The notes below the pieces were generated by a model. It made no database searches and had not been told where the DNA came from. It saw only the letters and a list, made by a program, of their open reading frames with translations. A DNA stretch of 64,000 bases, taken from the NCBI GenBank assembly GCA_014871385.1, contig CM026427.1, positions 5,216,988 through 5,280,987 of the forward strand, given 5' to 3'. Shown here in pieces: positions 1-64,000 of this stretch. Position numbers and translations under genes: made by a program. Position 1 is the first letter of the stretch. Every line of letters starts with the position of its first letter. Source of the DNA: Ceratodon purpureus. Its lineage: Eukaryota; Streptophyta; Bryopsida; Pseudoditrichales; Ditrichaceae.

Positions 1-1198
1 GAGCGACCTTGAATTTTTATGATAATGCAGGCCTCGACATCAGGGCATGGTAAAGAGCACAGCCGCACCGTGTATATCGGTCGCGTTGTAAGAAAGTAAT
101 AAATATCTATTTAAGGATTCATTGTAAGTTTTCTGAATTCTGCAATGACTTCAGTTGAAGATGACGTAATGGGTTCGATGGGAGTTTGATGTGAATGAAA
201 CGGTTTCTGGGGTGGTGGGAGAGTTATGGGATCCGGAGTTGGTGAAGATTACGACTGACGAGGGAGTTGTTCAGTTTTGGGGGAGTTTATGATGTTCTGA
301 AGTGGGTTACGGCGATGGAGAATGATGATGTTCTGGAGCAAGGACTGCATTGTAAGGACATCTATGGTGCGTTGCAACGTGCACCCCCGTTCAGCCCGAG
401 GAAGAGCTTAGCTGCCTTGGGGGAGCAAGTGACACCGAGCAAGAGCTGGGCGAGCGCAGCATGTGGGGCTCGACATGGGTGAACTGGTTCATGGTGGTCC
501 TCTGCATTTACCGAGTAGTACCATGTTCAGCATATGTGTGATGAACGCACTTCATATTGTAGAAGTTCTAATTGAGTTACTTGTTCATTGAGGAGTTAGG
601 TTACATGACATTGATATATGTAGAAGCTGGTATGTGCAGGTTTGTTCGACACCTTCTTACCTGCTTCTTCTTTTTCCTCTATTGTTATGAATGTAGCAAG
701 GCAAGCAGGAGGAAGTATCCTTTCTATATCCAAATCCGGTTCTCATTCGCATATCCACAGTATCTCTTATGCGCTGTTGCTACTGTTCGTTCAGTATGGT
801 CAGCTATAGATGTTGGACAACTTGTACAATTTTAACCTCCTCTTATCAGCCGATTCTGTATTTTATAAAATTTCTGTCAACACTACGGAGCATAAGATCC
901 TTGAATCTGTCTCAGCAGCATGAATAAGAGCTTACCTATCTGCACCTGTTTGTGTTGAAGTTGCCTTCATGGTTTCTCTTCCTTTTCTCTCATTCTAAGT
1001 GGATATGGTGGGACTAGACATCTTCACAAATCGATACTAGGGAGCCATCTTCCTGCTTCTGACGATACAAAGCCTATCCAGTGACACATTCTCCTGATTG
1101 ATTCTTGTATCCCTACGAGCCATTCTATTTCCTCTTTTGTGTTTTTTGACTTCGTAACTTTACCGTTGAGTGGTGGTGGTTGAATGCATGAGTTGCAG
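1..1198. other. Upstream region, no assignable gene
   Basis: This stretch should hold earlier exons or the promoter of the coiled-coil gene that becomes clear at position 1199, because the first clear exon needs two bases from an upstream exon. Short open frames are present, for example at 267-482, but none shows a recognisable domain and I could not link one to the downstream frame. No RNA gene or repeat is visible. Confidence 0.4.
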
Positions 1199-4100
1199 GC
1201 AGGAAAGGGAGAATCAGGAGAATTTACATGCGCTTCGAAAAAGACAGAAGCAAGAGGTCAGGGATTTTTAAACCTAATTGTCAATTGAAACTAGAAGGAT
1301 AGCATTTGTGCACGACCATGAGAATTTAGGATAGACATGTCCTTATTGAATCATGTTTCATGGTACTATCAGACTGCGGAAGTGGAGAAGAAAGAGCTTC
1401 AAGTAGCTCTCCTAGAAGCCAAGAATGCACAGTTTGTGCAGGAGTTGGTGGAGCGACAAAAGCTCATCACCAAGATGAAGCGCCATATAGATGAGAAGGA
1501 GAAATTATGTGCAAATCATTGTCAGAAGGTCAGTTTAAATAGATCAGATTTAGATAGGAACTCATTTTGAACGGCATATGTTTCATGAAATATGATTGAA
1601 TCTGTTTATTTCTTTTTTGGTTGGAGTTTATCCAATGTTTAGAAAAGGGTAAATGTGGTGCACTCGACCACCTTAAACAACTCTCATATCACTTTTTCCA
1701 TTGTGACTTGAGAGAACTAGTACTAACAAAGTTGGAACGGTAAGGTGAAAGGAACTGAAGGATCTCCTCTCATGTGGGACATATTTTTCAATCCGTTCTT
1801 ATGTCCTGCGTTTTTTCTTTCTTGCAGCTGGAAATGATGAATGGAAGGATTCGAGATTTAAAATCAGCTCTCCAGCTGAAGGAAGATGTTAGGCTCACAA
1901 CTTTTTTTCATTTTACAAGTTTATAAGTCGCATGATTGCACGTCATTCAATTATGAACTTATTTTGATTACATCACATTCAAGAATATCTGTGAGTTAAG
2001 TCTTTCTCTTCGTGTGTAAGATTTTCCCTTTCGACCAACTGATGAGTTGTGGAGCTTCCCTGAATGCCTGAGATTCTTCTGTGCTCTCATAATCAACTTC
2101 TCTTCACAGGAAGCTGCTACGCAGTCCAAATACTGTAATGAGTTGAAAAATTTGCTGTGGAAGCGGGACTCTATCGTTGCTCAGTTGCAACTTTCTGAGC
2201 AACAACTCCAGTCATCTTTAGCACGGTATGCGCACTTTGGACATTTTATGCATAGTGTCTACTTGAAAGTGGAATAGAAAGCATCATCTCTCTATCACGA
2301 TGCCTTTAACCTACTGTTTTCCCTGCACTGAAGCTTCCTCACTTAGGATTAATTATCACTGGATCACTTGCCAGAAGAATTCATGTTTAGGCTATGGTTA
2401 TTCCAAACCACAATTGTTCAAAAATGTAGTCAATACTGCAAGTAAGCTTGAAATGGGTTTCCGGTAACTTTTGCAGCGAAGAGGCAGCCCGTGAAGCACA
2501 AGCAATGTCTCGAGAAAAGGTGCAAGATGAGAAAAACTCTACCATTGAAAAGGTGTCCCCTAACTTCTTCAATTCTTAAGTCCAATTTACAATTTACTCG
2601 TCTAGGCTAGTTTATTTTGATTTTCTGATACCGAAGCTCTGTTTTGCTCTCAGAGGCTGTCTGAGATGCAGAAGCAGCAAAAGAGTCCTGGAAATGAGGC
2701 TCCTCATAACGAGTCCCTTCTTGAGCGAGAGCAACGTCGATCCGAAATGAGGGTATAACATAACCTGAGGTTTTGATTTGTAGTTTATATTGACCTACTT
2801 TTGGACTCAACACGGTATCATGATACGAATTTAGTCATTGGGGGTCGAATTTGTTTACCGGTAAATCTGACTCAGCGAATTTTTGTTGGATTATATTGGC
2901 TCTTGTGGCACCAGCAGGTGATTTATTGATGTCAAAGTAGTCCTTGTAGATTTAGTAGCTGATTTTTTTATTTTCATGTATTCGTTCCTTGCATTACAGA
3001 AGTTGATGGAGCTGAAAGATGATTTCAGCAATGTTCAAGAAAGTGTCGAGAAAGTAAGTTGTCTTTGACATAACCAGAATATAGAGGCTTCATCAAAATT
3101 CAGAGTTGAGATAGTAAGTTTAGAACCAGTGAATATCGTGTGCTGGTGCTCGAAACAAACGAGATTGCGTGGTCTACTTGCATAGACTGGTCTCCTCAGA
3201 AGGGTCCTCAATCAGTTGTGAATTATCCAGCAAGGATTGCTCAAAAATTTTCTGAAAACCAAGTTGTTGACCTAAGTTTGAAGTGTCGCCAGTATTTCAT
3301 TTTTCTAGTGTTGCCATTTCCTCGATTCTCTGGGTGACTGAGTGTCCTGGGGAGTGTTCTCACTGGCTGAATGAAACATTTTACTGCATAAAAATCAACA
3401 GGACTTGAACGACAAAGAAGGGGTTATGCACAGGATCCAGAAACGCATGCGTGAATTGCAGAGGTGCTTAAGACACAAAGACATCGCACTCAGTGACAAG
3501 AACAACGAATATCAGGACGCTCTCATGGAAATCCGAAGGTGAAACACAGTCCCCCACATGTGTTTTTCGTAAGATCAAGTTCTAAGTTAGGAACTTATAA
3601 TCCCTTCATTTCTTCCTGCTATTCCTTCTTCCAAAAGCTGATATACGAAGTGAAGGCATTCTTGTTGCCCTGGAGTGGAAGAAGGTGCTTTTATTGATAA
3701 GTTGGTTTTGATGTGTTAGGCTGACCGAGGACTACGAGGCAATAAAGCATGAATGTGAAGAACTAAATAGGAGAAATTACGGACTTGAAAGTACTGTTGC
3801 TCACCTGGAGTATCCAGACAGGCGAATGTAAGATCCCTGTTTCGTTCCTTTACAAGGTTAAAGCAGTCTTCCTGACAAGGCCTAGGCGTGAGCAATTTTG
3901 TTCGGGATGTTTTTGAGGTTCTGATTCAAGAATTGAATTTCTTTGGCAGGGATGCTGCTTCGGTTTCTGAAGCCCCGACACCTCCTGTTGAAGTTTTACC
4001 GTATGCGTTTTCTCTTGGTGGATCGACTGGTGAAGGTACTCCCTCAATTTCTACCAAATTTTAGTATCTTGTCATGGCTAAGGGATTTGATTTCCTCGAT

Positions 4101-4853
4101 AATGACATGAGATTTAGAGCTTGAGAATCTTGTCAGTGCTGGGCCGCTGCTGGGTTCTTCATGAAAGTTCTCGGGTTCATACCCTTCAAAATCTTGAGAG
4201 TATGGCCGGTGCACAGTATTTTGCCTAGTTCATTATCGCTGTGGAGATTACCAGAAACTTAAATGGTTAAAAACTGGAAATCGTATTGCAGATCTTGGAT
4301 TTGATAATGCTATGCAGGATAGCATGGAATGGGAGCAGTTATCGAATGCAAGTGTTTACCATGCAAATTTTGAGAAGATTAAGGTCATTCTCTAGACACT
4401 ATTTACTATGTTAAGATCAGATTCACCTGATATTCCTCATCTGCCGAGTCTCAGGTTGCCTGCGACTTTCAAGGCTGGATGCTTTGTACTGTAATTTGCA
4501 ACAAGATCCATTGTTCTAGAGTCAATAACCATTTTTCTCAGACATACTCCAGCATTGTTACAGTTGGATAATTTGCAACAGAGACATTAAGTGTTCATTA
4601 CACTTCAATGAAGAAACTTGGAAAGCACAAAAACCTGTGGGACGAGAGCACATTTCATTCTGGCGAAATTGAGGACGGGACTCTGACCTTTGACAGAGCA
4701 GAAGTCGAGGTAGGATTTTACTCTGAATTGCGTTAAATTTTCTCATGCACATTCTATTATCCTGAAAATCGTCTCATTCAGTCAAACCATGTCTGCGAAC
4801 CACACTAATATTTATTAATTTTTTGTCCAACTGGCCAGGAATATGGGGGCTGA
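1199..4853 (+). CDS. Coiled-coil protein, 3' part of gene (13 exons seen)
   Basis: I do not recognise this gene. Exons 1199-1256, 1373-1528, 1828-1887, 2110-2225, 2477-2552, 2654-2752, 3000-3053, 3402-3538, 3720-3827, 3950-4035, 4292-4383, 4584-4709 and 4839-4853 join with consistent phase at every junction. They end in TGA and give about 394 residues. The start is not resolved and lies upstream. The protein is dominated by Lys/Glu/Gln-rich heptad-like coiled coil (for example KKELQVALLEAKNAQF and LQLSEQQLQ). A short Pro-rich break (APTPPVEVLP) follows, then an acidic tail rich in Glu and Asp. The many small exons with standard GT-AG borders are typical of plant cytoskeletal or scaffold coiled-coil genes, but no family-defining domain is visible. 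Function is unknown. The exon chain is well supported and the product name is not. Confidence 0.7.
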
Positions 4854-5255
4854 TGGAGACAGGTGAGTGTCAAACTCAAATGAGTCTGATCTGATGCTGT
4901 CTGGGTTCTGATTCCATCATGAGGTTGTAGGGTCGTCTAGGTTTTATTAGCCTTCCACTGTCTGTAATCACCACTTTCCTACAACGAAGTGGCTTGACGG
5001 GACTTACGCCTAATCGCCATCATTAACCAACTGATCATGGTGGGCTGTCAGGCAGGCTGACAGTCACCTCGCAGCCGTCTTCTCCATCCTCCAACGTTCG
5101 CTCATACCATTTTCTGTGTTTGCAGCTACGTCCTCCCTCTGTTTTCCTTTGCGCTCCACTGTTGTTCCAGCTTCACCTCCCTCGCCCCTCACTTCTCCCA
5201 AGCTCTTGTCCTACGCCCCCGTTTCTTCTCGTTGATTCTTGGAGTTTCCGCCGGC
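4854..5255. promoter_or_regulatory. Intergenic, probable promoter of the 5256 ORF
   Basis: The last 150 bases are pyrimidine-rich (CTTC, TCCTCC and CCTCGCCCC runs), as in many plant core promoters and 5' leaders. They sit directly before the ATG at 5256. No TATA box is obvious. No ORF or repeat stands out. Confidence 0.3.
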
Positions 5256-5813
5256 ATGTCTGACCTTCGCTGGATCCTACATTGTGCGAGACACAAGCGA
5301 GGCTCATTCGACATGGTGGCCTGCCATGTTTTAATTGATCACGTACTGGAGTTTGCTTGTGCTCCCGCAGATCCCTGGGTTGTTGTCGATCGGCTCAACG
5401 TGGATAGCAGCCTGCTCTTGGAGCTCATACCCAAACTTTCGTGCTTGTCGAAGGAGTGGAACGCAGCGATGAGGTCCCGGGTAGAATACAATGCCTTGCG
5501 CGCTGCTCCATCCCTGCGCAAATTCCATTTGCCTGTTGGCGGTAGGAAGTGGCTGCTTCACCGCCGGGGAAATCGGTTGGCGGAGTTTCATACCGCCGTC
5601 GCAGTCTTCAGCAAATCCTGGTCCTTCACGACCCCTCTGCCGATGAGGATTCGGACCCAGCCCTTGGGGGAGCTCCTGAACTCCGAGCTGAACTCCCTGC
5701 TTGCCTTCCTCATGAGCGGGTGGAATCTCGAGGTGCACGTGATCCCAGGAGATGGGCAGGAGGAGCTCGAGACTGTCTGGGTCACACCGGATCAGCGCTC
5801 GAAGCGCTTCTGA
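5256..5813 (+). CDS. Intronless unknown 185-aa protein
   Basis: The first ATG of this open frame is at 5256, and the frame runs uninterrupted to TGA at 5811-5813. The region is clearly more GC-rich than its flanks. The product contains the segment KLSCLSKEWNAAMRSRVEYN, whose Leu/Cys/Lys-x-Trp-Asn pattern resembles the second half of F-box-like helices in plant proteins. A hydrophobic helix follows around residues 135-150 (LNSELNSLLAFLMSGW). There is no signal peptide. Shadow frames on both strands are long because of the GC content, but this frame has the best start context and a pyrimidine-rich leader. The F-box comparison is only an impression, and no function is assigned. Confidence 0.5.
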   Translation: MSDLRWILHCARHKRGSFDMVACHVLIDHVLEFACAPADPWVVVDRLNVDSSLLLELIPKLSCLSKEWNAAMRSRVEYNALRAAPSLRKFHLPVGGRKWLLHRRGNRLAEFHTAVAVFSKSWSFTTPLPMRIRTQPLGELLNSELNSLLAFLMSGWNLEVHVIPGDGQEELETVWVTPDQRSKRF

Positions 5814-6526
5814 AGGTTTGCTCGAACCCCATTTTGCGGTGTTTTATTTTGCGGCAAAGTTTTGCGAGGTTTTGTGACTGTGGAGGAGATTTTCGGCGAC
5901 GGCGAGCACGTGGGCGGTTTTGCGGGAGCGGAGGGGGGGCGGTCGCGGAGGGGGACGTTCCGGAGGTTGACGAACAGGATGACGGCGACAAAGGCGGGGA
6001 GAAGGAGCAAATGGAGGTGTACATTTTGAGTTGCCTGTCCACCTGAACCTCCATCGAGAATACAAACATTTTGACGTACATTTTGGACTTAAGTGATGCA
6101 GAAGTGTTAACGGGGTTAGGGAAGTTGACGGTCTTGGGATGGAGAAGGAAATGGCGATGAAGGAGGGGTGAGGCGCTGGTTGATCAGGCGTTTGTTTCGC
6201 AGTTAGGGCGTCTGCCGCGACTGTTTCACTTTATGCCTGGCGCACCGTGGTGATTGTCTGCGTGCAGACTGTCTTCTCATCAAATTTGGCGCTGTATCAA
6301 ACTCTTGTGCAGAACTTACCACTCAACTGGGCTCGAAGGTACAGTCAATCACCATCCACAGCCTCAATGTCTTATTCTTTTATATTACAAATGATCCAAT
6401 TCTTAACAATTGACTTTTCCACGAATTGTTAGCCCAGTACATCTCATCAAGGGGATTGCAAATGAAGCTTCTGTCTACATGGTTACGAAGTTCTTATAAT
6501 TTGTTTTTTTGACGACTATGTGCAGG
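5814..6526. other. Spacer with G-rich tract
   Basis: After the ORF there is a G-rich stretch (about 5925-6000, including a run of seven G) and then ordinary sequence. The expected N-lobe of a kinase does not appear before the kinase relic at 6527. Nothing else is identifiable. Confidence 0.3.
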
Positions 6527-7183
6527 ATGTCAATTGCGAAGGATGTTGCGAGTGCATTGCTCTACTTATACGAAGAGACAGCAAGTCGAATCGGTCATCC
6601 GTTTCTGACACCTGCCTATATGTTGCTGGACGAGGAAATGAATGCACGAGTTGCTGATTTTGGATTAGCTCGCCTTCTTGCTGATCAGAAGACAGTGGAT
6701 CTTGTCACCAACGTCATGGGCAGTCGAGGATATCTTGGTCCTGGTAATTTGTTGATCCATACTCTCATCACTGTTGTTTATGCTAGAACTTGATAATCTT
6801 CGGACTCACCTAAAAGTATTCTCTGAGGCAAAATATTTTCGGTTACACGAGTGCTAACAACCCTGAGTTGTGCTTGTATTGTTCAGAGTATGCGTTTAAT
6901 GGACAATTGTCTAATGAAGTGGACGTACATAGCTATGGAGTGGTCTTGCTGGAGCTTGTCAGTGGACGCCATGGTCTACAACCATCTCCAGATCTACCGG
7001 AGCCTGTGCCCATATCTATGGTTCCGTGGGCAAGGGAGGCAAGGCTGGCAAGGAGTACAAGGAAGAAGGGTCTTTCAACACTAACCCAAGCGAGGAGAGT
7101 TTCGGTCATACAGTGTGCCCAACATCAGGGCTATGGGCGCGATGATTTACCCTTGGGAGAATTCCCGAAGGAGCAGGACTGAA
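6527..7183 (+). pseudogene. Lectin-type receptor kinase fragment, catalytic loop lost
   Basis: Two exons (about 6527-6746 and 6887-7183) encode the middle of a lectin-type receptor-like kinase. The first reads KDVASALLYLYEE, then MLLDEEMNARVADFGLARLL and a RGYLGP motif (activation loop and APE-like end). The second begins EYAFNGQLSNEVDVHSYGVV, then LLELVSGRHGL (subdomain IX). The residues where the HRD catalytic loop should be read GHPFLTPAYMLLD, so the catalytic Asp is missing, although DFG is kept. There is no glycine loop or VAxK lysine upstream. The C-lobe ends early in unrelated sequence before TGA at 7181-7183. The borders still look spliceable, so a transcribed pseudokinase is possible, but truncation at both ends favours a gene relic. 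Confidence 0.75.
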
Positions 7184-9013
7184 ATCTTGTTAGATTTGGT
7201 TTTCTTCATATGGTTCGTGTACGGGTTTTGTTTCTGATAAAACTTAGAACTCTTCAGGGCTTCACCTCTTGTTGGATGCGGATGTTTCCTTCTCATTTTT
7301 CTGTGTTTCACAAGCTAAGATTGACTGTCTGTCACGAGTGTGGGATTGTATAAAATTCGTAGTTGTGTATAATCCACAAGCTGATGATTTTCTTAGTTTT
7401 TGAATATAAGAGAGCGTCAAGAGGCATCAGTGCACTATAGAGATGCTTTCTTCTGTGCATCTAGAGAATCAAAGTACCAGTTTACAGAAGTCTGTCTGTT
7501 GGAGCAGGACCCACGCTGAAAAGTTAACAGAGGATACGACGTCTTAAAACTCTTGTTAGGTCCACAGTTCATATTGAAGCTTGGCCTTCTGTCCAGGCCG
7601 CATCCCAGACATTCTTGACAATACAGATTCTATGATGTTTACTGCATATTGCAGTGCGGTCGCCGCTCGAATTTAACGATCACCAATTGTACCCAAATAG
7701 TAGCGTATAGCAAATCAGTGGTTACTTTGTTTGTGACAAACTATCTTACTCTTTCTTAAGCAGGTCTTGTTTATATCACCCACTCATTTGTTCAATCCTG
7801 GGCAGAACGCATAATTACAAGTACTGGGGCTCACCTTCCCTGGTCTCTTGTACAGTACTGAATAACTGTTCCAAGTGTGAGGATAACCTTGATGTCGTGC
7901 ATGATAGTGATTTAGAAGATTGCCAAACATAATGGAAATAATACAGTCTTTTGATAATTCTTTTGATGTGAATACATGTTACAGAATAGAACCATGGAAA
8001 GTTGGTAAGCCCGATGGTGAAGCAAGATCAAAGTCTTTTCCTCAAATTCTTGCAACTGCTCTGATACTGTACTGCTACTTTCACCTCACTTTCTGTCCAG
8101 AATCTTGCAAAAAGTACCATCGCAGTGAGATTGAAGTAACTAATCGAAAGGTAAGTCTTAATGCAGTGTTCTAATAAGGTTCCTCTGGACATGCATTTCA
8201 AACGTGTTCTTTCTATGAGAAATCACGCATCTCCATGTGTATGAGCTGAGAAAAAAGTGGACATTCAAATGTTTTTCGCAGATATCACAAAGTCGTGAAA
8301 AAAGGGGGTGGTGTATGTATATCATCGTAACATTGAGGCAGTGAGCAGAGGTTCGGCGTTCATCGAGGTCACAGTCTCTACATGTCTAGGCGAGTATCCT
8401 CTGAGCTGGCCATGGACGTCGTCACAGTAGCGAATCACAAGGGTGACTTCTACACTGGATTCTCAAGAGTCGACAGAAAAGTTGGGAGCAACAGGAAGCC
8501 ATCCCGAAAGTTGTATGACAGAATTTTACTTGGGGGCAGAGTTTATCATCGCAACCAGAATCTGTCCTAAAGATTACAACCAGAATGCCTTAGTTTTTAT
8601 CAACTTCGAATGTTTTGAAGCAGCTTCTCTGTACAGTTTACGGTAGTACTGCCATGTTTTCTTCAAGAGAGATGCAAAAAGTAAGAAACACGCGTTTTCC
8701 ACAGTACAGACGTAAAATACGAGCCTGGACTACAGTCTACTTCTCTAGAGTCATAACCAGCTGTGTCGCAAAGACCTAGACTGCACTGAAAATTCAGCAA
8801 AAGAAAATCGAGTGCACTGGCTTCAACTTCAGTTCCGGGAGAGCCTGCATTTCATTCGGAGCGCAACCGCCCTTCTCCCCACTCCTCACCGAGGATTTGT
8901 AAGGTCCTCTGCATTGCAATTCACCTTCTCGTTTGAAGACATCGAAATCGCGATCAGTGCTGCTTTGACTGCCCAAAATTTCCATAGCGGACGTCGATAC
9001 CACAACCACTCGC
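7184..9013. other. Intergenic, no clear gene
   Basis: About 1.8 kb of average-composition DNA. One open frame (7920-8174) runs through an excellent splice donor near 8151 (AAAG|GTAAGTC) and could be an orphan exon, but it has no recognisable domain. A second frame at 8382-8570 is likewise unassigned. The last part, from 8800, is the 3' flank of the minus-strand gene ending at 9014. Confidence 0.3.
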
Positions 9014-10868
9014 TTAAGCACTGTCCTCCTCGTCATCTGATATCACGACGGTCGGGGTCCCGTTCGTGTCTGCCCAGAAAGAGTCAGAATACGCGGTAAC
9101 GAACTTACACAGTGCGAATATGGAATCTAAACAAACATTCTGAAATGTATGAGGTAGTTCATCAAACTGACATTCTTCTCTGTGTTTACCTTTTGGTAGT
9201 TGCAGGGGAAGGCGCTTGAAAGGTAGAGGTGAATACGGGCTGGTCGGTGTTGGCGGCGCCGGATTCGCATAGTCCTCGTCCTCATGGTGTTCAGCCACCG
9301 TCTGTGTCCCGCCACGTCGCTGGAACAACTCGTCTGCAAGGGTGTACTCAACGGTGTCAAAGACCACAGTAACGAAGATGTCAGTGAGGGAATTTGATGC
9401 TGTTCACGCCACTGCTGAATACAAATCCTTATTCAAATTACCAGAATCAGACATCATGTTCCACGTTGCACGGCCTGGGCCCGCTCCCTCTGCAGCCAGG
9501 ATTCCTGCACGTCTTCAACCGCCTTCCGTTTGCGCCTCTCCGCGTCCAGCTCATCTCCACGGTCGTACAGGTAATTCAGCTTCTGGTAGCCCGTCATTCG
9601 GTCATAGCCGTCTGCCATGGCACGATCTTTCACTGCGTTTACGAAAAACATCGCAGGTTAGGCGAGACACAGGTAATGGGAATACACAGCATGTCATTGC
9701 AGGGGTAAATTTCCAGCTCTTACTCTGCTGGATGATGTAGACGTCGTCGTCGTGCTTACGCTTCCCCTTCCACGTTTCAGTCGTGCTATCGTCTCGTGCT
9801 CGATCATAGCGAGCCATATCGTCGGCGACGTCTCCACCTTGCGCAGATGCTGTGGCACCTGCGGCGCCTGAATGTAGTTCATGACAGAATCGGGAGCAAT
9901 CACGGATTAAATTCGGACATCATGTTCTTCAGCCTACGGACGCATTGCAGAATTCACCGGCGTTTCACTCAGCAGTAAGGAACATGAAAGGTCGAGTCTC
10001 AATGCTGTTCTGAATTTCAGTACCTTGTGGGATGACGTTTGAGAGAAGGTCGTCGTCGTCGCTGGCATGAGTCTCCTCGTCTGTCTCGGTGGGGTAGCCT
10101 GCACAGAAGTCGTACACAGCGGTTAAGTGGTTGTCAGAGGGCCCCCAGTATTAATGAGGTCATGTGACATACAAATGCCAAGTGCGTACAGAAGACTCAG
10201 GGTACGGACAGTGCTTCACCTCGTTCCTCTCTGAAAGAGCAATAAACCGGTCGGTGCACAGTGCTTGGCGGAACCTCCGGCAGAGCCAATGTGAGATCGA
10301 ATCCTTGTACAAGGTTAGGATCAAGCAGGTCCGGATTCCGATTTACCAGCCAGTCATCCGGAGCTCCAGTCAGAGAATCCTCGTCGAGGTCCAGTTTTTT
10401 AATCTCGTTTGGAGGAAACGGCTCTCCAATCTCGCGACAGTGACGTCGTAGCTCCTCAAACGTCCTGAAATCCTTTTTTCCACGGGCACATATCCTCGCT
10501 GCAAACGTGGCCCAGTCCACTGCGAACCCACGCTTCTCTGCAATTAAACCCCTTGCGAATGCTAACCCTATGCATTTGTATCTCCCAATTGGCCGCTGGT
10601 GCGTAATCTGATACAGTCGCTCGATTCGGTAGCACTGCCGCGGGCTCTCACTCTCACCAGGCTTCGCGTACCAGAATTTGCCACCTTTCATCGGTCCCCA
10701 TCGCCTCTCACACATGGACTTCGATGCAACGTTGTGGGGCAAGGAGAAAGCGGCGGTGGCAGCTGCACCCGGGACGTATCCACGCTTGTTCAGTCCTTCC
10801 TCCTCGTGGAACCATCTGGGGTCCCCTTTCGCCCCCGCTCCATGAATTCGTGCTCTGGCCGGTGGCAT
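9014..10868 (-). CDS. Unknown 411-aa protein with acidic SUMO-interaction-like tail
   Basis: Six exons on the minus strand (10868-10220, 10098-10024, 9867-9724, 9632-9465, 9333-9190, 9069-9014) join in frame at every junction, all introns in phase 1. They give 411 residues from ATG 10868 to TAA 9014. The N-terminal 210 residues form an apparently globular, Trp/Arg-rich module (CERRWGPMKGGKFWYAK, then GFAVDWATFAARICARGKKD). An acidic linker follows (ETDEETHASDDDD), then a charged helical stretch (YQKLNYLYDRGDELDAERRK). The C-terminus is PTVVISDDEEDSA, which fits a SUMO-interacting motif: hydrophobic VVIS followed by acidic residues. No family is recognised. The module could be a transposon-derived or lineage-specific nuclear protein. 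The gene model is strong and the function is unknown. Confidence 0.75.
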
Positions 10869-12570
10869 CTAGTTATGCACAATGGCCACGGCAGATAATT
10901 AGACTGAGAAACCCGACTACAACTTCATGGAGCACTGAAATGCCACATGGGCCGCACAGAAACAGAAAACCGTTCAGAAAACCCTAAACTCTGTGATCAC
11001 AGCCCCGGTTCTCAATGAATTTAGAGGTTCCGCAATACTCACTAATAACAACAGTGAGCTCCTTGACACTGAAATCCGAGAATATAGAAGAAATACTTCG
11101 ATTACGCATGAAGCATTTGAGATTTCATTAAGCTCAAGCATTTAGATCGAAAACCCTAAAAATCATGGAAGCTGGGATCCCTCGCAACTATTGAAAACAT
11201 TGAACAGTCGGCCAGCACGAACCCTGCCTTTTCTAAGAAAACTAAGGTAACCCTTCCCTCTCTCATCAATCCTAAATCCTATAATCCGTAGAGAATCAAT
11301 TCACTGAACCAGAATTGAATGAATATTGCAAGTTTGAAGAACTTATCAATTAGCAGTAATTGTGATACCTCTCCGAATCGGGCTCCGCAGCTCCAAGGCA
11401 AGACAGTGAGACCAGAGCGATGGCGTGGTCCCTCAACGACGTTGATAGCAGCAGCAGAGAAGTTGAAGTTCCCAATTATGCACCTAATACATACTGCTTC
11501 AGCTGCACGATCTTCGGTCTGCGCCGTCACACACAGAGAAGCTAATGAGGAGAAAAACCCGACGATTATCAGGAATAAGGTAATGCAGTGTATTTTCAAA
11601 ACGACTGCGAGGTTCCTCTACTGCAGAATGAAAATCACGCTCAACAATCTTGAGAAGCACTGAAATACCAAGGACGCAATGCCTACAATCACACTACAAC
11701 TTCAACCACAATTACCCTACTACAGCTTCAACCAGAAGTACCCCCGAAATGAAGAGGACGTGCCTTGTAACACGGAGCACCTTCTCTGCACCGATGCCTG
11801 GAGAGTACTGGACGATGCCCAGAATGGGGAAGACATGGTGGCCGGAGGGAGGGGAAATTAGGGTTAGCTGGGCATACCTCGACTGTCATGGTCGTGGTTT
11901 CTCCACCCCATCCTAACCCGTCCTCTCAGCCGCAACGTCTTAAAGGGTGGAGGCCACCTCAGCCACGAACAATCACCTCGGCAGCCCATCCAGACAGTCG
12001 AACCAGGGTCACCTCCACGAAGTGATGAAGTGATGGCACCCAGACGGTCTCTTCAAACTACTCAATTCCTTGATGTCGTGATGTTCTATTGCCACCGTCA
12101 TATCCTGGGCAGTGGTCCTCATACACCATCATACCTCACTTGTAACCTGTATCACATGACTAGCAGCCATGTTAGAAGGAATGTTAGATGTCATAATACA
12201 CCATTGAGAGTGTTCAACCATGTAGAAGTCTCCAACGCATATATGAGGCAAAAGCAAAACTGTTTGAGATAATTGACATGGTCACATCCAGTACCAATAG
12301 ATGGGTGAAGTAAATAAACTGTAATAGAATTATGACGACAACTTTGTTTCAAATGAAACTTAATACCAGTTAATACCAGTATGCAGTAATGGATGTACTG
12401 GTTCCTATAAGTGTTCATGAAATGACGCTGTAGTAAGCAAATAACCTATGCGAATGGATACCATAATTTTTTGGCAAAGTTTAGAACGAAAGCCATTACA
12501 CCCATTGCACTGATGGTAAGGAAATAATAAAATAAAAGGACAAATATTTACGATTTGTCCTCAGTTCGTG
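10869..12570. other. Intergenic with telo-box-like motifs
   Basis: Upstream DNA of the 411-aa gene. Copies of AAACCCTAA occur near 10978 and 11152; these telo-boxes are common in plant promoters of growth-related genes. The open frames here (for example 11319-11663, 12030-12272) show no coding pattern or domain. No inverted repeats or RNA genes are evident. Confidence 0.3.
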
Positions 12571-12572
12571 TA

Positions 12573-13040
12573 GAACAGCCCCCAGTGTCACTTGACATAT
12601 CACTTGACTGAACACTTGACGGAACAGCCTCCAGTGTCACTTGACATATCACTTGACATCTCACTTGACATTTCACTTGACACTTGACATATCAGTGGAC
12701 ATAGCGCTTGACACTTGACAGAACTCTTCACAAGATACTTGACATATCACAATCACTTGACAGAACACTGACATATCACTTGACACTTGACAGAACTCTT
12801 CACAAGATACTTGACATATGACAGTCACTTGACAGAACACTGACATATCACCTGACACTTGCCTGAACACTTGTGAGAGCACCCTCCATTGACACTTGAC
12901 ATATCACTTGACATATCAATTGACATATCACTTGACATATCAATTGACATATCAGTTGACACTTGGCAGGACTCTTCACACAGTACTTGACATATCACAA
13001 TCACTTGTCGGAACACCCTCCACTGACATATCGCTACTCA
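12573..13040. repeat. CACTTGACATAT minisatellite
   Basis: Dense, imperfect tandem repeats of a roughly 12-base unit, CACTTGACATAT, with variants CACTTGACAGAA and CAATTGACATAT. Larger composite units include ACTCTTCACA with a following CACTTGACATAT. The repetition gives spurious long frames on both strands that read as repeats of CQV and DMS residues. These are not genes. Runs near 12895-12960 are the most regular. Confidence 0.9.
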
Positions 13041-13880
13041 CTTACTTACCTAGGTACGAGGGAAGTGTCCACTCCACTTTCCCGCTGCTGGTTCTTCTGT
13101 CATTCCACTTGTTTCATTTCGTCAGTGGAGAAAGCGAACTTACTAGTGAAAACAGAAGTCACCCGTCACAGTAGCTGCTACAGGACAGCTAGCGGAGCAC
13201 GTTCCATGCCGTGGTCGCTGCCTACAACTGCATAGCAATTATCTCAGTAAAGTGGAAGGGGAGGCATAACTGAGAAGGGCAGTGAACCAGAAGGGCAGTC
13301 ATTGATGGGGTGACAGAGGCCAAACCTGAGCGCTGAAGCTAGGGATCCGTAAGACTAGCAATACACTTGCGAGCTTCAGCGTTTTCCTCTTCGGATATGC
13401 AGGCCTCCACAAATGGTTTGTATCCTGCATGGAGACGATACGAAAGCACAAATGAGGAAAATTCCCTACAAGGCTCCCATATGACAACACGTATGTGAGG
13501 AATCTGAAGTTATAAAAGTGTCCAGCTGACTTGAACAGTGCCACAAATTCCCTCGGTAGTTTCAGCTAAGCAGGTTGAAACCTAGTCTTCACTCCGAACC
13601 AAAATGAGAGGAACGAAATTTCCGGCTCTTCAATACAGAACCAACTTCCGGAATAAGGTAAAAAAGAACACTTGCGATGATTAAGGCTGAAATACTTTAA
13701 CACACCTGGAGTAGATATCTGATGAGCATGACTATAAGTGAGCTGCGTCTCGACCAACAGAGTGAAGATGCTCTCCTACAGCTGCTACTGCTGCCTTCAT
13801 TGGTCGACTGAGACAGTCGTAAGTAGGGACATTAACCTTTCAAATAAACGAATAACTGTAATTCATCCCAGCTTAAACGC
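13041..13880. other. Intergenic
   Basis: No repeat structure and no recognisable coding domain. A short exon-like segment on the minus strand (about 13700-13750) has plausible splice borders, but its frame matches nothing I know. Confidence 0.25.
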
Positions 13881-13886
13881 ATAGCC

Positions 13887-14592
13887 TTACCTGAGGTCCC
13901 AATGGATAACTTTGCTGTTGCACTGGACGTCGCTCTCCCAGTTTGGTTGGCTAGATTGAACAACAAAAACCATGTCCGCCAGGGCCTTCTCTACATAATG
14001 TTTGTCAATGAACAGGGACTCCTCGCCTGATCGCACAAACCCAAGAATAGGCGCTTCCAAAGAAATCCGTCCGTGCTCATTGAGGTCTGCAAAATATGAC
14101 ACATCAATATCGAAATACCTATGAGATATCAACAATAGCCATACATACTGCCCCTTGCCTATCTAGTGGTCAAAGATACGGTGTACACGTCATTGGGAGC
14201 AGAAAATTTTCTTAGACCAAATGAGCCAGAAATTAAGAGAGAGAGAAGACCGAAACTAAGGAAAAACTGACGCATCTTCAGACAACCTATTTAATTCCTA
14301 TTTACTGAAAATCCCATGTATTTACCAATTACCGAGTGTCCGTTTCTATCCGTTGAATTATTAACGCTAACAAGCCAACAATACTGAAACCAAATGTAGA
14401 ATATGAAGATTTTAAAAATTGTGATCATTACAGATCATTCATGAGCAGTTTTCATAGACTCACCGGAATGGGGTCCAGGGCCACTTAGTCGTTGCAACTG
14501 CTCCTGAAGAAGAAGCGAATCGAGCCATCCACGATTTGAAGAGAATCCAACAGCCATCAACAATCCAACGAGGGTACAGCTCACGTGGTTGA
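13887..14592 (-). other. Two exon-like segments downstream of the symplekin fragment
   Basis: Two minus-strand open segments have good splice signals. One at about 14590-14462 contains WLDSLLLQEQLQRLSGPGP and ends at TCCG|GTGAGT. The other, at about 14117-13890, begins after TTTTGCAG and reads LNEHGRISLEAPILGFVR onward. They could continue the transcript of the symplekin fragment upstream, but they do not resemble the middle of symplekin. They may be non-homologous exons joined after truncation, or part of another gene. No function is assigned. Confidence 0.35.
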
Positions 14593-14704
14593 TTATGCCA
14601 TATTGACATAGTACCCTTGAGAACGTGAGTCTCGTGACAAACGTGAAAGGACGAACGTAAAAGGACCAATTAACTTAGATAATATAAAAGTAGGCATACC
14701 TTGA

Positions 14705-16910
14705 GTAAGAGATATTCCAGATTGTGGAGGTGGCGACAAAGGAAGTGCAGGGTCGGAGTTGCCTAAATGCTCTGCTTCAATTGGCTCCTGCTTTGGCTCC
14801 TGCTTTACTTGGATAGGTGATGGACCACCCTGTCTATTATTTGCCTGCAAATGGAAAGTAGCTCGGGGGTCTCTCAAATTCGTTGGTGCATTTCACGTGC
14901 TTTCTAAGTTCAATGATGCTCCCGCCTGTGCAGTTGCACCACTTAGACCAGCCGCGAGAACCACGTTAGTCTCCACTTCTAATTTCGGTATCAATAGAGC
15001 AGTCACACCCTCAGAGGGCCCTGCAGGTCGAGCTTCCATTCGCCGAGGATCCTAGAGTGCAAACAAGTAATCTACATCGTAAGTGTCTTGCATGCAACAC
15101 ACATAGCAACTCTTCTACAAAATACTAGCAACTGATGCGCAGCCAAACAGAAAACTTATATCCTTGTCAGAGTAGGTAGAGAATGCCCTATGAATCAAAC
15201 TGAAACAAATTTACAGACTCAACTCCTCGAAACATACAAACTCAAAATGGATTTGAATCTACAAGGAACAGATGTCCATGCGTATCACAATACTAGACTA
15301 TGAAGGGATCAATTGCGACGATTCTTAATCAAGCAAAAGCTTAGATCATTTGCGAAACAATTCACCGCAGCGACCTTGATTACGCTGTCAACTATCGTAG
15401 AGTAAGTAATGAATAAACTTACCTTCCGCAAATCCCTGGAAGGATCCAGAGGAGGTGGATATGGCTGCGATGCAGCTGCAGTCTCCATTGGTGGAGCGGT
15501 AAAAGAATTCACAGCAATTTTTGCAGGACCTGAGTGGGGGAGATTAACCGGACCCCAATTTGCGGCAGGATTCACACTTGGATAGAATTGAGGAGAATTT
15601 GGAAGATGTACCATGTTGGCAATCACAATTTCAGTTAAGATATCAGGTGTCAAAGTATCTATCAATATCTGAACAGAATTAGCTCCCCTTTCTCCTTGAG
15701 CTAATAAAGTTGCAATTGCTGATATAAGAGGAGCTATGCTTACAATCTCCAAAAACAGCAGTATTCGCCATGACATTCCCAGTCCCATTCGAAATAGCAG
15801 GAGTCGCTTCAATCTGAGCTGTATTGGGGAGTGCGTCATGTCGCGACCTTTTACCGGAGAGCTCATCAAAGTCAGTCGATTGTTGACTTCCGTTTTCTTG
15901 AGGCAAAGGTCTCTTACGAAGGGATGGGTCGACTGGTACTGACGTGGTAATCTGAATTGTAGAAACTTGAGATGTTGACACTTGAGGCGGAAGTCGCTCC
16001 TGAAAGGATGAAGTGGCACGTAATAAATAATTATAATAACTGTAATCCAATGAGAATTTGTGCATGGCGAAAAGAATGCGGAAGCCATTGGCTAGGGCTC
16101 GCAACAGCACAGTAAACAGAAAGAAATGTCATATTAACCCTATCACTACAACACAGAAGCTCCATTCTTTGATGCTCAGTCAGGATAGTCTTGCCAACCT
16201 TCGCAGAAACCCTAACATCCTTTGCTGTACGATTTCGTTGTGCGACTCGCAGAGCTCTCTCCAGTTGTCTAATGGTCTGATCAGCCACATCCCCCATATT
16301 CATTGACCTCAAAGCTGCAACTAACCGATCTCGCCACTGCAAAATGTTTTCCCCAATCAAATTAGTTACCATTCCCGGAACTTGCACGTGTAGATAATTC
16401 CAATAAGAAAACTGACATTAAAATGACAAAATTGACATTGGAAGACCTCATTCGATCCCACTTAAGGATGATAATCTTGTCGAGCACAGGCTTCTGACAT
16501 GTGTCTTAGTGGTCAAGAATCAATTGTGCCCAATATACATGTAAAATTTGCTTTAAGGTGTTCAGTGTTAAATCTCCTAAGTCGTTAACGTCCAACAATC
16601 CAGGTTTGCTTGTGACCACCGAAATTACGTTCACCAGGATAACCTAAGGTCCAGATACACTACATGCAGGTGGCAAGAGATATCTCAACTCATCACTGTA
16701 AATTTAAGGGGTGGGAAAGAAGAGATTGTAATAACGAACCGGCAAAGCACCAGGCTGATTTGATTTCAGCAGACTAAGAAACGCGCTTTTCAGTTCGTGA
16801 ACAACACTCCCAATTTGACTGCCCTGAATGGGCTCGCACTTTGGCGCTAGAGCTAACAAGACAGGAAGAATCCTCCCAAACATGGATGGTCTCCTCTTTG
16901 CAATACCTGC
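14705..16910 (-). pseudogene. Symplekin/ESP4 fragment, truncated and frameshifted
   Basis: Symplekin is the scaffold of the cleavage and polyadenylation machinery; its plant homologue is ESP4. Minus-strand exons at 16910-16740 (IAKRRPSMFGRILPVLLAL), 16336-16217 (WRDRLVAALRSMNMGDVADQ), 15999 to about 15430 and about 15050-14705 match consecutive parts of the N-terminal region: HEAT-like helices, the RKRP linker, the segment with LISAIATLLAQGERGA and IVIANMVHLP, and the DPRR repeats. The third segment changes reading frame near 15740-15770 with no room for an intron, a one-base frameshift. The earlier HEAT repeats and the whole C-terminal half are missing. It is therefore a gene fragment lying next to transposase gene A, probably not functional. 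Splice sites are still well preserved, so it is young or maintained. Confidence 0.8.
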
Positions 16911-18017
16911 CAAACTGCATCACAACCACACCTAAGAAGAATGAACCCTCTAAGACAAACATCTAAGCTCTTGGTGGAAATTTGACAGTTTAAAAACAGC
17001 AACCCAAACAAATACAATCAAATTTTCTTTACCTATCCTGAAACCCTTAGAATTGAGATAGCGTGCAAACATGGAAATTAATCGCTTCCTATGGTAAGAG
17101 CCATCCACGATTTAAACAGATGAGACTTACGTCTTAGATCATTTGTACTCATTGAGAAGAAAACCTCATTTCTACAGCCGTAATCTCTATATACCAGCAA
17201 TGTAGCTACAACGACCAGAATAAGCAAGACGCACAAGTAGACAGATGAATAATTTAGAATAGGAACATTGTTATTCTAAAATTGGGTTGACTGATGGTTA
17301 TGTGGACTAAAATTCGGACATACAGCCAGGTTGCATACATTAATGGGAACGAACTCAAAAACAGAGCACACTCCACTGAGTGTGACAACTGAACTAAGAC
17401 ACAGAAATCATGAGGTCTCTTCGACTGAAGGACTTTCTTCTTGACGTCTCCGTCCTGCAAATGCATTCCGTAGTTAGCACGTCCAAGTCAGCATAGGTCA
17501 AATACTCAAAAGAGCAATACATGAAATAGGGTAAAGCATGGGCCGAGATCCTCACATTTTGAAGATGACGAAGCTCCTCTTCAGACAACCGTCGTCTGAG
17601 ACACTGTTAGGGACCCTCACGTCTAGAAGCTCCGACAAATAAAATCCTTCAATTCTAAGCAAAGGAGCCCAAAATTATTCATGGTGTATCCGTCCAATTT
17701 CAAAGAACACACGAATATGATCCGCGACGAGAACTACAAAGTTACCACATAATGTCAACATCGTAAGTTGGAAGAAGAAAAAGTCCCTTATTCAAGGTGA
17801 ACAAGTACAGAAAGCCTTTCTAACGTTGTTCTGCAGATTTCAAATAACTCTCAGTTCGATGAAACGGTTGAGACACCTGTAGAAGAACGGCAAAAAAATA
17901 AAAATCCAATGAGAATATTGTACCACAAGCTCCCTCTGGAGGATGTGCATGACCTATAAGCACTTCACCAACAAATTGTATAAGCATCCATATGAAGAGG
18001 AGACCGCTCCAGTCCAC
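16911..18017 (-). other. Spacer with unassigned exon-like segments
   Basis: Between the symplekin fragment and gene A. A minus-strand open segment at about 17585-17460 reads LSEEELRHLQNVRISAHALP, followed by an aromatic-rich stretch. It looks coding but matches no family I can name and is not part of symplekin. Another short segment at about 17880-17820 follows a CTACAG acceptor. No terminal inverted repeat resembling that of the 27.9-39.2 kb element was found here. Confidence 0.3.
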
Positions 18018-21000
18018 TCAATGCGCATTGTATGCTTGACGTTCTTCTACGTTGGACAGGATTTCTTCCCTGGTTTCTGCGGTCATCTTGAACCGGGGAT
18101 TCCTCTTATTGCTCTTGTATTGCACCAAGTCCACCTTCGACTGTACCACAAGGTGAGAGTAGTTCCACGCCTTTGGCTCGTCCTCCAGTAGCTCGTACCT
18201 GTATGAACCCGAGGCACGACCCACACTTGGAAGACGGCGGTAATAAGTACCGCTTATGAGCATAGTGTCCTTCATCCACGTGCAACCCCACCCGTCAGTA
18301 AACGTTGCAGCGTTGCCATGCACGGGCATGTCGCAGAGCACTAAAAAGAAACGGTCCCCATGCTCTGGCCGATCAGTGTACACAACATACGTATCACCTG
18401 TTTCCACTCGCTGCGCCTCAGATTCCAGGTCCGCCTCCTCTTCCCCCTCGTCAATTAAATCATCCTGGAATTCCTCCTGACCATCACGGTGGCCATCTTC
18501 GTCCACAGCAGCTGTACGTTCTCTCTGCACGGCGTTGCTCGCCTCCCCCACGTAACAATCCCCGCCATCCATGGCGGCTTGGGTATCTCCAGCATGGATT
18601 GTCGCTCTTTGTAGACGAGTACCTGACCCGACCACCTCCAAAGCGAAACACATACACAGTAATTATAATTTACATCATTCGCAGCCCCTGTTTTTCTACC
18701 CAGACAGGAATACACCCAAGGGTAACAAAGCCGTAGAGAACACGAAATGCATTAGACAAGGAATAGGGAAGAATTACAGAATGACTCACTGGAACGGGCG
18801 TGAGTGGCTGCAGTACTCTGAGAGCCCAGTGCTTGACGTGTCCCTGTCGCGCACAAAGCATAGGATTGTCGTCCATGCATTCTGGACAGAAACAAGCCAA
18901 CTGTCTAATATGCAAGTAAGTAACGTTCGTGGGGGACACAGAGGACACAGAATGTACTGATCTCGTCCCAGGTATTGCTTGGCAGTCCAAATCTCGGCCC
19001 CTGTCAACTGCTCCAACTTCAATTAAATGGAAGTAGCGAACTACAGTTCTCCGTGCTCTCCCATACGCCCGATGCTCTTCCTGCTCCTTCCGATTGCAGA
19101 AGTTCACAACATCAGCTGCAGTCTGCAACTTTGTGCGTGAATCAAAATTCATCTCCTCTCTACGAATAGCACACTTCAGCATGGCACCAGCTCCATCATG
19201 CACCCCTTTGCCGTGGCCACTTCCGAAGTAGGACCACACCATCCTACAGCCATTTGGCAACTCCGGCGAAACTGTTGTTGACGGATATCTGCATTTTCAA
19301 GCAAATTTTCAAAATTCCAAAAAGAGTACTCCCAATTGAGAGAAATAGAAATAAAAAATTAAGCTCTGCACACTAGGAACTCCTCACGAGTATTTGAGAG
19401 ACTCGGTATCACATTTCGAATTGCAATCATCAGTTATTACTAAAATCCCATGATTTCAATCTTCAAAAATTTCGTTACCATGAGCCATACCCCGACCATG
19501 ATGGAGCGAAGCTCAGTCCCTGAAACATTACCTAAGTTTCAGAATTAATGTCGACCACTCAATGAACAACGTCGAATTACCGAAGAGAAGTTCCAGACGA
19601 GTAGCCCACTGTTCAGACAATGCTGCGGCCACGCTCTCACACCCAGATTCTCTCTAACTTTCCCCTCATCGACACAGGAACACTCAAAACTGAACCCACT
19701 CTTCGTCCTTCACCTGAAACACTCACATAACCGAGAATAAAGTAAAGATCATGCTTTTCACCCGTGTCTATGTGAGGTACAGATCATGAATCATCAAAGC
19801 CTCGCAAGTCCGATGTTTCAACGTCCAGTGATATCTCGAAATTCTCGCAGGTTCAGAAGCGTATAGATAACTGGAGTAGAATCTTTCATGAAACCAACTA
19901 AGACAGAGAAGTTCCTACTTTCGACAAGTTTGACAAGGTCGAAAGTAATTCTGGTAATTGAATTAAGCTCTTACAACAACTCAAGTACCTTGCAAAATCT
20001 ATGTACCTCGTTTACTAACATAAGCTACACAGGTGCAGCCTAATCAAAATAAGCAGCAGGTGCAACAGGAAAAAACCAAACTCTGAAATAAAACTTCAGT
20101 AAAAAATACCGGAGTACCTCATATAATCTCCTAATTACATGCTGAAAGCCGAGGCCAAGGTACTTGGGAGACGTACCTTGTTCTTAAAATTTAAAGGAGT
20201 TTCTAATTCTTTAATGCCACATCAGTGGTGAAGCAAAGCAATTAGGTACAGCTGAAAAATGAGCACAATCTATGCCCGTTGTTCAGCAGTGTCAGACGAC
20301 ATCATACTACAAATCATTTACAAACACAGAAGATAGTGAAAATGTCCGCCTGTAATACAACTGAAAAAGTATACCCGAAAACCTCCTTTCAGCGGTCCTG
20401 AACAATATACAACTACGTGCTTCTTCTTCGAAGGGAGCTAGGTAAGGCGCCGTGTTTTCAACAAGTGCCTGGTTTAACTTCTTTACGTACAATATAGTGA
20501 AACATTGCGAACCCAAATGGTTCTCTTGGATTTGAATAACAGGCTATGCCCATTACAACAATGGATTCCTCGGACCGCAGAACATTTAAAACATACATGC
20601 TAACGAAAACATGTTCAATCCACGGTTATTAAACTGGTTTAAATAAGTGAAGTATTGGAGGTTCAGTGGATCTAACATAGAAAGAACACAATGACAAAGA
20701 ACAAAATGATGACCCCTGCGCGCATGCTTGGTCATCTTTCTGAGAATTCAAGAACAACCAATGTCATTATAAGGACCGTTCTGGGATAAAATGGATCATA
20801 CCTCAATAGCACAAGTGAGAACTGAACTTGTCGGGAAGAAAATGCCACAAAACTAAAGCAGAGCGGGACTGAATCTGCTCACGGTCACAGGGTGTCAAAC
20901 TGGCTATGGCAAGTCGCAGACCAACGAGCGCAGGTGTAACAAATATCCAAAACAATCGAATAAATCCACCATCAACCATTACCCGAACCGACGACATCCT

Positions 21001-24000
21001 ATGCTACCAAAGATCTCAGTAATCCTCGATTCATCATTTTCCTCCGGTATCCTCATGTAAGGAAAAACGGTTCACTAACAATCAGAAATCATACGTACGT
21101 CGTCGTTGGCAGATGCTGCTTGCCCATGATAAAGCATATAAGCTTCTCGACGTACCAGTCACATCGCCGCGAAACAGCTCACAATCCCCAGCCCAAACAC
21201 ATTCATCTCAAACCTACCACGGAGACATGACTCTGCAGTTGTCTGTAAAAGAATGTAGGAGCTAAGTAGGCACTCGAACACAATATGCCAGTAGTAAGCC
21301 AGTAGCCGCGAAACCAAATCCAGTTGGCCCATTAAACGACACATGAGCCTAGGATCACAGTGTAGCAGCCTCCTACCTTTTCGACGTCGAACCATTCGTG
21401 ATCGTTAGTAAATGACGGAATGACACCTTACCATTGGGTTCGAAACCCCAGTAGTGTAGGTGCCATGTGGTCCACCCAAACCTGATCAAACAGCGGATCA
21501 AGGGACATTTCCTAAATTTTGTAATGTAATGAATCTCTAAGCAAAATCAGTCTACAAATTAGTCACACTAGAACAATTACTTTATTGGAAAAACACGCAG
21601 AAGAGGAGAATTTGGACTGAAACTTAAAAACAGAAGATAGTGGACAGCAAATACCAACATGGGCAAGAGGGCAGTAGGAAAACGACAGTTTACAACGACA
21701 CTTTTCTCCCACTCCACCCCACATAGAAAACACCAACGACAGACCACCAAACATCACCGAATTGCAAACAGTAGGATTGTAAACAACTGCAAGAGAATCC
21801 TTCGTCACTCACCGATGAGAGCAGCAGCAAACAGTGGAAGCAATACACCACCAACCCACCTCCCAATCCCACCCCATTTATTTTGAGGCATGCATGGACA
21901 GTAAAATACAGTGCATGGGAAAATAGGCAAGAATGAACGGGGCACACCTGGAGACGTGATACCAGCACCTCCTACTCTTGAATTGTGCTGCACAGCCGTC
22001 GGACCAAACAATATGCTCGTTAGGCTTGATCCCCCTATCAGTGATATGCTTCCAATGCCGTGCAAAGCAATGCTGGACAAAGAGGGTATCATGCTCCGCG
22101 TCATCGCTGATATAATAATGATATTCGGTGATGAGCTTGGGTGCACCTGATCCTCGGTCAGCAAGGTAAATCGGATTCCACCGGTACATGATGTGCACTA
22201 GTATCGTTATCTGGTGCTGGAGCCAGTGCATGGACTGCACCTCTTGATAGGGCTGAAAAGTATAGTTCTCAGCGAAATCCACGACAGACAGAACTGAGTC
22301 GGGTGGAAAGGTATCTATTGAAACCTTGTACTGCTCGGCCTGCCATTTCGCTACGTAGTTGTGTACAATGAAGGGCCTCAACTTCTGCCTCAAGTAATCA
22401 AGAAAGACAGGCGCCCCTGTGGTCTTGTACATCATACGAAGAACTTTGTTTTCCTTCCCTGCCCGCGTTTTGCCATGAGCAACCATCTCAAAGTTATGCC
22501 ACTGTACCATCAAATTGACACTCTCGTCCTCTTCCCGCGGACACAAGGGCAGCATGTCCACCCCACATACGTCACACTCGCCCTTGATACACTTTTGACT
22601 GTGCCAGCCGTCCTCCTGTACCGGACAAAGAACGCTGTGCCACATATCTGTTAACCCTGTGAAATGAGTCAACTCAGCATGGCAGGTAGATGTCCGGTCC
22701 ACTAATGTCGACTCCACACTTGCAGGCTTTTCGCAGACCTCGCAGCTGCACCCACAGTGGCGCCCATGTATACCCTTCGTTGTTGTCCTCATGTTATTCC
22801 AACCAATCCGTAGCTCTGCCATCTCGCAGTGATAATGACAGGCGCAGGTATTCCTCTCCCTTAACCTTCTCACGTAGAAGGGCTTCAGCCGCTCAAACGC
22901 CCGTAGCCCCACCTTCCTCGCCTCGTTTGCTTCCCTGAACCGCGCATGGAACTCTAACTGTAGGACACGCACACACCCACAAAAATACATCAAAGAAGCC
23001 CTGTCAAGCCAGCCAATGAATATCCCGCATACCCCAATTCCGTGCTCAGTCAAACCGCAGTGGTTCCCTTTTCCCATCCAGGTAATAGCCGAGACACCGT
23101 ACTTCAAACTGAATTCGGCATGGCTCACAGTCTAATATGCAATTGGTGCCCAAGCAACCGGTTCTTAGTTCACAAATCTAGAGTTAAACCATGTCACCCA
23201 CGTCGGTACATTGGAATGCATAACTTTCATCGAGTCAGGGACTACCGTAGCAGCCGACTGTACTGCACACCTGTCCATACAACTCATGCCACTTCGCACC
23301 ATCAAATGGAGCTTAACCACATAATGCGCAGGCATATAATTATGCCAACATCTAAGTCGACGAGTATTGGTAGTGCCTTACCTGTTCATCTCCTTCCGAA
23401 GGTAAGTCTGATCCTAAAAAACGGACGCGAAGAGCACAAAATCAGACATTGCCGTACGCCCCCCATATTACGCTCCACATGACCAAAAAGGCGTGTCCGC
23501 AGTAGCATTCTACTCAGAGTAACGGACTACAACTTTACATCTTCGTGGAACTCAATGGAAGTACCAGCAGAAATTCAGAGATGACAAGGTTGAACAGTGT
23601 TATCTCACCTGTGACACTTGCAGATAGTGAGTGGCATGAGTCTCATGCTCCTTAACTCCAGTCCTACGTCTTTTCACGTCTCGCTTATTAGGGGAAACAG
23701 TAGTCTCAGTCTCCCACCAGGAACAAACCGCATATGTATCCTCTGGAGTAAGAGCGTCGCTCCGCCTCTTTCTGCCCCCACCGTCCCATAGATTCTCTCC
23801 AGTTTCGTCGACCTCAGCACGCCGTTGGAACGCTTTGCGAACAAGATATCGAGACGCTCCCAGTGCATTGCAAATGTTGCGCTGGGAATGATCGCCCTTC
23901 GACACCGCTGCCGTCAGCACGATATTCCGTACCTTCAGTTTCCCTTGTATAGTTCCTGATCGAATGCTTTGTAGTGCCCCTCTCAAACTTTGTACCGTCG

Positions 24001-24809
24001 TGGTAGCCACAGATCGCAATTTCAGAACAGCCTTGGTCAATTCTGGATCAATCGCGCGGATGCGTTCATCTGAAAAATACCGGTGCAACACATTTCTCTT
24101 CTCCTCATCCGAGAACCCCGCATCCAGCATGCGCATGAGATCGTTCACTCCCTTAGAAGCTGCCCATGAGCACTTCCGGTTGCGTGGGATGACTCTTTCG
24201 CCGTCTACATCGTCGCCACTTACGTGGTCAGATTCCGTGGACTCAGTGTGGACCACATTCTCCTCCAACGACTCTGCCTCAATTGAGATTCCCCCAGCGC
24301 TGTCTCCGTTGCTGCACCGAACCTCCGTGCCTCTGTCATTATCCCCATGCTCCACGATGTCAGGCTCCTCGTCTTCATGCGTCCCTGAAGGTCCCTCGCC
24401 ACTTCCCTCGCCTACGGTAGGCACAACCTCGTCCGGTACAGAGCGAGTTCGCCATCTGCGATGATGCTCGCGCTTCTTTAGAAGCCTGTTCCAAAGACCA
24501 CCGAGCCTATGAAACTTCGCACCAGAAAATTAACGCTCTATTCTATTCCATCCGGTCAGTACTGCTAGCAGTAATGATGTGAACCATGAAACACACGGCG
24601 CACACACTTCTCAGAAACATCAACCTACACTCAGATTCAAACAAGGGAGGAAGGGTTTCTAGCGTTGGAATTACGCACCTTTCTTCTCGAAGTCGGTTCT
24701 GCTCAGCCTCCTCCAGAATCTCTCGCTCTCTTCGCTGGCTAGCCTCTAGCTTGAGCTCTCTCCTCCGACTCGCAGCCGCCCTGGCGTGAGCATTTCTCTT
24801 TGAACCCAT
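18018..24809 (-). CDS. Transposase-like gene A (DDD RNase H-fold type), 1051 aa
   Basis: Five minus-strand exons (24809-24679, 24506-23609, 22957-21948, 19288-18790, 18635-18018) join in frame to one intact 1051-residue protein. The start of exon 2 could shift by an in-frame choice of acceptor. The N-terminus is an Arg/Glu-rich helix, then an acidic region, then a DNA-binding-like segment ending in KDVxRxRxG and THYL. The central part has many Cys pairs ([24 protein letters not shown]), probably zinc binding. The likely catalytic core carries VVDFAENY (D about 570), [16 protein letters not shown] (D about 663) and [11 protein letters not shown] (D about 711). The protein is clearly homologous to gene B at 28.8-32.1 kb across these blocks. 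Exon 1 directly abuts a receptor-kinase relic and no terminal repeats were found, so it could be a domesticated or rearranged copy. Intron 3 is 2.66 kb where gene B has none. Confidence 0.8.
19289..21947. other. Large third intron of gene A
   Basis: A 2.66-kb stretch between phase-2 splice sites of gene A, without any coding domain. At 21437-21467 it contains TTGGGTTCGAAACCCC, which fits a tRNA-type B box (GGTTCGANNCC) and could be a SINE remnant. The size suggests a nested insertion, but I could not see its ends. Confidence 0.5.
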
Positions 24810-26300
24810 CCCTATCTTGCTGAGGTCCTGTTCCTGAGAGGCCGAAGCCTGACAGTTTGGAAACTTCTGATTGTGTCGTGCCTTGGAGTAAAATGATGCC
24901 ACTCTTCACATCACGATGTATGATGCTCGTGGTGCAGCCTGTGTGTAGGTACTCCAAACCTGAAAACAAAAACCACACATATGATTGAGCACTATGAGAC
25001 TAAAAAGGGCGCCTTTTTTATATACCAGACTTCAGTCTTTTAAAGTTCTGGAAATTAGAGATGCGTCGCGCGTCACCTTCTGCTGCATTTAGAGCAATCC
25101 TTAGACTCTATCCTCCAATTAAGGGTTTGCGTAGGCTTAGGAATTTCTGCAACATCCCATTCATCGATTAGCTCAGAAAGGATCATAGGACGTGGAATTC
25201 AGAACCCATAACTTGAAGAAGTCGATGCAAGTTCTTGGCTGAATGATATACCACATACTTGATCATGTTTGTTGAGCCATTTCGTAGGTACTCCTATACC
25301 AGTATTTGCTTCTGTTTTTCTTGGCAATATCCCAACAACTCTACCAACATTTTGTGGTGCACTCTGGATAAAAGTAGAGCCTGCATCATAATCAGTGTTC
25401 ATCACGTACCGCTACAAGCTTAGGCCGAAACAAGTAGAAATATTGCATTACCATATGGATCTTAAACAATAGTTGGTAAAAATCAAATAGTGAACGGTGA
25501 ATGCCACGTATTCCATTCAGCAGAAACCAGTTGGTTGAAATGCTACAACCGTACGAGGATTCTGGATATTCTTTAGATTCAACAGTTGAAGATATATGGT
25601 TGTAAATATTCATACCTCATTCAGGAACTAATGTTCTCCTCGACGAGTGGACTCATCAGCGACCTTCACAGCCACTTCTCTTCCATCAGGAAGTGTCCCA
25701 TGGTAGACTGGTCGAAACCCTCCTCTTCCAATTTCCTTTTTGAAGTTATTAGTGGCAGCATCCAATACTGCCTACGCGAAAGGCTTGGCTGAACTGACGG
25801 TGATGCCCAACCCTACTCTCACAAACGCATCCAATTCCCAAGTCACATTCCAGTTATGAGATTAACACTCAAATCAGAAATGATATCTACCGTGTTGATT
25901 TTATATTAGTAGACATTCTTGCGTCATTTACTGAGAGGTCTCACTTTCTTGTCAAACTTCTAAACCATTGAATGTGAAGTAGCAAATTCTCTTGACATCC
26001 TTGTCTACGCATATGATATAAATGAGCTGCGTTAGAATTACCTTGAAGAGACACACTTGCAGCGGGTCCACCCTCTTGCTGTCTACGTTTCTAACACCGA
26101 TACCCAAAGAAAACACGTATGAAGATGATTATAAGTGCGATGAGGAGCCCGCCCACAGTGACACCAATAACAGCTCCGGGATTTACTGAATTAGAAGACG
26201 TAGGAATGTTTTCCTTGCAGCCATCATCGGCAAACTGGTTTCCAGGGCAAGACCTGCAACCAGTACAGTTGACTACGAACATTGATTGTATCAAGTTTCC
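24810..26300 (-). pseudogene. LRR/malectin-type receptor kinase pseudogene
   Basis: Minus-strand exons retain the order of a plant receptor-like kinase. About 26250-26045 holds a transmembrane helix (GAVIGVTVGGLLIALIIIF) and a basic stop-transfer segment (KRRQQEGG). About 25787-25640 holds the N-lobe, with NNFKKEIGRGGF and GREVAVKV (glycine loop and VAVK lysine). About 24960-24810 holds the catalytic loop ([19 protein letters not shown]) and a DFG-region homologue. It is broken by an in-frame TAG between the membrane helix and the basic segment (26091-26093) and a second TAG after GEH (about 25640). The DFG is changed to SGFG, helix-C exons are unrecognisable and the C-lobe is absent. The homology stops within a few bases of the ATG of gene A, marking a rearrangement breakpoint. 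Confidence 0.8.
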
Positions 26301-27919
26301 TGGGAGTATTCAAGATAGTTTTGCTTAGTAAAACAAAGAGGCATTAGAGAAGGTCAATTTTCAATTATGAGCAAAATGCATCTGAAGGCATGTGGGATTT
26401 GAAATTAGACAGAGTCATTACTCGGAAAAATTGCAAGTGCCACACCAGAAAACCCTAAACCGTATACCGACAGTCCATGTGAGAGCTGCATCCTCAGACG
26501 AATTACCATTCTGGGATAGACAGAATCTGCTTTGTAGACCATGTTGACAACAAACCAAATGCATCTCGAAGCTCAGCAGAACATCGTCGTCGCTACCAAA
26601 TCCAGGGTGTCGATGTGTGTGAGAACTACCATGTATGCGATGGCAAACTAAATGTCGGACCCTAGTCCACGGCATATGTTCTACATCGAACATCAAGTTC
26701 CCGCCTTCACGTCGACAAGAAACCGTACCTAATGCCTCAGACGAGATGTTTTTTTATTCGCAGAAGTATGTCCTATAGCCCTGCATCCCGTATTGCCAAC
26801 GTCGTTCCCATCTTTCGATCTCTGATCCCAAATCCCATCTAACACTTTATTCCACTCCGCTTGGCGCCGCTTTGCATTCCATCCGCCGGTCGCTTCCTCT
26901 TCTCGGCCGCTGGGCATCTGTCTTCTACGACCCCGAACTTGGAGCACCAATTACTGAGCACGTACAATCCAAACTTGCATGGTACTCCCTAAACCCTGGG
27001 CATGCCCATCACACACTCAATTCGTAAGCAGAACTGCAAAGATATAGAGTAATCCCTTGTCACATGCCCATCCTTAAAATTCAGAATGAAGAATACAGCA
27101 TCAATTCCCGAACCCATCTCACATTCGCAGTTCTGCTTCCATCAACAAGCACTCAGTCACCTTCAGTTCCACATGTAGGCCTGAAACCCCTAAACCCTAG
27201 GTTGGAGTGTGATACGAACCTGGAAACAGTACTCTGCATTTGGTTGAGGTTGTCGATTATTCACCTCGTCTGCACCACCTCCTCTTTCACTGCACCTCTG
27301 CGCTCCAGAACCCTAAACCTTATGTCCCCAGTGCATTTTTGGATACTCGCACACCATGCAAATCTCTCGAATCAATAGAGGTCCTCCGTAGCAGACTATC
27401 GACTACCTGTCAATTTCCCATCATTTTCCCTAAACCCTAATTCGCAATTCCAAGAGCACAATTCCATTCTGACGCACTCGCAGTACTGTGGACTCCAGCA
27501 CCGTCATTGTTTCCATGCATTAGCATCTTTCCGGAATTATTCCAGCATCTGTTGGTGCAACCCTAAAACCTTTGAATTCGGGAAATTGCCTATCCCCCCA
27601 TCCCCTAAACTATCATCTGTTGATCATCTTGGAAGATAAACAAAACATTTACAGCGACTGCACCCAACAAGTGACGACTGTACCATCAGCTAACACCGCC
27701 AGTTCATTACCCGCACGAACGAGGTCACCCCTGAGCAGAACTCACTCATGAGGTTCCCATAGAACCGCTTAACCACCCGGTATGGCGTGGCACTCTCCTG
27801 AGGCACTTGCAACCCGCTGCCACTTTTTCAACAGTGAATTTAAAGTGGGACCTCATTTTTTAAATTATTCCCTTTTCACTTTTTTTTTTTCTGCTTGATC
27901 AATATAATGTCAATATCAG
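26301..27919. other. Intergenic rich in telo-box motifs, left flank of transposon
   Basis: At least six CCCTAAACC-type motifs lie between 26985 and 27610 (for example near 26990, 27187, 27310, 27432, 27560 and 27603). These are plant telo-box elements, not a telomere, because they are scattered. An Arg-rich frame on the minus strand (26950-26729) is unassigned. The last bases before 27920 are TATCAG, whose TCAG is the left target-site duplication. Confidence 0.45.
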
Positions 27920-27952
27920 GGGTGAGAGTACACTAGACCCTTGTACTTTTGT
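27920..27952 (+). repeat. Left terminal inverted repeat
   Basis: Begins GGGTGAGAGTAC and pairs with the right end with two short mismatches and one gap over about 30 bases. It is preceded by the target duplication TCAG. Confidence 0.85.
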
Positions 27953-28815
27953 GTGTCACACCGAAAAAATGTCAAAGTACTTGAATTTGTACTTTGAATA
28001 ACTCAATGTTGGAGGTCGTTTTCTGTCGATTGGTTGTGTTTCCTATGTCATACAATACTTTAAGGGAACTAACCCGATAAGAGTTATGAAAAATAAAGGA
28101 AGCACATATGTATATTTGATACTTTTGCACAACTTTAGGCGGATGTCACAAAGTACAAAATTATCACAAAAGTACAAAGTTCGTGGATCATTCAAAGTCG
28201 AAATAATGCTGCCGCCTGTTAGAGAATACCTGACATGGAGGCCACTGAGATGGGAAATGAACTGCTACGGTAGCACAAATACAATTTCGTAGATCTAGAG
28301 GAGAAGTAACGGTTTTTTTGCAGTGCAAAAGTTGTGCAAAAGTTGTCTAATTTTTAATTTTTCTGGCAGTTTCTAGAAGAGCACGAACTAACCCAGGATG
28401 GCCAACCGTCGAATCAGCCAAAAAACTCTCTACCGGATATATCTTTTTTTACTAGTGGCTGCGCAGGAGCTTGTACTCGTAGTGCTTAAAGTACTCTTTG
28501 TACTCCCAGAGAAGTACGTGGCAGTCTACGTTCGCTGTCAGCGTCTTCATCGGACGCCGAGCCTCAAATAGTTCGTTACTGCGGCGCATCATTATGCGTC
28601 GAGGCGGCGCTTCAGTCTCCTTCACTAAGTCCTCTCATGAGCTAGTGGAGGGGGCTCTCGTTGAATGCTTCCTTGTGCTGTTTTTTTTTTTTGCCCACAC
28701 TTCTGTTATGCATAGCTGGTTCAGAAGTTCATGTACTCGACTTCTTCTCTAAGTGTTCTTCTCGCGTCTCTCCAGTTTCAGGACTTTGCAAAACTTAGCT
28801 TCGAAGGAACTACTC
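27953..28815. promoter_or_regulatory. GTAC-rich left subterminal region and leader of gene B
   Basis: About 860 bases with many GTAC tetramers (near 27976, 27991, 28145, 28171, 28476, 28500 and others), often as AAGTACTT or TTGTACTT. This is the expected place for the transposase promoter and for transposase-binding subterminal repeats. No TATA assignment is made. Confidence 0.5.
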
Positions 28816-31800
28816 ATGGGAAATACTGCAAAGAGACGGCGTGTACGAGAGGGAATAGCACGTCCAGGTCCAGCTGAACGTGCTGCCGAGGTTGAAGCCC
28901 TTGAGGCTCAAAGAGTTGTTATCGCTAGTGCAGCTCGGGAGAGAAAAAGCAGGCAGAGAGTACGTGATAGGGAGAGGGTAGCAGAGTCTCTAGTTCTAGC
29001 TCATGACACGGCGGAGCAAGCTGCAGCTCGGTCCTTTACAGTGAGAGAGAGTAGTAGGATTTCCTTGAGAATCAGTCAAGCCATTGTTCAAGAGTTGAAA
29101 CAGTGTCCGAATCTAGCTGGGCGGAGAGATGTCATGGAAAGGGTCCTTCGTCATTCTACAGTTTCTCCCTTCTTGCCTGATTGTTATCACCGTCCACAAG
29201 AAGCACGAGCTAGGGATGCGTTTATTGACAACTTTAAGAATGAGCTTCGTTTAGTCAAGGTTGCAAATTCTCATGATTACTTAGCTCGGAAATCAGCTCT
29301 TCTAGATGCTGCTGTTAGTTGCGGCTCTAATGTCCGAGTGGGTGCCTTGTCTAGAATACTGGACACAACTAAAGAGAGTATTAGCATTGCTTTGAAGAGG
29401 AGGTTACCAGAGGAGGATTCTCAGGGGTTACTGCCGAAGTTACGTCTGTCTCGGCAGCCAAGGGCGGGTATTTCTGATTATGTCAAAGAGTGCATACTCC
29501 ATTGGTGGGAGATACAGACCAAGGTTTCACCGAACAAGAAGGACATCGTTAGGCATAGGATAGGGCGCAAACTCTGGCTGGAACCTCATCCTACTCATTA
29601 TCTCTGCGAGACACAAGTAAGTTTACCATGAATCCTTTTCAACTTTGTTTTAAAACTTGGCAATGTGTACTACGTAGAGTGCTCTACCTTTTGATGTACC
29701 CACTAGAATGTACTGTTCCTCCACCTTGGTCATTGAAGAGTACATTACGTCGCATTACTCTATGCTCTGTAGTTTCAATACTTTGTCTAGGAGTACAGTT
29801 GTATTCTCCTGGCTGTGGGACAATCATATTCGTACTTTTGATTGTGGATCTTGTATTTAGAGTACAGCCATTTAGGCCCTCAAGTTTTTGATAGTTCCAA
29901 GATGTACTGGCACTGTGCTAGTCCTACTGACTGTAAGAAATTTGTGTACACCTTGTATCCTTTATCGAACTATGTATCATGGGATGCTAATTGCATGGGT
30001 AGTCTAGAGTACCATTTGTATTACACTACTACTTCAAGGTAACTAAAGTAATTCAGACGTACTTTAATAGTACTAGGATGTGGTTATCTTGTAGAATATG
30101 TAGAGCTCTAGTACTTAAAGTATCCGGAATGGTTATTGAGTACTAACCTAGGGCAACGTGTACTTCGCTGTCATGTTTGTACAGACGTCGGTCTTCCAAC
30201 GTTTCCTCGAAATCCACCCTGAATGCAGTGTTCGACAGAGGGCATTCGAGAGGTTGAAGCCGTGGTGGGTAAAGAAATTAAAAGAGAGGAATACCTGTTG
30301 CTGCATCTATCATGTTGAGATGGACATGATGAAGGCTGGATTAATCACTCTGAGGGACAAGCTGAGGGGTTTCCATACCTCAACAGACTGCACATGTCTT
30401 TGTGTGGTGTGTGCAGATGAACAAGGGACCGGTTGCCATGCTCACGTCTCAATTTTCAAACACATTACAGCCATGTGGGAGGCTTGTCTATGTCCTAAAG
30501 GAGAGTTCGAGAGATGGCATAGGTTAGAGTGCCTTATGGGTGATTGTACACAGTGTGGCTTTCATTTATTCAAGGTCTGTCCATTAGAGTTACAGGACTC
30601 TCAGACATTTGTACTGAAGTGGAAGTGCTTTGAGTACTACGAGGTTGGAGTGCATGCAGAGACAGGGCAGCCAAAGAAGAGATTGAGAGAGGCTTTCAAG
30701 GAAACGCCGGTCCATGAGTTCCTCTCGTATATGGAGAAGACAGTGACGACTTTCGTGACACACAATTTCAGAGCGAGGTGGCAAGATGAGCAGTGTCAGC
30801 TCATGATGAAGAATATCCCAGAAGGGGTTCTTGTGTCCCACATAGATTATGCTGAAAATTATACATTTGCAATTCAAAACGAAGTGCAAAGCATGTATTA
30901 TTTCAGCACTAGTGTAACCATTCTTGTACATATCACGATGTGGAGGGAAGGTGACGAAATCATGAAGCAGACGCATTATTATATTTCAGATGATAAGGCA
31001 CATGATTCGGCATTTGTGCAACATTGCTTAATGTTGCATTGGGACTGGGTGGTTGATGCTGGACTTACCATAGAGGAACATTGGGTATTCAGTGACGGCT
31101 GCAGCTCGCAATTCAAGTGTGCGACTGCCATGTTTTTTGTTGGTCGGTATCCGTCTCTCACTGGGGGGTGCTTGATGCGGTGGAATTTTTTTGAATCTGC
31201 TCACGGGAAGGGGGAGTGGGATGGTGCAGGTGCAGTGGTGAAAAGGGCGCTGAGAGCGGAGCAGATTCGGAACCCCCTCAGGCCGCTTCAGAATGCTGGG
31301 CACGTTGTTGATTTCTTGAAGGAAAATTACTCTGAGCGTGTTTCTAGCACATATGCTCAGTCAACAACTAACCCAATCTCCCGTGTCTTCTGGAACATAG
31401 GAGAATTCGAAGTAGATCACAGAGATAGTAGTATTAAATGTCGTACTTTACCAGGCTCTAAGAATTTGCACTCTGTCATGGGATTCTCTGTATCTGACCC
31501 TACTCTTCTTAGAACCCGTGAATTATCTTGCTTTTGCATCCCTTGTGTCGATGGTGATTGGAATAACTGTGAAAACTCCCTTCATGTGCAGGAGTGGAAA
31601 GTTCAGCGTCTACAGCCGCTTAGTGCCGGCACTGTAGCAAGCCAACTGGATTTGCTTGATGACGATGCCAACTGGATTCACGATGGAACTTCAGTGGAGA
31701 TAGGTGACTTGGTGTGTGTGGGTGATAATTTCATGATCCCGGCAGAGAGTGACAACGAAGATGGAGTTGATTACTACATACTGCAATGTCAACGTACAAA

Positions 31801-32092
31801 GTTCGTATTGCAAGAGGGTTTGTCGTGTCCATGGGGTGGTGTGTTTTCTGCTGGGGACAATGTGATCCGAGCTAAGTACTATAAGAAGTATGGAAGAGGT
31901 GATAAAACATACGTGTTTTGTGATAGGGCAGTTGATGCACATATAGATGCTCATCTGGTCAGAGCTTGCAAGTTCCCAATGGTTCTTGCAGCCCATAGAG
32001 TTAAAGGTAGTCCAGTGTACAAGATTACAGCTGAGTCAAAAAGGATTTGTGAGGATGCATTGAGAGACTGGTGGGCATTTAACGAAGAATAG
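28816..32092 (+). CDS. Transposase-like gene B (DDD RNase H-fold type), 902 aa
   Basis: Two exons, 28816-29616 and 30185-32092, join in phase 0 and give 902 residues from the first in-frame ATG to TAG. Residues 1-90 are Arg/Ala/Glu-rich. Residues 225-267 hold a DNA-binding-like segment with KVSPNKKDIVRHR and THYL, shared with gene A. Exon 2 has Cys clusters (CTCLCVVC, CLMGDCTQCG) that probably bind zinc, then the likely catalytic motifs HIDYAENY (D about 488), HYYISDD, FSDGCSSQFK (D about 571) and AHGKGEWDGAG (D about 613). A second Cys group (CFCIPC) and a basic C-terminal domain follow. Comparison with gene A shows all three Asp conserved, while the Glu of FFES is not, so the triad is probably D-D-D. 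It lies just inside the left end of the transposon and should catalyse its movement. The intron is GTAC-rich. Confidence 0.85.
29617..30184 (+). other. Intron of gene B with dense GTAC
   Basis: A 568-base intron (GTAAGT...TACAG) with about 16 GTAC tetramers by eye, against roughly two expected by chance. This shows that the GTAC signature belongs to the whole element and not only its ends. Confidence 0.7.
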
Positions 32093-32287
32093 AACACAAT
32101 GAAACAAATCATCATAACTGTATTTCCTATAGCTTAATACAAACTCTGAATACCATTGCCGTCAGTTCAGCCGATGATATAATATGTCCATTGTGTCCAT
32201 TGTGTACAATATTCAAAATATGTACAAATTGTCTTCTAAGAAATGTACTGCATTTGTACACTATGTACAATATGTGGTTAGTGTACC
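32093..32287. other. Convergent 3' spacer between gene B and RING-SET gene
   Basis: About 195 bases between two stop codons on opposite strands, with at least six GTAC tetramers and CCATTGTGT direct repeats near 32190-32205. It must contain the 3' ends of both transcripts. Confidence 0.6.
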
Positions 32288-35200
32288 CTAGGTAGAACAA
32301 GTACTGAATAACTCTGCTTTTCCCCTGCACACTGTACTCTCACACTTGCATTCAAAGTACGGCAGATCAGGGTCTTCTCTACTGAAGTCAGTTCCATAAT
32401 CCCACGTTAGTTCCTCCAATGGCTGAATCTTGCGTTTTGTGAAGAATGCCAGCTGGTAAAAGCTACGGTCTAACCTCCCGACCAGGACTGGGACATCTAC
32501 CAAGTTCGAATCTTCGCACCTGTAGATCCAAAAAAAAAAAAATTATAAGTATAGAAACCTAAGTATAAACCGGCTTATACAATACGGCCAAATAAAAGTG
32601 GGACCCACCGGTGGTTGAGGAATCGGGCCACATTCCCAAACCGGGTTGCATCAAGGCACAGGGCTGAGTTGTCATCCAATACTCGTTCAGCAGCCCAGTC
32701 GGCATCTATCTGTAAGGTATAAGTCGAGCCTCCCTTCATTCCTCGGTTCCTCAATATTTGCTCACCATTTGTCAAAATCTCTCCCGTCATCTCAAAGACA
32801 AACGCCCCTCTAGGGATAGGTACTCTTGCCCGGATACCCCATCCCATGTGGGCTGTACGAAATACCTCTACTTCGTATCTCATCCCTTGCTGTACAACAC
32901 GGTTCCCACAATCCATTGAACACCCACACTTTGCATTGCACTCAGAAATGAAGGCAGCCGACTTGTGAACCCCACATGTGACAACACTCTCAATACGACG
33001 TAGCTTAGTACAGTAGCATTGCAGAGTACTAGTACAGTCGTATGCCTCATGTATGCGTCGTTGGAGAAAAGAGTCCTTGAGGAAACCGCCTGCCCTGTAT
33101 GCAAATCTACCACCGTTGGCGGTTGTTGCACATGTACATTGACACTTGGCGGTCAAGCAGTCCCCTGAAGGGCATGAACAATATGATCCCTTGCCTAGAC
33201 TGGACAACGTAGGATTCACATGAGCCTGGTCGTGTACAATACTCTTGTTGATGTACTGAAATTTAGGCAAAGCAAATTCAGAGAAGACAAGAGGGATTGG
33301 GGTCTTCTCTAGTCCCCTAGACAAATCTTCAATCAGATAAGTGAACTGGCCCTGGTAGGTTTCCCATCCCAACAGCCCACATTCCCACAAATGTTATACG
33401 ACAATGTTAATTCATTGAAGTGAACCCCGCAAACGAGGTTACGATACAGTGCTGGGCAGGAGTCTCATGCATGCCCTAAACCCTCCACAAAATCTACCAA
33501 AATTGACAGAGAATATCTATCTCCATTGCCGTTACTTCCGGCCCTTGGACGCCGCCCCACCTACCTTACGTTTCTTCTCCAATTTCTTCTGTTTGGAGCT
33601 TCCGGGAGCTGCCTCATCACCGCCATCTACAGCTTCTGGATTCTCCTTCGCACTTGCCCTCGTGATTCTTTCAGTCGGAGTGTGGAGTTTCAGTTCTACA
33701 TCCCCCCCACCAGCAAGAGCTTCGTGAAAAAGCTGGGTGACACTCTTGTCCACGGAGTGTAAATTTTCGAGCGCAACCTCTTCAGTGTCGAGAGGATTCT
33801 GCTGAGAGCAGGGGCCGGGTTGCTTGACTTTCTTGCCACGACCCTCTACTCCCCTCTGGCTAGCACCTGCAATGAGAATCGAAATCAGTAGTAGAAGGAA
33901 CTAACTAAACAGAGTACACCTACTAAATCGATTAAGAGTCAGCAATTAAAAAAATGGTGAAGAAGTCTCACCTGTGGGTTCTGGGTCTTTAATTTCAGGA
34001 GGGCTCAAGTCGTGTTTCCTCCCGGGAAGACACTGGGATCCTGGAACAGGTTCTGCCGGTGGAGATGTCACCTCCATGTGCGTGTCCATCACCTGCACGG
34101 GAGCAAGAAGGTCATCTTTGCCCTCAATGAGGGGCTGTCTGATAGGAGAATCCCACTTAGCCTCCCCCCCGGCTAGGTCTAGATCAGGATCCTCTGCGAT
34201 GACGGGGCTAATGAAGTCTGGATGGTAGGACTTAAGAATCGGCAACGTTCCCTCCGAAGATTCACCGAGGGCATCCTTGTCACCGTTGCGAGTTGATGTG
34301 GTTGTCCCGGAGCTGGAGGGGAGCCTAGGCATCTTCTGGTCTCCTTCTTCATCACTTGAGGACTCATCTTCAGAGTCCAGCTCGGGCTCCCTAAGTTGTG
34401 ATCTCGCAGCACCTCCTCCCTCCAAGCACTCAAAGTGCGGTACTTCATCTCTCTTCCGCTTCGCTCCAGCCGCATTATGCTTCGACAACGTCTTCGAAGG
34501 GGCATGTTGCTGCGTCACCGGCAGTAATCTCTGACCTTGCACTTCGGGTTGAGGATCGTAAATCTGACTCGATCTCTCCTCCAGCACAATTGGTAACGAC
34601 TCAGCAGGCGCATGGAAGGAGAAGCCTGAAGACTCTGTGGCAAGCATGCACCAAAGATACAGTTAAGTTTACTCGAAAAGTACTAACTATGCTTAGACGA
34701 CTCCAAAGAAGGACATCATAGTACCTTCAACTGGACAGTAATGTATAGTATGTACACTGTCTGCGAGCAAGGATACAAACAGTAGGCTCATTGTTATACA
34801 TTACGTACTTAACATGCACAAGTGTACAGTGAGTACGAGAGTTCTGTACTTAGGCTACGAAATTAGTACAAGAGCACCGTCGCTTCATCGACGCCTTCAC
34901 AATGGAACTATACATTTAGTACTATAACAACAAAGCCGATTAAAGTATGTACATTTTTTTAGTACAATAGCAATTCAGCAGCTGTAGACACTGTATTCTC
35001 ATTGACCAGAGTGTACTCAATATACCATACCTACTAGAAAGAAGTGCACGCACAAATAGACTGTATCGAAGAAAAGTACAGTCACAAAAAATTGCTACCA
35101 CTTGAAGGTTTCATTCTAGACGTAAGTACTTATAGACTCTGGTAAGTACTCTACAAGTTTGCAAATTCGACAACATAGTAATTGAACTATTCAATATACA

Positions 35201-36991
35201 GCCTTATCACACACACTGACCCGTTTGTACCCTGCAAAACTGAAACCATACATAATAGACAGAGAACATACCATTTGATGGCAGCATCTCCTTCGCACAT
35301 TCTGCCCTTGCTTGGAGAACTCTGCTCCTGTCCTCCAACACGCCCATCCTTCTCCCCCGATCACGCATTTCTGTAGATGGATGTCCCCACCCAAAGCTGT
35401 TGTACCAGTCGGGATGGGGAATTGATCCACAGCCCTTCGCCAAGCACGGACCGGCATTGACAAACACCACGGACGCACAGAAAGGGTGATAAAGATGACT
35501 ACAACTAGATAGAACAACATCGTTACAGGGGAATGGAAAAAGACACAAGCAGCAGGCTGTAATTGCAATTGAAGCAGAATTCTCCGGACTCCCAACGACG
35601 GGCGAATCAAAGCCCTGGTTGTACACCATAGGACGTGGCCAGATGGAGGCGTTGCTCTTCCCTCGCTTTAGCTGGAAGTTCTCCGCTGATAGTGCATCAA
35701 ACAGCTTCTGTCTCCCCTCAACCATTGCTGCCACCTCCTCCAGCTCCAACTCGGCTGCTTTTTGCTCAGCTAGGTCCAACCGCATCTGAGCCTCTTCCTC
35801 CTCAAGCTGCTCCTGAATCCCTTCCATCTTAATTTTCTCCCGGACAGAGCTCTGACCCTCCGCCTCAAGCACGTCGATGCGGACTAACTTCTGCTGAATC
35901 TGATGCTTGCAACTGTCGACCAAGCAAGTTCTTTGTTTGCACTTCGACCTCGCAGCCTCCGTCCTCTCCAAACACTGGACCTTCTTCACGGCAAATGCCT
36001 TCAATTCCAGGTGCAAAACCCCCATCAACCCCTCTAACTCCTTGAGCCGCTCATGCACCAAACCCTTTCTCCAGCCTACTAACCCCTCACTACGATCTTG
36101 CACACTTCCCTGCACACACACCCCAGAACCCATCCCACTCTCAAAATTACCATCGCAATCACCTGTCTCGCCAAGGCAGGACCCTAAACCCGCATCCACT
36201 CCCTCCTTCTTCAGAGGCTGCGGCTTCTCCTTCCTGTCAAATGTCCCGCCCCCACGCTCCCCCTCCGTTCCAGGCTCAACCTTGATACTCCTCCATTCCT
36301 TCCCTCGAACATCCACGGGACCCTTCCCTTCAAACGTCTTCCTCAACGCCAGGAGTTTCGCAAGATCCTGCTTGTACCTTGAGCGTTGGCGTTCGTTTGT
36401 CTCTGCACCGAAGGCACACCAGTCCACGAACCCGGCCCCTTCTTCGTATTCAAAGGTCACCCCCTCCGCAAACTTAACCTTCACATTGTTCGGAATTTCC
36501 CCTGGTCCATGCTGGTACAGGATAGGGTGGAGGAACTTCACCCGCGCCACGACCTCAGGTACCTTGCAGTTGAGCCAGCAGAAGCCGGCGCGGCCTGAAT
36601 CTCCGTAGCGGGCTCCAAACAGCTTCTTCACAGCCTCGGCGCGCACCGTGTTCTTCCGGAACCGATGTGGGTTGTCACCTTCGAGGGGGAGGTTATACTC
36701 CCTGTGGAAATCCTCCCTAGTGAGTACGCGAGGGGGCGCCTTCAGACGTCGGATTTCTGCTTCAACATCCTCCACCGACTCAATCTTCTTCACGGATCTC
36801 CCGATCTTCTTCCGCTGAGATGCCTGACCCGCCTCCTCATTGCGAACCGCATCGGCGTTGCCCCCTTCCTCGTCGCTGCAGGCCTCCGTCGCCGACTCCT
36901 CCCTCCTGCTCGATACGCCTGACTTCGACTGCACCGGCCTACCCCGCCCAGTACCAGCAGACGGTGTCCGCGCCGTCAAGCTCTCCTCCAT
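32288..36991 (-). CDS. RING-SET protein, SUVR-type histone methyltransferase, 1219 aa
   Basis: Five minus-strand exons (36991-35272, 34634-33972, 33866-33565, 33351-32609, 32519-32288) join with matching phases (1, 1, 0, 2) into one 1219-residue frame. Residues 1-300 are an unknown basic/globular region with GFVDWCAFGAE. About 310-455 is Glu-rich coiled coil. About 480-530 is a RING-like Cys/His motif (CLC ... CSHLYHPFC ... CLAKGC). About 575-895 is acidic and disordered. From about 930 comes the nine-Cys pre-SET region (CSCPSGDC ... CGCSMDCGNRVVQ), then SET with GWGIRA, NHRC and ELTWDYG, and a post-SET CKCESTVC. The catalytic motifs look intact and closest to plant SUVR proteins, which methylate H3K9. 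The usual N-terminal WIYLD domain is not seen. The gene lies wholly inside the transposon, convergent with the transposase. Capture from the host, with a new RING-containing N-terminus, is my inference. Confidence 0.85.
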
Positions 36992-37340
36992 CGCGACCCT
37001 AAACCCTCACAACAATATCTGTCTACGGCATACCCCTCAATGAGGAATCTAACCCTAACCCAACTCCCTCACACCCCAAACCCTGCCGCGGCCAAGCCCT
37101 CCCTCAACGTCCACAACGAGCGGAGCCACGCTCAGCACCAACAGCTCATTCAAAACATTGATTCGCTAACCTCCCCGCCAAAGTGAGGTGCGAGACGACG
37201 ACCGTCGGTCACCGGTCAGTCCGTATGATTACCTGAGGTCACCGGTTTCCTGCTGAGGGCGCGGATGACGCAACCGGTGACCAGCGGTTGCCAGTAGAAA
37301 AGACACCTAACTCACCAACTGCAATTAATAAGTCACTAAG
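36992..37340. promoter_or_regulatory. Promoter region of RING-SET gene
   Basis: Directly upstream (minus strand) of ATG 36991. It contains CCCTAAACCCTCA and CTAACCCTAACCC telo-box motifs at 37000-37060. GGTCACCGGT occurs twice in direct orientation (37207-37216, 37238-37247), with its reverse complement ACCGGTGACC at 37273-37282. This cluster of palindrome-like sites is a good candidate for factor binding. Confidence 0.5.
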
Positions 37341-37369
37341 GCAACCAGCTAGGATAGAGGAAATCTACA

Positions 37370-38570
37370 TGCCGGGCTATTTTTTAAAAAAAAATTAAGG
37401 AGATGAAATTCACATGGACAGCTCACAAGGTGGGCAAATGATAGATTTAGGAAGTTAAAAAATAAAAATAAATAAAAAAAATGGATATAATAGAAAGGGA
37501 AAAAAGAATATGAATGAATTCATGAAGAACAAAGAAATAGAAAATTTAATCAATTGATTTAAAACAAAAAAATAAAAAATAAAAATAAAAAAATCAAAAA
37601 AACATAAAATAAATGCAAATGAAGTGGATGATGATCAAAGTGGGGAAATGATAGATTTAGGAATATGATAAAGTAGAAAAAAAAAATAGTAGAAATAAAC
37701 AATAAGCAAAAAGTACAAATGAATTGATGAAGAAAAAAGAAATCAAAACTTTAGTCAATTGATTTGAATGAAAAAAAAAAAAAAAAAAAAAAAACAATAA
37801 TAATAATAAAAGAAGAATGCAATAGAAGTAGAGAACTCACAAGGTGAGTAGATGATAGGTTTGAGAAGATGGTGAAGGATGTCTACAAAAGGGTTGAACA
37901 ATGAAATTAAATTAAAAAACCAATAAAGATAAGACTTAGTTAAAAATAATGAATGAATGGATGAAGAAGAATAAAGTCAAAATTGAATCCATAGATTAGA
38001 ATTAGAAAAACAAACTACAAAAGAATAAAATTAAATTAAGAACGATAGGATGTGGAATACTCACGAGGTGAGTAGATGATATATTTAGGAATATGGTAAA
38101 TGATGTCTACAAACGGGTTGAACAATAAAAGACAATTAATTAAATAAATAAAAATAGGACCCAATAAAAAAAAGAATGAATGGATGAAGATTGAAGAAGA
38201 AATAAACTAAAAAAAAATCAATAGATAAGAACTTTAAAAACAAACCAATCATCAAAGGAAAATTTAAAATTATAAAACAATTGGAATTGAAGTGGAGAAC
38301 TCACAATGTGGGTAATTGATTTTTTTATGAAGATAGGATGCGATGTCTAGAGGAGGATTGAAGAATAAAGGAAAATTAAATAAATAAATAAAAAGGGAAG
38401 GACAAAAAAATAAATTGATGAATGGATGAAGAAGCAAATAATGGAAATTGAATTCATAGATTATAATTTAAAAGAAAATAAGAAGAAATAAAAAATAAAT
38501 TAAAAAATAAACCAATGAAGTGGATAACTAACATTATTAGTAAATTATAGATTTAGCGAAGGGTTAAGAT
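37370..38570. repeat. AT-rich tandem array, about 200-235-bp units
   Basis: A-rich DNA in which the block AACTCACAAGGTGAGTAGATGATAG (or diverged forms) recurs near 37430, 37645, 37845, 38075, 38305 and 38520. Each is followed by a TTTAGGAATATGG-like segment, GAATGAATGGATGAAGAA and a poly-A-rich stretch. Units are about 200-235 bases and diverged. There are no ORFs. It sits inside the transposon between the RING-SET promoter and the right end. Confidence 0.75.
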
Positions 38571-39134
38571 GTCCTATATACCTAGCTTTCATGTCTCCAA
38601 TACTGTGTAGGGTATCACAAATGTATTCTATGGAAAATCATTCAACAAGTAACTGAATCACCCTACACCCTATATTTACAAGTTGAATAAGGACACTAAA
38701 ATTCAAATTAAATACAAATTTTCATCACAATATGCACACCATGTACTTGATTTCATCTAATATTCATCCAAAATAAGCATAAATTCTACTTAACCATAGG
38801 TCTAGGCACATAAAAAATTGAAGATACCAAGTTATACATCTCGAATCTGTGACCGCAAGTAAGATCCACATCACAATGTTGTTCACATTGGATGCTGCAG
38901 CCTAACTCAAACCAGCCAGCTTGTCACCGTCCTCTTTATCCCAAGATTCTTGCAGACGATGCTCGCAGCCTCTCTGTCCACGTGACGCAGACGTCTTCCC
39001 ATTGGCCGAGCCAGATCTGACGGTCCTCGTGACTCCCTGACTACCCCTTCATCCGACGGCCAACGGTGACCGGGGCTTAGTACTCATAGTACAATATAGT
39101 ACTTCTGAGTACAACCGATACAGTAGGTTTTTGC
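38571..39134. other. Right subterminal region of the transposon
   Basis: About 560 bases, AT-rich at first and then moderate. It ends with a cluster of GTAC tetramers between 39079 and 39113. No coding frame is evident. Confidence 0.5.
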
Positions 39135-39167
39135 CAAAAGTGACATGGGTCTAACGTACTCTCACCC
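39135..39167 (-). repeat. Right terminal inverted repeat
   Basis: The + strand ends GTACTCTCACCC at 39167, the complement of the left end, and is followed directly by the TCAG target duplication (39168-39171). Confidence 0.85.
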
Positions 39168-39171
39168 TCAG

Positions 39172-40866
39172 TGAAAAAACATTTAAATGCCACAATATTT
39201 TCCAAGAAGACACCAAAAAGTGTCCCGGAAAACAAGCCTCCGAAAACGTCCCTACCGTACTTCTCGTCCATCCAAACTTGCAAACAAAGTGGTCATGCCC
39301 GTTTCTGCATCCGCAATTCAGAAACGGAGGCCGCAGCGCAATCAAAAGTGAATTCTGATAAAGTTTGCTCCTTTTCTAGGCACTTTTTCAAATGCCAGCA
39401 TTCACTTCGTCTCACTTCCAGGTACTCATAGGGCATCGTAAAAGCCGCACCTTCTGTCCAAAATTTCCGAGACCCGAGATACCCAAGTCTATTTTCTATA
39501 TCCCAACCCCCTTTCAACACATCCAAAACATACATACCACTTTTCTTAATGTTTACAACAATGGCTGAAATTGGCAATGAGCTAAGCACTTTTTTGGTAC
39601 ACTTTATTGTGCTTCCCCCCTGCATGATTGCTCAAGCTTCATTCCTGTTAGTTATAAGCAAGTTACTGAGTGAATTAAGAATGTTAAATAATAAGCAACC
39701 TCTCACCCTCAGTATCACGAAGCGCAGTATCTCAGCTATTGGAAGTATTTATGAACTTGCCTCGTAAATTCCATAAAGCTGATGCGTGGTATAATTGTAT
39801 AGAGAAAGGGGCAGGCCGGGCTGGATTGTGCGAACAGAATCAAGGTAACGTTGAGGTAACCCTATCAAATTTAACAAAAACGATAGCATCACATATCAGT
39901 CCAAGTTCATTAAAGTGCCGATTTCCTGAACACTTGCCTTCAACAGCTCTGGTAATCACCTACATTAGCACATTGAATTTACTGCGCTTCAGACAGCCAT
40001 CTCAAACAGTCCTCTCCACATCCTCCGAAGATTAGTAGACTCTTACAGAAATGAATCTCAATGACACAATGTTCAGACAGTCCAATGCAGACACTTACAA
40101 CATGCTCCTACCATCTTGAATCAATGTGGCAACAACATCAATTCTTACCATATCGTCCACTCCTCCGATCTGGTTGTCATAACTGACGCTACAATGGCGT
40201 TCGGTGAATAAACACGCTGCCACAAATTTTCGTCCTCTCTTCAAGTCTCCCCGGCAAAAAAACATAAGGAGATTCAAAAACCTGCGCTAAATTACACTCA
40301 GTTAGAAATCACTTCCGAAGTAGGTACAAAGGAAGGCGATCACGGAGCAATCCTGTCGAAAAACACCCTCAAAAACCTCACAAAGGTTCATAACAAGGTC
40401 GATTAAGAGATTGAAGTTAGTGTCGTTAGCTGCTGCAATACTTGATTACACGAAACCCTTGCAAGATGTGATTCTTGTGATTCTCACGAAAGAGCAGCAG
40501 TCTAGCTTACAAATCCTGCCTTCAAGCAGTTCGAGAAACAATCCCAACACAGGAAACAAAAGATGCACAAGAAGAAACAAGGCTGGTCATTCTCCCGCGA
40601 CTCGGAGCTCTTCACCTGCGACTCATAGAAGATCGGCACTCCAATCCCGACCGCAAGCCCCGCCACTCCCGCGACGGATTTGGAACGATGGTGGTGCACC
40701 GGCACATGAAGAGACGACGCCATGGCTGGGGCAGAAGGCAAAAAGCAAAAAGATCCGACGGCCATACAAGAACCTTGAGATCCGACGGCGGGGAAAGCAA
40801 GCATGCGCAGACATAGGTGCACACTGCGCGACCATGGGGGTCTGCGCATTAATAGGCGCACTTACC
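39172..40866. other. Right flank, unassigned exon-like segments
   Basis: Minus-strand open segments at 39625-39293 and about 40255-40130 (the latter ending in a good donor, ATG|GTAAGA) look weakly coding, but no domain is recognisable. CTCTCACCCTCAG appears again at 39700-39712 and copies the right transposon end plus part of its flank. 40560-40850 is GC-richer and has no assignable product. Confidence 0.3.
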
Positions 40867-41150
40867 CTAGAGGTCTTGGTAGCATCGAGGTCTTCGAGTC
40901 GAGGTCTTGGCAGCGTGGAGGTCTTCGTAGCGTCGAGGTCTTCGAGTCGAGGTCTTGGCAGCGTCGAGGTCTTGGCACGCTCACCTGGCCCTTCCTTTTA
41001 CTTTTACGTTTTCTTGTTCACTGCTAACTCCAGTTTTCTTCTCCTTCCAATTATTTTACTGCTGCAGTGCCTTAAAAACATTTTAGTCCTGTGTGGAGCA
41101 ATAATAAGCATTTATGTGCACTTGACCATTTTACGCTCACTCTTTCTTTC
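40867..41150. repeat. Duplicated segment copy 1, left part
   Basis: Starts with short tandem units of GAGGTCTTGGCAGCGTCGAG and its TTCGAGTC variants. It continues with about 170 bases nearly identical to 49860-49985 plus 50379-50414. It contains the undisturbed TTTATGTGCA site (41111-41120) that is interrupted by a MITE in copy 2. Confidence 0.85.
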
Positions 41151-43236
41151 AAGCATGTGTTTTTGGCATTTGTAACTTACAAGATTTTTTTATTGTAATG
41201 TATTTTAAATTTTAAAGACGTCATTTAGTTCCTACATTCAAAATTACGAGTCCATATTAAATTCATATGTGAGATGAATTTTGGAAAAAGCTACATTTTT
41301 ATGGGACCTTAAGGAAGCACCTACGCTCCCAACATTGGGAACGTAGGCGTTCCCAGAGATCCTGGAGAAGATCACACGTTCTCAAGTGGTTCTTTGCTGA
41401 TTAATGCACAGTTCGTGCAGTGCAACTGTGACTCAGAACTTCAGCTTGGTAACCTGGAGGTCAAGTGTTCGATTCCCTCTGTGAATTCCTTTTGGCAATC
41501 AGTTTCGTTTGCTGCGTCCTCAACATTCTCATAACCTTGGCAGTAAATGATCATAAATTTTGTTCTTCTTTTCTCTAGGTGGTAGGGTTTAATCTTTGCT
41601 ATGCCTTCGAACTGAAATTGTCTCATGTGCGTAATATTACAGCATGTTAGGCCGATCACTTCTTAAGTTCTTAATGTAAAACTATCACTCCTCCCACTTA
41701 GTTGCAAATAAATAAAATTAATTTTATGGTTAAAATAAACAAATTCGTTCAAATGACTTCAACTCAATTTGATGACAAGTTATGCTTTCTCACAAAACTA
41801 ATGGATGAAACCCATCTATTTTCTTCGTGAAAGTACATTGTTGGACTATCCATAATTTGATACAAAGCGTCTCCAATAACATTAAAATTGGTTGTGTCTT
41901 TCTTGTTCCCCACTTCCTTGTGTCTTTCTCTTTTTGTGAATAAGTTTTAGGGAGCTAACAGCGAGTTCTTGTGAGTTACCACCAAAAGAATATTTAAAAC
42001 TGTATAATGACTTATATATTTCACATTGTATAAGTTTTAAAAAAAAAACAAGACGTATCTATATCCAAATACAATAATAATCTTAAATGCGATGCTTTAA
42101 TCGAATGTGACAACAATATCATTTCTGAGATCAAAAGACTAATGAAAAACAAGCCCAAAATGAGACTTCCAAACATTTAGTAAAGAAAAAAAGGTGGCCA
42201 TTTATGCCCTCTTTTTCCTAATTATATATGTTCATACCTCTACCTTGAGCCCTATACTTTAGTTTCAACCCTTAAGTGGAACACTATAAGTTTTGTTGCT
42301 TTGGATATTTTATGTTGTTTTGAATGTATAACCACTAGCTTTGACCCGTACCCTACACTAGTAGGTAATGTTTAATAATGCTTCCGTGCATATGATACAA
42401 AAGTCAAGTAAAAGTAAAAGAAACTCTTACATGCATAGTAAAAACCACAGTAAAAATTATAGTATCTGTAAAAGTAAATACAATTGTTAATTTTAAAATT
42501 ATTGTATTTAAATATTTTGGTTCTTTGTGGTCCAATTTCAAAATTCTCATGTTGAACCATGGATACATGAATTGGCTTTAGTATATAGTAAATATTTGGA
42601 GCATGATGTTTTAAAAGAGTAATCTTTATATCAGATTATGTATGCAATGCATGGACTCCTATAAATTCTATACAATATTACACTCTTACATCTTCATCTG
42701 AAAGCCCATTATGTCAAGATGATGAAAAAAATTCTATTATTTTATCAACTTGAATAATTTAAAGATAAAATCATGTATGATCTGTAAATTAGTGTTCCTT
42801 TGTTTGACGTGGACTTCCACCTTGAGGTCCATATGTCATTGTATCATTTCTTGCTATGGAACAAGCTTCTAGCTTAGTCCATAACTTTTTAATTATTCTC
42901 TACTTAGGTTGTTAACATTTACATTAATTTCTAATTATGAGAATATTCAAGGTTCAAGGTAGGAGTATAAGCACATACAATTAGAGAAAGAAGCGCATCA
43001 AGCCAACATCAAATAGGGGCACAATCATGTAGCATGGTGCATTGAAGCAAAGCAATAGATTTGTATTTAAAGAAATAGAAGTAGATTATCACAAGGTATA
43101 AATTACACAAGACAAATTACAAATACAAAATTATTCACAAAATTGATTAATGAAGTTTAATCAAAACATACTCTTGGAAAATTTGTCACTTGTTCAAGCA
43201 AAAAGACCTAGTGTACTTAAAAGATAGTAGCTACAA

Positions 43237-43636
43237 CATTAGGAGAAAAATCAGGTCACAAAAAGGCCGTGTAAGCGGCACGTGAGAGAAAAAAACGGGC
43301 GCTGCCCGCGTACTTTTTGACATGGCATGTGAGGTGCCAACTTGTTGCCAGCAACCGCCACGGGGGCTCGAACCAATGACCTCCGAGGGAGCTGTGTGGA
43401 GGGCACATCTACAGTGTCGGGCAGACACAACCTGCCCACTTGGGACCAAAGCCCGAGCTGAGGCATTCATGTCTCACCTAATATTCCGAGGACCTTTGTT
43501 GTGAGTGCGCCACGCAGTTCTGTGCGGGCAGCAACTCTGGCACCCGCTGCAAGCGGCAGAGGTGCCCAAAGTAGGGAGTTCACCTAGAAAGGGCAGGCTT
43601 ACACGGCCTTATTTTGAGCTCATTTTTCTCCTAATG
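43237..43636. mobile_element. 400-bp nonautonomous element with 40-bp inverted repeats
   Basis: The left end starts CATTAGGAGAAAAAT and the complement of the right end starts identically. About 36 of 40 bases match, up to GGCCGTGTAAGC. The interior is GC-rich compared with its surroundings. On the minus strand it holds GGTTCGAGCCCC (perfect pol III B box), with TGGTCCCAAGTGG upstream as an A-box-like sequence. No coding capacity. No clear target duplication was found. Confidence 0.75.
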
Positions 43637-43960
43637 AATACAATTTCATTTTGCTTTCCATTTTTTACATTTTTCTTTATATGGAATTTTAGAAAATTTC
43701 AACAATGGGAACAAGGCACACCAATCATTTTGTCTATCATAGAATGTTTTATCTTGTGCGGATATGCAATTTTGGAACATCAGACTTCAGTACTGAAGTA
43801 TGGAGAGATCTTCTCCTTCAGAAATCAAAACTGCTCAGCCATATGGAATCATTGTCATTTTGGGAGACCTTGATGCAATTCTCTTCGCACAAGAATTCTA
43901 GAGTTGTTCTTTGACGAGGAAAAATGACTTTGAAGAACATATTTTTGTTTAAGAATCCAA

Positions 43961-43962
<2 letters not shown>

Positions 43963-44054
<92 letters not shown>
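43963..44054. repeat. (AT)n microsatellite
   Basis: About 92 bases of uninterrupted TA dinucleotides. The minus-strand frame through it reads as Ile-Tyr repeats and is an artefact. Confidence 0.98.
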
Positions 44055-44058
<4 letters not shown>

Positions 44059-44216
44059 AATATGTATATTTCTACAAAGCTTGCATGATTTCTAAAGATT
44101 TTAAAAGGTTTCAAAATATCTCATTTATGATAACATTGTAGGAACTTGCCCAAAATTCCAATTATTTGTTTAGTGAAGAAAGAATTTCAAAAATTAAGCC
44201 AAACCCACTTTGCTAA

Positions 44217-45371
44217 AGTCAAAGACTATGTTGTTAAAGTAAAAGACTACTTCATTGTTGCCAAAGATTGTTTTTTTAAGGCCAAAAAATAAAAAATGAA
44301 AAATAAATAAACTAGCGGCTATTAGATACATATAGTTGATTATGAATAATACTTAGATATTTGAGCATGATGTCTTTTTTTCTCATATTCTACTTCAGAA
44401 AATCTCTTTGTACTTTGAAATATAGTTTCTTTGCCTACTAGGCTACTACTTACTTGAAGATGGACTAATTAAAAATTAGTAGGAATCATATCCTTAGAAT
44501 GTGGTGGAAGCATGGTGGAAGTATGATTAAGTAAGGTTTATTCAAAAAATTATGTAATTATACCATCTATCAGTAGAACATCAAGTATTCCTTTAAATTT
44601 CTACTATCTTAAAGACACAAAGGCAAAAGCCACACTACCATTATATCATACCCAAAAACTACAATGGCACAGAAATCATAATGCCATGGCCATAAGCCAT
44701 ATTATTGTAATTGACAAAATACCATTATTGTAACTTGTTTTATTCAAATTTAATCCTTTTAATCAAAATTAGCAAGGTTCTATGAATCCTTCAATGAGAA
44801 CAAACTCAAAAATCTGATCACAAAATTTAAAATTCACAATTAAGCACGGTCCAAGGCAATTATCAATTATCAATTACCAAATGTCCAACCTGCTATGTCA
44901 TATAGTAGAGGGAGGTTCCATAAACACATGTCCCACCACATGTACACAACACTCCACAAAGTTCTGAAAACCACAATCCATGATGTATAGATGGTCATGT
45001 TGAAAGTGTTGCAAAGCAGGGCCGAGTAGAAACTGCACAAGTTGGGCACAACTCAGAACTTTACTTTTCGAAATTGTTTGAGACTGTCTCCGTAGAGAGG
45101 CAGAATAATAATATTACCAGGACGCATGCTAGAACAAAACTAGTACAGGCAACTACCTAGAATTTTTAAAGAACTGTGAGTACTTAGAGCTAGCTTTATT
45201 CATAATTCTCTTATATGTGCGTGGCCATGACTGTATGTCAATGGCTTTTGGAGTAGTTGCAGGATGCTGGCCTGTATAAAAACCTGCATCGAAGATACAG
45301 ATATATTCTTTTCCGGTTAGAAATTATATTCCCGTCCACTCTCTGTTGATTTCTTCAGTGACCCCCTTCAA
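44217..45371. repeat. Duplicated segment copy 1, right part
   Basis: Direct repeat of 50415-51581 (about 6.2 kb away). Near-identical over long stretches: only scattered single-base differences from 44760 on. It ends abruptly after CCCCCTTCAA at 45371, inside what is coding sequence in the other copy. Confidence 0.9.
45153..45371 (-). pseudogene. Truncated copy of the 263-aa gene, last 73 codons
   Basis: This part of the duplicated segment matches the 3' end of the gene at 51363-52154, including the stop codon at 45153-45155 and the segment encoding the GFYTGQHPA region. The upstream 190 codons are missing because the duplication ends at 45371. It has no start, so it is a nonfunctional fragment. 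Confidence 0.8.
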
Positions 45372-46235
45372 ACAAGAGTACAGTTTGCTGTTGGCATGGA
45401 GGTCAGCTGGGCATGGAGGTCAGCTCACCACTGCACATGCTCAAGAGTTCTGTCCACAATCCAGACTGCACGAATAAGTACCTGATTGTGAATTATCAAT
45501 TGAATTACGAACTTCGGTTATATAGCACAAAGTTAGAGCTAAGATATATCATTAAAATTTGTGTTCAGATATGGATGGAGGACAAGGCAATGATAAGACT
45601 TACAAAGTTCCCAGATTGACAAGGTTTGGTGCTGCCGCTGGGATTTCCGAGGAAAGGTTGTTGCCTGCTAGAGAAGTGCAATAGAGAATGTCATAGATAC
45701 TCAGTTCAGTGGGCAGAAAGAGCTGATTCTACAGACACGATTGAAAGCGTTTCTTGTTTTGGAGGGATTAATAAAGGGCATGAAACTATCCGCCGGTGTT
45801 CAATGCACAATGATGTTCAGCAGACCTACAGCTCCTGCAAAGCGAGCCGAGTCCACTAGAGCTCAGCTGGTGGGCTTGCTGTGAAATTAATGGTATGAAA
45901 TTAATGGTAGGTAGATATCTGTCATTGAGTATAAGTTAGTATAGCTCATCACCACAATAGCAATCCAACCTCACATAGACAAGAGCAGAAAACTGACTCC
46001 CTGATTCCCTGCAAAGCTTTATCAAAGACCATCCAAGTGAGTTAAATGATGTACTCTCACAATTTCTGGAGCTTTTGGAGGTCTCCATTTTCGGGTGATG
46101 AAGGAGAGTTAATTATATCTTATCTGTCTGCATCAAGATGTGTGTCAAGAAACAGAACCTCCAATTCCTACAGGCACGATCACAAAGAGAAAGCTAACAC
46201 AACTCTGATAGACTTGGAAAGAGGAGTAGTATAGG
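45372..46235. other. Intergenic
   Basis: No recognisable gene. Frames at 45413-45619 and 45626-45859 lack domains and splice consistency. ATGAAATTAATGGTA is tandemly repeated near 45889-45908. Confidence 0.3.
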
Positions 46236-46847
46236 AGACTTACCAATCGTGCTCAACCAAGTTGGTCAAATTGAATTTGACATCGGGAAGCTGGCCACTC
46301 CCAAGACTCCCTGCATTGCCAAATTGTTGAGTTTCACATATTGGAAAAGCAATAGGTTAATGATTATTAAAGGAATTACTTAGTTCCATCCATCAAACTA
46401 AAAACCGATGATATATAATCGCTTAAACAGCTTGACCTAACACTGATGATACTCAGAGACCGATGAACCCATCAGGCAACACCTAAAAACGTACATTATA
46501 TTGTACATAACCTAATTTTACTTGCTACACTTGGTGCCAGATCCCCTGAACATTATGTTTGTGCCATTGGTCGTGTAGTTTGCATTGCTGACATCGAGCT
46601 TTTCCAAGAAGGTGAGCTTTCGGACGTCCTCTGCCATGTTTCCACTTACTTGCAATATCCCGGTCACATTCCTGCTCTCCAAATCGCAGGCCGTCTCAAC
46701 TGAGAAACAACTCATACTCAGCTGGCCTGGTGGGCACTCTACATCAGCTGGCAGTTTGGTCAAGAGACTGAATTTACGCTTCACAGCAAGTGGATATTTG
46801 GGTTCTTCCATAAATATTGCCCTAACAACAAGATAGCAGCCAGACAT
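46236..46847 (-). pseudogene. Leucine-rich-repeat receptor fragment
   Basis: The minus-strand frame 46847-46518 reads a Cys-containing stretch (VECPPGQLSMSCF), then NVTGILQVSGNMAEDVRKLT and FLEKLDVSN, an LRR-like pattern. A further segment near 46320-46240 contains FNLTNLVEHDW with a good donor (TGG|GTAAGT). This resembles the LRR part of a receptor-like kinase, but there is no signal peptide, complete repeat array, membrane segment or kinase nearby. Probably a relic; alternatively a fragmentary exon of an unannotated gene. Confidence 0.4.
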
Positions 46848-47820
46848 TCAACATTTCGAGGTGCGATTACAGTGGGATTGCATTGTTGCCAAGTGCGTCG
46901 CTCGTGATGCCGGCCCACAAAAGACAGGGGAAGAGTTGGCCTTGAGAGCCCATTCATTCGTTATGGTCAGAAGTGCATTTTCTCTCACCTCTCAGACCCC
47001 GAATCAATATGTCAGAGGTTGTTTCCTGCGGCAACGGCCGGAGGACAAGTCGTACGGATTAACATACGCGCTGCTCACATCCATGGATAAGCTTGCCAGT
47101 CCTCCGGAAATGAAATACTGAATTGATCAAGAAAAGACTGAACAAAAAACCCGAGGTGTCAAACTTCAACATTACTCCTCAAATTGCCACTATTGTCGAG
47201 CAGACATCCTCGGTAAAGACTCATTATTCATCAACTCACTCAAATCAGCTCCTGTTATGGCAAGGCGTACGTCTAGATACTCCCTTTCCTTCATCAGGGC
47301 TCCACCAATACCACGATTTATCTAAGACAGCTACACAAGTCGCCCAACTTCTTCTATGAACTTGGTGGCACCACACCAAATCCGTAGTCTAGTGTAAATA
47401 TGATCAGCAGCTAGCTGGGATATATTGAAAGAACTAGTACTAGTTCTGGATCAGCAACTTCGGTCTGAGATCGACCTCCTGCAGCATGTTGAGCACTACA
47501 AACATCCCACTCGTGCAGCATGGTGAGCACTCCACCAGTGTGTCTGCAGCAAATTAAGACAAGTACCCTGCATGCTAAAACTCGGCTGGTAATGTCTCAT
47601 TATGTTCGACGTCAGACCTTAATTCCGGAGGTGCACATGATCGGTAGAGTAACTTCTGAATTGACACACTCAATTCTCGTCTCCTGATATGTGGTGCAGA
47701 CTTGGCACATTCGGCAAAGAAAACTCAGTCAATCTTGATTGAACAGAGGAGTCTGAGCAGAAATTACCTTGAATTACGATGACCCTTTGAGACACCATCT
47801 GAGCAAAACCGGAAATGCAG
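46848..47820. other. Intergenic, 3' flank of BTB gene
   Basis: No coding domain. The 3' end of the minus-strand BTB gene transcript is expected here. Confidence 0.3.
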
Positions 47821-49158
47821 TCACATGCTGTCCCCGTGGACGTTGTATACATTACAGACCGAAACATCTTGTAACCTTGATACCGTTGTACCCAGAGAGA
47901 CCTTACTCATACAAGCACGCACTTTATCTCCTAGAGATTTCCCGGCCAACTTGGCCTGCTCCTCCAAGGGCAACGTCAGAACCAACTCCGCAGCTGCTTC
48001 TTCGAACTCTTTCCATGGAGGATATCGCTTATAATACCAATTCTCTAGGAGTGCAAGTCGTTCTGAAGATCTCAGCAACAGCCGTCCAGCTGACACCTCT
48101 TTGTACATCCTAAGAACAACCTTCGAAAGATCTGGCACATAATTTCCACACATCTTTGGCACATAATTTCCACACATCTTACGAATTGCATGAACTCCAT
48201 CTGCATATTTTGGAATCGCATCGCTGTGGACTATGCCACGCACTAGTTCCTCAGCTACACATTCCTCCAGCAATGACTCCAATATCCACTTCATTGCTCT
48301 CAGCTTGTGATTTGTTGAAACCTCATTTCTGTCGATCTCAGGACTCTTTCCATTCCATTCATTAGCAATATCGACAAACATCTTCTTGGCCTCGTCGTTG
48401 ACAACTCCGATAACCATCCTGGAAAATTCTGAATGGCGATCCTGTCCGATGCCATCCAGATATACTGGAAACTGCTCTCCCTTTTCACGGCACGCTCTGA
48501 ACACGGCGCGAGTGCACTCTCGAATGCCGTCACACAGCTGCTCCTTGCTCGCATCCATCCCCAGCCTGGCAACCAGGTCTTTGAGATGCATGCGGGGGAA
48601 GTCTGGGGAAGCAGCATACTCTCGAACCCTTATATCATCTTCCTCGCTCCAGCGCGTGCATGACAAGTAGAGAGAGATACGTTCCATGACCTCTTCACAA
48701 TATATCTGTGAAGCCACTTTCAGAGTCTCCAGAGCCTGTTCGACGCCTTCAAAGCTCGGAAATGGCGAGTACATTCGGGAGAAGCAATCGATGTAGGATT
48801 CAACCCCTGTTTGAGCCTCCAGCTCAAACCCCATCGGTGATGATTTACATGCCTTCGATGCTGGCCCGTTCCATCTCTCGCTCAAGCAAGTGTTGAAGTA
48901 CTTGCTGTGAGTGCTCAACACGCGAGAATGCAAACGGATGCAAGCTAGCTTGTGGTCCTTTGTGCCACCACTTCGTACCAAGATGATGGAAACATCGTGA
49001 CCAGTTGCTCCCTTCCCACCAAGTGTCCACTCCTCCATGTGCTCCTCCATGTGCTCCTCCATCTGCACCTCCATCTGCTCCCCGTGCTCCTCAACCTGCA
49101 CAAGTTTCACAACACCCCCACATGCTTTCAAGACCAATTTTTGAACAATTTTTAACAT
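47821..49158 (-). CDS. BTB/POZ domain protein, 445 aa
   Basis: A single-exon frame from ATG 49158 to TGA 47821. I chose this ATG because the frame further upstream opens only with a TTG. Residues about 45-150 look like a BTB/POZ fold (GHDVSIILVR, then IRLHSRVLSTHSKYFNTCLS and an YSPFPSFEGVEQALETLKVA core). A helical C-terminal half follows that resembles plant BTB proteins of the At3g05675 type. Such proteins usually act as substrate adaptors of cullin-3 ubiquitin ligases; that is family knowledge. The N-terminus carries EEHMEEHMEEW repeats. An exact 24-base tandem duplication (48133-48180) makes KMCGNYVP occur twice and stays in frame. No disruption is seen, so the gene is probably functional. 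Confidence 0.8.
   Translation of the reverse strand: MLKIVQKLVLKACGGVVKLVQVEEHGEQMEVQMEEHMEEHMEEWTLGGKGATGHDVSIILVRSGGTKDHKLACIRLHSRVLSTHSKYFNTCLSERWNGPASKACKSSPMGFELEAQTGVESYIDCFSRMYSPFPSFEGVEQALETLKVASQIYCEEVMERISLYLSCTRWSEEDDIRVREYAASPDFPRMHLKDLVARLGMDASKEQLCDGIRECTRAVFRACREKGEQFPVYLDGIGQDRHSEFSRMVIGVVNDEAKKMFVDIANEWNGKSPEIDRNEVSTNHKLRAMKWILESLLEECVAEELVRGIVHSDAIPKYADGVHAIRKMCGNYVPKMCGNYVPDLSKVVLRMYKEVSAGRLLLRSSERLALLENWYYKRYPPWKEFEEAAAELVLTLPLEEQAKLAGKSLGDKVRACMSKVSLGTTVSRLQDVSVCNVYNVHGDSM
48133..48180. repeat. 24-bp tandem duplication inside BTB gene
   Basis: Two identical 24-base copies, TGGCACATAATTTCCACACA plus TCTT, in frame. They add eight residues to the protein. Confidence 0.95.
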
Positions 49159-49765
49159 AGAAGGATTTAGAAAGTTTCTACGACATATGTATCGATTCAA
49201 AACACAAATCAAAGATTGCAGGGACGGGGAGCTACAAATCTCAGAACGTTTTAAGTTTGAAGCATTACACTCTAAGACTTACAATTACGATTGATACTAA
49301 CACACGTTCTTCACAAGGACATACAGGTAGCTGAATTGAACCAAGCTTGTTGTTTTGTGTTGAGAGTACAATCCCAGTTAACTGAGGTTAAGTTTTGATG
49401 TTACCAAGGATACCACTGCAGATGTTTCTGAGAGAACGATTCCAATTAACTGAGGATAAGTGAGATTAAGTGGTAGTGTAGATATTACCAAAGTTTATGA
49501 CCCTCCTTTAATTATATGTAACCCTGAGAAGACACTCAGTCTCTTCGTGACAAGAGTTTGTATCACCCAGTGACGTGCATGACTTAAGGTGTATTCCTGC
49601 ATGCTAATGGAGGAACTGTTAGTAGTATACGGTAGGTGGCTCGAAACCCACACAGCACCGTAAACCAGCACTAGTGTCCATGACCGGCCGTCGATCATCC
49701 TCAAGCGAGCGCCCACAGCCGTCGATCTCTCGGCCTGCCGCAGTTGACACATTCTTGCCTCCTGC
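49159..49765. other. Promoter side of BTB gene and spacer
   Basis: Upstream DNA of the minus-strand BTB gene. A related phrase (CCAGTTAACTGAGGTTAAG / CCAATTAACTGAGGATAAG) occurs near 49374 and 49442, a short direct repeat. No gene. Confidence 0.35.
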
Positions 49766-51581
49766 GTAGAGGTCTTGGTAGCGTCGAGGTCTTCGAGTTG
49801 AGGTCTTCGAGTCGAGGTCTTGGCAGCGAAGAGGTCTTGGGACGCTCATCTGGCCATTTCTTTTACTTTTACTTTTACTTTTTCTTGTTCACTGCTGACT
49901 CCAGTTTTCTTCTCCTTCCAATTATTTTACTGCTACAGTGCCTGGAAAACGTTTTAGTCCTGTGTGGAGCAATAATGAGCATTTAAGGTATACACACCTA
50001 TGACCGATAACTTAAGCATTTCAACATAGTAAATCTTGGGTTTTCAATAAGGAGTTATTTTTTGTGCGGAGTATTACAAGGTTAATGAAGAATGAGCATT
50101 TTTTCAAAATTAATTCAGTAAAATTCAAATTTCTACAAATTTTTTTGTTTAAAAGTGGCCCAGATCCATGAGTGACATATAAATTTACCCATGACCGACA
50201 ACAACAAGAAGAGTAGTGAACAACAACATGTCCATAACACTTACAGAGGCATTCTATTGGAGGATGCATCCTAAATCTATTGTTCATCAATTATTGGTTA
50301 CTGGTTTTCCATTGCTCTGCAATGGGGAAGCCTACTTATCAGTCATGGGTTCATTATCGGTCATGGGTGTGTATACCTTATGTGCACTTGAGCATTCTAT
50401 ACTCACTCTTTCTTCGTCAAAGTCAAAGACTACTTCGTTCTTGCCAAAGCATAGATGTAGTTACCGAAAATTGTTTTTTTAAGGCCAAAAACAAAAAATG
50501 AAAATAAATAAACTACCGGTTGTTAGATACATGTAGTTGATTATGAATAATACTTAGATGTTTGAGCATGATGTTTTTTTTTTTTTCCCATATTCTACTT
50601 CAGAAAAATGTCTTTGTACTTTGAAATATAGTTTTTTTGTCTACTACTTATTTGAACATGGACTAATTAAAGAAACACATCCTAAGAATGTAGTGGAAGC
50701 ATAGTAGAAATATGATTAAGTAAAGTTTATTCAAAAAAATTATGTAATTATACCATCAATTAATGTAACACTAATTATACCATTAATGTAACACAACATC
50801 AACAATTCCTTTCAATTTCTACTATCTTAAAGACACAAAGGCCAAAGCCACACTACCATACCTTAAAACTACACTGGCACAGAAATCATTATGCCATGGC
50901 CACAAGCCATATTATTGTAATTGACAAAATACCATTATTGAAACTTGTCTTATTCAAATTTAATCCTTTTAATCAAAATTAGCAAGGTTCTATGAATCCT
51001 TCAATGAGAACAAACTCAAAAATCTGATCACAAAATTTAAAATTCACAATTAAGCACAGTCCAAGGCAATTATCAATTATCAATTACCAAATGTCCAACC
51101 TGCTATGTCATATAGTAGAGGGAGGTTCCATAAACACATGTTCCACCACATGTACACAACACTCCACAAAGTTCTGAAAACCACAATCCATGATGTATAG
51201 ATGGTCATGTTGAAAGTGTTGCAAAGCAGGGCCGAGTAGAAACTGCACAAGTTGGGCACAACTCAGAACTTTACTTTTCGAAATTGTTTGAGACTGTCTC
51301 CCTAGAGAGGCAGAATAATAATATTACCAGGACGCATGCTAGAAAAAAACTAGTACAGGCAACTACCTAGAATTTTTAAAGAGCTGTGAGTACTTAGAGC
51401 TAGCTTTATTCATAATTCTCTTATATGTGCGTGGCCATGACTGTATGTCAATGGCTTTTGGAGTAGTTGCAGGATGCTGGCCTGTATAAAAACCTGCATC
51501 GAAGATTGAGATATATTCTTTTCCGATTAGAAATTCTATTCCTGTCCACTCTTTGCTGATTTCTTCAGTAACCCCCTTCAA
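49766..51581. repeat. Duplicated segment copy 2 (contiguous)
   Basis: Corresponds to 40867-41150 joined directly to 44217-45371. The only extra sequence is a 393-bp MITE at 49986-50378. This copy runs into the intact 263-aa gene at its right end, so it is the likely parental arrangement at that side. Confidence 0.85.
49986..50378. mobile_element. 393-bp MITE with TA target duplication
   Basis: Terminal inverted repeats AGGTATACACACC, then (T/C)ATGACCGATAA, at both ends, flanked by TA (49984-49985 and 50379-50380). The same locus without the element is present at 41111-41120 (TTTATGTGCA), which proves insertion and a 2-bp TA duplication as in Tc1/mariner-type (Stowaway-like) elements. It has no coding capacity. 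A subterminal CCCATGACCGA repeat lies near 50189. Confidence 0.92.
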
Positions 51582-52154
51582 GTCGATTCTGTACCAAGTG
51601 TTGGCCATCCTGTTTCTGTCTTCATGATATCTGAGTTTAAATACCTCGTCTGGTTTGATACTCACCAGCTCAGTGTAGACGGCCGCATGATGTCCTGGCT
51701 GGTCCACTTTCTCGCTGAGCATTACTGTAGTATTCGTGAGATTCTTAATTTTTTTCTTGTTTCTCAACAGATGCTTCTCCCTTATAATCTGTAAAATGTC
51801 AGCTTTAAATGCAATTGTCATAAGCCTCGTCATTGGAACCAAACTATGATCCCTGGGAATACCATCCAAGAAAAATCTCCCCCCTTTGTCTTCACGTATG
51901 TAGATAATCTGGTAAAATTCAAAATCCTTATATTGTATACTGAGAGCATGATCCCTGTCGAAAGGATCTTTCAATCGTAGCACCCGAAAGTCCAGAGTTT
52001 CATCTCTGATCCTTGTGGGAACCGGTAGTTCTTCGTTTAGTTTCAGATGAGCTTCGCTAATTAAACCGTTGACTTGGCCTTTCCTGCAATCAATCACCGA
52101 TGCTGAACGATTTACCAGCAGTGTGTAGAGAATGGCGACTTTAACTTCATGCAT
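51363..52154 (-). CDS. Unknown 263-aa protein
   Basis: Open frame from ATG 52154 to TAG 51363. An upstream exon is possible, because a donor-like TTGAAG|GTACAT lies just 5'. The product has alternating hydrophobic and charged segments (YKDFEFYQIIYIREDKGGRF, RLMTIAFKADILQIIREKHL) and a basic linker (RNKKKIKNLTN), suggesting an alpha/beta globular protein without signal peptide or membrane helix. No family is recognised. Its last 73 codons are duplicated as a fragment at 45153-45371. It sits downstream of, and on the same strand as, a membrane-protein gene, and both may be lineage-specific. Confidence 0.6.
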   Translation of the reverse strand: MHEVKVAILYTLLVNRSASVIDCRKGQVNGLISEAHLKLNEELPVPTRIRDETLDFRVLRLKDPFDRDHALSIQYKDFEFYQIIYIREDKGGRFFLDGIPRDHSLVPMTRLMTIAFKADILQIIREKHLLRNKKKIKNLTNTTVMLSEKVDQPGHHAAVYTELVSIKPDEVFKLRYHEDRNRMANTWYRIDLKGVTEEISKEWTGIEFLIGKEYISIFDAGFYTGQHPATTPKAIDIQSWPRTYKRIMNKASSKYSQLFKNSR

Positions 52155-52403
52155 TGTCAAGCAGGATGTACCTTCAAGGCATAGCCAACATCCGTCAGTG
52201 AGATAAGAAATTTCAACTATTGGAACGGATCTTGCAAAAAATAACTTGCTCGAAGGTCCTGACCCAATTACTGGTCTAAAAATGTGTCAGAGCCCAGTCT
52301 AAAGGAGATGTCCAGGGAGCCTGTAAGCGTGATAACCAAACCAGTGATTTTACGGCATACTCACCTTGGACAGGCCGAAGCGATAGGTGATGCAGACTAA
52401 TTA
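52155..52403. other. Spacer between two minus-strand genes
   Basis: About 250 bases with no separate gene. A candidate splice acceptor or leader of the 263-aa gene may lie here. Confidence 0.3.
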
Positions 52404-53330
52404 TTAAGCCAGATTTTCGCACAGGATGTACTGAATGGCCAAGGCGCAGAGGACGCCAAATATTACAACACAGTATAATACTCTGTAACGGTAAGGCGGC
52501 CAGAGCAGGATCGCTACCTTCAACACAACCCTCTGCAGACTAGAGGGTGGCTTCCTGGGAACCCCAGCTTCCGATTCAACAAGTCGATCGAAATCAAATG
52601 AACGAGGTCCAAGCTCGTGCAGACGATGGAGCCTAACCGCGTATGTCTGCAATATACACAACCATGCTTGTCAGTCACAAGTACAATCGGCAGAAAAATA
52701 CTACCCCGAATTGTAGCAAAAACTCAACATTTGAAATACTTTGCATACTCAGTGTAGTTTGCAACGATTAGCAAGTGGCATACGAGGTGGCGTATATATC
52801 AGCTGATCTCTAGGACGGTACAAAAATAGTTGAAGAAGTAGTATGTTTACCTCGCGAGTACGTTCGTCCTTTTCCACTGATCCCTGAAGCCACGTGATGA
52901 TCCTGTTCTTTTCCCAAACTGCTGCTGTAGCGGCCAGCGTTCCGAATATTGAGAGAACAAGAGCCCACCACCTGGAGTGGCAGTTCAGGTGGGATCCCTG
53001 CGACACTGCTGTCAACAAGAGGCCTTGAAATGCAGCTGAGAAGCCCACCACCTGGTAGATCTCGTTGCTGACGTTCAAAATCTGCCCCCTGCTTGTCGCC
53101 ACTCTACCTGCAAATTTCTGCTCTATCTTCTCCCACTCCTCCTCCGCCACCTTCCAGAAATCAGAATCCGGCAGACCCCTGATCTCCAACAGATGCTGAA
53201 TCGCCTCCTTTGGGATCAAGCTGCGCTTGACCGGTGAAGCCATCACCTCATCTCTCGAAAACGAAGGCACCTGAAAGAGAGGTCCGATGACGCCACTAGT
53301 CCCAGCAGCATATGGATTCCTTCCTGCCAT
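52404..53330 (-). CDS. Two-exon membrane protein, 240 aa
   Basis: Exons 53330-52851 and 52646-52404 join in phase 0 to 240 residues from ATG to stop. Residues about 85-140 contain two hydrophobic segments (VVGFSAAFQGLLLTAVSQ and ALVLSIFGTLAATAAVW), and residues about 210-235 a third (YRVLYCVVIFGVLCALAIQY). Charged helices lie between them. This is a small multi-pass membrane protein of a type I have an impression of seeing mainly in non-seed plants, but no named family or activity can be given. The splice sites are canonical (GAG|GTAAAC, TTGCAG|ACA). It may share a promoter orientation with the downstream 263-aa gene. Confidence 0.75.
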
Positions 53331-54452
53331 CACGAAATATATACGTACGGCGTCCTCGAGACAAGAGCTGAACGTTCAAGATCACGACTGCCAGGCTCAG
53401 CTTCGGCATTCTCGTCCAGATAGTTCTACGTGTGGGCACACATGATAGGATCCAGTCAATCCAAGTAACCTGCAATCAAAAAGACTATTGGAAAATATTA
53501 GTAGTAAAAGATGATTCCATAAACACATTCATTGGTTATGGCAAATTATTCTTAGGAACTTTCAACTGAATTTCGGTACCATATTTCGGTACCATATTTC
53601 GGTACCATATACAAATATGCGGTCAACTAACTCGGATGAAAATTGTGATCCAGGGAAAACTAATACAGTATTGAGCTGACGAAGTCCTTGGTTAAGATGG
53701 CTTGGTCATGCCTCGTGATTGCTGAAAGTTGGCCAACAGTGAACTATCAAACAAGAAAGTCTGTACTTAAAGTCTGTACTGAATAGTCCTACCGACTGGA
53801 AATTTCAATCATCCAAGAGGTAAATGACACGCTGCGCTTACCGTCATGCAGAGCGGCATATCCTGAAGCTCTGAACTGCAGAAGGTCAGCTGGCTACTTC
53901 TTCATGTAATATGAACCTCGAGAAGTAGTGGTCGCAGCGGTGCCATTGATAATCGAGCCATACTTCCCTCTTGGGTCCTGGCCCTGTGCACTCTAGTCGG
54001 CAGCACAATCGGTAATGCTGCTGACCCGTGACTTTGGCTAAAAAGGTTGCAGACAGACCGTGGAATAAACCTGGAAATTGCAATAAGGGACATGCTAGCT
54101 ATTCATAAAAGGACGGAAACTACATCACATTAGAGCTTTACTTTAAGCCGGTCCGTGGTTGTGGAAATACATCAATGCACTGTACATTGCCCTAACAGAA
54201 ACTTGCAAAATAAAATATTGAAAGAAGTTAAAAAAAACAAAAACAAAAGCCATTAAATTGCAAAGAATGAACCTCAAAGATTTAAAGACCATTTTACAAT
54301 CCCTTTGTGGGAAGTACTTGTAATTTTGAAAACTGCCTCCAGGTTGACAAATTGATTAAAAAACTGACCTTCGATCAGTAAACTCCTCTAGTCGTGCCTG
54401 CATCAGAAGGCTGCACCTCAATTTACTATGTATATACAATCTAAAAGCCTGC
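53331..54452. other. Intergenic with a 13-bp triplicate
   Basis: Promoter side of the membrane-protein gene and 3' flank of the SUMO-like-domain gene. TTTCGGTACCATA is repeated three times in tandem at 53571-53609. No coding domain is seen in frames at 53886-54093. Confidence 0.45.
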
Positions 54453-56007
54453 TCAACTACTAGAACTCTTATCATACACTTCAATGATGTCTTCATCTTC
54501 CATATCGTGTTCCTTGGGTGTGCTGTTTGAAGCGAGTTGGTCTCCATCAAAACGAAAGCTCAAATTCGGAAGAGAAGCCTTCACCATTTTTGCATACTGA
54601 GCGAACAGTTTCTCAAACTTGTCGGTCTGTCAATTGCATCCACAAGAACATCAGGGAGGTAATCAAAGCTGTAGAATAAATTGGAAGCAGAGCTCTTAGA
54701 TTGGCACCTAAGGTGTTGAGATATGATATGTTGCAATCAATCGAATTAGTACCAGAAAATATATGACATGGTTAGAACAACAACGGTATTCACTTGGAAA
54801 CTCTGACAAGAGAGGGAGGATACTTCTCTAGGAGTCTGCGAACAATTGTTTCTCTAGAAAATGTCAACCATGATGCTGGTTCTCAATCAAGGGAAACAGG
54901 GGTGCATTTTCTCACCGCGTATATCCGAATAGATTGAGAATTTCCAGATTTATCTTGAACTTTAATCAAAACCTTCTCCTTCTCCTCTGATGCGCCGACT
55001 TCACTCTTTGGTGGTTCCACGTCAGATTCCAAAACCTTCGGCAGCGGCTCTACCTCTGGACGTTGTTGTGCTTGAATCCTTGCCAGCTCCTCAATGTTTT
55101 TTATTGCACCTGGTGATGCCAATTGCTGTAGCATCATTAACTCTTTTCTCCTTTCCCTGAACACAAAATTGGAGCCACGACATGAGAAGATGAATTGCAC
55201 AAGCATACGATGTCCAGATTTATGAGGCTGGAAATTCTGCATCTCTAACATGAATATAAGTATAAAAGATACGCATGCCAACAACAGATATTACACACAA
55301 AATAAGCTTCAACCTTAATTGTCGCAATGCAAGATTTCCAGTAGAAAATGCAGGTTGGGGAATCTTCGGTAACTGGGGAGACGAAGACATCAACCAGCTA
55401 TCATCGTCATCGTCATCGTCCAAGACTATCTTCTTGACAGGAGCCTTCTGAGGAGCTCGAGTCGATGGTTCCTAGTCATGGCCAATCTTGATATCAGGAC
55501 TAAATCCAAAAAGCACAAGGTCCCTGAACACGTAACGCCTATTCGCCTACTTTTGCATGAAACTATGATTCCCATCTCTTATCAAGAGAAGTGATCATAA
55601 GGGTATGTGGCGGGCGGCCAGACTAAGTGCTTTCTCGTAGTGATGCAATAACTACATAAAACAACCCTTATTTGAGGGAAAGTGAGAACATGTCTGCAAA
55701 CCTTAGCTGGCGCAATCTCAGGCCTGCGCTTGGGTGCTGATGCAGTTACGAGGTCCTCATCGTCACTGTCATCTGTTTCCAACGCAGCGACAACAAAAAG
55801 AAGGCTCAGTCACTTCGCAATACCACTAACAACTCTATCATGAACTAGTTGCACAGCCAATTACAGTATCATAAAGCTTTGATGCAATAAGCAAGTGACC
55901 ACAGTACTCAATACAATGCACTAACCACTTAAAAATGTTGGAACTGGAACAACTGTTCTGCTGTAGTTGTAAAGAGGCTCAAACTCGTCATCGTCGTCGT
56001 CTTCCAT
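54453..56007 (-). CDS. SUMO-like-domain protein (RAD60/ESC2/NIP45 family), 241 aa
   Basis: Exons 56007-55926, 55772-55702, 55471-55314, 55156-54916 and 54626-54453 join in frame to 241 residues. The protein opens with an acidic block (MEDDDDDEFEPLYNYSRTVV), has acidic/basic linkers typical of SUMO-binding regions (VKKIVLDDDDDD), and ends in a ubiquitin/SUMO-like beta-grasp domain. That domain contains VLIKVQDKSGNSQSIRIY, DKFEKLFAQYAK and EDEDIIEVYD. No terminal di-glycine is present, so it is not conjugated. This is the layout of RAD60/ESC2/NIP45 proteins, which bind the SUMO E2 in genome maintenance (family knowledge). Two upstream noncoding-like exons (56923-56870 and 56438-56407) carry an earlier ATG that is out of frame, so the start at 56007 is preferred. 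Confidence 0.8.
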
Positions 56008-57282
56008 CTAGTCATCCACATAACAGGACGTACAATGAGAAAACGAAACCCTCAGAGCACATTGCCAATCCAGAGAACCAGAAGAGGACCCAACATGACC
56101 CTGACACCAGGCCTTTGTCCAGAAGAATATTTGAAGTGTAACTCCCCATTCCGGTCCTTCTTCACTACTCAAATCAATGTGTACCATGTAACTAACTCAA
56201 GGAAGATCAGATTCATCTTCAAAACACGGTGACAGTGAAGGATCGATTTGTTTTCTCCACTAAAACCTAATTCACGTAGCTAAGAGACTGAGAGGTAACC
56301 CAGATAGCCATTCACTCTAGAAATGAATTCTCGAGGCACAAAACCTGAATTCAAAACCCAGTAACCACTACGAATTCCATCGCAGAACAAACACAGATTC
56401 TCAGACCTTCCCGTAAAGCCGAATCCAAATCCATCATACTGCAACGATGATGATTACAGACGCTCTACAGCTAGAACGGTTGATTCTAGAACCCAGCTTA
56501 GAAAAAACAACCCCGAGCATGAGCTACAAGGGATGATTCAAAACAGACTTCCTCGAATTCGCTTCACCAATCCTTCCACTCACAACCAACCTCATCAACG
56601 CAACATCGGAAGAGCGAAAACCTAACAACCCTAGAACATGAATGCCCTCAACAGCAACCCAGATCAAACAACCTGATTCCTCTCAATCCAAAAAACTCCC
56701 AAAATTCAAAACCCATCCCTCATTAACCACAATCACCAAAACTAAACTCCTCTCGGAACAAACCTCATCCGATCCAACAAAGCCAACCTCAATAAACTCC
56801 AAAACCCAAATGAAACAGAAACCCACAAAACACACCAAAGTCAGATCCCCTCCCACAAAACCCACATACCGGATCAATGCTCAATCGCTTCAGAGCAATC
56901 ACGTCCTCTGCTCTCGCCGCCATCTCACCAAACCTCGGAACCTCGAAATGTAAAATAACCTCCGACTGTGGACTGTTATATTGTTGTCTAGTAGGGTTTG
57001 AACTTTGAATTTGCTTTTCATGCTTGCAACGTTGCGGAGCTTCACTTTGAAGTTTGAATCCACTTTTGCATATGTATTATTTTAGAAATAGGATATATGC
57101 AGACTTTTACTTACAAGACTTCAGATGGAGTCTGGAAATATAAAGTTTGACATATTTTGAGATTAGATTCGTTTGCATGATATGAATATATAAGGTCCTT
57201 CAAGTTGTGAGATCGTTGTGTTTTGGTTGTGTTCTGATTGTGAGTATTATCTTTTTGAGATTAGAGACGCTGGTTTGGAAAG
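56008..57282. promoter_or_regulatory. Divergent promoter region and 5' exons of the SUMO-like gene
   Basis: Two minus-strand exon-like segments, 56923-56870 (ATG, 18 codons, donor CCG|GTATGT) and 56438-56407 (acceptor GCAG), precede the SUMO-like gene. They end in a phase that does not fit ATG 56007, which suggests a spliced leader with an upstream ORF. The roughly 360 bases from 56923 to 57283 separate the two divergent genes and probably act as a shared promoter. Confidence 0.5.
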
Positions 57283-60200
57283 ATGGGGCTTGCGGTTGCT
57301 GATCCGCCGGTGCTAGATCGGATGGGTGATGTTGTGCCCAACCTCTCGGATTCACAGGTGAGTGTATATGCAATGTTAGAGGTGTTTGATCTCTGATGTT
57401 GTTATGATCTTTGAGTATATGGTTGTTTAGTTTTGTGAGCTGGATGTGTTTGTGGGTTGAGGTTTTTGTTTGTGGATATTTTGGTGTTTTGGGGTTTAGG
57501 GTTTTTTGTGTTTTCGGGAGTTGGAAGGGTTGGGATGGGGAGGGAGTAGTGTGAGTGGTTGTTGAGCTGGGTGATTGGTTGCAGAGGACAGTGCTGGAGC
57601 TTCTGTTGCGAGAAGGGCAGGGGCATCTGTTCCAGCACTGGCAAGCTGGACAGAATGAAGAGGACAAAATTCGGTTTCTGAATCAGGTGCTTTCTACTTG
57701 CCGGGTTTTTTTTTGTTCACTTGAAGCTTTGGGTTGCTGGAGTGATTGTGAGTGTTTGCGATGATTCATAGTTGGAATCTTATTGGATGTGGTCTGGCGA
57801 GAACAGGTGGAGAAGCTGAATGATAATTACCCTGGCGGCCTTGCGGCTTATATCCATAATGCAAGGAAGCTGCTCGCAGATTCGAAAGCTGGGAGAAATC
57901 CCTTTGATGGCTATACCCCCTCGGTAAGAAGAAGATCTGGGTTTGTCATTGCTGATATTGATCATCGATGTGGCCGTTTGTTGGTTGTCGTCTTTGTCTG
58001 AAGGATGTGAAACGGTCTTTCAGGTGCCAACAGGAGAGCAGTTGAATTATGGAGATGAAGATTTTATGAAATTTGAAGAGGCTGGTGTGAAGGAAGCAAA
58101 GAATGCAGTCTTTGTGTTGGTAGCAGGTGGCCTTGGTGAACGCCTTGGCTATAGTGGCATTAAGGTCAGCCTTACAACCTTCTCGTCCAATTTGGAGAGA
58201 TATTGGGGTATGACCAAGGCTTTGGGAAGTTGCATTTTTCCTTCGTTGCAGAAACTATTGCTTTTAACATCGAAGAAGTAATCCAAACCTGACAGAGCTC
58301 AATCTTAATCAATTCTCATCATGATTTATTCTGAAGAGCTCTTTGCATGTTTTCAGATTGCTTTGCCCTCTCAAATCACTACGGAGACTTGCTACCTGGA
58401 TCTTTACATCCAGCACATTTTGGCTCTTCAAGAGGCTAGTGGGAGCCACGGGAGTGGCATCCCTCTTGTAATCATGACCTCCGATGACACACACTCGAAG
58501 ACCCAAAAGCTTTTGGAGGATAACGAGTATTTTGGAATGTCTCCAGATCAAGTGCACCTCTTGAAACAGGTTACCTTCATGCATACTGCCTCAGTCATGT
58601 TTCTGAAACCTCATAGAGTTGGCTCAAATGATAGTATCCTTTGTTATCATTTGTTAATTCCTTTTTACAGAATCTATTTGTAGTGGGTGCAGGAACAGGG
58701 CCAACTAAAAGGCTTTACTGGGGTGACTCTTTGGTTTTTATGTTTCATTTTTTTTTTGGGTTACGCAGCTTTTGCTTATTCTAGTATCTTGTCTCTGGTG
58801 CTCACTGACAGAAACTTCGAAATGCTAAAGTGGAATTGACAATTCAAACATTGGATACAGGAAAAGGTAGCATGTTTGGCAGACAACGATGCAAGAATTG
58901 CTCTTGACCCCTCCGACCCGTATCTCATCCAGGTATGCACATCTCTTGCATCTAGCCTTGGACGAAATTGAAGCCTTGGTATAATAAATCCAGATCTCAG
59001 AAATCTTGTAAGTATTTGTGCTCCCTGAAAGGTTTGAGAAATATAGAATTTTAACTCAACGTGATTTTACTTCAGACAAAACCTCATGGTCATGGAGATG
59101 TACATACCGTACTTCACACGAGCGGGCTTCTTCCAAGATGGTTAGTATTTCCCTGACGTCTGCCTTCTGGTTTGTGAAAATGTTGTCTCTGCATTCGGCC
59201 TTATCATTTATGAGGAATCAACAATCGTCTTGATGATTTCATGTAGTTTTCGCTGTATGTCACTGCTACTTGACTATTACGACAATTAAAACATTCAACA
59301 GACGAACTCAGAGACAAAAGTATGTGTTAGTTCTTATACACACCGCATGTGTTAGTACTTTTAAGTGGAACGAAGAACCTCGTTAATAGATTTTCACAAT
59401 TCTTGCAGGCAAACGGAGGGACGGAAGTGGCTCTTGTTTTTTCAAGATACAAATGGTTTGCTTTTCAAGGTATTCGATGGTCTTGCTGCTTTTATCTCTC
59501 CTGCTCTGGTGATATTTCTGGTAGGAAACAAACATATTGCTCCATTTGAGGAGTCTGGTTGCAGACATAACATCTCGATTTTCATTTACTGCAGGGAATC
59601 CCAGCAGCTTTAGGCGTAAGTTCAATTCGAGATTTAGACGTCAACTCACTTGCAGTGCCCCGGAAAGCAAAAGAAGCCATTGGAGGAATTTCAAAACTCA
59701 CTCACGAAAACGGTTAGTTTCAAGTGTTCTTGTTGCATATCATGGTATTTTACTTTGAGTTTCTGATCAACTACTTCTGGAGTTTTTGTGTGCTGTTGTT
59801 GGAGAATGTGCAAGTCATTGTTGCATGTTAAGGATCACAAGCTCACTTGCACGTTTTCTCAATAACTCTACATCTTTCTGTACATCTGGGACTGCACGCT
59901 TACATGCATGCTCTGGTTTTACAGGATCACAAATGGTTCTCAATGTAGAGTACAATCAACTGGATCCGCTGCTGCGTAGCTCTGGTTATCCAGATGGTGA
60001 CGTCAACGATCCCACCACCGGGTATTCCCCATTCCCAGGAAACATCAACCAGGTAACAACCTGCTGCTAACTCGGCTGTTCTGTTTGTGTTCACGTTATT
60101 GATGAACCACATGGAAAGTCCAGAGCTACAGTATATCTTTGAATTCTCAATCGATAACATCGGACTGAAAGAGTCAGATTCTTTTCAGTCTTGGTTTGCC

Positions 60201-62003
60201 CTAATTCCGTTAATTTGAATAGCTGAGAGTCAGCTTTCTAATGATTTTTTGTTGGAATGAAACAACTGTCAATATTGAGTTCGAAAGAAAAACATTGAGT
60301 TTAAATAAAATAATTAAATAACATAGTGCGAGTTTGCATGAAGTTATTTGAAGTCCTTCCTAAGCTTGGGATTTTCCGCTGGCATGTGCAGTTGGTGATA
60401 AAGATCGGACCATATATTGAAGAGCTTTTGAGGACAAAGGGAGCCATTGTTGAGTTTGTAAATCCCAAGTAAGTGACATCACTACTCTGAAATGAGCCAG
60501 TTAATAATCATTACTGGATGGATCATACAAGAGTAGAAAATGTTAGTGTAAGATTGCTTGGATGCAGAATGCTGTCACACCGTCACTCTTCAGCATTTTG
60601 TAAATTTATACTCTAGCTACCCAATCTACTCTACATCTTGAAATGCACTAAAAAGGAGTTTGATCCCACAGGTACAAAGATGCAAGCAAGACATCGTTCA
60701 AATCGTCAACAAGGCTAGAATGTATGATGCAAGACTATCCCAGGACTCTCTCACCCTCAGCGAAAGTGGGATTTTCTGTAAGTTACATTTCTGAACAGAG
60801 TGGTGCTACAATGTGGTTTCTCTGTCATGGTACATGTGTTACTAGGCTTTCTTAGACTAGGATTATAGACGGTATGTTGTTTTTATTTAGTCTGTAGTAT
60901 TTAAATTACATTAATTTATGGGCGTTCCTGGATGTTTTCTTCCTCAAAGGATCGAGGCACTATGCAGTGAACTGAAATTATAAATTGTGATATTATTTTC
61001 ACATGTTTAAATATGATGTGCAGGTACTGGATACCTGGTTGGCATATGCTCCCGTCAAGAACAACCCCGAGGATGCAGCGAAGGCAAGCTTTCATACTAT
61101 GCCTAATCTCACCTACTTTTAATTTCAAGTGCTCTCTTTGGAATCATTTTTTACAGCTTCTATTGGTGCTCGTGACTTCTCACTCCTCAAAGTTGCTGAA
61201 GCTGTAAAGAGCCATGCTTACTGTGGTCAGATGTCTGGTGTTCAGATACCTGAAGGTAACCCAAAGCATAGCCCAACATCTGGAGAAATGGCTATCTATA
61301 AAGCTCATTGTCTAATGCTTCGAAAGGTAATATCAAACCCATTTCTTTTGTTTAGTTGTATGTAAACAAAAAAATTAGTGTTAGGTGTGTTATTGTCACT
61401 GACGGTTAGTTAAGCCCAATGGTGCCTGGGTAAGCCCAACTAACCAGACTGGTTGATTTACCAATGATTAGGCTGGAGCACAAATCGAAGACCCAAAGCA
61501 AGAGGTATTCAATGGACAGTCCGTTGAAGTGTGGCCCCGAGTTATTTGGAGCCCCAAGTGGGCTTTGACTTTTGCAGATGTGTGCAAGAATCTGAGTGGA
61601 CAGCTGCAAATCTCACAACGCTCTACGCTTGTTCTCAACGGCGCACACATCCAACTGGAAGATGTTACAGTCGATGGCACTCTTCTCCTTTGCGGTATTC
61701 CAGAGTCCGAGGTGAGAACAACAACCCGTCCTGTCTAAGCACTCGAATAGTACAATCTGTGAATGCTATCAGTTTCTGTGCATTTGTTCCAGGGTACATA
61801 ATTCAAAAGTGTGATGCTTGCAGGCAAAGCTCTCGAATGTCCGGGTCCAGAACAAGGGATGGAGCTTCAAGTCTGTGGATTACAAGGATACCACGTACCC
61901 AGAAGTCACCAGGATACGCGGCTTTGAACTCGAGAAGCTGGAGCAGTGTTCTATAGCTTTTGATCAGCCTGGATCATGTCTGATACAGAACGTCTCATTG
62001 TAG
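57283..62003 (+). CDS. USP: UDP-sugar pyrophosphorylase, 611 aa, 16 exons
   Basis: USP (EC 2.7.7.64) reversibly converts UTP and sugar-1-phosphates (Glc, Gal, GlcA, Xyl, Ara) to UDP-sugars in the cytosol, a salvage step feeding cell-wall synthesis. Exons: 57283-57357, 57585-57686, 57807-57923, 58024-58164, 58357-58569, 58861-58932, 59076-59140, 59409-59469, 59595-59712, 59925-60052, 60392-60468, 60672-60777, 61024-61083, 61246-61326, 61472-61711, 61824-62003. All phases agree and give 611 residues, close to the 614 of Arabidopsis USP. Diagnostic motifs include [15 protein letters not shown] (nucleotide-binding loop), [74 protein letters not shown] and [13 protein letters not shown]. The C-terminal beta domain ends in a Cys-containing tail. 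Intron 13 appears to use a GC donor (AAG|GCAAGC). Intact host gene. Confidence 0.96.
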
Positions 62004-63822
62004 TAGTATCTCGCATTTAGTTACAATAATGTGCATGATCGTTCATGCGTTTACCAGATCCATGCCCTTTCCTATTGGGAGGCCATAAGTTCTGCATCTG
62101 TCTGCTTGCGAACTTATCAAATAAAACACTTCTCCTGACTCTCATTGCCAGGTATGGTATAGTTTAGCCCTTTTCGCTCTTGGTCTTGTTGGAAGTTGGC
62201 AGCGAAAAATCTGTATTATTTTGTGGATCTGGTATTCATTTTGCGGTTAATGTGATATTGGATGTAAAACTAACCACTACTGACTCCGAAGACAACATTA
62301 TTTTAAGTGGTGGTTTTTCACAAGGTCCCTGATACATCTAGAGATATCCATGGCATGTCTCTCAAAAACACCATTTCATGTATTGAACTGTAGCATATAA
62401 GTTTCTTGTACCGGCATACCTGCATATGGCAATGTGAGGTATACTGTGTAACTGTAGGTGCACTGTGCAATATCCTGGTGTGAAAGTTGTGCACTGTCCA
62501 CCAGGAGTCCATTCAAAGCATAGTCTTCAGACTCTTCACCTCTCTACCACTAGCTTAAGCCGCATCACCTAACAAATTGATGTGCACCGTAACAAGTGTT
62601 GAGTAAACAAGGAGGATGGAGGACGGTATCTGGTAGTTGAGACTGCAACAGAACTACAGCAAACAAATACAAAAATCATCAAGATGTGCATCGCAATTGG
62701 GTTGCTGTACATGTGTGCTATGTAGGGGTGAAGATCGATTCCACTCATATTCGGCCTCAAATCTATCATGTGCCTGAGACTAATCCGAAGCTGGAAGAAT
62801 GCGATGACACCAAATGTGGATTCCAAACATAATAGATGAATCCACACAGGACATCGACCATTCGGATTTTTGATTGGACATGTTTAGGTTCCTCTTTTGG
62901 TTGTCTTCAATTCGGAGAATATGAGGAATTTTCAGCACACCTTTAATGACTATAACGCTACAAGGATGTTTTGTCCTTCCCAAGCATGTATGGGGCTAGA
63001 AGTTGGTGAGCATAAACTTGATATAGTACCTACAAGAATTGATGATTCTTTATGGATCAAATGTATTTGCAAAGTATACATTTGGACATTGAAACTTAGG
63101 TACATTGCTTGGGTAGTGTCAAAAAAAAACTTTTACACTAACTTTGAACTTACAATCTTTCAATTTGTAAGGTGGAATGTGCTCCAATTTAGTATACGCA
63201 TTTTTATACAAGATGACTACAAGATTCTACGGTTATAAATTCTATAGGATGTCCAATTTTTGAAATCAAGAGGTTGCTGTCATCAAGGATTTGTGTTTAG
63301 ACAGTTTTGGCTCCAATATTAAAAGTCACTTAATTTTTTAAATGAAACACTAAAACAAAACATTATTTCAATTAATTTTCATTCATATCAATGTTTAATA
63401 AAAAGAAAAATATTTAACGTATTAAAATTTCAATCACCATCACCATTTCCCCTCATCGACTCATCTCCATCCCAACATAGACAGCAGCCCTTACATACAT
63501 GATTCCGGTCCGGAACAGTCTTGGCACTCTAACATAGGAGTAGTTGCCAAAATGAGAGCAAAGCGGATGAACGCGATCACAGACAGATGAAGAGGTTCAT
63601 TCATTCAACCAACGAAGAGGAAGGAATAAAGATATATACAATAAAAAGTAGTATAAAAGTAAACATAAAAAGTAAAAGTATATAGACACACAGCTCGCAG
63701 AGGAGGCGCCGCATTGGAATGAGGGAAATGGAGATGCAGCACAGATTGTGAGCTATGGCGATTGAAGAAGCCAACGCAACGGTGATTGCTGCCAATTGAG
63801 CTGCAGGGAGGGGGACGACGCC
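62004..63822. other. Intergenic between USP and the next gene
   Basis: The 3' flank of USP, then AT-rich sequence. No gene is supported: the frames at 62569-62847 and 62897-63238 lack domains. The last 200 bases before 63823 become GC-richer and form the leader of the next gene. Confidence 0.4.
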
Positions 63823-64000
63823 ATGCCGCGCAGGAGGCGGCGGCCGCGGGAGCTCTCGGCCTCGCCCTCGCCGTCTCCACCCGCGGGCGACGTCATTGCG
63901 CTCTCCGACGACGACGACCAGGGGACCGCCGACTTGACGTTGCACATTCTCGCCAAGGCGGAGAAGCGAGGGCGGGAGAGGGCGGCTGATGGCGATGGCG
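63823..64000 (+). CDS. 5' end of an unknown gene, cut by window end
   Basis: An ATG at 63823 (GACGCCATGCC context) opens a GC-rich frame that remains open to the end of the window, about 59 codons. It starts with an Arg-rich segment (MPRRRRRPRELSASPSPSPP), followed by DVIALSDDDDQG, an acidic patch preceded by hydrophobic residues as in SUMO-interacting motifs. A helical TADLTLHILAKAEKRGRERA then follows. A basic, disordered nuclear-type N-terminus is likely. The family cannot be identified from this portion. Confidence 0.6.
   Translation, partial: MPRRRRRPRELSASPSPSPPAGDVIALSDDDDQGTADLTLHILAKAEKRGRERAADGDG

Follow-up and report, generated by a model that had tools for sequence, protein, structure and literature searches.

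A moss DNA transposon family with a SUVR-type SET gene as cargo and helix-spaced WGTACW arrays in its noncoding DNA

SET genes are carried by the HarbingerS and MuDR families of Phytophthora (Kojima and Jurka 2014, as cited in PMC12730594), and the same paper describes fungal DNA transposons with TET/JBP genes. It is described in excerpts of PMC5735166 that VANC21 sits on a short motif in the introns, intergenic DNA and terminal noncoding DNA of VANDAL21 and removes silencing. VANC is a DNA-binding anti-silencing protein, and its motifs lie in tandem repeats with fast turnover (excerpts of PMC5735166 and PMC10398659). The Sola superfamily is characterized, in the passages of PMC10741241 and PMC9033089 used here, by a 4-bp target-site duplication (TSD), a short terminal inverted repeat (TIR, at least 11 bp) and a DDD transposase, and it was reported from the moss Physcomitrella.

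The element described here lies in the window, which is the whole stretch of 64,000 nucleotides of Ceratodon purpureus DNA that was analysed. It is like the HarbingerS and MuDR families in being a DNA transposon with a gene for a SET histone methyltransferase, while those families, by the partial descriptions compared, have oomycete hosts and transposases of other superfamilies. It does not appear to be a HarbingerS element: Pfam gave no Harbinger transposase above cut-off, and its TSD is 4 bp, whereas Harbinger makes a 3-bp TSD. Like the fungal TET/JBP transposons it is a DNA transposon with its own epigenetic enzyme, which is a DNA dioxygenase in fungi and a predicted histone methyltransferase in this moss. 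Like Arabidopsis VANDAL21 it packs a short motif into its introns, its intergenic DNA and its noncoding termini and, by analogy, has an extra protein proposed to act on the element's own chromatin; in contrast to VANDAL21, it carries a SET enzyme, and its motif is palindromic, conserved in place and helically phased. The element seems best read as analogous to VANDAL/VANC yet unrelated. The features are as follows (window positions).

27916-27919, no strand: target-site duplication TCAG, left; a single TCAG at empty sites
27920-27944, plus: left terminal inverted repeat; 12 perfect, 22/25; pattern common to 15 genomic ends
28816-29616, plus: transposase exon 1
29617-30184, plus: transposase intron; 16 GTAC (28 per kb), among the helically phased sites
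30185-32092, plus: transposase exon 2; three invariant Asp, weak fold matches
32093-32287, no strand: intergenic stretch separating the two convergent genes; 6 GTAC (31 per kb)
32288-32519, minus: SET gene exon 5; SET end and post-SET Cys motif
32609-33351, minus: SET gene exon 4; pre-SET and the start of SET
33565-33866, minus: SET gene exon 3; fast-evolving linker
33972-34634, minus: SET gene exon 2; fast-evolving linker
34635-35271, minus: SET gene intron 1; 16 GTAC (25 per kb), among the helically phased sites
35272-36991, minus: SET gene exon 1; conserved N-terminal region, predicted coiled coil, RING-like part below threshold
37401-38570, no strand: AT-rich stretch, repetitive inside; 1 GTAC per 1170 bases
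38571-39142, no strand: right subterminal region; GTAC cluster, 6 in 38571-39167
39143-39167, minus: right terminal inverted repeat; pairs with 27920-27944
39168-39171, no strand: target-site duplication TCAG, right; directly outside the right end

The element covers 27920-39167 (11,248 bp). A preliminary description of this DNA had placed a transposon and its duplication at 27916-39171, which is correct, as TCAG is flush outside both ends; its inverted termini are also real, only the length of about 30 bp was slightly long, since 22 of 25 positions match and the first 12 are all identical. The exact terminal 12-mer was found in the window at the two element ends and nowhere else, and 10 window matches were obtained with up to two mismatches (3.74 expected). 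The terminal pattern GGGTGAGAGTACNNTAGACCC had 15 matches genome-wide, and the reversed-pattern control had 0. When the flanks were joined with one TCAG, full-length matches were found at five places with 99% and one place with 96% identity (40 scored of 257 candidates). Two inspected uninterrupted sites, which are paralogous copies of a related repeat, matched at 396 of 400 positions with a single TCAG and no insert. It means that the element inserted into a copy of another repeat and that the boundaries are exact. The empty site with a single TCAG foreseen in the preliminary description was thus seen, in paralogous repeat copies, and an unoccupied locus with the SET gene and without the transposase was not, both inspected sites being insert-free. 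The insertion target (27720-27919 plus 39172-39371) is itself a repeat, and two of the 40 scored among 257 candidates are the window's own flanks. Elsewhere in the window, direct repeats at 44286-44918 and 50487-51128 are 77-94% alike and about 6.2 kb apart, and are perhaps the ends of a retroelement; kinase-like coding remains with stops were read by eye at about 24800-25800 on the minus strand.

The source genome is 362.5 Mb in 151 contigs. The terminal pattern defined 11 loci, named W for the window copy and A-J for the other ten, and both ends are present in eight of them (W, A, B, C, E, F, G and J). Copies A, B and C have 99.6-99.7% identity to W over the full length; E, F, G and J are diverged, with main aligned pieces at 82-92% and pieces of the AT-rich part at 74-80% (pieces of 60 bases or less left out). 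All eight two-ended copies have perfect 4-bp TSDs, and all are different: TCAG, ATTC, GACT, TGTA, CATG, ACTA, ATGA and CAGA. The last terminal base is altered in G, and D, H and I had no right end within the stretches examined. A further element, K, belongs to the group with 75% transposase identity. It is 14.7 kb long (C7, about 2.549-2.564 Mb) with TSD AGAA, and its termini (GGGT....GTACGCTAGAC) are related to those of W but weaker (11/14 and 19/30). Its transposase exon 2, SET exon 4 and N-terminal exon are open, in the layout of W. The element is thus, by its sequence, a cut-and-paste DNA transposon of a large moss family which moved with 4-bp duplications, and judged by gene content it would be autonomous. 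Further full-length copies with both genes and 4-bp duplications, to which the preliminary description had looked for support, were found, and its termini are far from private to this copy, as 15 genomic ends match the pattern. Scored SET matches are concentrated on C6 (85 of 142, binomial p 5e-13), which has 110.5 Mb or 30.5% of the genome, and 31 of 69 scored transposase matches are also there (p 0.008). The U and V chromosomes of C. purpureus are each over 100 Mb, about 30% of a 360-Mb genome, according to the part of PMC8000587 used, and C6 is presumed to be the sex chromosome.

The sequence-based model of the transposase has two exons, 902 aa and a GT-AG intron with open frame, which bears out the intact transposase-like gene first described. 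Three invariant Asp (residues 230, 313 and 355 of ORF 30158-32092) were found in the 15 proteins compared; the 14 homologues include none with an informative name. The transposase ORFs gave no Pfam family above cut-off and one sub-threshold ISL3 HTH match. Foldseek gave no match at E<=0.001; its best E-values, which are weak, belong to NurA nucleases, RNase H-type proteins are frequent among the best 50 rows, and the top probability among these rows is a weak match to HIV integrase (0.85). The transposase likely belongs to the Sola superfamily, because of the 4-bp TSD, short TIRs, three invariant Asp and the Sola reports in a moss. Set beside Sola by descriptions, the element is alike in the 4-bp TSD (8/8 copies and K) and the TIR (12 perfect, 22 of 25), and unlike in its 11-15 kb with a second gene; its transposase is likely of DDD type. 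Remains of a second transposase, about 37% identical and broken into pieces, are present at 18018-24464 on the minus strand, where no TIR pair with 4-bp TSD was found at 12/14 matches. The window outside the main element had no SET match, including around this second transposase, which is perhaps a SET-less sister family.

The SET gene runs convergent to the transposase from 36991 down to 32288, and its sequence-based model has five exons, 1219 aa, GT-AG introns and an open frame. Pre-SET and SET of the window protein exceed the Pfam cut-offs, and a post-SET of SUVR type is present. The preliminary description of an intact, convergent RING-SET gene with SUVR-type SET holds, apart from the RING, which is not supported. 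All RING matches in Pfam are sub-threshold (E 0.07-2.8 in the relative P0135, 8.8 in the window protein) and the RING-like region has low pLDDT. In the structure model, a coiled coil is confidently predicted at about residues 297-442, and the N-terminus is otherwise mostly of low confidence. It had no known DNA-binding domain above the Pfam cut-off, and a protein search with the N-terminal part found one relative among 7992 scored candidates. PDB 3bo5 (SETMAR) is among the matches of the SET region. SETMAR is a host fusion gene of SET and transposase; the element is like it in the linkage of SET to a transposase, and unlike it in having two genes inside a mobile multicopy element.

GTAC is abundant in the noncoding DNA of the element (4.9 kb), with 57 sites against 15.75 expected. 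A milder excess was found in the coding DNA (30 vs 12.4 expected) and in the left flank (93 vs 68 expected), and the flanks have 2.6-3.3 sites per kb. In W the density per kb is 31 in the intergenic stretch, 28 in the transposase intron, 25 in SET intron 1 and 10-12 in the terminal regions, and GTAC is absent from the 409 bases upstream of the SET start and from SET introns 3 and 4. In K it is 10.6 (5' terminal), 23.6 (transposase intron), 12.7 (intergenic), 23.0 (SET intron 1) and 11.2 (3' terminal), with 0.5-4.7 in coding stretches and none in the 547 bp upstream of SET. Neighbouring bases of 47 sites are A or T in 85 of 94 cases, so the motif is written WGTACW. Tandem duplication was rejected as the source of the arrays, as TRF found no array in those introns. 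In copy E (C6, 36.5 Mb) the intergenic stretch has 280 instead of 195 bases and 14 instead of 6 GTAC, a local gain of the motif.

GTAC sites of the copies were counted, and their retention between W and J, F or I was scored, in four segments (the 5' terminal part, the intron of the transposase, the intergenic stretch and SET intron 1). Of 49 GTAC sites, 40 are retained between W and J, while other 4-mers are retained at 42% (binomial p 2e-8, in which overlapping words are not independent). Among 64 words, GTAC has the highest retention in the comparisons with J and I and the second highest in that with F. In all five elements (W, K, M, N and O) the spacing fits best to a period of 10.25 or 10.5 bp. 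With a jitter control, p(max) was <0.001 for W, 0.011 for K, 0.11 for M (not significant alone), 0.042 for N and 0.009 for O, using three stretches per element, of which those of M, N and O are untrimmed and may include coding DNA; the elements are related, and the tests are not fully independent. When pooled, GTAC is first of 243 words, followed by words overlapping GTAC, and neither the flanks nor the coding DNA of W gave a phasing signal. Read from the letters, the element has helix-spaced WGTACW arrays in its introns, between its genes and in its terminal DNA. As such sites face the same side of the helix, an oligomer may bind them cooperatively.

Our joint reading, to which we give even chances, is that this is a SUVR-cargo transposon in which an element protein on the WGTACW arrays gathers the SET enzyme on its own family and alters silencing. 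An element protein, either the SET N-terminus with its coiled coil or the transposase, would bind the arrays cooperatively; this would concentrate the SET enzyme on the family's own DNA, and the concentrated enzyme would methylate H3K9 there. Most likely, the element would change its own silencing in a sequence-addressed way, turning H3K9me1/me2 into a less repressive or self-limiting form, and the effect would most likely reach sister copies in trans. More tentatively, we speculate that the element is a self-addressed chromatin writer whose phased arrays of a palindromic site gather SET, either directly or via the transposase, with a possible escape from the H3K9me2-DNA methylation loop by a step from H3K9me1/2 to me3. 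Writing of H3K9 that alters silencing, more than just imposing it, is favoured by the VANC21-like distribution of the motif, by Arabidopsis SUVR4, which turns H3K9me1 into me2/me3 in vitro (excerpt of PMC7218100), and by a 2026 title that calls H3K9me3 permissive in Arabidopsis (PMC13017857, title). SUVR1 and SUVR2 had no activity in vitro in the same excerpt of PMC7218100, so a SUVR-type sequence is no proof of activity.

It is possible, if rather doubtful, that the transposase binds the GTAC arrays or that they enhance transposition, and that SET is an untargeted modifier recruited via partners. In favour of this, AGTAC occurs within the TIR, and GTAC reaches 10-12 per kb in the terminal regions. 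Against it, the arrays of W are densest in two introns and the intergenic stretch, mostly kilobases from the ends, and in K the two introns are densest.

An unlikely explanation is that a host factor of GTAC core specificity, such as an SBP-box or copper-response regulator, occupies the arrays, and that they solely drive or tune expression. GTAC is the core of SBP-box sites, and intronic enhancers exist in plants. Against it, no GTAC is present upstream of SET (409 bp in W, 547 bp in K), and helical phasing across hundreds of bases seems, in our judgement, unusual for simple enhancer sites.

The genome was also searched with both proteins, giving at least 69 matches of the transposase (69 scored of 1552 candidates) and at least 142 of SET (142 scored of 735 candidates). 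Among the scored transposase matches, 58 of 69 have a convergent SET match within 5 kb: 4/4 at 99-100% transposase identity, 19/20 at 84-97% and 35/45 at 74-76%. The other 11 of 69 have no SET neighbour among the matches listed, and 84 of 142 SET matches have no partner among the transposase matches listed. It means that the two genes are coupled across deep subfamilies. Transposase copies all lacking SET, which the preliminary description had named as contrary evidence, are not what the genome holds, and support for its transposon with SUVR-type SET cargo extends well past this one copy.

Between W and J, the DNA identity is 83% over the first 9.4 kb, both genes are open and splice sites are kept; SET frames and splice sites are intact in A, B, C and J as in W. 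The dN/dS of this pair (Nei-Gojobori, codons with gaps or stops skipped) is 0.076 for the transposase, 0.069 for the SET N-terminus, 0.163 for pre-SET/SET and 0.445 for the SET linker, with dS of 0.4-1.0 in the two conserved SET regions. Against W, the dN/dS of SET is 0.196 in F, 0.202 in G and 0.271 in I, and 0.415 in E, where it is inflated by a misaligned local inversion. The near-identical A, B and C have few changes (SET 0.195-0.366, transposase 0.09-0.361), and the broken transposases of D, E, H and I have 0.156-0.293. SET frames and dN/dS were scored in the copies other than D and H, and SET matches lie near both of these. The low values of the two conserved regions indicate that the SET protein is under purifying selection.

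The SET frame is broken in E, F, G and I, as might be seen if SET travelled along passively and had no function in the element. This is very improbable, since dN/dS is 0.07-0.16 in the two conserved regions at dS 0.4-1.0, and open SET frames and coupling persist at 74% transposase identity. F (C6, 71.551 Mb) and G (C6, 71.674 Mb) have a common 7-bp SET deletion, further stops and AT for GT at one donor, with open transposase frames. Their TSDs differ, and it seems that a SET-defective form moved, either once the defect had arisen or along with it. SET is thus not needed in cis by each copy, and its product may act in trans.

For the SET part, the 120 listed of 832 matches with E<=0.001 (1989 candidates, limited to proteins of comparable length) are plant proteins of SUVR1/2/4 type with 42-47% identity. 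The element SET has the same type of pre-SET, SET and post-SET as Arabidopsis SUVR1/2/4, and differs in a different N-terminus, a separate clade and no WIYLD match (Pfam) in the ORFs of exons 1 and 2. The one WIYLD match of the host genome is in a separate host SUVR gene on C1, 38-51% identical to the element SET in the two longest matches. This gene was not among the 98 matches listed for a liverwort SUVR (49 scored of 1013 candidates), and many of the listed places seem to coincide with those of the element SET search. An intron between NHR and C is common to the element SET gene and the moss host gene; at the other breaks of the host SET part, inferred from tblastn pieces, the element gene has no intron. 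In a midpoint-rooted tree of 12 rows, which took in 8 of the 120 listed plant proteins, the element SETs of W, J and K form one clade (100/100), separate from moss host, liverwort and angiosperm proteins. Probably, a plant SUVR gene was captured once from genomic DNA, long ago. That a host SUVR gene stands beside a transposase by chance or assembly error has the SUVR homology, and nothing beyond, in its favour, and is hardly credible, being ruled out by multiple copies with different TSDs, the empty sites and the separate, WIYLD-bearing host gene on C1.

The preliminary description regarded a plant DNA transposon with such cargo as new. No plant case was found in the literature outside most subscription journals and Repbase, but SET-carrying DNA transposons are published for oomycetes (cited in PMC12730594), and the idea itself is therefore not new. 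What is new in this element is the WGTACW motif, packed in noncoding DNA, conserved beyond its surroundings and spaced 10.25-10.5 bp. The combination of a phased motif array with a chromatin enzyme was not met in the literature, which was not searched for phased arrays. Whether a transposon can own a chromatin writer, beyond evading that of its host, now becomes a testable question. The large family, its many open copies and the defined motif make separate assays of binding, marking and transposition possible. If the reading is true, the enzyme-carrying DNA transposons known from fungi (TET/JBP) and oomycetes (SET) would extend to land plants, and would gain a sequence address.
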